DNA from: Cavenderia fasciculata
Taxonomy: Eukaryota; Evosea; Eumycetozoa; Acytosteliales; Cavenderiaceae
Direction of reading: 5' to 3'
DNA: 64,000 nucleotides
Assembly: GCF_000203815.1 (NCBI RefSeq)
Contig: NW_004457735.1
Span: 558,001 to 622,000 of the forward strand
In this document: positions 1-64,000 of the stretch, piece by piece
How positions within the stretch are numbered: the stretch's first letter is position 1
Layout: every line of letters starts with the position of its first letter
Notes under the pieces: model-generated
What the model saw: only the letters and a program-made list of their open reading frames with translations
Told to the model about the DNA's origin: nothing
Databases searched by the model: none
Translations under genes and position numbers: made by a program

Positions 1-586
1 CTCTGACAGTGATGATAACCCCGATCATCCATTAGATCCGAATAGATTAAACGCATTTCAATCGGCATTTGAATCAATCTGGAGTGGTGGAGGTAACAGT
101 AAGATTGACTATCTTGCTTTGATATACATGCCAAATGTCATGTCTGCCAACCTATGGAATAAACTATGTCATGTCAATTGTCGTATCACCAAATTACTAT
201 TAAACAATGGAACAGTGACCAATGAAATGGTTCCATCACTCGCCAATCTAATTGCTACCAACACCACTATTACAGTTCTATCAATTAGAGGTAACAAGTT
301 AAGACAATTGAACAATGAATTGGCTGAAGCATTCAAACAAAACAAAACAATCACCGTATTGGATATTGGTTACAATTTTTGCAATGATTATCAAGAGGCC
401 TCATCTTTTTTCAATGCCTTGTTGTGCAGTGATACTGTCCAATATTTTTTCCTCAACAGTTTATTTAAAAAGAAACATCCCTCTGAAAAATTTCTTTATT
501 TTAGTCAATCAAAATCATTAAAAGAATTTATGTATGACAGTAGTGATGATCCTCCACACTTTAACAATAGTTTATTTTCAAGTTAA
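1..586 (+). CDS. LRR-type dictyostelid family protein, 3' part only
   Basis: The reading frame is open from base 2 to the stop at 586, so the gene starts left of the window. The visible residues contain leucine-rich, LRR-like stretches such as NTTITVLSIRGNKL and NKTITVLDIGYN. It aligns throughout with the C-terminal part of the complete gene at 10358-11986, sharing the order NTTI.TLSI.GN, NK.ITVLDI, SKSLK.(F/Y) and a closing PPHF/PPYF segment. The two are therefore paralogues. No catalytic motif is visible. The family looks like a dictyostelid-expanded group with an F-box-like N-terminus and C-terminal LRRs, so an adaptor role is possible but is an inference. The gene is convergent with the SET gene, and the two stops are about 20 bp apart. 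Confidence 0.75.
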   Translation, partial: SDSDDNPDHPLDPNRLNAFQSAFESIWSGGGNSKIDYLALIYMPNVMSANLWNKLCHVNCRITKLLLNNGTVTNEMVPSLANLIATNTTITVLSIRGNKLRQLNNELAEAFKQNKTITVLDIGYNFCNDYQEASSFFNALLCSDTVQYFFLNSLFKKKHPSEKFLYFSQSKSLKEFMYDSSDDPPHFNNSLFSS

Positions 587-606
587 ATAAATATTAACTC
601 TCAACT

Positions 607-2976
607 TCAAATAAATTGGATAGTATCTTTAAACAAAAACAAATTATTATCTATTCCTTTCTTTTGGTTGTTAGCTGTGTGGTCTTGAGTAGATAATCCA
701 AGAAATATTTTTCCAGCAAGTCTGGACAATGCAAGAGCTTTTCTGGCAAATGGAATGTTTCCTAATTGGTAACTGAAATGAGCAATATGTAGATATAGAT
801 CAACACATAAATAGTCAAGTGGTACAAGAGGAGTTGGAATACTAATGGTAATTGGATCAAATGAAATCTTTGAATTCTTCTTTTTGTTGTTGTTGTTGTT
901 GTTATGTGATCGGAGATCTGATTGATCTAATTTGAGACCAAGAATATTGAGACATTCTAAATGAGCTTTAAATGCTTTTTCAGATGAAGAAATTGAGTAC
1001 AAGAGTGCAAGTGCAGAGGTTGGATGGAATAATTCAAAGGCAAGAGAACGTTGATCTTCATTTTTGTAGGTTCTCTTTAGAGCTTGGATATGCTTTTCAA
1101 TGACTGGAATCACTGTCTTGTCAAATTGATGAACTCGGCGAGAGTAATTATCTTGAAAGAATTGATAAAGACGTTGTCTTTCGTTTATACTTTGAGGTGC
1201 TTCCAGACGATCCAACTCACACAGCTGGCAATGACAATTGGTGATGCCAAACGATTCCAATGTTTTTTTTCTTTCTGGGTACGAGTTGACATTTGGAACA
1301 TAAGAGATAAAAATCTCTTGGTTTGCTTTGAGGTTGGTTGCAGAATACATAAACATCATGTCACCAATAAAGAATCGTGAAACACTATCCAGGCAGTTGT
1401 GATTTATGAGCGATGGTAATGGCCACAACCCACTTCTCTTTGGTTTCTTGTCATCGCCAAATGCATTGTGTTTGATGATACCTCTTATACGATCTACGGA
1501 AAGAGGTGCCATTGGATTTGACAAGTCTTCCATCTTTACTTTGAAATCGTCTAGGGTTATTTCCTCTTTAATTGGCACCTCAACTGGACCACTATAGAGT
1601 TTGACTATTTGTCTTGTAATAAAAGGATTGTTTTTGGCTGCTTGACTTGTCAAACCAATCGATTTGACAGCGTTCATGTCATTGAATGTTTGTCCACGAA
1701 GATCAATATCCATGAGCTGGTCCTTTTCATTGTCAATGATTACACCAACACCTTTTGACACAAGTAGCAAGGTTCCAACAGGTACATCTCTAGTGACAGC
1801 GATGCCACGACCCATCTTTTCAGTTGAAATTATTTTGATTGGTCCAATATATTCACTGCAATCTGCTTCAAGGGTCTTGTTGAATTGTTCACGAATGGCT
1901 TTAAAGTTGTATTGACCATTGCCTCTTTCAACTATACGTTCTTTAGCATTTTTCACATAGTTGATTGCTTCTTGATTCTTTGGTGATAGTGTCAATAGTT
2001 GTTGGTAGTATTCCAAGGCCTGTTCATAGAGACCGAGACTGTAATACGACTTGGCCATTCTAGCATAGACCTTTAGTTCATTGGGTATCTTTGACAAGAG
2101 CAAATGACCGAGTGGAATACATTCATGGTATCTCTTGAGTGCCAATAATGCTGCAAGTTTGTTGAGCAGCATAATATTATGGTCTGGGTCGATTTGAAGA
2201 GCTGAACCATAACATCCAAGAGCACGTTCATAGTTTTGTTTGTTATAATAATCGTTTCCTCTGACACGCCATCCTTCAATATCCTTTGGTATACTAGCAA
2301 TCAGCGGATCTTTCCATTTTTGGCTGTAGAGATGAGGATAATTAGGGTCCTCAATAATCTCTACATCACTTGGATTATCAACACGAACAGCCAAGTTACC
2401 AGCTACAGTAACCTTGAAATAGGGTTCCTTGATAGCTAATACCACTCCAACTGGAAAGGCTGCGTTGATTTGGGCCTTAATTGATCCGTTGTTTCCCTGC
2501 AATACAAAGTTGTAAAGGGAGACTTGTAATGCCGATGAATCTGGTTGATAGGTATGGGCGTCCTGGTCTTCTACGAGTAGATGAATTGCATTCATCTTGT
2601 ACGACTCTACTACACTTTTGACTATCAACACTCTACCAGTGTGAGTATGTTCGACCAATAGATCGCGAATCAAGATTGGTTCCAATGTCGATGATTGCAT
2701 GGTCGATGGCTCCTTGGTCAAGCTACTCTTTGTGGTTGAGGTTGTTAGCATGTGTTTTTTATCCTTATTCTGTAATTCAAGATTATTCCAGGCATCTTTG
2801 TGTATCTTGATGAATTGTGATCTACTTGTGTGATTCAAAGGGTTTCTCGTTCCCTTTAATCTTTGTTGTATTTCATCAACTTGTCCGCTTTGTGCTCTTT
2901 GAATCATGTATGGGTTCGGATCCATGCCTTTCATTAATGACATCATTTTGTAGATGTCTTGTTCATTGTACTCCAT
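607..2976 (-). CDS. TPR and SET domain protein (SMYD-like lysine methyltransferase)
   Basis: Single exon of 789 residues. The ATG at 2976 is used because the open frame upstream offers only a TTG. Residues about 235-355 form tetratricopeptide-type helix pairs (WRVRGNDYYNKQNYERALGCY, then a second and third repeat). They are followed by a SET domain at about 375-590 with the NHNC substrate/cofactor motif, the FISYV segment and a Cys-rich post-SET tail (CHCQLCELD). This TPR-then-SET order occurs in SMYD-related lysine methyltransferases of amoebae and plants. No MYND finger is seen. A poly-Asn/Lys patch lies near residue 705. Target protein and location are unknown. The activity is inferred from the motifs. 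Confidence 0.85.
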   Translation of the reverse strand: MEYNEQDIYKMMSLMKGMDPNPYMIQRAQSGQVDEIQQRLKGTRNPLNHTSRSQFIKIHKDAWNNLELQNKDKKHMLTTSTTKSSLTKEPSTMQSSTLEPILIRDLLVEHTHTGRVLIVKSVVESYKMNAIHLLVEDQDAHTYQPDSSALQVSLYNFVLQGNNGSIKAQINAAFPVGVVLAIKEPYFKVTVAGNLAVRVDNPSDVEIIEDPNYPHLYSQKWKDPLIASIPKDIEGWRVRGNDYYNKQNYERALGCYGSALQIDPDHNIMLLNKLAALLALKRYHECIPLGHLLLSKIPNELKVYARMAKSYYSLGLYEQALEYYQQLLTLSPKNQEAINYVKNAKERIVERGNGQYNFKAIREQFNKTLEADCSEYIGPIKIISTEKMGRGIAVTRDVPVGTLLLVSKGVGVIIDNEKDQLMDIDLRGQTFNDMNAVKSIGLTSQAAKNNPFITRQIVKLYSGPVEVPIKEEITLDDFKVKMEDLSNPMAPLSVDRIRGIIKHNAFGDDKKPKRSGLWPLPSLINHNCLDSVSRFFIGDMMFMYSATNLKANQEIFISYVPNVNSYPERKKTLESFGITNCHCQLCELDRLEAPQSINERQRLYQFFQDNYSRRVHQFDKTVIPVIEKHIQALKRTYKNEDQRSLAFELFHPTSALALLYSISSSEKAFKAHLECLNILGLKLDQSDLRSHNNNNNNKKKNSKISFDPITISIPTPLVPLDYLCVDLYLHIAHFSYQLGNIPFARKALALSRLAGKIFLGLSTQDHTANNQKKGIDNNLFLFKDTIQFI

Positions 2977-3339
2977 ATTATCTATATATATATACAATCT
3001 GTATGTCTGTCTAATATTATAAGTAAAAAGTATTGAATGACAAAAAAGTATGATCCAAAAATTTTAATTCATAGCTAACCCCTTTGCTAACTCTCAGAGT
3101 CTCCATACTTTAACAATAGTCTATTCAACAAATAAAATAAATAAATTATTTATTAATTAATAATTGATGTTGGATCCTTTTGTGATTATATATATGATAT
3201 GAGGAGGGTTTGAATATGAATTATATTATTATTTATAAATATAGGGAGCGGTTGATTTTTTATTATTATTATTATTAATATTATTAATTTGATTTTTTAT
3301 TATTTATTATTATTATTATTATTAATATTATTAATATGA
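2977..3339. other. AT-rich spacer with ATT repeats
   Basis: No gene is seen. The stretch holds the 5' flank of the SET gene and the 3' flank of the RhoGEF gene. At about 3250-3335 a TTTTTATTATTATTATTA-type block occurs twice in tandem, each copy ending in TTAAT(T/A)TGAT. Nothing suggests a separate transcript. Confidence 0.6.
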
Positions 3340-6300
3340 TTATTTATGAATGACACAAAATGAAGAAATTACAATTTCTAAATCCTTCAATAATGAGTCT
3401 TTTTCTTCTTGATTCTCTGTGAAAAACATTAATACTTGATCTCCGTGACCTCTTAATTCAAAAGCATTCTTGGACACTGTACCATAAGTTCCTAAGTTAA
3501 AAAGAATTAAATAAATAAATTAATATTTATACATCTATTATCTATTTTTTTTTACATACTTTGTCCATCAGCAATATTTCTAATTTTAATATTATTTAAA
3601 TACATGATATTTTTGAGTTGTAATTTCTTTTTACTTTCCTTGGCAATGAGGATCAAATCATTGAAAAGATAATAGATTCTTTCCTTTCGTTTCTCTTCCT
3701 CTGGATCGTATTGTGAGATTTTACCCTCACGGATGAGGAAACGGTCGTGTGAAACCAAATTAAACTCCTTTGGTTTTGGTTCGATACGATTGTAGATATT
3801 GGTCAGTGTTTGGATACGAATCTTTTCCTTCTCTTCCTTTCTTTGGTTTTCGTTGACATCAGTGCAGATGTCTTGGATTTCAAAGAGTGATATACATAGA
3901 CTATCGTAGTCTGGGTGTGATGGTTTGGTGTATCGGATAATTTCCTTTAATAGTAATAAATAACGAGTGATTCTTTGTACAGGTGTAATGAGAAGAGCTT
4001 GGAGATTGGTACCGGTTGCACTGCCATTGGTCCATAAACTTTTCTCGGCATTTTTCAAGTAAAGTTTAAATTGACTCTTTGAGTTTGACAACTTCTCAAT
4101 TGTGGATAAAATATCTTGGAAAGATAATGTAAAATTATTATAAATGGTTTTAAATTCTTCTTGTGTTACCTAAAAAAAATTAAAAATTAAAAATAAAAAA
4201 GAAAAGAAAAAGAAAATAAATATATTATTCTCATCTCATCCTTTTTTGTTTAGTTTTACTTACAACATCAATTAATACATCTCCAATTTTTTGAACTGAA
4301 TTCCATTTGGCAATACGTTCAACTAATCTTCTACATAATAAACTATTAAAACTAAGAATGATTTCGTGTTTTCCAAAAATGGTTTCAATATCGTCTTCTG
4401 AGATGAGTGGCTTCTCGGCAGAGCAAAGACCCTTGAGTGGGAATGCAAATTGCTCAACCAACTTTTCGAGACCGTCGACATAGGTGTGTTCAGTGTAGAC
4501 GAGTTCTTTGACAGCCTTGGTACGGAGAATCTCACGCTTGTACTCTTTACGACACTTCCAACGACGGACATACTTTTGGAGTATAACAGCAGCTTCGTCT
4601 TGGGTGAGAACACGCTTGGGTGGGATAAATACACTTTCAAACGATGCTGACAGGTCAGTCGAGTCGGATCGTGGTTTGAGGTGGGTGGTGGTAGTAGTAG
4701 AGTGGTGACTACTGCTTGTCGACGAACTGTGACTCGAGGTGGAGCTAGTTGTCACAAATGCCTGTGTCTTTTGCTTGAGTTCATTCAATTCAAACGAGAC
4801 TGACTTTTTATCCTTGGTCACTGGTGTTGGTGCCGACACTGTCTTGGCACGTGTCTTGGTGCTGGCTGCAGCAGGCACAGAGTTGGTGTTCTTTTGGTCT
4901 TGTTGTTGTTGGATCTTGGTAGCTGCAAGCTTGTCGATAATATCGCCCTTGATAACTGGCGACGATGAATGCCATTCGTCAATATGATCGGAAATCGATC
5001 TTTCATTGGGGAACTTTTGTTGACAAATAGGACATGACATGGTTGTATCGCTACCAGCAGTCTTGGCAGTTGCAGTCGAGCTAGTTGCCTTGGCAGGTGG
5101 TTTGGCGCTAGTATGAATATTTTTCAATTCATTCTCAAGACGACGTTTCTCTGCGGGGTTGGTAGTTGGATTACGCGATATATTTGGTGATACATTTGAA
5201 GTACTAGTGGTGGTTTGTTGTTGCTGTTGTTGCGACGATGACGACGACGAGGTGGTTGTAGTTGTCGTGGCAAACCCATCAAACAAATCGGTGAGAAAGG
5301 CATTGTTTGAGTTTGGTGATGTGACGTTGGTGGTCGTGGTCGAACTGTTGGCAGTGCTGGTGCTAGTGCTAGTATTGACAAGTGGAGTGGGTGGAATGTG
5401 AGATGTCTTTTTGACGGTTGGGGGTGGTGGATTCAAAAGATTCTGTTGTTGCTTTCTGGCTTGTTGAGCCTGTCTCTCCTTTTCAATTCTCTCTTCAAAC
5501 TCGCGACGCAACTTTTCTTCAACCTCTTTTCTAATCTTTTCCTCTACCTTTTTGTACTCTTCCTCTGAGAATCCAGTAGGTGGTGACGAAATGAATGGCT
5601 GTGCGGGTGCTGCATCCCTTGGTGATAAAATAGATGTTGCCGTTGAAGATGCTACCAATGCATCGATGGATTGGTAAGTGTTTCTCTTTGGTTCAATAAT
5701 AAATTGTTCAAATGTAAATTGATTTGGATTTTGTTGTTGTTGTGGTTGAACCATAGTTGATGATGATGAATTTACACTAGTATTTGTAAATGAACTACTA
5801 CTAGTAAATTGTTGTTGTTGTAATAATTGTTGTTGTTGTTGTTGCAATTGTTGTTGTTGGAACTGTTGTTGTTGTTGTTGTAATTGCTGTTGTTGTTGTA
5901 ACAATTGTTGTTGTTGCATTTGTTGTTGTTGTTGTTGCATTTGTTGCTGTTGTTGTGATGTCTGTTGTGGTTGTTGTTGTTGAGGTTGAATGATTGAAGA
6001 TAAAGCAGCACCGGAAGCATGTTTGTTTGGATTGGCAAATGCAGAACTTTGAAGATGTGATGGAATGGGTGGAATAGCACCACCAGACATGGTTGTACCA
6101 GGAGCTCCGGCCGACAAGGCAGTAAGTGGGACGTTGGCACCACCAGAGTTGATCATCGATGGGTTTGGCTTTGGAGCAGATGTGTTTGGCAAACTACCAG
6201 TCAATGAAACGGGATGAGACATTAAACCACCATTATTTGCACCTAAACTCGAGGTTGGTGAGACGAGGTTACCTTGCTTTTGAGGTGAAATGGATGATTG

Positions 6301-7665
6301 TGGAGAACCACCCATTCCCGACACAAATGGTATGTTGGATGGAGGCATACCAATAATCTGTGCCACACCACCTCCTGCTACTGGGACAAATTGTCCCTGT
6401 TGTTGAATAGTGTTATTATTACTACCTTGAGATCCAACTCCACTTGGCATCTGTCTTTGTGTGGTTGGTTGAGGTGGTGGTGATAGAATGGCTGTAGTGA
6501 TTTGTTGTTGTGACGACGAAGAAGATGATGAGGTTTGTTGCATCATTCCTCCTCCACCATTACCAACATTTCCCATTTGTACAGTATTCTGTTGCTGAAT
6601 GGCCATCAAAAACTGTTGTTGTTGGTGTGGGTTCATCATCATAAACTGTTGTTGTTGTTGTGGGTTGAGCATGATCATTTGCTGTTGTTGTGGATTCATC
6701 ATCATCATTTGTTGCTGCTGTTGTTGTTGTTGTTGTTGGAACTGTTGTTGTTGTTGGGGAGACATTGCCAAGAGGTCTAGTTGAGAGGGTGTGGTTGGCA
6801 TGTTGGGCATGGTCGAGACCATCTGGTTGCCCATCATATTGTGCTGAGGATGCATGTTTGGCATGGTGTTTATGTTGCCGGGGTGGTATATGTGTTGTGG
6901 CACCAACGTGGGTGAATGAAGACTATTGACAATCTCTCTGTATTTAGAGTCGTCGGACCAGTTGGCAGACTTGTATTGTGGTCGCACCTTTTCTTGCTCG
7001 AGCGAGTGGAATGGATCGTTGTCGTTTGTTGGGAACCATCTATTCTTGGTGTCCTGTCCACCACTATTCATCATCATTTGTTGTTGTTGTTGTTGTTGTT
7101 TTCCACCACTATTTATGAGTGAGCTATTGACGCCGCCGCCACTAGCCGTACCATTTCCACCACTATTGATCATGTTTCCGTTGCCGTTGCCGTTGCCGTT
7201 GCCATTTCCACCACCACTGCCGCCCGCTGTTATAGGATGGCTGCATCATCATATTTTGGCCGTTGCCACCCGATCCAACCATCTGCTGTTGGTTGTTGTA
7301 GCCACCTCCTCCTACCATCTGCTGTTGGTTCATTCCACCCATTCCACCCATTTGATTCATTTGGTTCATTTGATTCATTTGACCCATTTGGCCCATTTGC
7401 TGTTGTTGTGGATTCATTCCGCCACCGACCATCATGTTGGATGGCTGGGGAGTGAGAGCAGGTGGCAATGTATTCTGTTGTATAAATCCATTGTTGTAGT
7501 ATACTTGTTGGTGCGTTTGCGAAAATGATTGATTCATGAAATATTGTTGATTTTGATACTGATTGACTACAACACAAATAATACAAATAGAATAATAAAT
7601 ATAAATATTTCTTCTTCTACTCTTTTGTCATAATATTATAGCTTACCATTATTCTGACCCTGCAT
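3340..7665 (-). CDS. Poly-Gln, zinc-finger, IQ, RhoGEF (DH)-PH protein
   Basis: Four exons: 7647-7665, 4264-7566, 3560-4169 and 3340-3491. The start is MQGQNN followed by VNQYQNQ after the first intron. The N-terminal 700 residues are Gln/Asn/Gly/Ser-rich. A C2H2-type finger (CPICQQKFPNERSISDHIDEW plus H) lies near residue 850, an IQ motif (AAVILQKYVRRWKCRKEY) near 995, then a Dbl-homology domain with the conserved LLITPVQRITRYLLLL helix, then a PH domain at about 1255-1355 ending SSFCVIHK. DH-PH proteins activate Rho/Rac GTPases, and the IQ motif suggests calmodulin or myosin light-chain binding. Exon 2 has one surplus base in the GGG at 7223-7225. Dropping one G joins the two frames and gives 1360 residues. 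This is either a sequence error or a recent lesion. Confidence 0.85.
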
Positions 7666-9971
7666 CGCGAAGAGAGAGAAATAATAAATCTATCTGCTTT
7701 TTGTTGTTGTTGTACTACTTGTGTATATAAATATAAATATTGTCAAGAATAGTGTTCAAGGTTATCCTATTAATATTGTTCCGCTATTGTTGTAGTTGTA
7801 GTTGTTGTTGTTACTCTTAAAAATACAATAAATAAATAAAAAATAATATATATATATATATAAATTGTAAACCTAGATGATGGAGAACTAATAATCGTTG
7901 AATGTTAATATATATTATACATATAGCGCTATATTTTAAATAATGATGTATAAAATGTAAACACAACCAACAATATAAATAGATGAATGAAAACAAATAA
8001 CACAAATATAATGTGAAAGAAGAAGAAGGAGAAAAGAGATTAGATTATTTGTTTACCACAAAAAAACAAAACAATAAACAAATATTTGCTACACTAAAAG
8101 ACAAACAAAAAAAAATCAATTTTAAAATAAATAAAAGTGATTGTATAAATTATTATAATAATGATGATAATAATGATTGTATTGTGGTTGGTGGTATTGG
8201 TATTGGGGTTTCTATTTCTATTTCTATCTCTCTATTGTTCTCTATTACTTTTAATCAAACTGTAAACGGAATAGTAAATCTTCTTCTTTTCAATACTGAA
8301 ATATATTAAAAATGAACTCTCTTGAATTTAATTAATTAATCAATCAATCAATCAAACAAACAAATCATGCGTTTAACCATGAATAGTAATAGTAGCAGCA
8401 GACGGCTCTATTCAATAATAAGGCGACGTTTGAAGAGAGAGCTAGCTACATCATCAAATTGACAATCTACACCTTTTTGTTGTTGTAGTAATATGCGCGC
8501 ACAAACGAATGAACTAACTAACTAACCTTTTGATGATACAAGAAGAAGAAGATAATGAATTGAATGTAAACTATTTGACCTGCAAATGCAAAAAATGGAG
8601 AAGAAGAAGAAGATGCTATCTATCTATCTATCTATCTACTATCAATCTATCTTTCTACAGCTGTCTATCTGTCTATCTGTCTATCTAATTATTATTATTA
8701 TTATTGGTACTGGTTATATTGTTGTTGTTGTTGTTGTTATTATTATTATTATTATAAGTTTTGAGTAAATAATGAATGATGTCAAAAAGTATGTAGTTGG
8801 ATGGTGCTACCTACTACTATGCATCTTCCGCGGTCACTGTGACTGACTGACTGGGTGTGTGTATGTCTATTCTACTAAACTATCCTATCCTATCCTATCC
8901 TCCTTGTACTTTTTTATTATTACTCACTCGTTGTTGTGTAGTCCCCCAAACCAAACTGAATTATTATTTGTTGATGTTGGTATTGTCGATGTTTACTAAT
9001 CTCTCTTCTCTCTCTCGAACAACAACACGCTATACTCCTATTACTACTACTACCTCGTTGTGTGAATGAGAGTGAGTGGGGTGGGTGAGTGGAGAATTTA
9101 AAATAATGGACCACCCAAACTGTGTATTATGTGAAGATGAGATGAACAACAATATTATCTTTTAAAAGATAATATTTGTATATGTATATATAACAGATAG
9201 ATCAGGGATGGGGAGGGTAGAGTATAGGGGCTGTGGTTGGTATTTATAGGATCCTATATATTAACATCCTTACATTACACTTATAGCTTGTTGATTATAT
9301 GTTGGTTATTGAAAACTATTAACACCTATAACTTCTCTCTTTCTCTCTCTCTATTTAGTTTTAGAAACACAACAAAAACACAAGCTGATGATGATGATGA
9401 TGATAATATTATTATGAATTGAAGTTCTTCAATTCTCTTTCTGTTATTACTTTTGTTGGTGTAAATAATAATAATAATATCAGGTTATTATCAAAGACAA
9501 AGTAAGTTGTTTGTTGTTTTGTTGTTGGGTGGTTGTAATGTCTGTATTTACTTGTTGTTGTTGATGATGTTGATATCGATATCGTCTCTCTTTGTTGTTG
9601 ATGATGTTAGGTGATATATAAGTAGCTAGCTAATTTCTTCTCTTTGTCTTCCGTTCAAAGGAAAATTGAAAAACAAAACAATTGGAAATAATTATATTAA
9701 AATTATATAAGAGGCGAGGACATCAAAGATCACTCTCAACACTACTTTCATAACAAACATATACGACGAGTAGTAGCGTTACTCCCTTTGGGATGAATTG
9801 ATTGATTCATGGTGGTTGTTTTAAACCAAACCCACCCGCTCGAAATTATCATAATATGACAATTATGATTTGGTGTTCTTTGGCTCGCAGCAGCACACAA
9901 CATTGATTGCACGGGTATGTATGTTATTTTAGATAACTACTTACTCTTACTTGTGTTGTTCTATTACACTC

Positions 9972-10002
<31 letters not shown>

Positions 10003-10357
10003 TCTTTTTTTTTTTTTCTGGTTGTGATGAATGTTTTTCTGACTTGTAGTTTGATAATATTGATACTACGAATTCGTATAGGTACCAAGTCAATCAACTA
10101 ATTATTGTTGTAATCAAAAAGGGGGGAGCTCCGGACAAAGAACCGAACAATCAAACTTTTCTAATTTTTTTTCTTTTACTTGAACATTAAGACCAGGGCC
10201 CCAACATTTATTTTTGTCGCAAGGTGTTTTGTACAAGCCCAACCAGCAGCGTTGTTCAAACGAAAATAGTTTACGCGTAAAATGTGTTTATGTTTTTTTT
10301 TCAAAGATCATTTGTTGATGTCGTAATCAATCTACCCATAGTAGTAGTGATGCGACA
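7666..10357. other. Gene-poor divergent intergenic region
   Basis: About 2.7 kb between two divergent genes. No credible coding exon, tRNA or other RNA gene was seen. The few open frames are low-complexity. The region holds a TATC tract (8620-8650) running into CTGT/CTAT repeats, ATT and GTT tracts (8690-8755), a CTATC tract (8877-8900), an AAT tract (9970-10003) and many T/A runs. It presumably contains both promoters. A somewhat GC-richer patch at 10120-10290 lies just upstream of the next gene. Confidence 0.7.
8617..8755. repeat. TATC / ATT / GTT microsatellite cluster
   Basis: Consecutive short tandem repeats: (TATC)n at about 8619-8637, CTGT/CTAT alternation to 8690, then (ATT)n, (GTT)n and (ATT)n. 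They are simple-sequence DNA in intergenic space. Confidence 0.9.
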
Positions 10358-11986
10358 ATGTCGACTACTACATTATCACCATTTATACAAGCAATCATCG
10401 TTCAAGAGTACATTAAATCAATTCAATCATCTAAAAGATTTTTAGATAAAAGATCAAGAGACAAGGCAACACGTAATACTGAGCTAAAAGAAAGAGAAAA
10501 GAGAAAACGTTGCTCTGCGGACAAGAGAAAGCGACCGATATCCGGTCCAAAGCTATGGTATTTGTTGGAGAGAGGTAAACCTTACCCAAAGCTTAGACCT
10601 TATATTGACCACCGAGAACTGATCAACCTTGCGTTGGTTTGTAGATGGTGGTTGCAAGTGGTACGACAAACAAGAACAAAGATCAATATACTCGGTTTCT
10701 TGGAAGATGGTCTATTTCGAGCATTCTCGTCATCATACTCTGTCTATGATTCAAGTCTGGTTGAAACGTTAAATTGGAAAGTGTTAGATGATCATGAACA
10801 AGTACTTGGCATCTACCATGACAACTTTAACTATAAACAATTAGTACAACTGCTTCCACAACTAAAGACATTAAACTTGGTATGCAAGGGAGTTTATTCA
10901 TGCATCTTTAAAGGAGTTCACCAGATTGTCAACGACTACCCACACATCACTGTCAACTTTGAGCTGCAGTTGGATGAAATGGGACCGTTTGATTGGCCAA
11001 TCGACGCAAAGATTCGTAGCAACACGTGTGTAGTCAAGGTTGGCAAATACAGTTATATATACGATTTGTTTGGCGACAACGATGGGTTGGCTACCGATGC
11101 TTTTCTAGATTTTCTAGAGGATATCAAGCCGCAATACCTCAACATGCATTTTGGCGAGAAACATGCGCACATCTCGTACCCAGAAATATTCAAACGAATC
11201 AAAGATACTTGGCACCTCAATATTGGATCCGATTTTGTGGAACCGGCCAAATTTAAACAGTTGCTAGCCCACCCATACAAACTAGAGTCTTTACGACTTG
11301 AAATACCAGTATGTTGTTTTGGCGACGAGTTGTGTGATATTCACGATTCCTCAGACACCATTATTCAAGAAAAGGATTGGAATGAATTTTGTCACAACCT
11401 ATCAAATAATACAACTCTGAAAAGATTGAATCTTGTAAACCAATGTCTCGACCACGATACCAATTATATAGAATCTTTTAATCGACTCGATACTATTTGG
11501 AATGACAATCCACACGAAAATGAAAGCAAGATTGAATTCCTAGAGTTGGAAAGATTCGCGTCATACATTTCATCACAAATGTTTGATGTTCTCTGTCACA
11601 ACCAATACATCACCACTTTAATGTTGACAGAGGGCACTTTGACAGAATCATTCTTACCATCATTCTCCAACATGGTGTCGATCAACACCACCATCAAAAC
11701 TCTTTCAATCTCTGGTAATTTATTAAAATCAACACAAGATTTATCAGTGGCGCTCAAGACAAACAAATCAATCACAGTACTGGACATTACCCAAAACGAG
11801 TTTGAAAACAGTGCAGCCGAGTTGTACGATGCTCTGCTGGTCAATGATAAAATAGAATATTTGGTGGTTTGTCAAGCAAAGTTAAAAGAACCTTACCATC
11901 CATACTTTACTCTTTCAAAATCTCTAAAACAATATTTTTATAGAAATTTTAATTCTTTTCCTCCATACTTTTCTACCATCAATTGA
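10358..11986 (+). CDS. F-box-like, leucine-rich-repeat dictyostelid family protein
   Basis: Single exon of 542 residues starting MSTTTLSPFIQ. Residues about 25-75 are Lys/Arg-rich (REKRKRCSADKRKRP). A segment HRELINLALVCRWWLQVV at about 86-103 has the pattern of a degenerate F-box. Leucine-rich stretches fill residues 160-520 and end with NTTIKTLSISGNLL and NKSITVLDITQNEF. The C-terminal part matches the partial gene at 1-586, so the two are paralogues about 10 kb apart on the same strand. F-box plus LRR proteins commonly recruit substrates to SCF ubiquitin ligases. That role is inferred here, because no enzyme motif is present. Confidence 0.75.
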   Translation: MSTTTLSPFIQAIIVQEYIKSIQSSKRFLDKRSRDKATRNTELKEREKRKRCSADKRKRPISGPKLWYLLERGKPYPKLRPYIDHRELINLALVCRWWLQVVRQTRTKINILGFLEDGLFRAFSSSYSVYDSSLVETLNWKVLDDHEQVLGIYHDNFNYKQLVQLLPQLKTLNLVCKGVYSCIFKGVHQIVNDYPHITVNFELQLDEMGPFDWPIDAKIRSNTCVVKVGKYSYIYDLFGDNDGLATDAFLDFLEDIKPQYLNMHFGEKHAHISYPEIFKRIKDTWHLNIGSDFVEPAKFKQLLAHPYKLESLRLEIPVCCFGDELCDIHDSSDTIIQEKDWNEFCHNLSNNTTLKRLNLVNQCLDHDTNYIESFNRLDTIWNDNPHENESKIEFLELERFASYISSQMFDVLCHNQYITTLMLTEGTLTESFLPSFSNMVSINTTIKTLSISGNLLKSTQDLSVALKTNKSITVLDITQNEFENSAAELYDALLVNDKIEYLVVCQAKLKEPYHPYFTLSKSLKQYFYRNFNSFPPYFSTIN

Positions 11987-12082
11987 TAGAATAAAATCGG
12001 TTCCTAGAATAAATATTTTGATCAATCACTTAAAAAAAAACAAATCGACTGCAGTATTGTTATTAATAACTCGTCTCTCGTG

Positions 12083-12881
12083 GAGATAAATTATAGATTA
12101 TTGTTTATTTGTAGTACTATAGTTTAGAGTATCTTTGTATTTATTCCTTTCAGTGATGCTCAAGCATCTAATCTTCCCAATTGTCAATTCCAAGGAATAG
12201 ATTTCTCTGGCTTCTCAAAGTATGTATCTTTATCATAGTCAAAGCCTTGCACTCTAAATTTACACTTGTTAACAATAATTCTATTTATAATATAGTAAGT
12301 CATATACATACAAGTTTGTATCATATCATTCATTATATAATATTATCAACGAACCAAAGTCGATTAATACTAACCACTCTTTTTTTAATCATCAGTGTTG
12401 GAGGTAATCGGGTGAAACAATAATATGAATATATATTTGTTGATGACTATGACTAACTAATAGAATTGTTTTTATAATTATAATGTAGGTACAAATTATA
12501 TTTGGTCTGTTTGTCAGACCAATCTAATTTGTAACAAGTTGATTGGTGAATCGTATGATACAGCCGATATAGTATCCTGTACAAAACCAGAATAGGTCTG
12601 AAATCAATGGAACAGCAGTTGTCACTTATAGTTCTGGGACTCCACCTTGCAAGTCAAGTGGTAGAGTCAGACAAATCAATATGTATTTACAATGTGAGGA
12701 AGCAGGACCACCAATGGTCATCTCTGCAGATGAACCAACTCCATGTTTATATGAAGTATTTTTATCTGGTCCATCTACATGCCCAGTAGGTTCCTCATCA
12801 TCAGGATCATCAAAGAATGACTCATATGACTCTTTGGTTATATTATCTGTCACTAGTGACAATACTCCTATCACCCTATAA
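12083..12881 (+). pseudogene. Decayed copy of the ATG27/MRH-like gene
   Basis: A clear relative of the intact gene at 13075-14011 with the same three-exon layout: exon 1 to 12219, microexon TGTTGGAG at 12396-12403, exon 3 from 12489. Decoded segments match in order: ...DAQ near the signal-peptide end, C(Q/R)(F/Y)QGID(F/Y)S, a Trp-Ser/Thr-Val-Cys-Gln motif, V(V/L)(T/S)YS/A, and a C-terminal Cys-Tyr pair (PCLYE). The signal-peptide region has no ATG where the homologue has one, an in-frame TAG sits at 12125-12127, and the A-run at 12583-12586 shifts the frame. The C-terminal TM segment of the homologue is also missing. Decay is the best reading. Sequence errors could explain part of it but not all. 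Confidence 0.7.
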
Positions 12882-13074
12882 GTCATGGCTCTATATCGGG
12901 AAAAATATAAAATAAATCCGATCATTCGATCTTCAAACCATGATCCCTCCTTTTCCGTGGCCTTCAAAAAAAAAAACAATGGTATGGGTATCTTGGAGGG
13001 ATTTGATTCGAAACATGAAAGAGCTTCACTCAATATCGTTATTATTAAATAGATCGTATATTTGTAGATAAGAG

Positions 13075-14011
13075 ATGGAGAACAGATTATTTGTTTATAT
13101 TTTTATTGTTTGTGTCTTTGTATTTCCATTGTGCATCGATGCACAACATATGGTCTGTCGATACCAAGGGATAGATTACAGTTCCTTGTATGTACTCGTA
13201 GTATAAGCTCAACTGTTTATGTCCACAACTAACAACTATATCATTCTTTTCAACATTTTATTATTATACAACTCTCTATACTATAGTGAGGATACATATT
13301 CCTTTAAGTTTGTATTGAGAATGAAGATGCCCACCCTGCTAGCTCCCTATTTATATATTAACCTACCCTTTTTCTTTTAAAATTTTACTACTTTCTCTCT
13401 CTCTATCTCACTTTAGTGTTGATGGTAAATTTATCTTTCCGCGGATTAAAGAGCTAAATTATTTTTAGATTTACTAATTAATATTTTGTATGTTGTTGTT
13501 TCGCTATTTAAACACTATAGGGGTCACATATTCATGGACAGTGTGTCAACCAAATTATGATTGCCCCGCCGTAGGTATGTTTGCATCAGCTTCTTGTTCA
13601 ATCCAAGAATCTAACCCCAAGAAACGAAGCCTTGGAATGGCCGGATTGGGTTCATTTTCTACCGCCGATGATGGTCGTACAGTTCTTTCTTATGCATCGA
13701 AAACTAGCCCTATAACCAGAACAACTCCTTGCGCCAATGGATTGATGCCACAAACCAATATCTATTTTGATTGTGGTACAGAAAACATTGTCATCTCTGC
13801 AAGTGAAGATACAACCAATTGTTATTACAATTTCGAAATGGCTGGTCCTGCAGCCTGTGCACAACCATCTTTTACAGCAGATTCAACATCCTCTTCACCA
13901 AATCATCATAAATCAGATTCATCATCGCTACTTAAAACGACATCATTCTCTTTGTGGTTACAAGTGTCTCTTTCAGTACTACTTGTTCTATCGGTTATTG
14001 GCCACCTATAG
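13075..14011 (+). CDS. ATG27/mannose-6-phosphate-receptor-homology-like type I membrane protein
   Basis: Three exons (13075-13187, 13417-13424, 13521-14011) encode 203 residues. The 8-nt middle exon TGTTGATG joins SSF to VDG and restores the frame. An N-terminal signal peptide (LFVYIFIVCVFVFPLCIDA) is followed by a Cys-rich lumenal domain with spacing typical of MRH/ATG27-type folds: C-Q-P-N-Y-D-C, S-C-S, TTPC, FDCGTENI and NCYYNFEMAGPAAC. A Ser-rich stalk and a C-terminal hydrophobic helix (LWLQVSLSVLLVLSVIG) end the protein. Relatives cycle through Golgi and endosomes. Ligand and exact role are unknown. A paralogous pseudogene lies immediately upstream in the same orientation. Confidence 0.75.
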
Positions 14012-15000
14012 GTAATAGTTGGTTTCTATCTATCCATCTATTGTAATAATAATAAATTAATTATTCATTTAATTAATAGTTTATATTCCTTGTTCCAAAA
14101 AAAAAAAAAAAACAACTGTTTAATTATTTTCTTCTTCTTACGAGTACTCTCTTATGAGTCAGTCTTATTTCTACCTTATCAATGGCCCCCTAGTTGATTG
14201 GTTGGATGGATTTTTAAATATCCAAATCCATTGTTGGAAAAGTTGAGAAATAGTAGTGAAATAAACATCATGATGTGACATTCATGCGATCTATCACATC
14301 TCTTTCCCATAACAATTGAAACATTGATGATGCAGCCTCTCTTTGTACATGGCAATAGTACTAGCTTCGTAAGACCTTGGCCAGCAAATGACTAATTTTT
14401 GAGGTGTAGCATAGGAGGGAGCAGCAATGCAATTATGAAATACCTCCCCTTTATTCTTACGGAGCGAAATATCACTCCTAAGGTCTGTCATCTTTTTTTT
14501 TTCATTACGACTACACTAAGCATATAGTAGTTATAGTATTTGTATTGTTTGTTGTGAGGTTGTGAATAAAATAATAGAACTCTCCACAAGTCATCTTACC
14601 CTTGTCTCAAACTCATTCAAAAAAATAAATAAAAAAAAAACCATCCCTGCACTTTGCAGAGTTCATTCCCCCTTTCCCACTCCATTCATATCAATAGTGT
14701 CTTCGTTTATTATTCGATATTTGTTGTTTGTTTATCTTCACATTATATATTATCTTTTTTTACAGTTGTAATCATCTTTTTTTTATACCACTCCACTGTC
14801 TATCTCTATCTTATAGATCATATGAATGAGTAGTAGTGTCTCTGATAAAAGATAGATAGGATTCATTCATACTTTGTATATTTATTTATTTATTTATTTG
14901 TTTATTAGTCATCACTCATCACTGTATCAAGAGATTGAAAGCAGTATAGTTAGTGTCTCAACTACCTGTGACTGGTAGATAGATAGAAAGGATCATCATC
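14012..15000. other. Intergenic region upstream of the BEACH gene
   Basis: About 1 kb of AT-rich DNA with homopolymer runs and ATTT tracts (14880-14900). It contains the candidate small RNA at about 14371-14490, listed separately. No other gene is supported. Confidence 0.6.
14371..14490 (+). ncRNA. Candidate small structured RNA with DUSE-like promoter
   Basis: TCCCATAA at 14305-14312 matches the dictyostelid upstream element (W-CCCA-Y-AA) that sits about 60 nt before many small RNA genes. The expected start, about 14371, coincides with AGACCTT (14372-14378), which is perfectly complementary to AAGGTCT (14480-14486), so the ends could pair. Inner pairs GGAGG/CCTCC and GGAG/CTCC are present, as is an Sm-like ATTTTTG at about 14394-14400. 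A run of ten T's follows at 14493. No known RNA family was recognised. An opposite-strand frame of 65 codons covers the same bases, so a small protein gene is the alternative. Confidence 0.3.
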
Positions 15001-18000
15001 ATGATGTTTAGAAAGATGAAAGACCTGTTAAAGGATCTCCCTAATCAATTGACTGGGGATTCACCTCCACCTCCATCCATTCCTCAGCACCCTCCAAACC
15101 AACAACAGCAACAGTCGGGATCAGGGTCATCGTCTCCATCACATACACCCTCACCACCCATACGAAACTACTCTGGCAATGAGCTGTACAATCAACAACA
15201 ACAACAACAACAACAACAACACCAACAACAACAACAACAACTATTATTACAATCTTTACCACCTGCACCACAAGTGAATGCATGGCAACTGTTTCCAGGT
15301 AATGAAGTGACATCTCTGCAACCCAAACCACTACAAGCAGCACGACTCAAGACATTCTGGGCAGAGTTCTTATCATCCAAATCCGACAAGGATAAAGTCG
15401 CCCGTTTGAACCGTCTCCTCCCCTATTTCCTCGGGTTGCATGAGGAGCGACGTATCGATGTGCGTAACATGACCGATGTGTTTGGTACCAACGCCAAGTC
15501 ATTTGCATTTGCCGTGTCGAGACGTCTGGTCAAAGATTTACAGGAGCTGTCCAAGACAATGACCGCTCAGCCACGCGATGCGCATGCGCGTGAACTCTAC
15601 AAGTACCTGGCAACGAGTGGCAGCAATGTCTGTGGGTTTGACCTGCTCTACACACTCGAGATACTCTCTGAAGCAGCTATCAGCTGCGAAGCCATGTCTG
15701 AGGCATCTGTCCCCTCGACATTGGCACGTTCTCTACAACTACTCTTCCTCGTACCCTCCAATATCCTCGACCAAACACGCGGTATTGTCGAAGACAAGAT
15801 CATCCGTACACTGTGTCACCTCGCACGTCAACGACACGCAATCGAGGAACTTCAAAAGTCCGACACACTCTCCATCATCTTTTCGCTAATGACTGCCGAG
15901 TGTCCACCCACTCACCGTCTCTTCCGTTCCAAAGTAATCTCCTTTGGTGCTGACCTAAGCGATCTCTTATCACCAACAATCACCTATTTAAATTCAAAAG
16001 TAAGTTATAACTTACAACAAACAATTTAATTATTATTATTTACTTATAATATATATTCTTTTACTTTTTATTTGTAGAAAATAATAATACATTTAATTCA
16101 AGATATATCTAATAATTTTAATAATATGGGGTATAGTAAAGAGATGATTATATCAATCATCCAGATGATTTTCAAAATATTATCAGAGTCTGCGAAAAAG
16201 TCTGCGATTCTATTAGAGGATTTCCAACGAAACGATGGATACAACTTCCTCTTGACGGCACTCACAAATCTCGAACCTTCTTGTAAAGAGAAACCACATC
16301 TTTTCGACCAACTGCTCGACAGTATCACTTCTCTTGTTTATGTTGGATATGGAACTATCACCCTTCCAGATAGTTCACCAGTTCCCTATCAATCTTCAAT
16401 TACTCAAAGTTTAAAAGAAATTTCAAGTATGTCAAAAAATTAAATCGAAAGAAAAATAGTGAAATATTAATCATCATTTCTACTTTATTGTTTTTAGGTC
16501 AAAATTCAATTGTAAAGAATGAATCAATATTAACATTATTTGAACAATACTTTTTAAATTCAAAAATGGAAGAGAATAGATTAAAAGTATTGGATAAAAT
16601 CCTATCAATCTATTCTTCCAATCCCGCCAATTTTATATTACTTCAACATTTAAAAACTTTAACCAATTTTATTCAATCTTTTGAAAAATTAAGTTATAAT
16701 TTAAAGGTAAATAATTTTAATAATTTATTAAAAGGATTATACAAACAATGTATCTAATTAATTTGTTTATTTTTCTTTTTATTTTCTATTTTAGTATCAT
16801 GTAATGAAAATAGTATGTTTTGTAGTTACAGTATTAAATGTTGTACCATTCCAAGAACTGAATACATTTAGTTTATTGGTTCATGAAAATCCATCAGTCA
16901 ATACATTAGAGATGATCTATCAATTGATAACGACATTGGTCAACTTTGAATTCAGATACAAACATATATTTAGAGAAGCTGGACTACTCGATATCTTGAT
17001 CAAAGTAATTGGTCTATTGTCAACCGAAACAATCGATCGTTTTAAATTATTACAAAAACAACTAGGAAACAAGAGTCCTCAACAACATCAACAACTACAC
17101 GAACAACATGAACAACAAGACCAAGATATTTCAACTCAAACATTCCCAATTTTATTAGATTCAATTTATTTATTGATTTCTGAACATCCAGATAATATTA
17201 ATATAGTTAGAAAATAGTATGTAATTGATAAATAGAGAAATAGAATGTACGTTTGTATTAATTAATTTATTATCTTTTTATAGTGGATTTTTTGATACAT
17301 TATTATCAATAATACCATTTTCATTTGTTAGATTAAAATCATTAAGAATATTACAACAATTAATTAAATATGACAATGATACAACGCAAAGAGAATTTGA
17401 TGGATTGGTTAAAATGTTGACATCGACATCAAAGGAAGCATTTTGTGTCAAGACTGATATTTTCAACTCGATCAAAAAACTATTCACCATTTCAAAATTC
17501 TCTCGTGATTCATTCCGTGAACATGGTGGTTTTGTTTCAATCATTTCAGTATTGATTGGAATGGAATCTAGTTTTAAAACTTGGGATCAAGAAAAAATAC
17601 AAAGAAAACAAATCAAACAAGAAGAAAATGATGAAGAGGAAAATGAAACAAATATGATTCAGGAAGAAGAAAAGAATGATAAACAAATAATTATAAATGG
17701 AAAAGAGAAGATTCAAGATGAAAGATTACATCTTTTAGAGGCGATTTGTAGGACTACAACATCGGCGTTGTGTGGCAACCAACAAAACCGAGCATCGTTT
17801 GAACAACAGATTGGATACTCGACATTTGCAACTGGACTTGTCATGACGGGTGTACTCAACACGAGCAAGGCGTTGCGTGTGGTTGATTTTATCTTTGACA
17901 TGGTGACCGAGAATTTGAACGGCAGCGATGCTCTGTCCAACAGGATGATCATTAATAATGTGGAGGCATTCCATGTTATACTCGATATTATCCCACATAT

Positions 18001-21000
18001 TGACAACCAAAATGACGTGCTTGACATTGTACGTCGTCTCAATATGATGGCAGAGTACGGACGTTACAATCAAGAGGCGTTGAGCAAGCTGGCTATTCCC
18101 GACTGGATTCTAACCAAGTTTCCAACGTCGTTGTCCAATGTCGACGATCCGCTGCAGCCACATTTGCTGACGCTGATCCAGACAGTCGGCGCCAACTGCT
18201 TGTCGGGTAGTGAGCTGCGTCGCTTTGTGCGTCTGCTGCAGCCTGACCATTCGCCAGAGGTGCTCCTCAAGATCCTGTGCTCGATGGCACAGTCACCTGC
18301 CGCACCACCCTATTTTGAATTTAATTTGTCAAAGATCCCATATGGGTACGTGCATCTGCCGATTGGAAGCACACGCAACTGGCCGCCAACCAACGGCTAC
18401 TCGATGTTGTTTTGGCTGTACATTGAGCGTGGTGCGACCGGCGCGCAGCAGATCGACCTCGTCAACGTCTACTCGGACGACCGCAAGTCGCAGCTGGCCA
18501 TCTTTATCAAGGGCGGTCGTCTGACCATCCACATTTACAACAACAGCAAGTACGTGATCGAGTATGGTGCATTTGCATTTGAAGAGGGGAGATGGTACCA
18601 TATTGGTATCGTGCACGCACGTCGTCTGCTCAGTGGCACAGACTTTAAAATCTTTATCGATGGGTTCCTGCGGTACACGGCTGCCAAAGCACAGTACCCC
18701 GCGCAAGCGTCGACTTTGACGGTCGACTTGGGCGCCAGCAACCCGTCGCGGTTCCCAGCCGACCAGATATGGCGTATCGGCCCATTCTACCTGATGGAGG
18801 AAGCACTGAGCAGCAAGCATATCAACACAATCTACTTTTTGGGACCCAACTACTGTTCCAACTTCCGCGGTCGGTTCTCGCCCTACCAAACGTACGAGAT
18901 TATCAATAACCAGAATTTGACGGCTATCCGCGAGCTTGACTATGGCGACCAGCTCGGCCCGCTCAATCTTGCCAAGGTGTCGATGCAGATAGACGAGTCG
19001 CGCATTATCGCCGGTTTGTGCGCCAACAACCGTCGCGAGGTGCGTATCAAGGACCGCGACCACGTCAGCGCCGGCTTGCCACCCCATATTGACAACATCA
19101 TTGCCACCAGCAACGCCAACAAGGATGCGTCCGCATCGTCGTCCTCGTACGGCAACCATTCCATGGGTAGCGGTAAAGACGGTGAGATCCGCATTGAAAT
19201 TGTCAATCAAGCCGACCCAAGTGGTAAAACACGCGGTCAGCTCGTCGCCAGCGTCGAAGCATTCCGTCGCAACAAAGTAGCTGATGGTATACGAAAAATC
19301 GGTGGTATGCCAATCGCCCTGTTACTCTTGGACAAGGCCGATGAAGAAGAAGCACTGTTTGACGCGGTTGGACTGCTCGTCGGGTTGATTCAAAATCATC
19401 CAACCAACACACACGAGATGAGTATCATTAATGGGTATGAATTGGTTGCTTGGGTATTAAAGAGCAAGAATGCATTCATCTCTAAGCGTATCGTCGACCT
19501 TATCTTTAATTTGGTCGGTATCAATGGGAATATTAGTCAAAAGCAAGGTGACCTCAAGCGACAACCCAATCGAAAGGAGGGTACAGTCGCCAACTGGAAT
19601 GCATGTAAATACATCATGATGCAGTACGACTTGTGGAAAAACACACCTATTGATCTGCAACGATACGTGTTACAGGGATTCAACGATCTCATCGTCGACA
19701 ATTATCAAAAGGAATTCAATTGTGACTCGTTGCGAAAGGTGCATATTGTACAAGAGATGTTTGACATTTTGATAGACGAGACTGTTTCAGAGGACATTGT
19801 GCCGGCGGTCGTTGGAGTATTATTCAACGTGTTTAGTGTGAGACTAGTGGAAGATGATATCAGACTAGTCAGCGCATTTTTGATTGCCGGTCTAAACAGT
19901 CATCAACGTCGATCGAGTCGTCAGTCGCGTCATGGAACATCCCGTCTGGCTGCCAGTCGGTCGGTTGACACGCGTATCTCGCGTACATGTAATCGCATCT
20001 TTCAAATGTTCTTGCATGTGGTGTGTACCACCCACGACACGGCCGTCATCTACAAACGTGTGTCGTCGTTTTGGTCGTTCTTTTTCATTGCAGAGCAGTA
20101 TCCTCCTCTGTCGGTATCGTTGGCACTCAAAGTATCGAGCAGCTTCTTTTTGATTCGTTACGAGTATTGCCAGGCATTTATTAAAAAGAGTGGGTTCCGT
20201 CTACTTGAAAAGATACTCTCGTCGCTATGTGCATACCAAGAGATCTACGTCACACTGTTCCATCTGCTTCTGGGTAGCAATCCCCAAGCTCTCACTGCAC
20301 CCGCGTGCGGACCAGTCGACGACCAATCACAGGCACAGTCACAGGACAAGAACGCTATTTGCACACTCGAGTTTCACGAACTACTCAATATATTCAAGAC
20401 GGTTGAGCGTAACGTATACTGCGTCGAAGCAGCACAGCTCATCTTGTCAATGGTCAAGAAATCGTACGAGGAGAACTTCCAGCTGCTAGCATCGTACCGT
20501 GAGCAACAGCAACAGCAACATGCTGCCAACGCTGATATTGTCGACAACCCCGAGTCAGTGTCGATCTTTTCGCCTGTCCTCGTGCCTGGCTCAGCGTTAC
20601 CTCACGCATCGCCCAACTCGTCGTCGTCGGCGTCGCCTAGTGTCGCCAACACGTCCCCACTGTCCATCTCGCAGACTCTCAACCCACCCTCCAAGCCAAA
20701 CGAGCTCAACAGCAGCACAGGCAGCGCCGGCAGTTCCGCCAGCAGCAGCAACCCGTCCACCTCGTCGTCGGCACCCAATGCCAACCCATCCTCCAACCAG
20801 TCCACCCCTACCACGGCCACCAACAACATGCTGAGCAGAGTAGGCAGCTTCTTTAGCAAGGTCGAGGAAAAGACCATGGAACTAGTCGAGTTGTCAAGCG
20901 AGGGAGTGCAATCTGGCAAGAAGAAACGTGCAAGTATCTCAACCAGTCCCGCACACCTAGCATCTGCATTCAAGCAAATGTCATCGGCATCTGGTACAAC

Positions 21001-24000
21001 TCCAACCTCTGGAGGAGCAGTAAACTCTAGCACTGGTGGTACAAACCTTACTTATACTCAGAGTGATCATTCTAATTTGTCATCATCAACAGCTTCAGGA
21101 GTATCTACTGTCTCGTCAATGATGGAGCCGTCTCAACTTACCGCGTCATCGTTATTAGTGTCATCCAATGAAGTGGGATTGGTTGCTCAACTCACTCCCA
21201 TTCAGTCACCTGAAGGAGCATCGAATCTACAACACACTATTCTCAACTACTTTATGTATTTGTTCCATGAGAACCCACAGTTCCAACAAGAGTGGTATGC
21301 AACTGGTATGATTGAGTATTTAATAAGTATTCTCTTCCCCAATGATCATATTCACCTTCCAAACGTGTCTATGAACACATTGCACGAATCGTCGACTATC
21401 CGCGACCAACAACCACCCCAACAACACGCCACCAACACTGCCATTGTCAAGAGAGACCGTGTGTTGGATTTGGTGTTGAAGTTCCTCTGCCAGATTGTAC
21501 TGAGTGCGTTGAGAAAGTCGCACAAGGCAATCACCATTACCGAGTATGTGTTGGATGGCGTGCCATTATCGGTGCCCGATGACGAGTACCTGACCTACCA
21601 CACACACATCCTCGCCGACTTGCTCTACACCTTGGAGACCAACATTACAAAGTCGGAATTCTTTGACAGCGAGCGTATCCATAGTACTCTAGTCAAGTTT
21701 ACTGCCATGCTAGTGGATCGTCTACATGTAGATGTGTTTAGACCATCGCTTCAGCGTCGTGTCCTATTGTTCCTCGTCAAGATGCTTGAGAAGCTGGAAG
21801 CAGACCGTCCCGGACTCAAGCATGTATCGCCACTCTACCGCCAGCTGAACCGTGTCATTTTACTGATTGTCAACAACGCCCATTCCGAGCAACAAGAGTT
21901 TATCTACCTCGTCGGACATATACTCAATCATCAACGTATCGTCTTTTCAGAGAACAACAGCGATACCGAGTTCTTTGCATCGTTGTGTTTCCCACTGTTC
22001 AAGTTGTCGGTGGTACAACCACATATGGAGTCGATGAATATTGGCCAAGACGTGTCTGACACGGCAGCCAAGTTATTCAAGTTGCTCATGTCTACACGTA
22101 TCCCAAGCGAGGCGATCAACCCACTACTCGTGTACCGTCCATCCGGCAGTACCAAGACTGAGCTGGCCGACCTCCGTCCCGGCTTTGAACTCTTGGCACG
22201 CGGTAGTATCCAAGGCGACTTTAAACCATGGATTCAAGAGAACTTGCTTATCGTCAACATGGTGTTTGAGGAAGGTCCTAAACGTGCACATCAGACACAT
22301 TTGGCAGCCGAGCGAAAGAATGCTGCCGAGACATTACAGTCGATCAAGTTGCGTCGCAAGGACCGTATTGCACGCAATGAAAAGACCGAGCGCAAGACAA
22401 CTGCCCACGACGAAGAGCGTGTTGGACACACCACCAAAAAGATCCAATACTTTGTGCGAAGTGAAGCAGAGCGTAAGAAAAAGATCAAGAGTCTCGAGGT
22501 TGACAAGCAGCGTTTCAACGCCAAGCAATTTGAACAGATTCGCGAGCAAGTCACTAGAGAACGTGCCGTGTGGGGTCCCGCCGCCCCATCAACACTCGAC
22601 AAGTGGAAACTCGACTCGACCGAGGGTCCATACCGTATGCGTAAAAAGACTGAAAAGAACTATGACTTTTACAAAAACTATCCATACGTCCCACCTTCGT
22701 TTGACGAGCTTGGTGGCAACAATCTGCTTCCACTACCATCCAGCGGTGACAGTGAAGCGTTTATAAAGTCACTCTCGGAAAACAGTGATGTTGCCAATAG
22801 TTTGGAACCTGCATACTGGAAATTTACAAGTACTACCGATGGTTCAACTATTGGTGGTAATTATATTAATGAACAACAGTCAAATAATAATAATAATAAT
22901 AGTAACAATAATAATAATAATAATAATAATAATGTAAACTCGACGACTGCAGTAACTGGATCAACTGCATCTTCATCAACGACTGGGAATAGAGTTAGAT
23001 CATCTTCAATGACAGTTAGTACAACAACAGCCAAGATATCTACACCTGTCAAGGCAATGGACGATAATAGTAGTACGGGTGGCAGTCCATCGATTTTGAA
23101 TCGATCTTCATCGACTGATATTACACCACCTGCATCTCCTTTACATTCGTCTGCCGAGGATTCAATGTCAGTGTTACAAGTACATGACCAATCGATGGAT
23201 CAGTCAATGGATCAATCGATGGATCAATCAATGGATCAATCAGATTTGAACAACAACAACAATGGCAATAGTAACAACTCGACATCAATCTTTTCGTTGA
23301 ATGAAGAAAAAGAGTCATCGTCAACTGGTGTATCAACACCGATTATGCAAGGTTTAAAGACATCGAATGAAATCGATGAAGATTCACCTGCAGTTGACGA
23401 GAATGAAGAACGTGGCGAAGAAGAGAATCATGCGTATACACGTCTCCTCGATCCATACGACCAGAGCTATCTCAGGGAGGAAATGCGTCGCAACTATCGT
23501 TTGACAACTGTCATTTACAATTGTGGTAGTGTCGATGGTATGGACAAGACCGAAGGTATCTTGATGTTTTGTCCAATCAACATGTACATTTTTGACGGCT
23601 ACCAAAAGGATGACAACTCTGGTGACATCTCTGAAGTTGAAGAAAAGATTAATACTGACTGGTTGACAGAAGGACAGGTTGTACAAAAGAAGATGGTCTC
23701 TCACAATTGCCTCAAATGGGGGTACGAAGAAGTACGTGAGGTTCTCAAACGTCGTTATCTCTTGCGTCCCGTTGCCATCGAGTTGTTCTCGACCGATGGT
23801 CGTAACACACTGATCACGTTCAAGGACGAAACCACTCGTGACGAAGTGTACAGCAAGATCATCACCAACGTATCCAACAACTCGATTGGTGACATTTCAG
23901 GTATTTCGGGTGGACAGACTGGTGTTGAAGAAGAGTATGGTCGCGACGTGGGTGTCAAGGAAAAGTTCACTTCCATGTGGAGAAAATCACCGCTCACACT

Positions 24001-25952
24001 CAAGTGGCAACAAGGACAGATCTCCAACTTCCAGTACTTGATGCATCTCAACACATTGGCCGGACGTTCATACAATGATTTGACACAATACCCAGTGTTC
24101 CCATGGATTCTCAAGGACTTTACCAGCGAAGAGTTGGATTTGGACGACTCGAGTGTGTACCGTGACTTGTCGCGTCCAATGGGTGCGTTGGAAGAGACAC
24201 GTGCACAAAAGTTCCGCGACCGTTTCGAGAATTGGGACGACAATGAACCCAACGAGCACGGTCACCGCGTACCCAAGTTCCATTACGGTACGCATTACTC
24301 GTCGGCTGCTATTGTGTTGTATTATCTCATCCGTCTAGAACCATTCACACAACACTTCCTCAAGTTGCAGGGTGGACGTTGGGACCAGCCCGACCGTCTG
24401 TTTAGCTCGGTCTCAGAGACTTGGGTAAGCTCGTCGTGTGGAAGTACCGGCTCGATCATGGAGTTGATCCCCGAGTTTTACTACTTGCCCGAGTTTTTAG
24501 AGAACTCGAATAAATTCAATTTCGGAGAGAAGCAGGGTGGCGAAGCTATCAGCGACGTCGTGCTACCACCATGGGCCAAGGGTTCAGCGCAAGAATTTAT
24601 CCGTCTGCATAGACGTGCGCTCGAGTCTGACTATGTGTCGGAACATTTGCACGAGTGGATCGACCTTATCTTTGGTTACAAGCAACAAGGCAAGCCTGCC
24701 GAGGACGCGCTCAACGTCTACTACTACCTGACGTACGAAGGAGCGGTCAATATTGACGCCATCACCGACCCGGTTGAAAAAGCCGCCACGATTGCACAAA
24801 TCAACAACTTTGGACAGACTCCCAAGCAGCTGTTTGACAAGCCACACCCCAAGAGAAATGCAGCACTCAGCTCGTTCCCCTTTTACGCCAAGTCACTCGC
24901 CGGCAACTTTATCAAGGATATTAACGAGCCAGTCGGCCAGATGCGACTCATCAACGACCGTTGCACCGCCGTACCGTTCAACAAGCACCTTTTAGCACCG
25001 TCCTTTACAAAATACATTTTATGGGGTCTGCCAGACGGCTCCATCCGTTACCACAACGGTGACAAGATGAAAGCACTCGAAGATCACCACGATGGCCCGC
25101 TCACTGTCCTCACTTCAACCGATGACGGACTGATTTGTGTCAGTGGTGGTGTCGACTCGATGGTCTGTGTATTTAACTTGAAGCGATTCTCACTTACCAA
25201 GCGTCTCTGTGGCCACACGGGTATCGTCACTGCCTTGGCTGCATCACGTCCCTACTCTGTGATTGTGTCGGGTTCAGAAGACCACACTGCCATCATTTGG
25301 GATCTCAACCGCATGCGTTATGTGCGTACACTTCAAGGACACGACGGCGCCATCTCATGTATTGCCGTCCACGACACCACTGGTGACATTGTCACTTGTT
25401 CGGGCACCACCATCAATGTCTACACGATCAATGGTGAAATGCTACTTACACTCAAGACATCACAAATCATCTATGACCAAATCACCACTTGCTATTGGTC
25501 TAAAGGTGCCGAATGGCTTGGCGAGAATGTACTCATCACAGGTCATCGCGATGGAAAAATCAAGGTTTGGGGTTTGGAGAGCCGTCTCCTTCCCTCCATC
25601 GACAGTGAACCACTCTCAACTCTTGTCTTTAAAAATGTATTAATACTTCGTTCAACTTTTTATAATCTTCAATCTCATAATACTGCAATCACTTCAATTT
25701 ATTTAACAAAGTAAGTCAAAAATAGAAATAGAAATAGAAATAATAATTCATGTTATTAACCGTTTTTGTTATCTTTTTGATTATAGTGACCAACAAAAAT
25801 TATATACAGGTGATATTGAAGGTAAAATTTGTTTATGGTCAGACTCTGATTCATCACAAATTAAACAACGTGGTTGGACTTTAAATCCGACAGATTTAAG
25901 AACAATGTTACCAACAAATGTTGGAACAGGAACTAAACATGGATTATTCTAA
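15001..25952 (+). CDS. lvsA: LvsA/WDFY3-type BEACH-WD40 protein
   Basis: Six exons (15001-15999, 16078-16426, 16498-16706, 16795-17216, 17284-25710, 25787-25952) encode 3523 residues, close to human WDFY3. After a Gln/Ser/Pro-rich start come armadillo-like helices, a concanavalin-like lectin fold near 1010-1180 (SMLFWLYIERG, RWYHIGIVHARR), Ser/Asn-rich linkers, and a block STLDKWKLDSTEGPYRMRKK that is strongly WDFY3-like. A PH-BEACH domain lies at about 2720-2880, a BEACH domain at about 2890-3170 (FQYLMHLNTLAGRSYNDLTQ, THYSSA, LPPWAKGSAQEFI, HLHEWIDLIFGYKQ), and C-terminal WD40 repeats (SGSEDHTAIIWDLNR). No FYVE finger follows. In Dictyostelium LvsA acts in cytokinesis and contractile-vacuole membrane traffic. 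Orthology is inferred from the WDFY3-like blocks. Confidence 0.85.
22880..22934 (+). repeat. AAT microsatellite (poly-Asn) within the BEACH gene
   Basis: Near-pure AAT repeats encode a poly-Asn run interrupted by a Ser. It lies in the linker before the PH-BEACH domain. Confidence 0.9.
23186..23242 (+). repeat. 12-nt minisatellite (Ser-Met-Asp-Gln)n in the BEACH gene
   Basis: About four tandem copies of TCGATGGATCAA-type units encode SMDQ repeats. The frame is preserved because the unit is a multiple of three. Confidence 0.9.
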
Positions 25953-25971
25953 AATAATATTAATTAATAAT

Positions 25972-26003
<32 letters not shown>

Positions 26004-26530
26004 ATCTTTTTCAATAATAAATAACAAAATATATATAATTTCAATCAACAATACAAATTTTGTAAAAGATTTAGAAACATCAACAAAATAATTGTGTAGT
26101 ATTGACAGTGCGATGAAAATATATATAATTTATTATTGTTTATTGTATTGTTATTTTGGGCAATAACAACGGGTAATTTTTTGCTGTCATTCACTCTCTG
26201 CCACCACTCACTCTACTCTACTAGTACCACTGCAACTATAGTTTGATGGTTGTTGTAATCAAACAAAGAGAAGTGACTGATCAAACACACACATCCCCAG
26301 TGATATCAGGGGGGTTTGGAATGGAAATTTTTGTGTGGGTGTTTTGTTTCCAAATTGGATGCATTAAATTAAACAAATATAATATCCATCCATGCTGGGT
26401 AGAAGATAGATGAAAAGAGACTATATAAACAGTTGTTGTTTTATCTACCAAACTGCTAATCGGTTCTCTCTCAAAAGACATCATTTTGAAATTCATTGTT
26501 TGTTGTTGTAGTTGTTAATTCAAGATTACG
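25953..26530. other. Intergenic spacer with a hairpin
   Basis: AT-rich with AAT repeats at 25960-26005. An imperfect hairpin at about 26282-26347 has CAAACACACACA pairing with TGTGTGGGTGTTTTG, and CCCC with GGGG around a TGATATCA palindrome. No gene is seen. The rest is presumably the promoter of the gene that starts at 26531. Confidence 0.55.
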
Positions 26531-27829
26531 ATGGATTGTTTTAGTAATTATATATTTTTAATAGTATTTTTTCTTGGTGTATCATTTCAGTCGACAGATT
26601 CAGTTTGGGGATTTAGAATTGATCCATCAACAGAATTAGTATTTCAAGGCCCACCCATCTCTTTTACAGAAATCCCCATCACATTTAAGGTAGCGAGTAT
26701 TCCAACTGATTTTCAAGGGAATCCAAATGTCACCTTTCGCGTCAACCCAGCTATTTATGGCACAAACGTTCCCATCCCATCAGAGTCAATAGACGATCCT
26801 ACGCTATTGGCATTTTTCACTGGTCACAAAACAGGTGGATACGGTCGTATCTTGGTGCATCACACGTGCAAGTGTCAACCAGAATCTTGTATGGACCTAA
26901 AGTTTACATCACCAATCAAAGACATGTGTCTGATGATCGGAGGCATGGACGGATACGACCATGTATCGATCGAGCTGTCGGCAAATGGAGTGCCCGTCGT
27001 ATCAAACACCTCACTTTGGACATCGATTGCCAACGGACCCTTTTCAGAACAACACTCTGACTGTCCGCCAACCATTGCAAAGAGTCGTGGTAACGCACTA
27101 AACATCACCAGTTTTGAAGATCTCTGCACATCCAATCCCAACTACAACATTTTCATGACCAACCAAATGTTTGACAATATTAAATTGTGCTACAGTTCCC
27201 ACCTGTCGCAAAGTGTCTTTTATTCACTAACTCCATGTTCAAGGCAGCAAATCATTGCATCGACACCACCACCTGAACTATTCTATGCAGTTGCAGGTAT
27301 GGCCTATTTCGATGCAAACGCCAATGGAAGATACGACTATGGAACTGACCGTCCACTCTCCAACATCAACGTCACTTTGATCAACTTTTTTACACAGCAA
27401 CCTGCTACTTCAACCACAACATCCAAACCAATCGAAGATTTTGTCACTGATAGTTCTGGTGTCTTTGTATTGTATCCTGTACGTGCAGGATTCTTTGAGG
27501 TCAAGTTCAAGTATGACCCCAAAATCTATAGCGCTGTCATGCCACAAGACATCATCCAAGGTAATTCAAAAACCTCCAAAATCGATCAACACTTTAAATC
27601 TATCAGAGTTCGTATCACTCAACGTGATCCTGGTGTACGTAAAGTAGATGAAGATGATCATGTCTCTAAATATGTTGGTTACATCTTACCAACAGTTTAT
27701 GGTGGTGTTGTAAATTATAATGGTGAATCTAATAGTAGTCAAGATACTTTTAGTAGTAATAGTAATAGTGATAATAGTAACGATAGTAATAGTAATAGTA
27801 ATAATAATAGTAATAGTAGTACAAAATAA
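26531..27829 (+). CDS. Secreted protein with a Cna-B/SdrD-like domain and Ser/Asn tail
   Basis: Single exon of 432 residues. An N-terminal signal sequence (YIFLIVFFLGVSFQSTDS) precedes a Cys-containing domain with CKCQPESCMDLKF and several N-glycosylation sequons. A Cna-B/SdrD-like beta-sandwich follows near 255-350: AGMAYFDANANGRYDYGTD, then PLSNINVTLI and SGVFVLYPVRAGFFEVKF. That motif resembles the SD-repeat B domain of secreted surface proteins, including many dictyostelid extracellular-matrix proteins. The C-terminus is a Ser/Asn/Asp repeat tail with no TM segment. An extracellular-matrix or slime-sheath role is inferred. Confidence 0.75.
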   Translation: MDCFSNYIFLIVFFLGVSFQSTDSVWGFRIDPSTELVFQGPPISFTEIPITFKVASIPTDFQGNPNVTFRVNPAIYGTNVPIPSESIDDPTLLAFFTGHKTGGYGRILVHHTCKCQPESCMDLKFTSPIKDMCLMIGGMDGYDHVSIELSANGVPVVSNTSLWTSIANGPFSEQHSDCPPTIAKSRGNALNITSFEDLCTSNPNYNIFMTNQMFDNIKLCYSSHLSQSVFYSLTPCSRQQIIASTPPPELFYAVAGMAYFDANANGRYDYGTDRPLSNINVTLINFFTQQPATSTTTSKPIEDFVTDSSGVFVLYPVRAGFFEVKFKYDPKIYSAVMPQDIIQGNSKTSKIDQHFKSIRVRITQRDPGVRKVDEDDHVSKYVGYILPTVYGGVVNYNGESNSSQDTFSSNSNSDNSNDSNSNSNNNSNSSTK

Positions 27830-27964
27830 TAAATAAATAATATTGCAAACTTTAATTTAAAATAAAATGTTAAAACAAACAAAAAACCTAGGTTTTTTTA
27901 ATTTTATATCTTTGTATATCTAAATCTATCTATAATATATAATAAATGTTATATAATTATGAAA

Positions 27965-29335
27965 TTAAAGAAAAAGAGAAATGGTAATTGAAAATAAAAG
28001 TAAAGATAAAAGACCACCAAATGATGATGATTTGAAAATGGAACTTGCAGAAGATCTAGAGCATTTGTAGATATAGTGAATGGATGAATAACAGGATGGA
28101 TTTGGATTGACATTGACAGGTCCTTCATAATGACCACAACTTGAAATGTAGGAGCAGAGTTCATTACCACAATTGGCTACTTCACAACTACCAATATACT
28201 TGACGTCAGGAGAACTGACACATCTGTTGATAGTCATACAGTTCATATAGTCTTGGAAATCATCCTTGCATTGGGAAAGGATTTCGACAGTATTTGGCAT
28301 GACAGAGAAGCAAGTTCCCTTTTGAGTAACATTTTTTCCACTCTCGCAAAAACATTGCTCCAATTGATTACAACCCGATGAGAAGCAATTGACCAAAGGA
28401 TTGGTCGATGGTGGTAATGGACCACATGTATTACTTGCTTTCTCACAAATCAATCCTTGTTTGTAATCACAAAAGTCAATCTTTGATTTACTATCACATT
28501 GTGCTCCTTTTCCCAAAGAGTAATAATTTACACATTTCTTTTGATTACATCCTGATCCCATTCCACATGCACTATCAACTTAAAAAAAATTATTAAAATT
28601 AAAATTAATTAATTTAAATTAAACTATTCTATTGTTTTTTTTTATACATACCATTGCATTCTCCTCCTTGAGGTGTAACCGAAACACATTTTCCACCTTT
28701 ACAATATTGACCCTAAATAAATAAATTAATAAATTAATTAATTAAATAATAATTTAATTTAATCAATGGAATACTTACAAATGAACATGAAATATATGTA
28801 TCACATGAATTATCCATTGATGAACAAATACCAGCAATACATTGAAGCATTCCAAAACATTCACCATCATATGTACAATTACTTCCTTGTTGAACAAAAG
28901 CTGTTCTAATACTTAAAAGAAAAGAAGAAGGAATGTTAATAAAATCATTTAATAATTTAATCAATCCATTGGTTGGATATAATAATAATAATAATTAAAA
29001 TTACCAAATATTCTTTTGACATGTAAGACCTGGAATACACAAGGTTTGTTCTGTACAAGTTTGACCTAATCCAGATGCCTTTGCACAAATTCCATTGTTA
29101 CAGAAAAAGTCATTATTACATTTGATTGATGCATTACTATAAATATTAATTAATTAATTTGTTAGTTATAAACATTTAAAATTTATATTTATATTTATAT
29201 TTACCAAGACATTCCATCACCTACACAATCACGTTGAATAGGATCATATTCTGTACAGTCTCCTCTCACTGTAGCAATATTGATTAAAGTAATGAAAATT
29301 AATAATAAAAGTAATAATGATAAAAATGATTTCAT
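27965..29335 (-). CDS. Cys-rich secreted/GPI-type protein (Paramecium-surface-antigen-like family)
   Basis: Five exons (29205-29335, 29005-29136, 28779-28911, 28652-28712, 27965-28578) encode 356 residues. A signal peptide (MKSFLSLLLLLLIFITLINI) is followed by repeated Cys modules of the C-x-x-G-x-x-C type, a DFCDYKQGLICE block, a SSGCNQLEQCFCESGKN block and a hydrophobic C-terminus (LLSLLLFSITISLFL) preceded by small residues, which suggests a GPI anchor. Introns 1 and 2 both split a TG|T Cys codon. Three same-family members lie at 35119, 37263 and 53566. Ligand and function are unknown. The cell-surface location is inferred. Confidence 0.8.
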
Positions 29336-29717
29336 TGTATCTGTATGTGTATGTATAGTAGGTAATAACTTTATAACTAATTAAAATGATTATGACAAGA
29401 CAACCAACTAGTCTAGACATTTTATAGTCTACTGGATACTACAGTACTGTCTGACAATATACATTTTTATTATTATATCAATAAAATTACTAATCTCTAG
29501 AGTAATAAGAAAATAATAAAAAGATAAAAGATAAAAGATAAATCTGCTGATCAAATATTTCAAAAGCAAGTTTGAAAACCATTCTTTCTTTTTTAATTCT
29601 GCTAATTCAAGAGAATCTTGATAATTATGATTGATTGTAATGGCAGTTGATTATTATTATTATTATTATTGTTAAAGCGTAAAGAGACAGAGATAGAGAT
29701 AGAGAAGAGAGGGAGAG
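29336..29717. other. Divergent promoter region
   Basis: 382 bp between two divergent genes, AT-rich, with ATT repeats at 29650-29672. It presumably holds both promoters. No gene is seen. Confidence 0.6.
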
Positions 29718-31979
29718 ATGAATATAGATAATAATAATAGTAATAATAGAAGTACTTTAGTAATACTACAAGTATTTCGTAATAACTTTTTATTAAAGGA
29801 AATATTTGGTAGAGTTAGAAAAGATGAGATTAGATTGTTTGGTGCAAGAGTACCTGTTTGCAAGGTAGTCAATCGTAGTGGTATTGAATGTTTACCAAAG
29901 AGATATACTCAATTAGTCAATGACTTGAAATGGGTCATTGAGAATAGATACTATGCTCTGCTACTAGATATATTTCAAACCACCGTCAATACTACTGGCA
30001 CAATGACACCCGATCAAATGGCTGCTACCTCTGCAATAGAGGATATCGCCGTGATGGAGTTGTTACTAGTCAAATACAAACACCACTTTATCAACTACTT
30101 TTTCGCAGAGTCGTCATTCTCATCGTCACCATTGATCGAACGGATCATTGCGTATTTGGATGGAATAGTACGGTCTCAGAGTAAAGGTGAAGAAATATGG
30201 AATTTGGTGCTGGGATTTATCGATCGACATTATGGAGAGGGTATGTCGTTTTGGGGTAAAGCACAATCTTTGGTGTCATCAGGCCGAAGTAATCCGTCAG
30301 TTCTTCAAAGTAAACTGTTGCTCGACCACACATCGACAAACAATACAAATGACATTTACAATGTATTTAAAAGAGCAATATTCCATAACAAAAAGGGTGT
30401 ATTGGTAGATATACTGGAAAAGGTTGGTGTCAAGACACTTACAACATATTTACAAACTCATCGTCCATGGAATATCGATCCAGACATATCACCGTCGGCA
30501 TTGGAATACTTGTATCGCAATTTTCAAATGTCCTCTTCCTCCTCCTCGACTAAATTACCCTTTATATTTATATTTGCACATCCAACCATTGCATGTTATC
30601 TGACACACAACATTGATATTATCAACCACCACAACCAACAAGAGAAAAAGGAACAGGGTATCCTCACCAGTGATTTCTACCGATACATCAAAGCCGCTGT
30701 TTCAATTGGAAAAAGTCCTACATTGGAACCTGCCTATGAACAAATACACGATTGTTGTCATTCATTACTTGCAACCAAAAAGTATCCATTCGATGCCGAC
30801 GTGATTGGTCAGACTATCGAATCACTACTTCCAGTCTCAGAGGAAGTGAACAAATCGATTAAATACTATAAACTTTGGGTATATGAAATGTATCATCTAC
30901 TCTACACTCATTTGGGATATATTGCTAGAAACGCTGTCTCTTCTAAAAATATGATTACACTACTCCAAGACAACAATAACGACCGTGTCTACCAATACCT
31001 CTTGTCACGTGCAGGTTTTGGCTATGTGTGCAGCTATGGAACATTGGAGCAGGTACAGGGGTGTCATCTACTTCAAAACGATAGTATCGCGCCAGGTGCA
31101 CTAGACAAATCCATCAATTTAAAGTCATTTGATTTACAGGTCATCAAATACCTCTTTCCAATCATTAGACAACACCAAAAATCCAACTCTATATTCTTTA
31201 TAGAGCTTGAAACGACCGAGCAGGCAATCAGTAACGCTATCTTTGTCGAGCGTTGGGATATTATCGAATATCTAATCATAGAAGAGAATGCCCCCTATAT
31301 GAAGCACGCCAATTTGGTCTTTTCAGCTCTCGTTGCAGGTCGGTTTGAATTGGCCAACTTCTTGGTTGCAAGGAATAGTAATATTGATGATCACGTATCT
31401 CATATTCCAGTAAACTCTAAAGAGATGATATCATACTATCCACGAGACGCTTACTTTAAACCTACACTTGGTACAAACAAAGAGAAAAACTATACTCTTG
31501 TTCGATGCATTATGGAACGATACAATGCACGGGTAGTAGACGATCAACATTTACAGGTTACCTCGAAATCTATTTACTTTTCAGAATATTCACCTCTACC
31601 TAATTGCTATAGTATATTACTAGATGAAGCTGTATTACAAGGTGATTTCGATATATTCATCTATCTATACGATCTATTTAACAAATCGTACATTGTCAAT
31701 ATGGATAGTCTAATTGAAAAATATAAGTTTGGTTTCATTGCACAATTGCTTGAAAGAGGTGACATCCCATTTAACATCTGCCGTCTCGACTGTTATGCCA
31801 TTCTAGGAACATTTGCATCGGTAGAGTGGATCGAGAATATTCTAAACTCTCCTAATCTACAACCATTAAAATCGGGTACCCAACAACACCTACAAGCTTT
31901 CAAAATGAGTGCAACCACCAAAAATATTGATAATCATCATAAACAATCATTTATAAAATATTATCAACAAATTAAATAA
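29718..31979 (+). CDS. Ankyrin-like dictyostelid family protein
   Basis: Single exon of 753 residues. After a poly-Asn start it opens with a hydrophobic segment, LVILQVFRNNFLLKEIFG, a beginning I associate with large lineage-expanded dictyostelid families. Helical repeats follow with ankyrin-like spacing, for example ISNAIFVERWDIIEYLIIEE, LVFSALVAGRFELANFLVAR and LLDEAVLQGDFDIFIYLYDL. They lack most canonical ankyrin consensus residues. No signal peptide, TM helix or catalytic motif is seen. A protein-interaction role is inferred from the repeat architecture only. Confidence 0.7.
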   Translation: MNIDNNNSNNRSTLVILQVFRNNFLLKEIFGRVRKDEIRLFGARVPVCKVVNRSGIECLPKRYTQLVNDLKWVIENRYYALLLDIFQTTVNTTGTMTPDQMAATSAIEDIAVMELLLVKYKHHFINYFFAESSFSSSPLIERIIAYLDGIVRSQSKGEEIWNLVLGFIDRHYGEGMSFWGKAQSLVSSGRSNPSVLQSKLLLDHTSTNNTNDIYNVFKRAIFHNKKGVLVDILEKVGVKTLTTYLQTHRPWNIDPDISPSALEYLYRNFQMSSSSSSTKLPFIFIFAHPTIACYLTHNIDIINHHNQQEKKEQGILTSDFYRYIKAAVSIGKSPTLEPAYEQIHDCCHSLLATKKYPFDADVIGQTIESLLPVSEEVNKSIKYYKLWVYEMYHLLYTHLGYIARNAVSSKNMITLLQDNNNDRVYQYLLSRAGFGYVCSYGTLEQVQGCHLLQNDSIAPGALDKSINLKSFDLQVIKYLFPIIRQHQKSNSIFFIELETTEQAISNAIFVERWDIIEYLIIEENAPYMKHANLVFSALVAGRFELANFLVARNSNIDDHVSHIPVNSKEMISYYPRDAYFKPTLGTNKEKNYTLVRCIMERYNARVVDDQHLQVTSKSIYFSEYSPLPNCYSILLDEAVLQGDFDIFIYLYDLFNKSYIVNMDSLIEKYKFGFIAQLLERGDIPFNICRLDCYAILGTFASVEWIENILNSPNLQPLKSGTQQHLQAFKMSATTKNIDNHHKQSFIKYYQQIK

Positions 31980-32166
31980 TAAATAAATAATAAATAATAA
32001 ATAAATAAATAATGTTTTTTTTGTAATGTACAAATTGTTTTTTTTTAATTTCTCTAAAGATATTTTTAGAAACATCCATTCTTTAATACTTTTACCATAT
32101 CTTTACCCTTGACACTAATATTATTATTATTATTATTATTTGTTTTTAAAAAAAAAAGGTTAGAAA

Positions 32167-33441
32167 TTAAATTAAAGTTATTTTGGATAGAATAACATAC
32201 AAAAGATAGACTACTACAAAGATTAACCATGGAGCTAATAGACCACCACAAACACCACCAACAATAGAATATTTCTTTTTGAGGAACGCACCTAGATCAA
32301 AGAATACAAAATCAATGTCATCCTTGTCATAGTAACAGGTAGTGTATTCATTCAATGGATATTTATCTTCCATGTCATCTGGACAATCCGAGCCAGCACA
32401 ATATTGAACCATTTCATTTCGCATCACTGTTCCATTTTCCAATGTATAACGTACATCCATAATTAAATTATAAGTTCTCTTGTAAAGATATTCGTAACTA
32501 ATAAAAAATAATAATAAATAAATCAATTCAATTCAATTTGATTCGATTAATGAATGTCATGTCATGTCATGTCATGTAATGTCAGCTCTCTAGGTATACA
32601 TACTCGTGAGATAAAACATAACATTGTGTTTTAACTTGAGTAATATTCTTCATTGGTTGTACAAATAGTATCCATAACAAAGTGAGTAATACAGCCCATA
32701 AGATGATATAGACAATGGTAGCAATGACCATATAGTTGTTTTGACGTTCACAATAGTTCCAACTGTCACACCACCATTTATAAAATGTCACTTTCTCCTT
32801 GACTGCTTTGTGTGGTGGAGGTGGATTAATATCCTCTTCTCTCATTACTCCTTTATGACGTTCAATCAATGCTGTCCATGAACTAAATAGATCGCAAAAA
32901 AAATAATAAGTAAATAATATTACAACAAAGATTACATATTTTATATATGTATTGTATGTATTACATACTTGAACATTTCTTGAGAAGGTAATTCAAAAGT
33001 GTAGGTAGCCTTTCCTCTTGTTTTAATTCTGAGGTTGTAGGGTTGAGCACCTGGTTCATCGGCTTGTTCACAATACACGATATCATGGAGATATAAAAGA
33101 CCACGTCTGATCGTATCCTCAGCTGACTCTTTAAACTCCATTCCTCCCTCTGATAAATCTACATATTTACTTATCCTAAATACATATATTATATATAAAT
33201 ATATAAATATATATAAATATTTTTGATTAGTTTTATTTAAATATATAAATAGATAATTCGATCGTTTTGAGTATCGATATTCGATAGGGTTGGTTGGGTT
33301 TATTTTTATCTTTTTTTTTTGATCATATTTGATAGATTTATAAAGAGATACATACCATCCTTTATCTATACCATCACTATTAATATAATGAGTATTAACA
33401 GTTACTTGACAAGTGTAAGCATTTATATTTTCCATCTCCAT
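32167..33441 (-). CDS. Two-TM membrane protein of unknown function
   Basis: Four exons (33356-33441, 32969-33175, 32604-32882, 32167-32497) give 300 residues starting MEMENINAYTCQVTVN. Two hydrophobic helices are visible, IATIVYIILWAVLLTLLWILFV near residue 155 and LIFVVVYLLYVIL near the C-terminus. Between them lies a loop with paired cysteines (YCAGSDCPDDM, TCYYDKDD). No domain was recognised. Intron 1 (33176-33355) is 180 nt and free of stops, so retaining it would add 60 Lys/Tyr/Ile-rich residues. Its AT richness and the consensus splice sites favour removal. Confidence 0.65.
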
Positions 33442-35118
33442 TCTATATATACCTATGCTTGTTTATTTGAATAGATATCTATCTATCTTTATCTGTAGTT
33501 TCTTTGTATCGAGAGAGAGAGAGGAGTGTATCTGAAATGAGTGGAGTGACTAGTCAGAAAATAAGGACATAAATAGACAGCTCTATAGGTCTCTGCTCGC
33601 ACGAAGATGTGAGCGCTAGAGAAAAACTGTAGAGGACCGTCACAACCGTTTGGTTCAAGCAGGTGGGGCAACTTTGAAAAAATTTCGCGGCTTTTGGTCG
33701 CTGTGTGTTTGATGAGGATTATGATCGAGGGGGTCGTTTCCTATCCATCTTGCATTCATCCACAAAACACAAAGATATTTTGGTAAAAAGATATCTCTTT
33801 TAATCTTTAAATAATATTTAATACATTATTTTTGTATTATCAAGAAACAAAAATATTAATATTTTAATTATTTTTAATTCTTTTCGGTTGTTTGATCAGA
33901 ATGATGGCAATTCAGTTAGTTAAATATGACAACAGTAACAAACAATATCAAGAGAGATAGAGAGAGAGAGAGGAGACAACATTATTATTGATGACACTGC
34001 CAGCGTGTACACATGATACTCTCTAGTCATAGAGTAGGGTATGAGAGAGAGAGAAGAGATGATCAATTATTATTATTATCTCTACCCTACTCTTGTGCTC
34101 TGCTCAGCTGCTTTTCTTGATTTTAAACCAGTTGGCATCCATATCCATATATAGAGTGAAATACCAATAGTTAGGAGTTATAGATACTAGTGTGTAAACT
34201 GCTCCTTCCTCTCCTGCTAATCCTAACGCAAGAGGGAGAGGGAGAGAGAGAGAGAGGTACGACGATTGACCATATTGAATAGGTATGTTTGCACGTTGAT
34301 AGAGAAAAGGATGTATATCTACATACAATGACATATTAATAATGGGGATTCCCATCCTACCCACCATTAAATAAACCCCACCACTTTAAATTGATTCACC
34401 CATTACCCACCAACCTCCTTCACATAATATTTTGATCATCTTCGTCGACGACAACCCCATCATCAATTAAATATGTTTCAACTGTTGATCATAGCACATC
34501 ATCACAATTTTGATGATATAGATATATATCATATCAATCAAATCAAACAATCCAACAACATCATGGAACAATATTGTTTAAATTGATAAGATGTGTTTAT
34601 TTATTATTATTATTATTATCATGTCGGGTGGGTACGTACAATCATAAGGGGGTATCATTCAGGTACTTGTTTGATTTTTTGGTGATCAGTCAAGAACAAA
34701 CAAACAAACAAACAAACTAATCACACACTGAATATATAATATTAAAATGAACACATCACATATTAGTTTGTTTGTTCCAAAATGGTAATAATGACTATCA
34801 AGTTAGGATTCCAACAACAACCAAAACAATTAACATTTATATTTTAAAAAGAAATAAATTGGGATCAATTAATTTAGCTAGCTCTGTGTTTTTCCATATC
34901 CATCCATCCATCCATCTATTTTTAATACCATACCATATCATACCATATACCATATACCATTTCCATCCATCAATCCAATACAATCCATTCCAAACCATTC
35001 CACTCATCCATCCATCCATTCATAATTATCTCTTGTTAATCTATTAATTTAATTCAAATCAAATAATTATTATATCTTTTAATTTTACATATATCTGTTA
35101 AATCAATTCAAATCAATC
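33442..35118. other. Gene-poor intergenic region
   Basis: About 1.7 kb between divergent genes. It contains several GAGA-type tracts (33955-33972, 34046-34056, 34225-34256), CCAT and ATACC tandem tracts (34895-35015) and T/A runs. A slightly GC-richer patch at 33590-33720 includes a weak hairpin. No gene is supported. Confidence 0.6.
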
Positions 35119-36430
35119 ATGTTTAATTCTCATAGAAATAATATTGGTTTCTATTTTCATTTAATTATATTATCTATATTTTTGTTGTTTATTTCTCGAT
35201 CGACGACACAAGGACAACCAAGTTCATGTACACAGTATCAAATTGGACAAACTCAATGCCAAAGAGAAGCTGAAAGTTGTACCGAAAATTCTGATTGCAT
35301 GTATGGCACCTATTGTAAAACATTTGATGATGAACATGGTACGTCTCGTTGTGTCAGAATTTCCAACTTTAATGGCTATTGTTCTGGTCTTGACGCTGGC
35401 ACACTCGAATGTGGAACATTATATTCTTGTATTGATCATAAATGGTATGTCCATAATATATTATATATATTAGATATACAATGACAAATGACAAATGGTT
35501 TGTTTAAATATTGAATATTAAATATTAATATTTTAAAATATTTATTTTAAAAATAGTGTAAGAGAAAAATACATTGAAGTAGATCAACCATGTGAAGAAT
35601 CATATGAGTGTATGGGAACATTATTGTGTACTGATGGAACATGTCAATCAAATAATAACACTTGTAATGAAACAAGTCTCGATCAAGACTGTCCATTCAC
35701 TCATAGTTGTGTCCAAGGAACATGTGTCAAACGTGCCATGTTGGGAGGTGAATGTAGTGATAAAAAGGCTGGATGTCCACTTGGAACCCTATGCTTTAAC
35801 TTTACATGTCACGAATTATTCACTCTGAAAGAAGGTGAGGACTGTATAAGTAGCGGGTTCATGGATCTATGTGACTATGAAATGGGATTCTATTGTAACC
35901 CCAAATCTAAATGTGCAAAGATTCCAAGACCTTCTCCTATGGGTGCTAATTGTACAGCTCAAAATACCAATACCAATACCTCAACAACCACCACCACATG
36001 TAACCAATTTGAAGAATGTTTTTGTGATCATGGTTCAAACAACAACAACAACATCAACAATAATTCTTCATCATATGGTGGAACTTGTTATCCAAAGAGA
36101 ATTAGTACTATTGATAAATTGGGAACTTGTAAAAGAGCCATTTCATCCATGTTTGACTGTGCCAATGAAAATCAATGTGTCTTTTCAGATGTACCTCGAA
36201 TGGGATCTTGTCTACAAGAAAAGTGTTCGGTAGAGATGTGCGCCTATTACCTAGACTGCACAGATTATACAAACCCAGTAACCATATCTCGTGACTGTGT
36301 CTTACCAATGTACCAAGAATATTGTCCCAATTATTTTACTGGAGTCATCGATTCAAATGCATCTCATTTAACATGGTATTATAGTACTTTACCAATATCA
36401 ATCTTATTATTATTCTTTTCAATATTTTAA
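35119..36430 (+). CDS. Cys-rich secreted/GPI-type protein, family member 2
   Basis: Two exons (35119-35444, 35557-36430) encode 399 residues. The signal peptide covers about residues 10-33 (FYFHLIILSIFLLFISRS). Many Cys pairs follow in the family pattern: SGLDAGTLECGTLYSC, CEESYECMGTLLC, CPFTHSCVQGTCV, and the DLCDYEMGFYC block also present at 28.4 kb. The C-terminus is hydrophobic (LPISILLLFFSIF), consistent with a GPI signal. The only intron splits TG|T at the place where members at 27965 and 37263 have their second intron. The first family intron is absent, which suggests intron loss. Confidence 0.8.
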
Positions 36431-37262
36431 TAATAATAGAATAATAATAGAATAATAATAATAAATAAATAAATAATAGAATGTTGTAAATATAACTAAT
36501 TTAAGTTAAATACCTAGATTTACTGCTTAGACGGGGGAGGGATGGTAAAGGGCAGAGGCTTCAGAATTCGAAGTTTTGTGGAAGGTTAAAATCGGTCGGT
36601 AGGTGGCGGGTCGAACCCTGCTTGAGCGATTTTCGAACCAAGAGGGGACAAGTCCTTAATAGGTGCAATAGCGAGCTCCCCCATTGTTGATCTCAAAATC
36701 ATTGGCAGCTACGCAACAAACCTCGATCGATTCAAGTTTTTCCCAAACAAAGGCCGAGTCCCTTGAAAAAAACATAAACGAACAACCATCGATCTGCAAA
36801 CATTAGACTGTTCTATCATCCTATTGGTTGGCTCTGCTAGCAGATACTTCTTGTTTCAACCCAATCACCACATAAAAAGTGTGGAGGGGGTTGATCACCT
36901 TTACTATCCTTCCTATATCCTTTTAAAGATTAGTCTAGTGTTGTTGTATCAGTCAACCCCCTCTCACTGCCTACATGGTTTAATGTTGTGTGGGTTGTCG
37001 TGTTGAGATTTTCGGGCAGCTATCTTTCTCTTATCATGAAAGATGTGATACACTACAATACAAACTATTACAATTCCTTTCAAGCAAGTTGTTGTTGGTT
37101 TGCTTGGCATGCTAACTTTTCTTAATGATGATGGTGTCGTGATACAAAGCAATGAGGAGATGACGGAAGACAGTTCATTCATTTGGTATCTCGCTTATAG
37201 ATAAAAATATTAATATTTAGTATAGTATAGCATCAACAAAACTACTATCATCATCATCAATC
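36431..37262. other. Intergenic region with a GC-rich, structured island
   Basis: The first 90 bp are AT-rich 3' flank. From about 36530 to 37000 base composition is close to balanced, unlike other spacers here, yet no frame looks coding over any length. The island holds the nested inverted repeats listed as a candidate RNA (36533-36682) and a separate 11-bp perfect inverted repeat (36884-36894 with 36953-36963). The remainder is the promoter side of the next gene. Confidence 0.6.
36533..36682. ncRNA. Candidate structured RNA (nested inverted repeats)
   Basis: The ends pair perfectly, GGGGGAG (36533-36539) with CTCCCCC (36676-36682). Inside are CTTC/GAAG (36559-36562, 36570-36573), AAAATCG/CGATTTT (36588-36594, 36627-36633), a GGGT-CGA-ACCC hairpin (36608-36618) inside that pair, and GGGGAC-AA-GTCCTT (36644-36657). 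Such nested complementarity in AT-rich DNA suggests a folded RNA or a palindromic element. The sequence GGGTTCGACCC on the minus strand resembles a Pol III B box, but no tRNA fold was found. Strand and family are unknown. Confidence 0.3.
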
Positions 37263-38626
37263 ATGTTTAAATCAACCTTTTCATCACTTGCTCTCATCTT
37301 TATTGTTGTCGTCACTTTAAACCTCGGTGTATCTTTTACCGATGGCAAGTGTTCTACTTATTACCCAAATACTGATGAATGTGCCTCTGCAGGCGAAGTC
37401 TGGTAAGTCCTCGGACTCTTACAACAACTCTATTATTGATAGTATCAAACTAACACGTTGATCTTTCTTTCTGTCTCTCTCTCTCTTTTAAAAGCAACTC
37501 TACTGTTAGATGTAATCCTGATTTTTACTGTCAAGACGGATCATGTTTGAAATATGCTAATCTTGGTGAAGACTGTCCATTGGGTACTGAATGTAACGCA
37601 GTGTATTCTTGTCAAAACGGAGTATGGTACGACGATTCAAACAAACAATATAACAACAACAACAACAACGACATAGACATAGTCCATTCATTCTAGAAAC
37701 TAACCTATTCTTTCTTTTTTTTTCTTTTTTTTAGTCTACATTCTAAAACTCAACAACTTGGTGAGAATTGTACTGGAACCTATCAATGTTTGGGATCATT
37801 GGTTTGCCAGAATGATGTTTGTTCATTAAACAATGGTACTTGTGTCAGTTATATGGACTGTCTCTACAATCAAACTTGTATTTCAGGTGTATGTGTTACA
37901 AAGACAACTGGAGATGAGTGTACAAGAACCAACTCGTATACCAACTTGGATTGTGCATTTGGTAGTTCTTGTGTCGACGGAGTTTGTACCAAGTACTATT
38001 CGTTGGGTCTAGGTGACGCTTGTTACAAATCAGCCTTTCTCGACACTTGTGATTATTCTCAAGGTCTTACTTGTGACCCCAAGCTCAGTGTTTGTGTTGC
38101 TCAACCACAGCTTACCAACTCATCGGTCAACTGTATGACTGCAGGTTGCCAAGTCAACGAAGTTTGCTACTGTGATAATGGAGTCTCCAACACTACCGGC
38201 CAATGCTATGGAACCTTTGCAAACAACAGATCAATGGAATTGTGTGGAAGTTATGCAATCAGTTTCGTTCAATGTATGATCCAGAATGAATGTGTATTTA
38301 CTCCACAAACTATTCCAGGTATGTTAAATCAAAAAAAAAAACAAAGATTTTTAATAAATCAACACATACTAATAATCTTTTTTTTTTGTTGGTTGGTGTA
38401 AACAGGTAGTTGTATGATTGATAACTGTGGTCAACCTCTCTGTGGTTTTACTGAATACTGTGTCAACAAACAGCCAACCGCTACTCCTGTCAACCCAACT
38501 TGTACCGCCAAAATGGGATACACCTGTTTCAAAGGTGATGATTCATCCTCCTCGGCCGTGATTGGTCAACAATCATCTATCATGGTTACTCTATTTGTTG
38601 CCATTATTTTTACAATCTTTTTCTAA
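37263..38626 (+). CDS. Cys-rich secreted/GPI-type protein, family member 3
   Basis: Four exons (37263-37402, 37495-37626, 37735-38318, 38406-38626) encode 358 residues. A signal peptide (FSSLALIFIVVVTLNLGVSF) is followed by Cys modules such as CPLGTECNAVYSC, CLYNQTCISGVCV and DLCDY-like DTCDYSQGLTCD, then a CQVNEVCYCDNG block, and a C-terminal hydrophobic segment (IMVTLFVAIIFTIFF). Introns 1 and 2 split TG|C and TG|T Cys codons, as in the 27965 gene. The family order and its clustering within 27-55 kb point to tandem and dispersed local duplication. A cell-surface role is inferred. Confidence 0.8.
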
Positions 38627-38919
38627 AAATCTAGATCATATATAGCTGCTCTCTATCTTTCTATATCTTTTTAGGAAATTATACATACATTTATATTTCT
38701 ATATATATTTATTATTACCAAACCTTTACTCCACCAATTTAAATTGGTTATACACGATGGTATAGCCAGAAAAAAAAACAATAATCCACATCTATTTCTA
38801 CAGAGAAATAAAATTCATTCATTACACAATGATCTGTAAAATGGTCTAAAACAATTAAATAATATATTATTATTTCAATAATATTACATTGTTTCTTCTT
38901 TAAATTAATGAACGTGTGT

Positions 38920-39349
38920 TTATTCATCGTCATCGATTTCTTGATCAGAGGAGGGACTATCTTCATCCATTATTGAATCAGAATTATCGGTCAAAAAATC
39001 ATCAGTATCATCTTCATCTGTCAAATCATCTGGTTGATCGCAATAGGTGTAAATGGGAGAAGATTTACTGATGGTGGGTAGATAAGAGTTATTTTTGTTT
39101 TTGAAATTGATGTACAACTTTGCATTGTCTGCAATGTTGACCACTCCACCAAACAATGATTGACTCTGTCCAAGATTAAAACATGATCGTTATCCAATTT
39201 TCTGATGGTTCCTCTAAATACCCCATCACCATAACAATAGATATCAAACTCTTCCACATTACCATGAACAAATTGACCAATTTCAACACTAAATGGATGA
39301 CGATTTTGATAACTATTAGATATTTTGATATTAATTGATTTTGGTAAAA

Positions 39350-39416
<67 letters not shown>

Positions 39417-41054
39417 TGTTGTTGTATTATTTTGATTATTTTGATTATTTTGATTATTAATGATTGTAATATTTGAAGGAATAGTAAAAACAGAGTAGAG
39501 TCTAGTTGATTCTGTTGATGGACCAGACCGAATAGGTTCACAGTGAATAGATAGTGATTCGATTGAAGATGGTATTGTCAAATCGTTTGGGAAACTAGTT
39601 CTTAATTGGCTATAGTCTAAAGACTTTAAACTAGGTGGAAATAGTTTTGGAAGGGTTGGTACACGTATGATGGAACTGCATTCAAATGATTCTAGTTGAT
39701 TTGGAAACACTGTGAACTCATTAAATACACAAGCATATCGGAATAGAGTGAGAGCTTTAACCGAATTTGGGATGAATTGGGGATTGATCAGTCCAGTGTA
39801 GTTGTCTAAATCCAATGTATGAACAGACTCTGGTATGGCACCCTCTGACAATTTTCCATCACGACTGAATCTGATTTCCAATTCCTTGACATTCATCGGA
39901 ATGAACCCTGGTGGCAACAATCTCGAGCATTGACGAAGCGAGAGGTTGGTTATATTCGAGGGTAGTGCATTTGGCTCGATACGAGTAAAGCGTTGGAGAC
40001 TCATATCGAGTGCCGTGAGAGAGGTTGGGAGGAATGTCTTGGGAATATCGGTTGGCAAGTCGAACGATAGATCTTTTAGCGTTGAAGGCAAGATAAAGTC
40101 GGTGGTGGCGATATCGGGATGTGGAGTGGCAAATATATAGAGTTGGTCGAGCGATACAAGGTTGTCAAGACGTAGAGTGTAGGAAGAGGTTTGAGAGATA
40201 TTGACTCTAAGTGTTTTTAATGTTGTTGGGAAGAGGTGGAGGTCTGTAGGAACACGAGTAATAGATATTGTCAAAGAGGTGAGTGAAGAAGGTGTTGATA
40301 GTATGTTGCACAAGACTGATCCTTCCATTTTACCATAGATTTGCAACTTTGATAACAAAGGAAGGGATACTAGAGCGTTTGCATTGGCAAATACAAAGTT
40401 TGCAGGTTCAAAGATAACAGTCTCCAAAGAGGGTGGTAACGACCCCTTTGCAATCTTGTCTGGGTATCCATACCGAAGATACTTGAGAGTATGAGGTAAA
40501 TACCCATTTCCAATTTGACTATTACTTTTCGTTACATCCAATTCTTCGAGTAGAGGTGGTAGATGTAGTGGAAGATCGGCTCCTTCAGGTACATACAATG
40601 TTGTAGTTGTATTTGGTAAAAGGGTCTCTTTATCACCACCATAATTCTTTCCTGCTGGATATCCTATTAATGCAATCTTTACATCAATTAAAGAAGAAGT
40701 AGATGAAGTAGATGATGAAGAGGATGAAGATGAGGAGGATGAAGGTAAAATAACTAGTTGATTTGATATAGATCGATCAAATAAAGATTTAAATGGTTTC
40801 AAGTTGAATGTTGAGGATACCAGATGATGATGAACAAGAGTATTGTAGTACAACTCTGAAGCCTCATCGATATAATGAATATCTCTAAACTGAAGCAGAC
40901 TTGTGAAATCATTTTTGAAAGCATAGTAATACTTTTTGCAAGTGATCAACAAACAGATGAGATCTACATTATCACGAATATCTTCAATGATCTTTAACAG
41001 TAGTATATTTGATATACCTCCATATATAAAATAACATTTGTCATTAATGTCCAT
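38920..41054 (-). CDS. FNIP/LRR-like repeat protein with poly-Asn and acidic tail
   Basis: ATG at 41054 (the open frame upstream offers only TTG). Residues 1-60 (NILLLKIIEDIRDNVDLICL) are F-box-like. About fifteen repeats of roughly 22 residues follow, with the IP.S...L.L pattern seen in FNIP-type and LRR families (GFIPMNVKELEIRF, GAIPESVHTLDLDNY, QFIPNSVKALTLF). A long poly-Asn run then occurs. The first frame ends at 39021, but codon choice and a typical Asp/Glu-rich tail (DLTDEDDTDDFLTDNSDS) continue in the next frame to 38920. One missing T in the run at 39178-39181 would join them (about 711 residues). Sequence error or a recent lesion are both possible. Confidence 0.7.
39350..39417 (-). 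repeat. ATT microsatellite (poly-Asn) in the FNIP-like gene
   Basis: About 20 ATT units read as AAT on the coding strand and encode a poly-Asn run. Confidence 0.9.
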
Positions 41055-43674
41055 CGATATTGATCGTGATTGTCGTAGTCTTTGCAAACGAAAGAAATCG
41101 AAAAAAAAAATGAATATTTATTTTCTTTGGGGGTTTTGAAAATTTTTGGTCTTCTTTATTTTTAATTATTCTTTTACCAATCGATAGATCTTTTCTTTAT
41201 CAATCAAATGGTTGATAAAAAAATTTGCGAGAGGTTCACCCTGCTAAAAAGTACTTTCCGTAAAGTCGCCTTTAGCCATGGGCTAACATGAGGTCTAGAA
41301 AGCATTGTTTGGAAAAACAAATGATATAAACAGAAAGAGCACAAAAAGTTGTATCTATTGGTGATATTGGATCGTCGTTTCAAAGATTATTCAAATAAAA
41401 AAAATGCTATTCTTCAAAGACTATCTCATAGTACTATTGTGCGGGCCAACCATATAAAACTATATGCTACATGGATCGATACCTTTTGGATCACGATTAA
41501 TCAAATAAAAAGACAAGCACCAACACAAGAGGTGTAGGTGCCTTGAATCTTCAACATTATATGCACTGGTGTCGGCAGTGTTCAATGCATGCCACATCCA
41601 GCAACGCTAGACAAGATGGTTAGTATATTTGGAATGGATCAATAATCAAATAATTCAGAAGTGGTCAATCTCAAAACAATTGTGAATGCTCAAGAGTATT
41701 GGTAGCTTAATCTCATATATCGATATCATGGTTATTTATTTGGTACATACTAGTATTATTGTAATTGGCTCTTTTAAAACCCATCAAGGCTAGTGGTCAC
41801 ATGACAATTTCGCATTCGATCTATCAAAACCATCCATTCTAAAAGATAATAAATAAGTAATAATTAGTAAACAGTATTTATGACAGTAATTTTACAAGAT
41901 ACATATCTTTACAGTTTTTAAAAATGGACCAACTCGTCTCTAATCAATTGATTCTATATTTAAAGTATAATATATATGGCATGAATATGATTAGTTGAGG
42001 GTTTGATAGTTGTATTGTGATGAATTTACTTAACTTTGTATTCTAATTCAGGTGGGTAGAGTTGATGACCAAACAACCACCTTTGTTGCTATAATACAAG
42101 ACTACCAGCTATAGTATGAACCGATTTGTTGACTAGTCTCATTAAACAGATATCTGATAGATTGGAATTGTTAGTTTAGTTTTGAAATTAATTTATGTTA
42201 TGAATACATAACTTTAATAGATCGGCGGTTGATTAAGAAGAAGATCAATCGGTTCTAAAAATAGTAAGGATGACCTATGTTAAAAATATGTATTAGTAAT
42301 TGAGTGGTGGTTGTAGTATATATACTACTACTATGTTGAAGTCTACATGATACTTAAACTTTATCATTTATGGATAGGTACCATATATGGATGGATGTAT
42401 TGTTTGATTAAATATTGAACTATAAAGCTGTAAGGGATAAATAAAAAGAGGAAAAGAAATATGAGTAGAATCAATAGAGCTACCATTACTCTTGTCTCAA
42501 TCACAATGTTTCTCATTCTAAAAAAAAACACCAACAATATATAGATAATAAAATATTAGTATCCAGACCCAAGCCTGGAGCTGCAAGCAAATGCCCATTG
42601 TGAACCAAATGACAAGTTGAACTCCGTTGGCTATACCGTAGAGTAGTCCTTTTGAGTCAAATGAACAATGTACTTGCAGCTCCCAATTCTGAAATGATTT
42701 AAAATAGGGGAAAATTGTATATATATAGAGGGGGGGGGAAAGAGGGATAGAGGGTAGAATTCATAAGTTTCCCACGCCGAAGCATGACCATTTGGAAGAC
42801 ACTAGAACATCCTCCCACCAACCAAAAGGAGTTGTAGTGTCTTTTTAAATAATAATAATAATATAACCACAAGTGTAATCTATAATTATAAAAAAGAGGT
42901 TTATTTCTATTGTCTTTAAACAATAGAATAATGGTTAGTGATGTATAATATTTCATAGTAGTGTATAGTCTTACTTTAATTTATATTATATATTTATAAA
43001 AGATTTTGGTTCTTTGTCAAAGGATCCTTGAATAAAGACAGAGTGATTGTTGGTCTACGTCATGTCCTCTAAAGGCGTCATTCCCATTGTTGATTGACTG
43101 ATTGATGATTGTTTAAAATATCTTGATGAATCTAATCGATCGATGGTTATTGTTGTTGGTGTCATGATGAAAATTCTCCCTCCAAAATTAATTACTTCTC
43201 TTCATGACATGATAGTGCTGTGCTGTACTGTGTTCTCGCGCAGTACAAGACAAGTAGTAAATATAAATACATCTAGATTTATGAATTCATAACCCATCCT
43301 AAAGTTGAATTCATTCATTCATTCATTCGAGACAGACATCCATCAAATGACGATGATGATTGAGATTTAATTTAACTTGTTACCCTATACTACTTGTGTT
43401 GATGATCAATATTCACATCATCATCATCAACATGATCATCATCATGACTTTTATATCTCTAAGTATTGTATTGTAATTGTATTGTTCTTATTCTTATGAC
43501 TCTGTGATGATCATGATGTTTGTTGGCGTTTGTGAATGCTCCATTTGCAAATTTGAACCCAAAATCTCTTAGTTGCTTACTAGTATGAAAAGGTGACACT
43601 GATGATAATATTCTTTTGAAGAAAGGAATTAGTATACATCAACAACTACTACTAGTTAATTTCTTATATGCAAC
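41055..43674. other. Gene-poor intergenic region
   Basis: About 2.6 kb with no supported gene. Open frames are short, and only one (41349-41537, about 60 codons, no ATG) looks even mildly protein-like. An 11-bp perfect inverted repeat lies at 42577-42587 and 42673-42683. TTCA/ATTC tracts (43310-43330) and ATC-rich tracts (43410-43450) are present. Confidence 0.6.
42577..42683. repeat. Inverted repeat, candidate hairpin or MITE-like unit
   Basis: GGAGCTGCAAG at 42577-42587 is perfectly complementary to CTTGCAGCTCC at 42673-42683. Further in, CATTGT and (A/T)TGAC segments recur in both arms, so pairing may extend imperfectly. No target-site duplication is obvious. Confidence 0.4.
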
Positions 43675-44178
43675 TTATTGTGTAGAATTATTATAATAAT
43701 TCTTTTTTCCATCTTTTGCTTCCTTGTGCATCTTTCTAATGATGTTGATACAACTAAAATCTCTTGGTGACATAAAAACTGTACCATCTTCGTTGATCTT
43801 TTCTCCTTTGGGGTCGAGAGTTGTCTTGATACCTCTTCCATGTTTAGACATGCTCAAACTTCTTAGAACCTCTGCTTGTAGTACTTCGTCGCCATTTGTA
43901 TGTCTTCTCAACAGGAATGACGTTTTATTTCTAATGCGTTGCACTTGTCTTAATGAGAATGTTGGTTTAAAACGGTCGCCAATTAATCGTTGGTAGACTG
44001 TTGGAGGTGTCGTTGTTGTTGTTGTTGCTGCTGCTGGTGATGCAGAGATTGTTGTTATTGGTACTAATGCTACTGATACTGATGATGCTGCTGATGCAGT
44101 GATAGTTTGGGCTGCTGTACTCATGATTAATATGCTTAAAATAAAGATAAAAATATATCTATAATATTGATAATTCAT
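43675..44178 (-). CDS. Small secreted-type protein of unknown function
   Basis: Single exon of 167 residues. It begins with a hydrophobic stretch (YYRYIFIFILSILIMSTAAQ) that could be a signal peptide or anchor. An Ala/Ser/Thr-rich segment follows, then a basic domain (FSLRQVQRIRNKTSFLLRRH, LSMSKHGRGIKTTLDPKGEK) and a Lys-rich end. No known family was recognised. Codon use is less biased than in non-coding frames and the ATG is clear, but there is no second line of support. Confidence 0.5.
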   Translation of the reverse strand: MNYQYYRYIFIFILSILIMSTAAQTITASAASSVSVALVPITTISASPAAATTTTTTPPTVYQRLIGDRFKPTFSLRQVQRIRNKTSFLLRRHTNGDEVLQAEVLRSLSMSKHGRGIKTTLDPKGEKINEDGTVFMSPRDFSCINIIRKMHKEAKDGKKNYYNNSTQ

Positions 44179-45085
44179 TAAATAAAGATATTATCAATTT
44201 AATTAAATAATTAATTGTTTGTTTCAATTGATTCTACACTTTTTTTTTTTTTTTTTTTTAAATTTTTTTTTCTCATGAGATAGTGCGATCTTTATGCGTG
44301 CCATAGGTGACTGACCTGATACATTTGCGAGGTTTGAACATTTGTTTCAAAACAACAACAGCAAATAGCCCCTCTCTCTCATTAATAAATGGATCCTATC
44401 AAAAAGAAGAAACAACAATAGAATCATACGCTGATTTGGTATCATACACCCCCCCTCTCCCTCCTCCTCTTCTCTTACATTTTAGATCTTGGTTCATATA
44501 ATGAGCCTAATCCGCACCCCCATCCCCCTCCTTATCCGCCTCACTCATATAGTGAATCAACACGCCCATAATCTGACGGGTTACATCAAAGAATGATCGT
44601 GCTGTGGCTCACCTAGGCATCATATCCAACCATGACTACCACCCCCTATCCTCCTCCTTATCCCCCTCACTCATATAGTGAATCAACACGCCCATAATCT
44701 GACGGGTTACATCAAAGAATGATCGTGCTGCTGTGGCTCACCTAGGCATCATGAATGCCCCCATTAAACGGTGGTGATGACACAGTTCGGGTATTAAGAA
44801 ACCACCATACGATTATGATATCATTGGGACAACCCCATCTGTATATGTATCACCCCTCACTTTTTGTTGATAATCAACAAAGACAAGAAAACATTTGTTT
44901 AAAATAAAATATTATTCATCAAGCTCCAATGTTCTCTATTTAAAGTGTTCTTTTTCTCATCACATCATTATTCATTTTATCTATCTTTTCTTCAATTCAT
45001 TATCTTTCTGCTATATTGTATTACCTTTATATATTTTTTATATAGGAAGCTTCTAATTGAGGTTCACTATCGCACAGTGGTCATC
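44179..45085. other. Region upstream of the Fanzor gene
   Basis: About 900 bp. It starts with a T-run (44240-44265), then a C-rich stretch with CCCCCT motifs (44430-44530), and holds two long direct repeats (listed separately). The last 200 bp are AT-rich and end with a possible 5'-UTR intron acceptor (ATATAG at 45046). No gene is seen. Confidence 0.6.
44528..44751. repeat. Two tandem direct repeats of about 97 bp, 126-bp period
   Basis: Copy 1 (44528-44624) and copy 2 (44654-44751) are nearly identical from CCTTATCC through the CATCAT at the end. Copy 2 has an extra CTG in the GTGCTG(CTG)TGGCTC part. Each contains an inverted TCACT-CATAT-AGTGA and a GCCCATAA. They lie 330-560 bp upstream of the Fanzor start codon. 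Confidence 0.9.
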
Positions 45086-48000
45086 ATGAATGGCCCACTT
45101 CCATCCGCAACAGAGACAAGAACAACTCAATACCCTCTCGATCGTCTCATGGGTAAGAAGTGGAATAACGAACAAAACTTGTTTGTGACACATCTCGGCC
45201 AATATGCAAGATACTATCACTCTGTTAAGAGGTTAGTAGGCCAATTTTTTTTAATATTTGTATACGACTTTAATAACAGTAAGATATCATCAACCTTTTT
45301 TTTTTTTTTGAACATGAATCATTCAGATAAGTTCATGAACTAATTGATCGATTTCATGTATTTTACTATTTTTAGTGTTTAGTTTGTCCCGACAAGAACT
45401 CGAAAAAGTAATACCAAAGTATTACGACATGAGTGTTCTTTCAAAGAACAAAACAAATGAATTATATGAAAAAATGGAAAATCGGTTGACTTTGCCGATT
45501 CGATGGGATTCTCTAATTGTGGAGGCCATCATCTCAAAGGTGATGGACATAGACACACGCAAAAGCAGTAATAGTCCAAGAGATTATGTATGTATAACAG
45601 TCTGTGACAGTTATGATGTGTAATAATAAATTAATTTTTATTTTATTCTTTGTTTACTCTTTACAGAATTCTGCACAAGATGTCCAAGCAAAAGAGAAAA
45701 TCGTCAACAAAATGCTATCGAGAACATTTGCCAAACTCAAGGTAGACGAGATGGTTGCAAAATATCAAATCCTCCGATATGCACTCCTTGACCCAGATCT
45801 GAATCCAATTGGCTGTTGCCACTCTTATAAAACCGCCTTTGCCAACTCCATTTGCAATAGTTACTCGGCCGAGGTGGCCGAGACCTGCAAAAGGATGGTG
45901 GAGAGTGCTTTAGACCGTCAAGATGACCGAAACATATTCCACCACGAGTCCAAGTTGGTGTCGGATCTTCTGGAGGATATACTTGCCAAAATAGATGATG
46001 GTGAGATCGGTGAAGGGTACCAAGCTCTCAAACTAATATTTTCATCTCAACCATTAAAAGGTATGTCATTGATATTAACACCATCACAGGTTTTTTTTAA
46101 ATATCTTCTTGCGTCGGTTCATGTAACTCTATCTCTCATTTTGTTTATCTTTTGCTCATACACGTCAAAAGGGGTCGATGACCGCTACTGAGAGGATGGT
46201 GGGCAGTTTGCGGAGTGTCGATCAGATTTTTTTTTTTAATATTTATTTTCATTTTTTTTTTTCATCTCGAACAACTCACAGAAACCAAATTTAGAGAATG
46301 TATATTAAACTATTAAATAACATCTCACACTCAACACAACATTATCAATAGATAGAATACAGCGAGTATTGTTTATAGTTACACTTTTAGTGTAAGAACC
46401 CACACATCACTATCATTACTCCTCTTTTACACCATTTCTTTTTGATTATCTTTTGTTTTCATTGGTTTACCAATCAATGCACCACCCATCTCTTTCCTTT
46501 TAACTACTCATTGTTGGCCAAGTTCATCTTTACATATCATTGACCTCTTGTGTTCACTCATAAATTATATAATCCTTTTTGATCCAAATCAAGTACCAAT
46601 CTACCACTCTTTATCGCTCTGCATCCTTTTTGTTGTTCGTTTGATCCACTCTCCTATCCGACAAACTTTCTTTACCACTTAACTTTCCATCAGATACTGC
46701 AATCAATCACTACCATTGCTCCTCTTTTACCCTTTCTTGTTTTGATTATATTTGTTTTTATTAACGAGATGCACCACCCATCTAACCACTCGCCTCATTG
46801 TTGGTCCCAGTCTTTCCATCAGATCGATAATGCAAAACATTACAATCATTGCTTTTACACCATTTCTTTTTTGTTTTCATTATCCAATCAACGCATCACC
46901 TATCTCTTTTGCCTCATTGTGGAGAGAGAGATAGAATTTATAGAGTATAATTGTAATACAGCGCGTATTAATTATTGCAGAGATTAGAGTGATCTTTGAT
47001 ACCTCCATTGATAGCAAGAAGCTCTCTCTATGCAGTGACAGGCCTGTCAAACCTTTTTTTTTTTTTAATTTTAAACCTCTCTAACATTTATTACATTTAT
47101 CATTATAGATCATAATTTGGAATGCGAAAAGAAAAGGTCAAAATTAAAAGAGGAAAGAGAGGCCAAGCAAAATCAAGAGCCAGCCATTCCCAAGGAAAAA
47201 AAAAAGAAGAAACAGTTTTTGGGTGACAAAAGGCCTGAAAACTTTGATGAAATCAATTTTGATGGAACTGTTTATTCAATATCAAATTTGGCCACAGATT
47301 TAGAGATTGATAGCAAAAATGTAAAGAAATTAAAGGTTGAAGAACATATATCTGGTGATTATTTACAATCTGAACTCTCATCAAAGTTGGAAGCGTTGAT
47401 CCAATCATCAACATCAATAAGTGCCTGGAGTGGGTTAAATACCCTCCAATTGAATAGATTGAAAATGCTAAATTTGGAAAATATAATTAATCCGTAACTA
47501 TTATTATTATTATATCTTTTGTTATTTTTTATTATTTTCATTATAATTAACTAATCAAATGCTTTTTTTGTAATCTTATTTTTTTTTCTATAGAGAGGAC
47601 AATTCAATCGATTTTTCAAAGTTGACAAAAGATCAATATCCATCTTTAATGGATTTTTGTGAATCAAATGGATACAAGTTTCCAAAAGGATATGACCCTA
47701 CAGGATTGAAATCCCTCATGACGTCCGATTTGGAGACGATAAAAACTACTCCTTTCGCATTGAATAGCTTTGCACCACAAGCAAAGTATGTATAAAACAA
47801 TTGACCAATATCTTTTTTTTTATATTTTTAAAACTAATCCTCTTTTTTATCTATAGATTCAACAGTACTTTTATCCCATTCTCGATAGAGTTGTTTGTCA
47901 GTATAATCGTCAACTCTGGAATAGATATGTCCCTTGGTTTGACCGACAAACACAAAATATTAAGGTATATTTCAAAAATATTACCTAATTTGGAAAAAGA

Positions 48001-51000
48001 AATTGGTCATCCATTGGAAAGTGGCTATCCATTGGATAGATTTAAGTTTTTCGACAAGGAAATTGAGATCCTCAAAGCTTCGCACTTGGCTTCTTTTCCT
48101 TCATCGTCAGATGTAACAATATCACCATCCTCTTCGTCTGATGTAACAACATCACCATCCTCTTTGTCTGATGTAACAATATCACCATCCTCTTCGTCTG
48201 ATACAACAACATCACCATCCTCTTCGTCTGATACAACTACATCTCCATCCTCATCATCAAAAAAAAAAAGAGGTAGAACTCGTAGTGAGATTGTGGATAT
48301 AAAGTTAGAAAAATTCCCTGATTTTAAAGATTTTAAATTGGAGGATCTTAATCGACAATTGGAACTTAGAGATATCGAATCCCCAAACATTGATACACAA
48401 GTCCAAGAAGAGGAAAATATTAAAAGATTGAAATTGGTTTTATGGCAAGACATGGTAAAACGCTTGCAAATAGATTTTATAGAAGACTTTGACTACAGCA
48501 AATCCAGTCAAGTTAGCATTTTAAAATGGTTATCTTTACCTACTAGCACTATTAAAATCGAATATGATTGGTACTGCTGTTCATTGCCAACACTGAAAGC
48601 AACTCTCAAGAAACTATTCAATGACAGCCCAAAGGTGAAGAGAAATGGGCCAAGGAAATGGATGCCAAAGTCTCTTGCTTCAACAAAAAAATCGTTTCTT
48701 TTTCGTTACTATACGATTGGATTTGTTGGAAAATCAGTCCTCTGCGATTATTTGCAATCACCGTATGTAAAAGACAACCCATTCGATTTCAACGGGTCAA
48801 CAAAAACAATTCACCCCAACTTTAATGATTACGAAAGAGACAATATTGGTTACATTTATAACCAAAAAATGTCGGTCCTAATCAATCAAAGGGCGATGAT
48901 GGTGACAACCAACGTTCCCAGCCATATCTGGTTCCAAACAAAAAGTAAATGTCATTGTTTTAAAGCATTATTATCTTTTACGACCCATTCATTTTACTAA
49001 TATTTAATTTTAATCTTTATATAGGTGCAAATGAAAAAGTAGTTTCTGATGTGCAAATATCCATGAATTGCCGTCTCTTGCCATACCATTTGAAAAAGAG
49101 ACAAAAACTAGAAGAATCTTTTCCAGAGCAAAGTTTGGTCTCTCAAAAAAACGGTCAAGATGGCACACCCATGGATGATTCCGATGATGATGATGATGAA
49201 TCATGGAAATGTAAACAAGTAGAAGAAATGGAAAAGAACCATTCATATTCATACAACCATCCCCACTATGCTTGTTTTGTGGCAAAACAAGTTGGGTTGA
49301 AACCAAACATTCCCAAAGTCAAGGATAGAGATATTATCTGTGCCAATTGTTTGTCATCCCACTCACTTAAAGATTTGCCTATGGTGTGCGAACAATGTGA
49401 TGCGACCATTCCTATTCTATCGGAACATGAAAAAAGATTGGATTTATGTGGTGACCTGATGGATCTGTACTCGGTTGATATTCAACTAAAAAGGAATGCA
49501 TTTGAAAAAATGCCACCCTTTGATTCAAAGGATGATCAATTCCCTCCACCAGTACCATTAATTGCCGAAATCAATCATCGACTCGTCAAATTTGACCAAC
49601 CTGAGTCACCCCACGTGGAGATTTTTCTACACGAGGCTCTCAACACCACCTCGATAGCACTCAACAGTAACAGGTCAGGAATTGCACCCTCCATGCGGAA
49701 CCTATTCAATCTTATTAAAACTACATCCGATCCCTCGATGCAATTTAGAATTCGTGATGCATATCCCTTTGTCCACGACTCGTCTACTGGCGGATTTGAA
49801 AATGAAATCAAACATGAAATCATGGTGAAGGAATTAATGAAGCATTTTTCAATGACAACGTCCAAGCTCATTATTGTTTGTGGACAATTCCCTTGCAAGG
49901 CAGCCAAAGAGGCTTTTAATGCCAATCCTTTGGATTACGAAATGGTTGACTATAGTCAAGAATCTTATCACACCATTTTAGATAAAGCCAAAGGCACAAC
50001 CGAGGACAAAGAGGTGGATGTAAGTAGGATAATTCCTAAAAGGCTCATTGCTATCGCCCCGCATCCATCAGTCATGTTTGCGTTGCACATAACAGCAGCC
50101 TATATTTTGATTGCTCATGATATCTACAAAATGGCTCCAAAGGTATCTCAATTTGACCCAGTTCAAACATTTAAATCGAATTCCCCCTCGTCTGCCTCGT
50201 CCTCCTTCTCCTCCACGTCCTTATCATCCACGTCATCTTCATCATCTGCCTCGTCATCTTCATCATCTGCCTCGTCTTCCTCGTCTGCCTTGTCCCCGTC
50301 CTCCTCGTCCTCCTCCACGTCCTTATCATCCACGTCATCCTCATCATCTGCCTCGTCTTCCTCGTCGTCCTTATCATCCACCTCCTCTTCATCATCCTCC
50401 CCTTCGTCCTCCAATCAAAATACCACCAAACGCCCAAATCTAAGTAACAAAACAAAAGATTTTCCTAAACTTAAACAATGGACGTTGGAACATCTAGTTG
50501 AAGAGGCCACATCCCGTAAAATCGACGTAGAGAATATCAAAGAAGATCGTCTTCAAGTGGAATGTGTTTTGTTGAAATCGGTCCTTGGGGTTCAAATATG
50601 GTCAGAACAAAAAATTGAACAGTTTGATCTAGAGAAATCAAACTCGAAAAAAGATATACTGACCTATGCGAGAGAAAAAAATATCCCTTTGACAGACTAT
50701 TGGTTCTTCATGACGTTGGAAACCCTCAAAAAAGCCGTGCAAAGGTGTCTCGCTTCCACCTCGTCCCCATCTCCGTCCTACTTGCCCACCCCTTCCTCAC
50801 CCTTGACCGATATCTCACTCCCCTCTTCCCCATCCTTGACCGATGCCCCACCCACTTCATCCTCATCCGATACCTCAACTCCACCCTCTTCCACCGATAC
50901 CTCATCCTTGACCGATACCTCAACCACCTCATCCGATACCTCAACTCCACCCTCTTCCACCGATACCTCATCCTTGACCTATACCTCACTCCCCTCACAC

Positions 51001-52899
51001 TCATTCTCCTACTCCTCCTACTCTAAACCTTTTGTAAAAAATGAAAAGTGCGTTTACAAAGATGAAGAGAAACATATAAGAGCAAAGAGAGATTTTTATC
51101 ACTCTGGAATGTGTAGAAGGCGCCGAAGCAAATGGAAAGTTATGAGGGAAAACAACTGTGGCAATTATCTTTATATCGGAATTGATCCTGGAAGGTCAAA
51201 ATGTACGATTGTAGACTCTATGAATCGTGCTCGAGTGGTTTCAGTGGCATCTTATTACAACCTCATGGGCACTGACCGTCTTCTGGCAAGACAACAAAAC
51301 TACAAAAAGAACCCGGTCCTGTCCAAATTTGAAAGTGAATTGCCACCCTATAATACCTTTGGTAAGTGTTATTTTAAATATGCATTGTCTATACCACCTA
51401 TATATTATAATATTAATATTTATAAACTAACTTTTTTTTTAATTCCTAGATACTTTATTCAATGTAGAATCTGTATTGAGACGAATAGAGTATGAAAGAA
51501 TTACCCATAGGGATCAATGTCGTCTTTATTCCCATGTAGTGACGTCCTATACGTTTCAGACCATGGACAAGAACAGGAACATTGACAAGAAGCGCGCCCA
51601 ATATGCCTATGCAAAGAGCTTTGTACCACCAACAACAATCCCGAAAAATAGAATAGTGATTTGTATGTTTTTTTTATTTCTTCAAACCATTTATTATTAT
51701 TTGTTATTAATCTTCTTTCTTTTTATAGATATTGGAGGGTCTGATTTTTTCCGTGGATCCCGAGGTGGTGGTAGAACTGGTTGTACATCAAAGACACTAC
51801 TCAGACTGTTTTTGAATATGGGTTACAAGGCACGTCTTGTCAATGAATTTAATACCTCCAAAGTATGTGTGTTTTAATAATTGAATTTTTAGATCAACCC
51901 TCGAAATGGCCATTCATTAATATTTTTTTTTCCAAGATTCATAATGCATGTGCCTCCAAAATTCATTCTACCAACAACAACAAGTTCCTAGAAAAAGCTA
52001 AACACCAAAAGGTTAAAAATGTGTTGCCAGAATCTTTTGAAAAGACCCATGTTGTTGGTGCACCCATATCCTCCACGTTTTCAGACAATGGTGTTCGTTG
52101 GCAAGGAAAGGATTCCAAGTTATGTGATGGTTGCAAATTGACTGATTACAATTGTCAATGCTCCAAGGCTCAATTGGCGGACAAAGAGAATGATTCAACT
52201 CTGAAAGTGTCTCAATTGGCAGATGATATGAATGAAACTCTAAAAGTATTCATATCACTTGAAAATACTTCACCTTCTCCAACTATGCTATTGGAATCCC
52301 TTTTCTCTTTAAGCAAAAAGACTGTCAAGGAGTTGATAGAGTTTTGCAATCTAAACTCTATCAAATACAATCAACAAGAAGAGCCAACCAAAGGGAAAAA
52401 CAAAAGAGGTTCTCACAAGGATAGTAAGGGTGGTGCTACCAACAGCAAAAAGGACCAACTTATCAACGCTATCATCAAGTTTAATTTTGAAAAACAAAAA
52501 AGGGATGCTAGCAAAAATAAGAAAAAGAGGTCAAAATCGTCATCAACTACTAATGATCGTTGTAAGGACCAAGATCAAAGCAATAGTCAAAAGGATGGGA
52601 ACAAGTCTACAAGCAACTCTGTTTCGACCCACGATTATGGTTTTGGTAAGTCTCTTTGTGATAGTCAGATCAAAGATCTCTGGAAGTCAATGAACCCAAA
52701 TGCGACAGAAATGCCATTTAAAACTAAATGGCAATGGCTATATTGTCCAGTTTGTGATCATTTCTTCAACAGAGACACGAGCGCTGCAAAGAATATTCTC
52801 TTATTGGGAATCTTACACCAAACCGCAGATTACAGGCCATGGATTTATCGTCCTTTACCTGCCGATATCGTGCATATTGGGAGGGTAGACACGACCTAG
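45086..52899 (+). CDS. Fanzor (eukaryotic TnpB-like RNA-guided nuclease) with large multidomain N-terminus
   Basis: Ten exons in consistent phase: 45086-45231, 45383-45587, 45667-46060, 47109-47493, 47594-47785, 47857-48944, 49025-51361, 51450-51662, 51729-51862, 51937-52899; 2018 residues. Fanzor signature: RuvC-I YIGIDPGRSKCTIVDS (D1524); displaced RuvC-II Glu in VNEFNTSK (E1693); zinc-ribbon halves HNAC (1700-1703) and CPVC (1968-1971); RuvC-III NRDTSAAKNILLLG (D1978). Upstream lie a Cys4 finger (C909, C912, C925, C928), a UDG-like segment (about 998-1155) and SAP-like modules near 385, 593, 1285 and 1821. Fanzors are RNA-guided DNA nucleases spread by transposons. Exons 4 onward have no ATG of their own, which supports joining them to exons 1-3. 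The alternative is a separate 254-residue protein ending at 46191. Confidence 0.75.
46061..47108 (+). other. Long intron with internal repeats
   Basis: Intron 3 of the Fanzor gene is 1048 nt, about ten times its neighbours. It holds three degenerate copies of a CTCTTTTAC...TTTCTTTTTG...ATGCACCACCCATCT...CTCATTGTTGG block at about 46412-46512, 46718-46812 and 46848-46922. It also holds two copies of AATACAGCG(A/C)GTATT at about 46355 and 46960. An internal acceptor at 46170-46171 would end the frame at 46191. No ORF of note lies inside. Confidence 0.6.
48103..48258 (+). repeat. 30-nt minisatellite in the Fanzor gene
   Basis: About five tandem 30-nt units (TCTGATGTAACAACATCACC and so on) encode SDVTTSPSSS-type decapeptides, forming a flexible linker. 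Confidence 0.85.
50185..50412 (+). repeat. Ser-coding minisatellite in the Fanzor gene
   Basis: Imperfect CGTC/CATC-rich tandem units (CCTTATCATCCACGTCATC and TCATCATCTGCCTCGTC types) encode about 75 residues of Ser with Ala, Thr and Leu. This separates the UDG-like segment from the next module. Confidence 0.85.
50752..51013 (+). repeat. Ser/Thr/Pro minisatellite before the nuclease core
   Basis: Tandem units built from GATACCTCA and CCCTCTTCCACC motifs include a nearly exact 63-nt duplication (about 50872-50934 and 50935-50997). They encode TSTPPSSTDTSSLTDTS-type sequence that links the N-terminal part to the Fanzor core. Confidence 0.85.
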
Positions 52900-53565
52900 T
52901 TAACCTTAACAGGGCCTTCCTGCATAAATATGAAAGTCCCCCCCTCAGCTGTAAGTTATTAGATAGAAAATATAATGTTGATCTCAATTTACTGATTTTC
53001 CTCTTTTTTTTCTGTTCTTTGTCTTTTTTTTTACTTTGTCTGTTTTTTTTTCTTTCCTCAATTCAAAATAAAAGTTCAAATGTAAACTACACAACACGTT
53101 GCTTTTAAAAAAAGATCTGAATAATAAAATTAATTAATATTTTTAATTTAATATCTTTTAAATAAGATAGGTAGATATATAGATATTATGAATATTAATC
53201 CTTTAGTTTTGAGAATACATTATCATGTATTAGGTCATTGTGAAACTAAATCTGTCATACCACCAATCTTAAGTTTCATTTTCTAAATTACTAGATCTAT
53301 ATGAAGATATAAATATAAGAATATTTATGATTATAAAGTATTTCATCAACTAATTCTGATTGTATTACCGTGGTGTAGAACCGATCCTTTGATCTGAGAG
53401 GATGGAGATATTTTTTTTTGTCCCATGCACGAATTTTGTTCAAGGCAACTCAAAGCAAAGGGCATGGATGGGTATAGTGATCCAAAAAGTTCAACAATTC
53501 AACGCAACAACATTGTCATTCTTCTTCTTTTTCTTTTATTCAACTAAACCAATAATTAACTTACA
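52900..53565. other. Region downstream of the Fanzor stop codon
   Basis: A GTTAACCTTAAC inverted motif overlaps the stop, followed by about 70 bp of mixed composition (CAGGGCCTTCCTGC, GTCCCCCCCTCAGC), then pyrimidine-rich and AT-rich DNA. Fanzor guide RNAs are often encoded next to the nuclease gene, so 52895-52975 is the best place to look here. No guide scaffold can be defined by eye. From about 53390 the sequence is the promoter side of the next gene. Confidence 0.4.
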
Positions 53566-54705
53566 ATGAAATTATTATTATATGTATCATTGGTGATTGT
53601 AGCAATCATTGTAATTAGTTTTACAAGCTTTGCACGTGCAGATCAGTGCAAGGAATACGTCCCAATTGCCAAATGTGTTGGTGAGGGTGATCAATGGTAA
53701 GTTGTACATATACTATCTATCTATCTAGATTTAGAAAAATAATTAGTAGTATTAATTTTGATTTGTTTTTAAAGTTCTCAAGATGTTCCATGTCAAGGGT
53801 TATTATATTGTGACAATGAAGGAAATAGTATACATAATGGTACTTGTGTAAAATACGCTGAATTGGATGAAGATTGTTCCAAGGTACAGTGTAATCCAAT
53901 CTATACTTGTTTGGCAGATACTTGTGTCATTGCCAACTATGCTCAGAGAAATGAGTCATGTCAACACGACTATGAATGTATGGGTGATATGACATGTGTC
54001 GAATCGGTCTGCTCATTGATTGGTTCATGCAAACAAAATATCGAGTGTCCATTTGGAACCTCTTGTGATAATAATGGTCTCTGTACAGATAATATCAAGG
54101 CTGGTGAATTGCTGCCTAAAAAGGGTGACCAATACTGTGCTATTGGTACAAAGGCAACTTCTCAAGGCTACTGTGTCTCTCTTTATAGTTTGGCCGTTGA
54201 TCAAGATTGTGATGATGATACATTCTGTGATGACCAATTGGTTTGTAGCGGAGGTAAATGTTCCGCACTTCCAAAGGCCACTCCAACATCAGTCAATTGT
54301 CTATCAAGTCCATGCACATCCTACGAAGAATGTGTGTGTCAGGGAGGTGACGCTAGTGCAACCAACGCCACCTGTTATTCAAAGGGTTTGTTTGGCAGTG
54401 CCCTCGAACAACAAAAAACTACATACCTCGAGTTTTTAAACTGTATCACTATCTACAAGTGTGTTATCGAGTCAAACACTGACAGCCCAATTTACAATAG
54501 TTGTGCAGAAAAAAATTGTGTACCACAATATTGTACTTTTCTCAACTCCTCCCAAATTACCCAAGTATACAACCCACTTCCAGAGTCGTGTCACAGTCAA
54601 TCCCCAATCTGTCTTGCTGAAGCAAACTCTTCATCCAGTATCCAAGTTAACTATATCTCTTTAATTCTTATCTTGTCCATCTTTATCCTTTTCACTTTCT
54701 TTTAA
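53566..54705 (+). CDS. Cys-rich secreted/GPI-type protein, family member 4
   Basis: Two exons (53566-53696, 53775-54705) encode 353 residues. A signal peptide (LLLYVSLVIVAIIVISFTSF) precedes Cys modules (CSQDVPCQGLLYC, CQHDYECMGDMTC, CPFGTSCDNNGLC), the CTSYEECVCQGG block shared with the other members, and a C-terminal hydrophobic segment (ISLILILSIFILFTFF). The single intron splits TG|T at the position of the first family intron. The second family intron is missing, the reverse of the 35119 gene. Function is unknown and a surface role is inferred. Confidence 0.8.
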
Positions 54706-54861
54706 ATTATCCAACCTTTTATCTTGTAATAATAAATCCCACAACTATATATATATATATTATTTATATAAATATTATTATTGTTTACATTATTATTGTT
54801 ATTATTATTTTGGTATGTACGTGTTTTATTATTATTATTATTATTATATTGTTATTATTTG

Positions 54862-57407
54862 TTATTGATAAATGACCTTTGGCTTTTCAGATTTGTTTGA
54901 AGATGATTGGATGGTTCCAATTTGGTAGACAGTTTCGTTGTGGTGTTGGAGGAGGGAGGTGATTTGTTCGACCTTTTCCTTTTCGACAATCAGGACCATA
55001 CCGATACCGCAATTAAAGGTACGGAGGAGTTCGAGACTGTCCATCTTGCCAATTTCATTGAGCCATTGGAAGACGGGGAGGATGTTCCATGAACCAATGT
55101 CAACGTGAGCGTTCATGCCGTCGGGGAGGACACGTGGGAGATTCTCGGTGATACCACCACCAGTGATGTGTGCAAGACCGTTGACACCGCCATTCTTGAT
55201 GGCAGCCAAGCAGGAGAGGACGTAGAGTTTGGTGGGGGTGAGTAGTGTCTCGCCGAGTGTCTTGGTTGGCTCAAAGGGAGCCTTTTGCAGGTAGACCGAG
55301 TTGCTGCTGTCGCCTTCTTTGACGAGCCCGCTCTTCTTCTCTATGAGGTATCGTACCAACGAGTACCCGTTCGAGTGGACACCCGAGCTGGCGAGACCGA
55401 GGAGTATGTTGCCTGGACGGATGTTGCGTGGTAGCATTTGGTCGCGTTCAACGGCACCCACGGCAAACCCAGCCAAGTCGTACTCGCCGTCACGGTACAT
55501 ACCGGGCATCTCGGCCGTCTCACCACCAATCAGTGCGCAACCAGACTCTTTACATCCACGTGCAATACCGCCAATCACCTGTGTAGCAACATCTACATGG
55601 ATACGACCGGTTGCAAAGTAGTCGAGGAAAAAGAGTGGTTCGGCACCTTGAACCAACACATCATTCACACACATTGCAACGAGATCAATACCAATGTCTT
55701 GATGACGGTTAACTTCTTGTGCAATCTTGAGTTTTGTTCCAACACCATCTGTTCCACTGACCAATATTGGATCTTTGAATCCAGCTGCTTTGACATCAAA
55801 CAACGCACCAAAACCACCTAGATCGCTGACACAACCACTTCGGTTGGTGGTCTTGGCCATTGGTGCAATATTGTCGACTACGGCATCACCACGTTCAATA
55901 TCGACTCCACTCTCGCTGTATGATACTCCACTGGTACCTGTCTCGGCACTACGTTTATTGGCCAAGTATGTGATGGCACGGTGTCCAATATCCTTTCTAA
56001 ACTGCATACCCTCAAAAGAGACGGCAGCGACACCTACATAGGCAGCACGGATGGCAGCTTCTAGATCGGCGGCTAGTGCAGTGGTCGATAGCACACGACC
56101 ACCGCTAGTGACGAGACGGCTGGTATGATCGGGTGCTTGGACGACAGTCGTGCCGGCTTGGAAGAGCATGAGACTGTCCGACTGGGGGAACCGCTCGACA
56201 CCGACAATCTCGCGACCTTTGGCGTATGCATCTGGGTATCCCTGAGCAGCCGACACGACCGTCACGGCGTATCCGTCGCGCCACTTGACGTCGACGCTGT
56301 CCAAACGTGTCTCTATGCATGCAGCGAATATCTCGTACAGGTCACTCTCTAGTAATGGCAGTACTACCTGCGTCTCGGGGTCTCCCAGACGACAGTTATA
56401 CTCGAGCACATAATTTTGCTGTGTCACCTTGTCGATGATCAAGCCGGCAAACAACACACCTACAAACGGACGTCCTTCACGTCGCATACCGTTGATGGTT
56501 GGTTTGAGCACAGTCTCGACGATCGCGTCGATACGCGGACCGAATCCCGACGCTGATGCACCTGCTCTACGGTCGGTCACGAATGGTGCGGGCGAGTATG
56601 CACCCATTCCACCGGTATTTGCACCCTTGTCACCGTCGAGTGCACGTTTATGGTCTTGTGCAGGTGGCATGACGGTCACTGTGTACCCGTCCGAGAAGCA
56701 CATCACCGACACCTCATCACCGTCGATAAACTGCTCCACCACCACCTCGTCACCGGCACTGCCAAACTCCTTGTCGACCATCACACGCTTCAACGCAGCA
56801 ATCGCCTCTTTTTTGTCTGCTGGAATGAGCACACCCTTTCCGGCGGCACATCCCGATGCCTTGATGACCACATTATGGCCAACCGACTCGACATAGCCAA
56901 CAGCATCCTCATACTTTGTAAACGACTGGAATGCGGCAGTTGGGATACCGTGACGGTGCATAAACGCCTTGGAGAAGCATTTGGAGCCTTCAATCTCGGC
57001 AGCAGCCCGCGATGGACCAAAGCATGGCACACCCTTTCTCTTCAAATCGTCTGCCAAGCCATCCACCAGCGGTACCTCTGGTCCGACGACCACCATCGAT
57101 GCATTCACCTCTTTACTGAAATTGGCAATTGACTCGGCATTGATCGCTACATTTGGTGCATTATTGATTCTTCCATTTGATGTTGTTATCGATCCATTTC
57201 CAGGTACCATATATATTTTATTTACTTTTTTTGATTTTAATAGTTTCCTAAAAGTATTAAAAAAAAAAGAAAATATAAGAAAAAAGTAAAAGTAAGTATC
57301 AACCTTGATTTGATTGTTCTCGCAACTTGTAGTTATATAACTTTAACATACCATGCAATAGCATGTTCTCTTGATCCTGAACCAATTACTATTATATTAT
57401 CTAACAT
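54862..57407 (-). CDS. purD: Bifunctional GARS-AIRS purine biosynthesis enzyme
   Basis: Two exons (57352-57407, 54862-57247) encode 813 residues. The first short exon supplies [19 protein letters not shown], the Rossmann start of glycinamide ribonucleotide synthetase. It continues with [16 protein letters not shown], the GKGVLI loop and the ATP-grasp region ([20 protein letters not shown]), to about residue 430. The AIR synthetase half (about 450-790) has [21 protein letters not shown], the [12 protein letters not shown] loop, and [16 protein letters not shown]. It catalyses steps 2 and 5 of de novo purine synthesis. The length matches the known dictyostelid GARS-AIRS fusion, which lacks the GART domain found in animals. 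The start was set by the GSGSREHA motif. Confidence 0.95.
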
Positions 57408-58145
57408 TTCTCTATTCTATTTATATTTATATTTATATGCCTATGTTTATATCTTTTTTTTGTTGTTTTGTTGAACTTATTTACAATATTTGATGTATCT
57501 ATCTAATGTATTTTGAATGTATATATATATATATATCTATAGATTATAAATATATATTTGAATGAATTTGAAAAAAAATAACTATCTAATATCTATATAG
57601 TTATTTATGAATGTTTATCTCTTGAGAAGATTTGATTTGATGAACAACAACGAAAAAATGAAGTTGAAGTTGCAAATGTGTGTATGTTTATTTTGTGTGT
57701 GTTGTGCGAGTAAGTATAACTAAAGTATTTTATTCAAAGGGTGAGGACAAAGAGGAAGACATACCCAAGGAAAAGACGTCACCATCTAAATTTAATTTAA
57801 TTTAAATACGCACCTCGGTCGGTTCATTGTTCGCTTGTTGGGAACTTCTTTTTTTTTTTTTGTGTAAAACGCTCTTTTGCTGCAAAGATCTGCACGGTTT
57901 CAAAATATCGGACCGAAGAACCTCTTCATTTTGCGACGACCCAATTAATACAGATAATTATAATTATACACATAGAGATAATTAAATGTGACATTGTTAA
58001 TATATATAGAGAGAGAGAGAGGATGATGTCTCTTTTTGAGTGAGATAAATAAATAAATAAATGGAGGTTTATTTCCAAAGGTGGGTAGGTAGGTAGGTAT
58101 CATGATGAATGTGATAGATACAGAATCTATCTGTCTGTCTATCTA
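57408..58145. other. Intergenic region between purD and the lyase-like gene
   Basis: AT-rich, with TA repeats (57520-57556), a GAGA tract (58008-58021), GTAG repeats (58083-58097) and T-runs. A patch at 57825-57945 carries CGGTCGGTTC and GGACCGAAGAACC, which are partly complementary. No gene is supported. Confidence 0.55.
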
Positions 58146-59114
58146 CTATAAAAGACAAGAACGATCATTTGATACAGTGAATTGAGAGTAATCTACATAT
58201 TGGTCGGTTGGCGATGCCCATGAAGTATCGGATCCTCCAAAGAAAGACTGCATCATGAGTCCGTTGATTAGCTTGTCTTTAACACCAATCCATTTCATTT
58301 GGTTGTATGATTGCTTGACTCCATTGATTTGAACGGCGAGGTAACCGTCATAGTTGGCAGTACCATTGGCGGCAAAGGTGTTCATGGCAACTGATAGGGT
58401 GATATTATTCCATTCAGTACCTGTAACATATTGGAATGACCCTCTCCAGACGCTATCACCCGTATCACCAGTATCGACGTATCCAGGCAGCTGATAGAAC
58501 GCTGGTAGTTGGTCAGAGGGTACGTAGAGATAGACTTCTGAAGAACCAACAGCACGCCACATAATACGTACACTCGACCCATCGTCAATATGTGTTCCAC
58601 CATTGGCACCAGTCTCTCCAATCCACAGTCCAGGTAATTTACCACCTTTAACATAATTGAAACCAGTTGGAAACCTTACACGAAATGAAAAGCATGATAC
58701 GTTGCTTGCAAACACTGATTCTGGTGAAGAGTACCATCCAAAACCACCACGTGGTGTAGCCGATGGTTTATAACTACCAGCTGGGTACTTGGCACGGAAT
58801 GCAGTATCATTGTCAACCAATGTGATGAGGTCTTTACCATAAGTCATATGTACAATATTCCATGATTTACTCATCTCCCATTGTTCTACTAATTCCTTTA
58901 CACTTAGATTGATCGATGTTATATTTGTAGCAGGTGGGATGTTTGGGGTGTCCCCACTACTACTACTACTACTATTACTATTATTATCTTTACTCTTCTT
59001 TCTTCCAACGACCACTCCAACAGTCACAGCAACGACAATGACAGCCACCACTAAACTAACAATCAATATTTTGATGAATAGTTTCTTGAGTGTGCTATTT
59101 ATTTTTGTGTGCAT
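58146..59114 (-). CDS. Type II membrane protein with PL14-like polysaccharide lyase domain
   Basis: Single exon of 322 residues. A short basic N-tail and one TM helix (ILIVSLVVAVIVVAVTVGVVV, about 17-38) are followed by a Ser/Asn linker and an extracellular domain. That domain has the concanavalin-like pattern of polysaccharide lyase family 14: GGFGWYSSPE, SFRVRFPTGFNYVKGGKLPG, GSSVRIMWR and EVYLYVPSDQ, then a C-terminal NGLMMQSFFGGSDTSW strand. PL14 enzymes cleave alginate or glucuronan by beta-elimination. Catalytic residues could not be confirmed by eye, so substrate and activity are inferred. Confidence 0.75.
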   Translation of the reverse strand: MHTKINSTLKKLFIKILIVSLVVAVIVVAVTVGVVVGRKKSKDNNSNSSSSSSGDTPNIPPATNITSINLSVKELVEQWEMSKSWNIVHMTYGKDLITLVDNDTAFRAKYPAGSYKPSATPRGGFGWYSSPESVFASNVSCFSFRVRFPTGFNYVKGGKLPGLWIGETGANGGTHIDDGSSVRIMWRAVGSSEVYLYVPSDQLPAFYQLPGYVDTGDTGDSVWRGSFQYVTGTEWNNITLSVAMNTFAANGTANYDGYLAVQINGVKQSYNQMKWIGVKDKLINGLMMQSFFGGSDTSWASPTDQYVDYSQFTVSNDRSCLL

Positions 59115-60308
59115 CTCTCTCCTTCTCTCTAAATAAATAAATAAATAAATAACAAATAGAAATATAAAACTATGTACAATCGTCAGAATGCGTGCATGGT
59201 ATCAACCTCTTCTTAAAACAATCGAAAATCTAGATATTTTTCATCATCAAAGACAGGCCAGGAATTACGATAAAATCTGCAAATGCTTCGAGTGGATGGT
59301 ATCTTCATCTTTGCTTCTTCTTGTTTTTTAGAGAGGATGAAATAGTATGGCTATCTATCTATCAACTTCGCGATCCTTCACTACAAGACAAGAAAGGTGA
59401 TTATAATCATTAAATTCAAATAATTGGAGATATCTAAAAAGAAGGAGGAGGAGGGTGTAGGTATATACTACAACCCAACCGCCACAAAGATTTAAATTAT
59501 TATTAATCGATTCACCTCCATCATGATAAATAATAATTATTGGTATGATCATATCAACCACAATGGTGTTAAACTGTTTCAATGGTTGGTTGATGAATCG
59601 CGATGGTTTGGTTTAAAATTTTTGGTGACACCAAAAGTGTGATAGATATGGTGGTGTATGTTGATGATACATGAATTCTATCGATTTAAAAGGTGGGGTA
59701 TGGTCCTCCCTACTTCTACTTTCAAGTTTGATAGAGATCTGGGTGGAATGATGGTTTGTTTTAATGTATGGATAGTCATCACTATCATCACTATAACTAT
59801 CCATTATTTTTTTTTAAAATTGGTACTTTTTATATCCAGAGAAATTGTGTAACGATGATGATGATGATGATGATGGTGGAACCATTTAAATTTAAAATTA
59901 TAATACACTAGACACCTAGTTGACTAAACACAAACATTCCATAGACAACATAAACAACAGATATATATATATAAATTATACATATATATAAATTATACAT
60001 ATATATAAATACATATATATATTTATCTATTAATATTATTTTATAAGTATGGATGGATAGAAAGGAAGGATAGAATTTCGAAAATGGATATTAATATTAT
60101 TATTATTATTCTTCTTCTTCTTCTTCTATGTTCAATAGATCAATTATACGAAAGGGTTAAATTGAATTCAACCCTATTTGTCCATTTGGCTACCCATTGA
60201 AATACTTTTACGTATATACCTGTTTCTGTTTTTTTAAAAAAGTTCTAAATATAAATAGTACCTACCACACTTTGGTTTGAACATATAATAATTCAATAGA
60301 ATATTAAA
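59115..60308. other. Gene-poor intergenic region
   Basis: About 1.2 kb between divergent genes. It holds ATAAATA tracts, GATGAT repeats (59854-59874), TATATA repeats near 59960-60020 and ATT/CTT repeats (60095-60126). No coding exon or RNA gene is seen. Confidence 0.6.
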
Positions 60309-61320
60309 ATGAAAATCCAAGGAAAAACATTTGTAGTTACTGGTATGTATAAATATAGCATTACCCACTACAATGAATGAACTTTAATAATATATATATA
60401 TATATTTTAAAATAGGCGGAGCATCTGGACTAGGTGAAGCAACAGTTAGAAAATTATATAATAGCGGTGCCAATATTGTGATACTTGATCTAAATGAAAG
60501 TTTGGCATGCAAGGTGATCAAAGATTTGACAGGTTGTGATGATTGTCCTCAAATATTATACCAATATGCAGATGTCACCGATGAAAAGAGTACATCTTTG
60601 GCTTTCAAAAAAACAATTGAAAGATTTAAAAGATTAGATGGTCTCATTAATTGTGCTGGTGTCATTGAATTGGGTCCTGTTTGTATTAAACATAATTTTA
60701 TATATTAAATTGAATTTGATTCTAATATTCTATTTTCTACTCTATCAAAATTAATATTTTTAGACAACCGAAAAAGAAAACTATGAAAAATTCTTAAAGG
60801 TGATTAGTGTCAATTTATCTGGAACTTATAATGCTACTAGACTTGCATTTGATGTTATGAAAGATCAAGAAATACTAGATGAAGATAGAGGTGTCATTAT
60901 CATGACTTCATCAATTGCTGCATTTGATGGACTTAAAAACCTTAGTGCCTATAGTGCTTCAAAGGCTGCTATTGCTGGTATGACTCTTCCTCTTGCCAGA
61001 GAGTTCTCTGTCAGTGGTGTAAGAGTTATGAGTGTTGCTCCTGGTCCAATTGGTATGAAATAGAAATAGACGACTATTCCATTTTTCCAACTCTCCTAAT
61101 TTCTCCCATTGTTTTTTTTTGTTTTTTGTTATCTTTAGAAACTCCATTACTTATGCAAGTTCCCAAAGTGATTAGAGATGGATTATCATCTGTTGTTCCA
61201 TACCCACCACGTTGTGGTTTAACTAGCGAATTTGCTCAACTTTGTGCCCATATTATTGAAAATGCCTATCTCAATGGAGAAACGATTAGAATGGATGGTG
61301 GACTTCGTATGCCACTTTAA
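60309..61320 (+). CDS. HSD17B10-like short-chain dehydrogenase
   Basis: Four exons (60309-60342, 60416-60678, 60764-61052, 61139-61320) encode 255 residues, close to the 261 of human HSD17B10. It starts MKIQGKTFVVTG, and the first splice completes the NAD-binding GGASGLG motif. NCAGV, IIMTSSIAAFDG (catalytic Ser) and YSASKAA (catalytic Tyr and Lys) follow. The C-terminus ETPLLMQVPKVI...PYPPRCG...NGETIRMDGGLRM matches the 3-hydroxyacyl-CoA dehydrogenase type 2 group well. The expected role is branched-chain amino-acid/fatty-acid oxidation. Relatives also serve in mitochondrial RNase P, which cannot be judged here. Confidence 0.9.
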
Positions 61321-61488
61321 AAAATAATAATAATAATAATAATAATTGAGTGTTGTAGGTTCTCTACACTTTTTTTTTTAAATAAAATAATCAAACCTAA
61401 ATATTTTCCTATTCCTATTTACTCTAATCTTGTACAAGGTAAAAGTTAAATTGAAATATTAATTGCAATTTAATTTGTTTGTATATAT

Positions 61489-64000
61489 TTAAATTGATTG
61501 AATTCCAGACCAATGATGATAGAGTCTCGATAATAAATGTATACATCCTTCAGTGATGGTTACAGATCGAGAGAGTGAAAGATTCAATTCATAGAGTTGT
61601 AAAATTAAATCCTTTTGACCTTGTTTGTTAAATACCTTTTTGCTGTCGAGTGGGCAGCCTTGGACTTCCATTAGTTGGATTTCCTGTCGTATTGATTGTT
61701 CCAACTGTTTGATTAAATTTTTATACCAACGATTACCAAATGACAATATGATTTTAAATGATGATGATGATGGTTGTTGATCTTTTAATGCATTTGAAAT
61801 CAATCCAATTACATTTTGAATCACCGATGTTTGAAATGATGATATTTTCATTAATCCAAAACCACTATTATTATTATCAATAAATTCTAATTTAAATGGT
61901 AAATATCCTTCAATATTATTAAATTCATATGACAGATTCTAGAACAAATTAATTAATAAATTATTTAAATAATTTTCATTTTAATGGTACTTACATTAAT
62001 TTCTTTAAATTGACTAAATGAATCTTTAATTAATTTTGGTATAGTATTTTGATAAAATGTTTTAATCATATTTGTATCCTTTTCCATTGATAATATTATA
62101 AATTCAAATTCAATTGGATCTAAAAAAAAAAATAGATAAATAATTAATTAAATAATTAATTAAATAATTTGTTTGTTGATTCTTTTTTTTTTGTTTCAAC
62201 ATACATAAAATAGGTGATTCAATTTGATGAGATTTAAAAGTATTATTTAAAATATGATTGATTGGAAGTGAATTTGAAATAAATGAAATGACACTACTAC
62301 TATCTGATTGATCAATCAAGGTACCACTAATATGTTTTCTCCATTGAATACCAACATCAATAAATTGTTGTTGTTGTTTTTGTAAAAGTAATGATTGTAG
62401 TTGACTCTGCTGCAATTGAATTTCCATGTAAATTCTACATTGATGATTCTCATCAAAACTACTATCACTATTTCCATCGTGCAATGAAATCCATCTACAT
62501 TGTAACGGTGTTTGATTGGATTTCAATATTATAAAAAGTGATTCTATAATAATATTAGAGGTTATTGTTGTTGTTGGACATTTTAAATTCCACAAACAAT
62601 AAATAATATTATTTTTAAACCATAAATCATATGATTCTAATATTGGTGAATTTTGTTCTTGTTCTTCTTCTTTTTGTTGTTGTCTTTGTTGAATATTTAT
62701 ATTATTATTAGGATTTAATAAACTTTTTAAATTAGAGTTATTCCAAATTGGTTCATTTTTAAGTTGTGCTGATCTTTGTTGATTGTAGTAACCATTGGTA
62801 CCTAATGAATCCAATACTTTGATAGAATGATTTAATAGTTGTTGTTTGTTTGCTAGAATTGCTTGTTGATCTTTAAGTTCATCCTTGGCTTGCTCACAAC
62901 GAGTCTTTAAAGATTCGGTGACCAATTCTATTGAAACTGGTTGTTTAGATCCACTTGACAGTGATGTATTGTTGTCTGTACCGCCGTTGCTACTTGGGAT
63001 AGTAACTGATCTATGTTTGTGCAGTGGTATGATTGCCAACATAGTATATTGTTTCTGAGCTTTGACAATCATTCTGAGCAACACTTGTTCTCTTCCAGTA
63101 CCAATAAAATCATCAATAAATAGATCTGTGAATCCTGTTGCTTCGGCCATCAACTTTTTCGACCCAATACTGTACACCCTCAAATTATGTTTTGATACTA
63201 TAATAACACATCCTTTACTCCATTCATCATCATCATAGTCCTCATCATCAGAATCATTATCGTCACCAATAAATGAAGTAAATGATGTATTTACAAATGA
63301 ACTATAAATATAAATATAAATCAAAACAAATGTTAGTTAGTCATTTTCTTTTCTTTTCATTAGTATCTATTCATTCATTTATACATACACTAGATTAGGT
63401 ACCATTGATAAAGGTAATGACCAAACCATCTCCATTAAAGAGTTGTTATCTTTGTTTGTGTACACTGATACCTGACTATCAGTTGCCACAAAATATAGAT
63501 TTGATTGTGTATCATTGTTGTCTTGACCACTATAATAAGTTTCCAAATGATTAAATAATAGTATTGGTTTTACAGCAGCAACTGCATGATCATTAATAAT
63601 GACCAATTGTTTCTTGACAGAGATAGTTGTATCCAACTCGATTGAATAGATTATTTGTTTTAAAGTATGGATGTTTACATCTAATAGAATGATGATTGGT
63701 TTGACAATTCCATTCTTGTCTTGTCCAATTATATTTAATACATATAACTTATAATCTTGTTCTTTTTCCATTTCTTCATCCTTTTGATCTTTTTGAAAGT
63801 CTCTACTTTCTTGTCTAAGTTGATTAATTGATTCAGTTAAATCAATCTCTGTAAAACAAGGGGCAGTTGGATCACTCCAACAACACACTCTGATTATATT
63901 ACTGTCTAATTGATGTTTGACAGGGTTGGATGATGGGTATGAGAGTGTGAGAACTTGTGAAGGTTGTGGAGACGATGTGACATAACCGACGACGGTGGGT
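61489..64000 (-). CDS. FANCB-like Fanconi anaemia protein, 3' part
   Basis: Four exons seen: 63389 to the right edge, 62205-63301, 61995-62119, 61489-61938. The frame is open to base 64000, so the 5' part lies beyond the window. The segment DLFIDDFIGTGREQVLLRM is a close match to the LVLIDDFIGSGTEQVLLLF region of vertebrate FANCB. Upstream sequence reads as beta-strands (LYFVATDSQVSVYTNK), as expected for the FANCB N-terminal propeller. The C-terminal half is Gln-rich and then helical. FANCB works with FANCL and FAAP100 in the Fanconi core complex that ubiquitinates FANCD2. The assignment rests mainly on this one motif and the overall order. Confidence 0.65.

Follow-up and report, generated by a model that had tools for sequence, protein, structure and literature searches.

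The locus examined here raises the question of why a Fanzor-type nuclease stands at the end of a 2018-residue protein in the social amoeba Cavenderia fasciculata (Dictyostelium fasciculatum), and whether the gene belongs to the host or to something that moves. Within the window, the whole 64,000-nucleotide stretch of DNA that was analysed, the mobile unit proved to be bigger than the gene at 45086-52899, the Fanzor gene being cargo of an element at 41112-53077 (Table 1). The search for further copies proposed in the preliminary description was productive: ten long copies of the element family were found in the genome, their pieces 97-100% identical, together with a diverged cousin element, L044. 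Those copies whose ends were read have a common terminal structure with sharp, shared ends at differing genomic sites. The element is a young, multi-copy DNA transposon.

Table 1. Positions of the element, its Fanzor gene and associated features in the window
Feature	Position	Strand	Remarks
Whole mobile element	41112..53077	+	11,966 bp; similarity among copies falls off sharply at both ends
Left target-site duplication copy, AAAT	41108..41111	.	directly before GAATATTTATTTTC at 41112
Left terminal inverted repeat, GAATATTTATTTT	41112..41124	+	11/13 bases agree with right repeat
Presumed Sola2 transposase gene remnant, N-terminal piece	43678..44190	-	remainder missing in window; homologous minus-strand frame in L131
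Fanzor1 gene (2018 aa in ten exons)	45086..52899	+	joined reading frame; cousin gene alike
Exon 1	45086..45231	+	joined reading frame
Exon 2	45383..45587	+	joined reading frame
Exon 3	45667..46060	+	joined reading frame
Intron 3, swollen by nested repetitive DNA	46061..47108	+	1048 bp vs 89 bp in cousin
Exon 4	47109..47493	+	joined reading frame
Exon 5	47594..47785	+	joined reading frame
Exon 6	47857..48944	+	joined reading frame
Duplicated module, first copy (aa 576-695)	48260..48619	+	similar to aa 1269-1380
Exon 7: conserved domain, Ser-rich stretches, second module, RuvC-I	49025..51361	+	
Conserved 200-aa domain, no assigned fold (aa 981-1180)	49555..50154	+	62% identity with cousin; pN/pS 0.36
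Duplicated module, second copy (aa 1269-1380)	50419..50754	+	similar to aa 576-695
RuvC-I motif IGIDPGRSK with DPG; Asp 1524 presumed catalytic	51175..51201	+	motif as defined in available part of PMC10711439
Exon 8	51450..51662	+	joined reading frame
Exon 9: VNEFNTSK with relocated glutamate E1693	51729..51862	+	
Exon 10: HxxC, zinc-ribbon insertion, CPVC, NRD	51937..52899	+	
~240-aa insertion splitting zinc-ribbon halves	51991..52722	+	window and cousin sequences
CPVC...NRDTSAAKN: zinc-ribbon half and RuvC-III (D1978)	52744..52794	+	PF07282, phrog_506, Cas12f/Cas12u1, UnCas12m4a matches
3' non-coding tail, candidate guide-RNA region	52900..53077	+	islands conserved in cousin
Right terminal inverted repeat	53065..53077	-	minus strand = GAACTTTTATTTT
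Right target-site duplication copy, AAAT	53078..53081	.	matches 4-bp left AAAT

The terminal inverted repeats (TIRs) are imperfect 13-bp sequences with 11 of 13 bases identical between the element ends. Across the genome, the 4-bp flank was AAAT at 21 of 24 left ends (ATTT at two, AATT at one) and at 18 of 19 right ends (ATTT at one). AAAT stood on both sides in 10 of the 11 paired copies of the window family, the exception being copy C1 with AATT on its left and AAAT on its right, and a copy of a sister family (L134) is flanked by ATTT at both ends. The insertions are oriented, with an A/T tract lying to the left of AAAT and absent to the right of AAAT.

An element of this kind had already been reported in 2013, when Bao and Jurka (PMC3627910) described DFa-1, DFa-2 and DFa-3 as Sola2-Fanzor1 chimeras of Dictyostelium fasciculatum. 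According to the available part of that paper, these families are of Sola2 type, with 12-13-bp TIRs, AWWT target-site duplications and a common 5' part of 2.5-3 kb followed by differing Fanzor 3' parts, and the transposase is mostly deleted in two of the three (DFa-1 and DFa-3). The window element shares with them Sola2-type ends, the TIR length, an AT-rich 4-bp duplication of the AWWT form, a common 5' part joined to differing Fanzor 3' parts, and a largely lost transposase, and it matches DFa-1 or DFa-3 by published description rather than by sequence. Protein length, exon structure, inserted modules and an oriented target site do not appear in the available part of the text. What is unusual is the size of the Fanzor, about three times the usual, published Fanzor1s being, in the parts of the reports available, mostly 600-700 aa (PMC11423790) and up to ~800 aa (PMC10711439).

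The window copy is non-autonomous, with merely a 171-codon minus-strand frame left of the presumed transposase gene. In the sister family L131, a long minus-strand frame occupies the place of this remnant; the L131 frame homologous to the remnant adjoins a 411-aa frame that was taken as the transposase, and the right end of L131 resembles that of the window element. No Pfam family matched the L131 frame, and it is the published description that identifies it as a Sola2 transposase. Because the window element is without most of its transposase gene, movement in trans is proposed, and it is probably mobilised by sister elements that keep the transposase and have similar ends.

The C-terminus bears the Fanzor signature (DPG, relocated glutamate, HxxC...CxxC and NRD), and the marks noted earlier are present, with IGIDPGRSK starting at residue 1521, VNEFNTSK at 1691, CPVC at 1968 and NRDTSAAKN at 1976. 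The RuvC-I DPG described by Yoon (2023) is D1524-P1525-G1526, and GIDPG is found in the cousin as well; the relocated glutamate, which Yoon (2023) places six residues before the zinc-finger motif, is E1693, followed by FNTSKI and then H1700. The distance from DPG to the glutamate is 166 residues, compared with 120-160 in a published pattern made for finding TnpBs. The putative zinc ribbon would be formed by HxxC (1700-1703) and CPVC (1968-1971), with the insertion between them; both families have His where the first Cys is expected. CPVC is followed by DHFFNRD, with a five-residue gap separating the last Cys from R1977-D1978, where the motif of Bao and Jurka has RD 5-50 residues past the zinc finger.

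The proposed search against TnpB profiles gave weak but consistent matches, to PF07282, phrog_506 and Cas12u1. For PF07282 the best E-value was 5.2e-4 at 20.6 bits, below the cut-off of 26.3 for both members (window and cousin), with E-values of 0.042 for exon 10 alone and 0.078 in the genome scan. The nuclease core minus the zinc-ribbon insertion served as the query for the phrog, padloc and solved-structure matches; phrog_506 (best E 7.6e-5) and Cas12u1 (best E 1.9e-4) each matched both members, and the top solved-structure match of the core was UnCas12m4a (E 0.12). None of the NCBIfam TnpB models matched the protein, further searches brought up no relative, and none was confirmed when IMG/VR was scanned with a pattern of the nuclease core. 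A Fanzor/TnpB-type nuclease with its key residues is the supported reading of the C-terminus, with the motifs and the weak profile matches on its side.

All Fanzor exons are open in six of the ten long copies and four copies are broken. Among the young copies there were 13 distinct synonymous and 40 distinct nonsynonymous changes, a synonymous share of 24.5% where 24.5% is expected; this variation is neutral, and purifying selection was not seen among recent copies. Comparison of the window gene with that of L044 reaches further back: the proteins are 50% identical over 1813 aligned codons (pN/pS 0.50), codon position 3 varies more than positions 1 and 2 in all ten exons, and pN/pS is below 1 in all 12 segments. 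We regard it as unlikely that the nuclease is dead or merely binds DNA, with the Fanzor riding as a passenger on an element that a Sola2 transposase moves in trans. The neutral variation among recent copies, the zinc-ribbon His together with the large insertions, and the statement in the available part of PMC3627910 that TnpB is dispensable for transposition would suit such a passenger, but the motif residues are all retained in two families whose silent sites are close to saturation across most of the gene, and RuvC-III/TNB is the best-conserved part (81% identity, pN/pS 0.18).

As the preliminary description had it, the ten exons join in phase, giving 6057 nt and a single 2018-aa frame with one terminal stop and GT-AG boundaries in all nine introns; the splicing is one that we infer from conservation. 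With the window gene as a guide, the L044 exons were placed, yielding a gene of ten exons in the same order, 1931 aa in length with a single terminal stop, in which intron phases are equal at eight of nine positions and exons 3, 4, 8 and 9 are identical in length. Since the cousin shares the ten-exon layout and purifying selection is clear, the long gene is probably real. It is improbable that two genes were wrongly joined, a short one made up of the first three exons and a Fanzor gene of its own beginning with exon 4: the length of intron 3 (1048 bp, where the other introns have 66-151 bp) and an identical exon 3 frame break in three copies, which seem to have multiplied, speak for such a division, but the corresponding junction in the cousin is an 89-bp GT-AG intron of equal phase, and exon 4 has no methionine until deep inside it, near residue 366. 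The suggestion that the system was domesticated, as a host gene whose RNA-guided nuclease serves a host function, did not hold up and is very improbable, since purifying selection between the two families along the whole length would agree with it but the gene lies in a ten-copy mobile element with a common terminal structure at different sites in the copies whose ends were read, neutral variation in young copies and four broken copies.

The long gene within a transposon leaves its extra length to be accounted for. The normal Fanzor layout places the RuvC/TNB end at the C-terminus; some of the ~1500 residues that precede the nuclease are therefore presumably the ordinary REC/WED lobe. When two further Fanzor families were compared with the protein to find the WED end, scores were flat along its length. 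The extra length includes a duplicated module of ~115 aa, the conserved 200-aa domain and the ~240-aa zinc-ribbon insertion. Extra modules exist, as had been claimed, but their portrayal as DNA-binding-like units fused in front of the nuclease was unsupported as to DNA binding. The duplicated module scored 5.5 to 20.8 sd over shuffles in four comparisons within and between the window and cousin, and Pfam gave no SAP or other DNA-binding support for it. Its best solved-structure match, ribosomal eS25 (E 0.012), was too weak to name, and a Pfam match to Rho_N in exon 10 (E 0.24) was set aside. A carbonic anhydrase match in the cousin (Pfam E 5.8e-4, one of two members) was attributed to a short motif arising by chance, the window sequence having no such match.

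By eye, residues 981-1180 recall a uracil-DNA glycosylase (GIAPSMRNLFNLI, IIVCGQFPCKAAK, APHPSVM), a lead only, unsupported by statistics. Alignment with hhalign to 83 UNGs gave a probability of 0.8% and a score of 18.2, compared with a mean of 14.8 and a maximum of 23.3 in 60 column shuffles, at least five of which scored above 18.2. A PF03167 genome scan found four other genes, the Fanzor gene not among them, and solved-structure searches with the domain gave no support for a uracil-DNA glycosylase. Pairwise UNG means lay slightly over the means of 20 shuffles (window 36.9 versus at most 35.5; cousin 31.7 versus at most 31.3). No relative of the domain was confirmed in a pattern-based IMG/VR scan.

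The protein resembles the characterised Fanzor1 nucleases SpuFz1, GtFz1 and PpFz1 in its RuvC Asp, relocated Glu, Asp, zinc-ribbon signature and C-terminal nuclease, and differs from them, as far as the available parts of their descriptions go, in its 2018 aa, duplicated module, ~200-aa conserved domain, ~240-aa zinc-ribbon insertion and HxxC in place of CxxC. A further parallel in the available text is PpFz1, a Fanzor1 whose RuvC likewise contains an addition, the FRI domain of ~100 aa that binds cyclophilin, a host protein (PMC11423790); the host-protein binding is that of PpFz1, whereas the window protein has several, far larger insertions of no assigned fold.

The explanation we favour, and consider likely, is that the window element is a Sola2-type transposon with a very long Fanzor1 gene, probably moved in trans, whose RNA-guided cutting would aid its retention. 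The element, its copies, the gene frame and the motifs are observed, while RNA guidance, cutting, retention and tethering are proposed. As in other Fanzors, the RuvC active site (D1524, E1693, D1978) would probably cut DNA under the guidance of RNA from the 3' end of the element; the guide would begin past the right-end AAAT, and AAAT would be the core of the target-adjacent motif. Cutting of the empty or excised site may lead to repair that restores the element, and the extra modules may be insertions tethering the Fanzor to chromatin or partner proteins. A functional RNA-guided system is, judged from sequence, possible. Folding of 52831-53081 showed no excess stability (z 0.63), an Rfam search of the candidate guide-RNA region gave no match at gathering scores, and the dip in silent-site variation that an overlapping guide RNA might leave at the gene's very 3' end was not seen (pS 0.59 over the last 54 aligned codons versus 0.41 in the zinc loop). 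A bolder version, to which we give little credence, casts the oversized Fanzor as a targeting protein of several modules whose inserted domains and A/T-tract-AAAT site reflect its own target selection, so that the transposase-less element would choose, keep or re-install itself at oriented A/T-AAAT sites by RNA-guided cutting, with the 200-aa domain acting in repair.

Fanzors are eukaryotic RNA-guided nucleases. The C. fasciculata genome supplies near-identical open copies as well as sister families with and without the transposase gene and with similar ends, and its sharp, oriented insertion site predicts a target-adjacent motif; together, these make it directly testable whether Fanzor aids the persistence of its transposon. 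The tolerance of this protein for large insertions also marks natural points at which a Fanzor may accommodate extra domains.

The Fanzor gene of the window is carried by a mobile element. When the gene region was searched as DNA against the genome (31.0 Mb, 21 contigs), ten long copies were recovered, six spanning the whole query and four in pieces, the pieces being 97-100% identical, as well as fragments and internally deleted forms. A diverged cousin family has two copies (L044 on contig C18, another on C4). The ends of the element were well defined, as all 14 right ends compared stop at one base, the 11 left ends compared share a common start, and the two termini agree at 11 positions of a 13-bp inverted repeat. 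Among the ends counted, the 4-bp flank is AAAT on the left in 21 of 24 and on the right in 18 of 19, the remainder being ATTT or AATT (one more left end, L136, with a deviating terminus, was excluded from this count). Of 11 window-family copies read at both ends, some of them internally deleted, ten had AAAT on both sides and one, on contig C1, had AATT on one flank and AAAT on the other; the sister element L134 had ATTT at both. At L142 91-495 (contig C3), the left and right element ends are separated by 405 bp and each is flanked by AAAT; this is an internally deleted, MITE-like derivative. The window and C10 copies lack ~50 bp just inside the left end (window 41147-41150) that are present in the nine other left ends compared, an absence that marks a sub-lineage. 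The window element lies just upstream of a minus-strand open frame. Farther away is a frame of 2829 codons whose G+C content is mostly 40-53%; it is presumably a host gene, and we take it to encode a BEACH/WD-type large protein; the frame downstream of the element we assume to be a fused purine-synthesis gene of the GAR synthetase/AIR synthetase type.

Coordinates of features in the window
Feature	Position	Strand	Remark
Open frame	17225-25714	+	2829 codons
Open frame	39021-41117	minus	element lies just upstream
Mobile element	41112-53077		common ends among copies
Remnant frame	43678-44190	minus	171 codons; corresponds to start of L131 minus-strand gene
Fanzor1 gene	45086-52899	+	ten exons
Intron 3 of Fanzor1 gene	46061-47108		repeat-bearing part 46400-46762
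Segments with lowered silent divergence (RuvC and zinc loop)	51052-52722		versus L044
Open frame	54862-57342	minus	downstream of element

Bao and Jurka 2013 (PMC3627910) describe three Sola2-type families with Fanzor1 genes in Dictyostelium fasciculatum (DFa-1 to DFa-3) that have TIRs of 12 or 13 bp and 4-bp AT-rich duplications (AWWT), are near-identical over their first 2.5-3 kb and unrelated in their Fanzor parts, with the transposase largely deleted in DFa-1 and DFa-3. Like these, the window element has a 13-bp imperfect inverted repeat and an AT-rich 4-bp duplication and is missing most of the presumed transposase gene, and, compared by published description, it fits DFa-1 or DFa-3. In L131, a related element, the gene to which the remnant frame corresponds runs on into a 411-aa frame absent from the window; no Pfam family matched this frame, and the Sola2 label therefore stands on the description in PMC3627910.

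Rebuilt from the raw sequence, the ten exons joined in phase to 6057 nt (2018 codons) with the sole stop terminal and GT-AG borders at all nine introns, and IGIDPGRSK, VNEFNTSK, CPVC and NRDTSAAKN were located at residues 1521, 1691, 1968 and 1976, so that both the in-phase joining and the C-terminal Fanzor motifs of the preliminary description were confirmed. Guided by the window gene, we could position ten exons in L044 in matching order; together they encode 1931 residues and end in the only stop. Intron phases are equal at eight of nine introns (the first differs, in poorly conserved sequence), exons 3, 4, 8 and 9 are identical in length, and codon position 3 differs more than positions 1 and 2 in all ten exons. 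The two proteins share 50% identity, with pN/pS of 0.50 over 1813 aligned codons, lowest at the zinc-ribbon/RuvC-III end (0.18) and next lowest at residues 981-1180 (0.36). The sole oddly long intron of the window gene, intron 3 (1048 bp), contains DNA that recurs at other genomic sites, probably nested short repeats, and its cousin counterpart is 89 bp. Given this conservation and an explanation for the long intron, we take the 2018-residue gene model as probably real on comparative grounds. The repeat-bearing part of intron 3 has 47 further listed matches (68-98%) elsewhere in the genome, many of them clustered, and the intron 3 region is arranged differently in four copies (L010-L013).

According to Yoon 2023 (PMC10711439), two marks distinguish Fanzors from typical TnpBs: RuvC-I carries DPG, and the glutamate is relocated to a position six residues ahead of the zinc finger. 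The window protein has GIDPG, and E1693 is followed by FNTSKI and HxxC; it departs from that pattern, as does the cousin family, in that the first zinc ligand is His rather than Cys. In profile searches, PF07282 matched under its cut-off (E 5.2e-4, 2/2 members; exon 10 alone, E 0.042), no TnpB model matched in NCBIfam, and solved-structure searches with the single sequence and the untrimmed profile found no relative. Using the nuclease core without the zinc-ribbon insertion as query, matches were obtained to the phrog_506 transposase (E 7.6e-5, 2/2 members), Cas12u1 (E 1.9e-4, 2/2 members) and Cas12f, and the best solved-structure match was UnCas12m4a (E 0.12), aligned at NTSK...CPxC...RDTxAA. 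These TnpB/Cas12-type matches agree weakly with the Fanzor assignment. Scanning the genome with PF07282 highlighted 23 places; in addition to the window and cousin families, the genome has at least two more Fanzor families (L131-like with L132; L133) and the cousin-like piece L134. The L131 Fanzor has GIDPN in place of GIDPG and a different N-terminus that is long and of low complexity; that of L133 has GVDPGRR.

At 2018 residues the window protein far exceeds published Fanzor1s, which are mostly 600-700 residues (PMC11423790) with some reaching about 800 (PMC10711439). Its added parts include a duplicated module of ~115 residues (576-695 and 1269-1380), whose copies scored 5.5 to 20.8 standard deviations above shuffles when compared four ways, within and between the window and cousin proteins, a 200-residue domain (981-1180) with 62% identity to the cousin, Ser-rich stretches, and ~240 residues separating the two zinc-ribbon halves; domain searches of these parts found no assignment. 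A by-eye resemblance of residues 981-1180 to uracil-DNA glycosylase was not supported by a profile test, with pairwise scores slightly above shuffles. In our literature search, whose reach stopped short of supplements and many journals, no paper on such an architecture turned up.

Silent sites of window and cousin have diverged almost to saturation over residues 1-1385 (corrected values of at least 1.8 or beyond correction); the corresponding values are 0.8 for the RuvC segment, 0.6 for the zinc loop and 1.2 for the last segment. Given this drop across RuvC and the zinc loop, families probably swapped the nuclease end at a later date than the other parts of the gene, which fits the chimeric history described in PMC3627910.

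The insertion sites are oriented. At 17 left ends of GAATATTTATTTTC type, among them a cousin end and ends of some deleted copies, G+C is 12% (41/340) in the 20 bp on the left side of the duplication and 3% (3/102) in the nearest six bp, versus 33% in the 20 bp to the right at 19 right ends (125/380; Fisher p 1.8e-11) and 35% at the 14 window-family right ends (97/280; p 2.0e-11), the p values being indicative because adjacent bases are not independent. The other seven left ends were less extreme (33/140). Either a transposase reading an asymmetric site or a Fanzor target-adjacent motif filtering the survivors could account for this asymmetry. Transposase supplied by sister elements whose ends are similar probably moves the element. 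The Fanzor would be guided by an RNA whose end lies in the right flank and would cleave the restored target next to AAAT, and repair from a remaining copy would reinstate the element. As described in PMC10432273, SpuFz1, GtFz1, NlovFz2 and MmeFz2 are DNA cutters that take their guides from the 3' flank and recognise short 5' motifs, of which CATA and TTAAN are A/T-rich. For the window element the anatomy is established and the mechanism proposed. Between the window element and the cousin, 3' non-coding islands are conserved; the candidate guide-RNA region gave no folding signal (z 0.63) and an Rfam search for a guide RNA zero matches at gathering scores.

All ten exons are open in six of the ten long copies (window, L005, L006, L007, L008, and L012 with L015), in which exon 7 length changes are multiples of three. 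L009, L010 and L011 carry an identical 4-bp gain at the identical place in exon 3, and since this gain is common to them an N-terminally broken copy seems to have multiplied; exon 7 of L011 is disrupted as well, and exons 1-3 are absent from L013. In a comparison of the nine other copies with the window, leaving out low-complexity stretches and the 5' pieces of L010-L013 that had been fetched separately, the distinct codon changes numbered 13 synonymous and 40 nonsynonymous, a synonymous share of 24.5%, the same as the 24.5% expected without selection. The domesticated system envisaged in the preliminary description was not borne out, as the copies vary neutrally in the manner of a transposon gene. 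Because their variation matches the no-selection expectation, copies drift once inserted, with the lineage staying functional over longer times.
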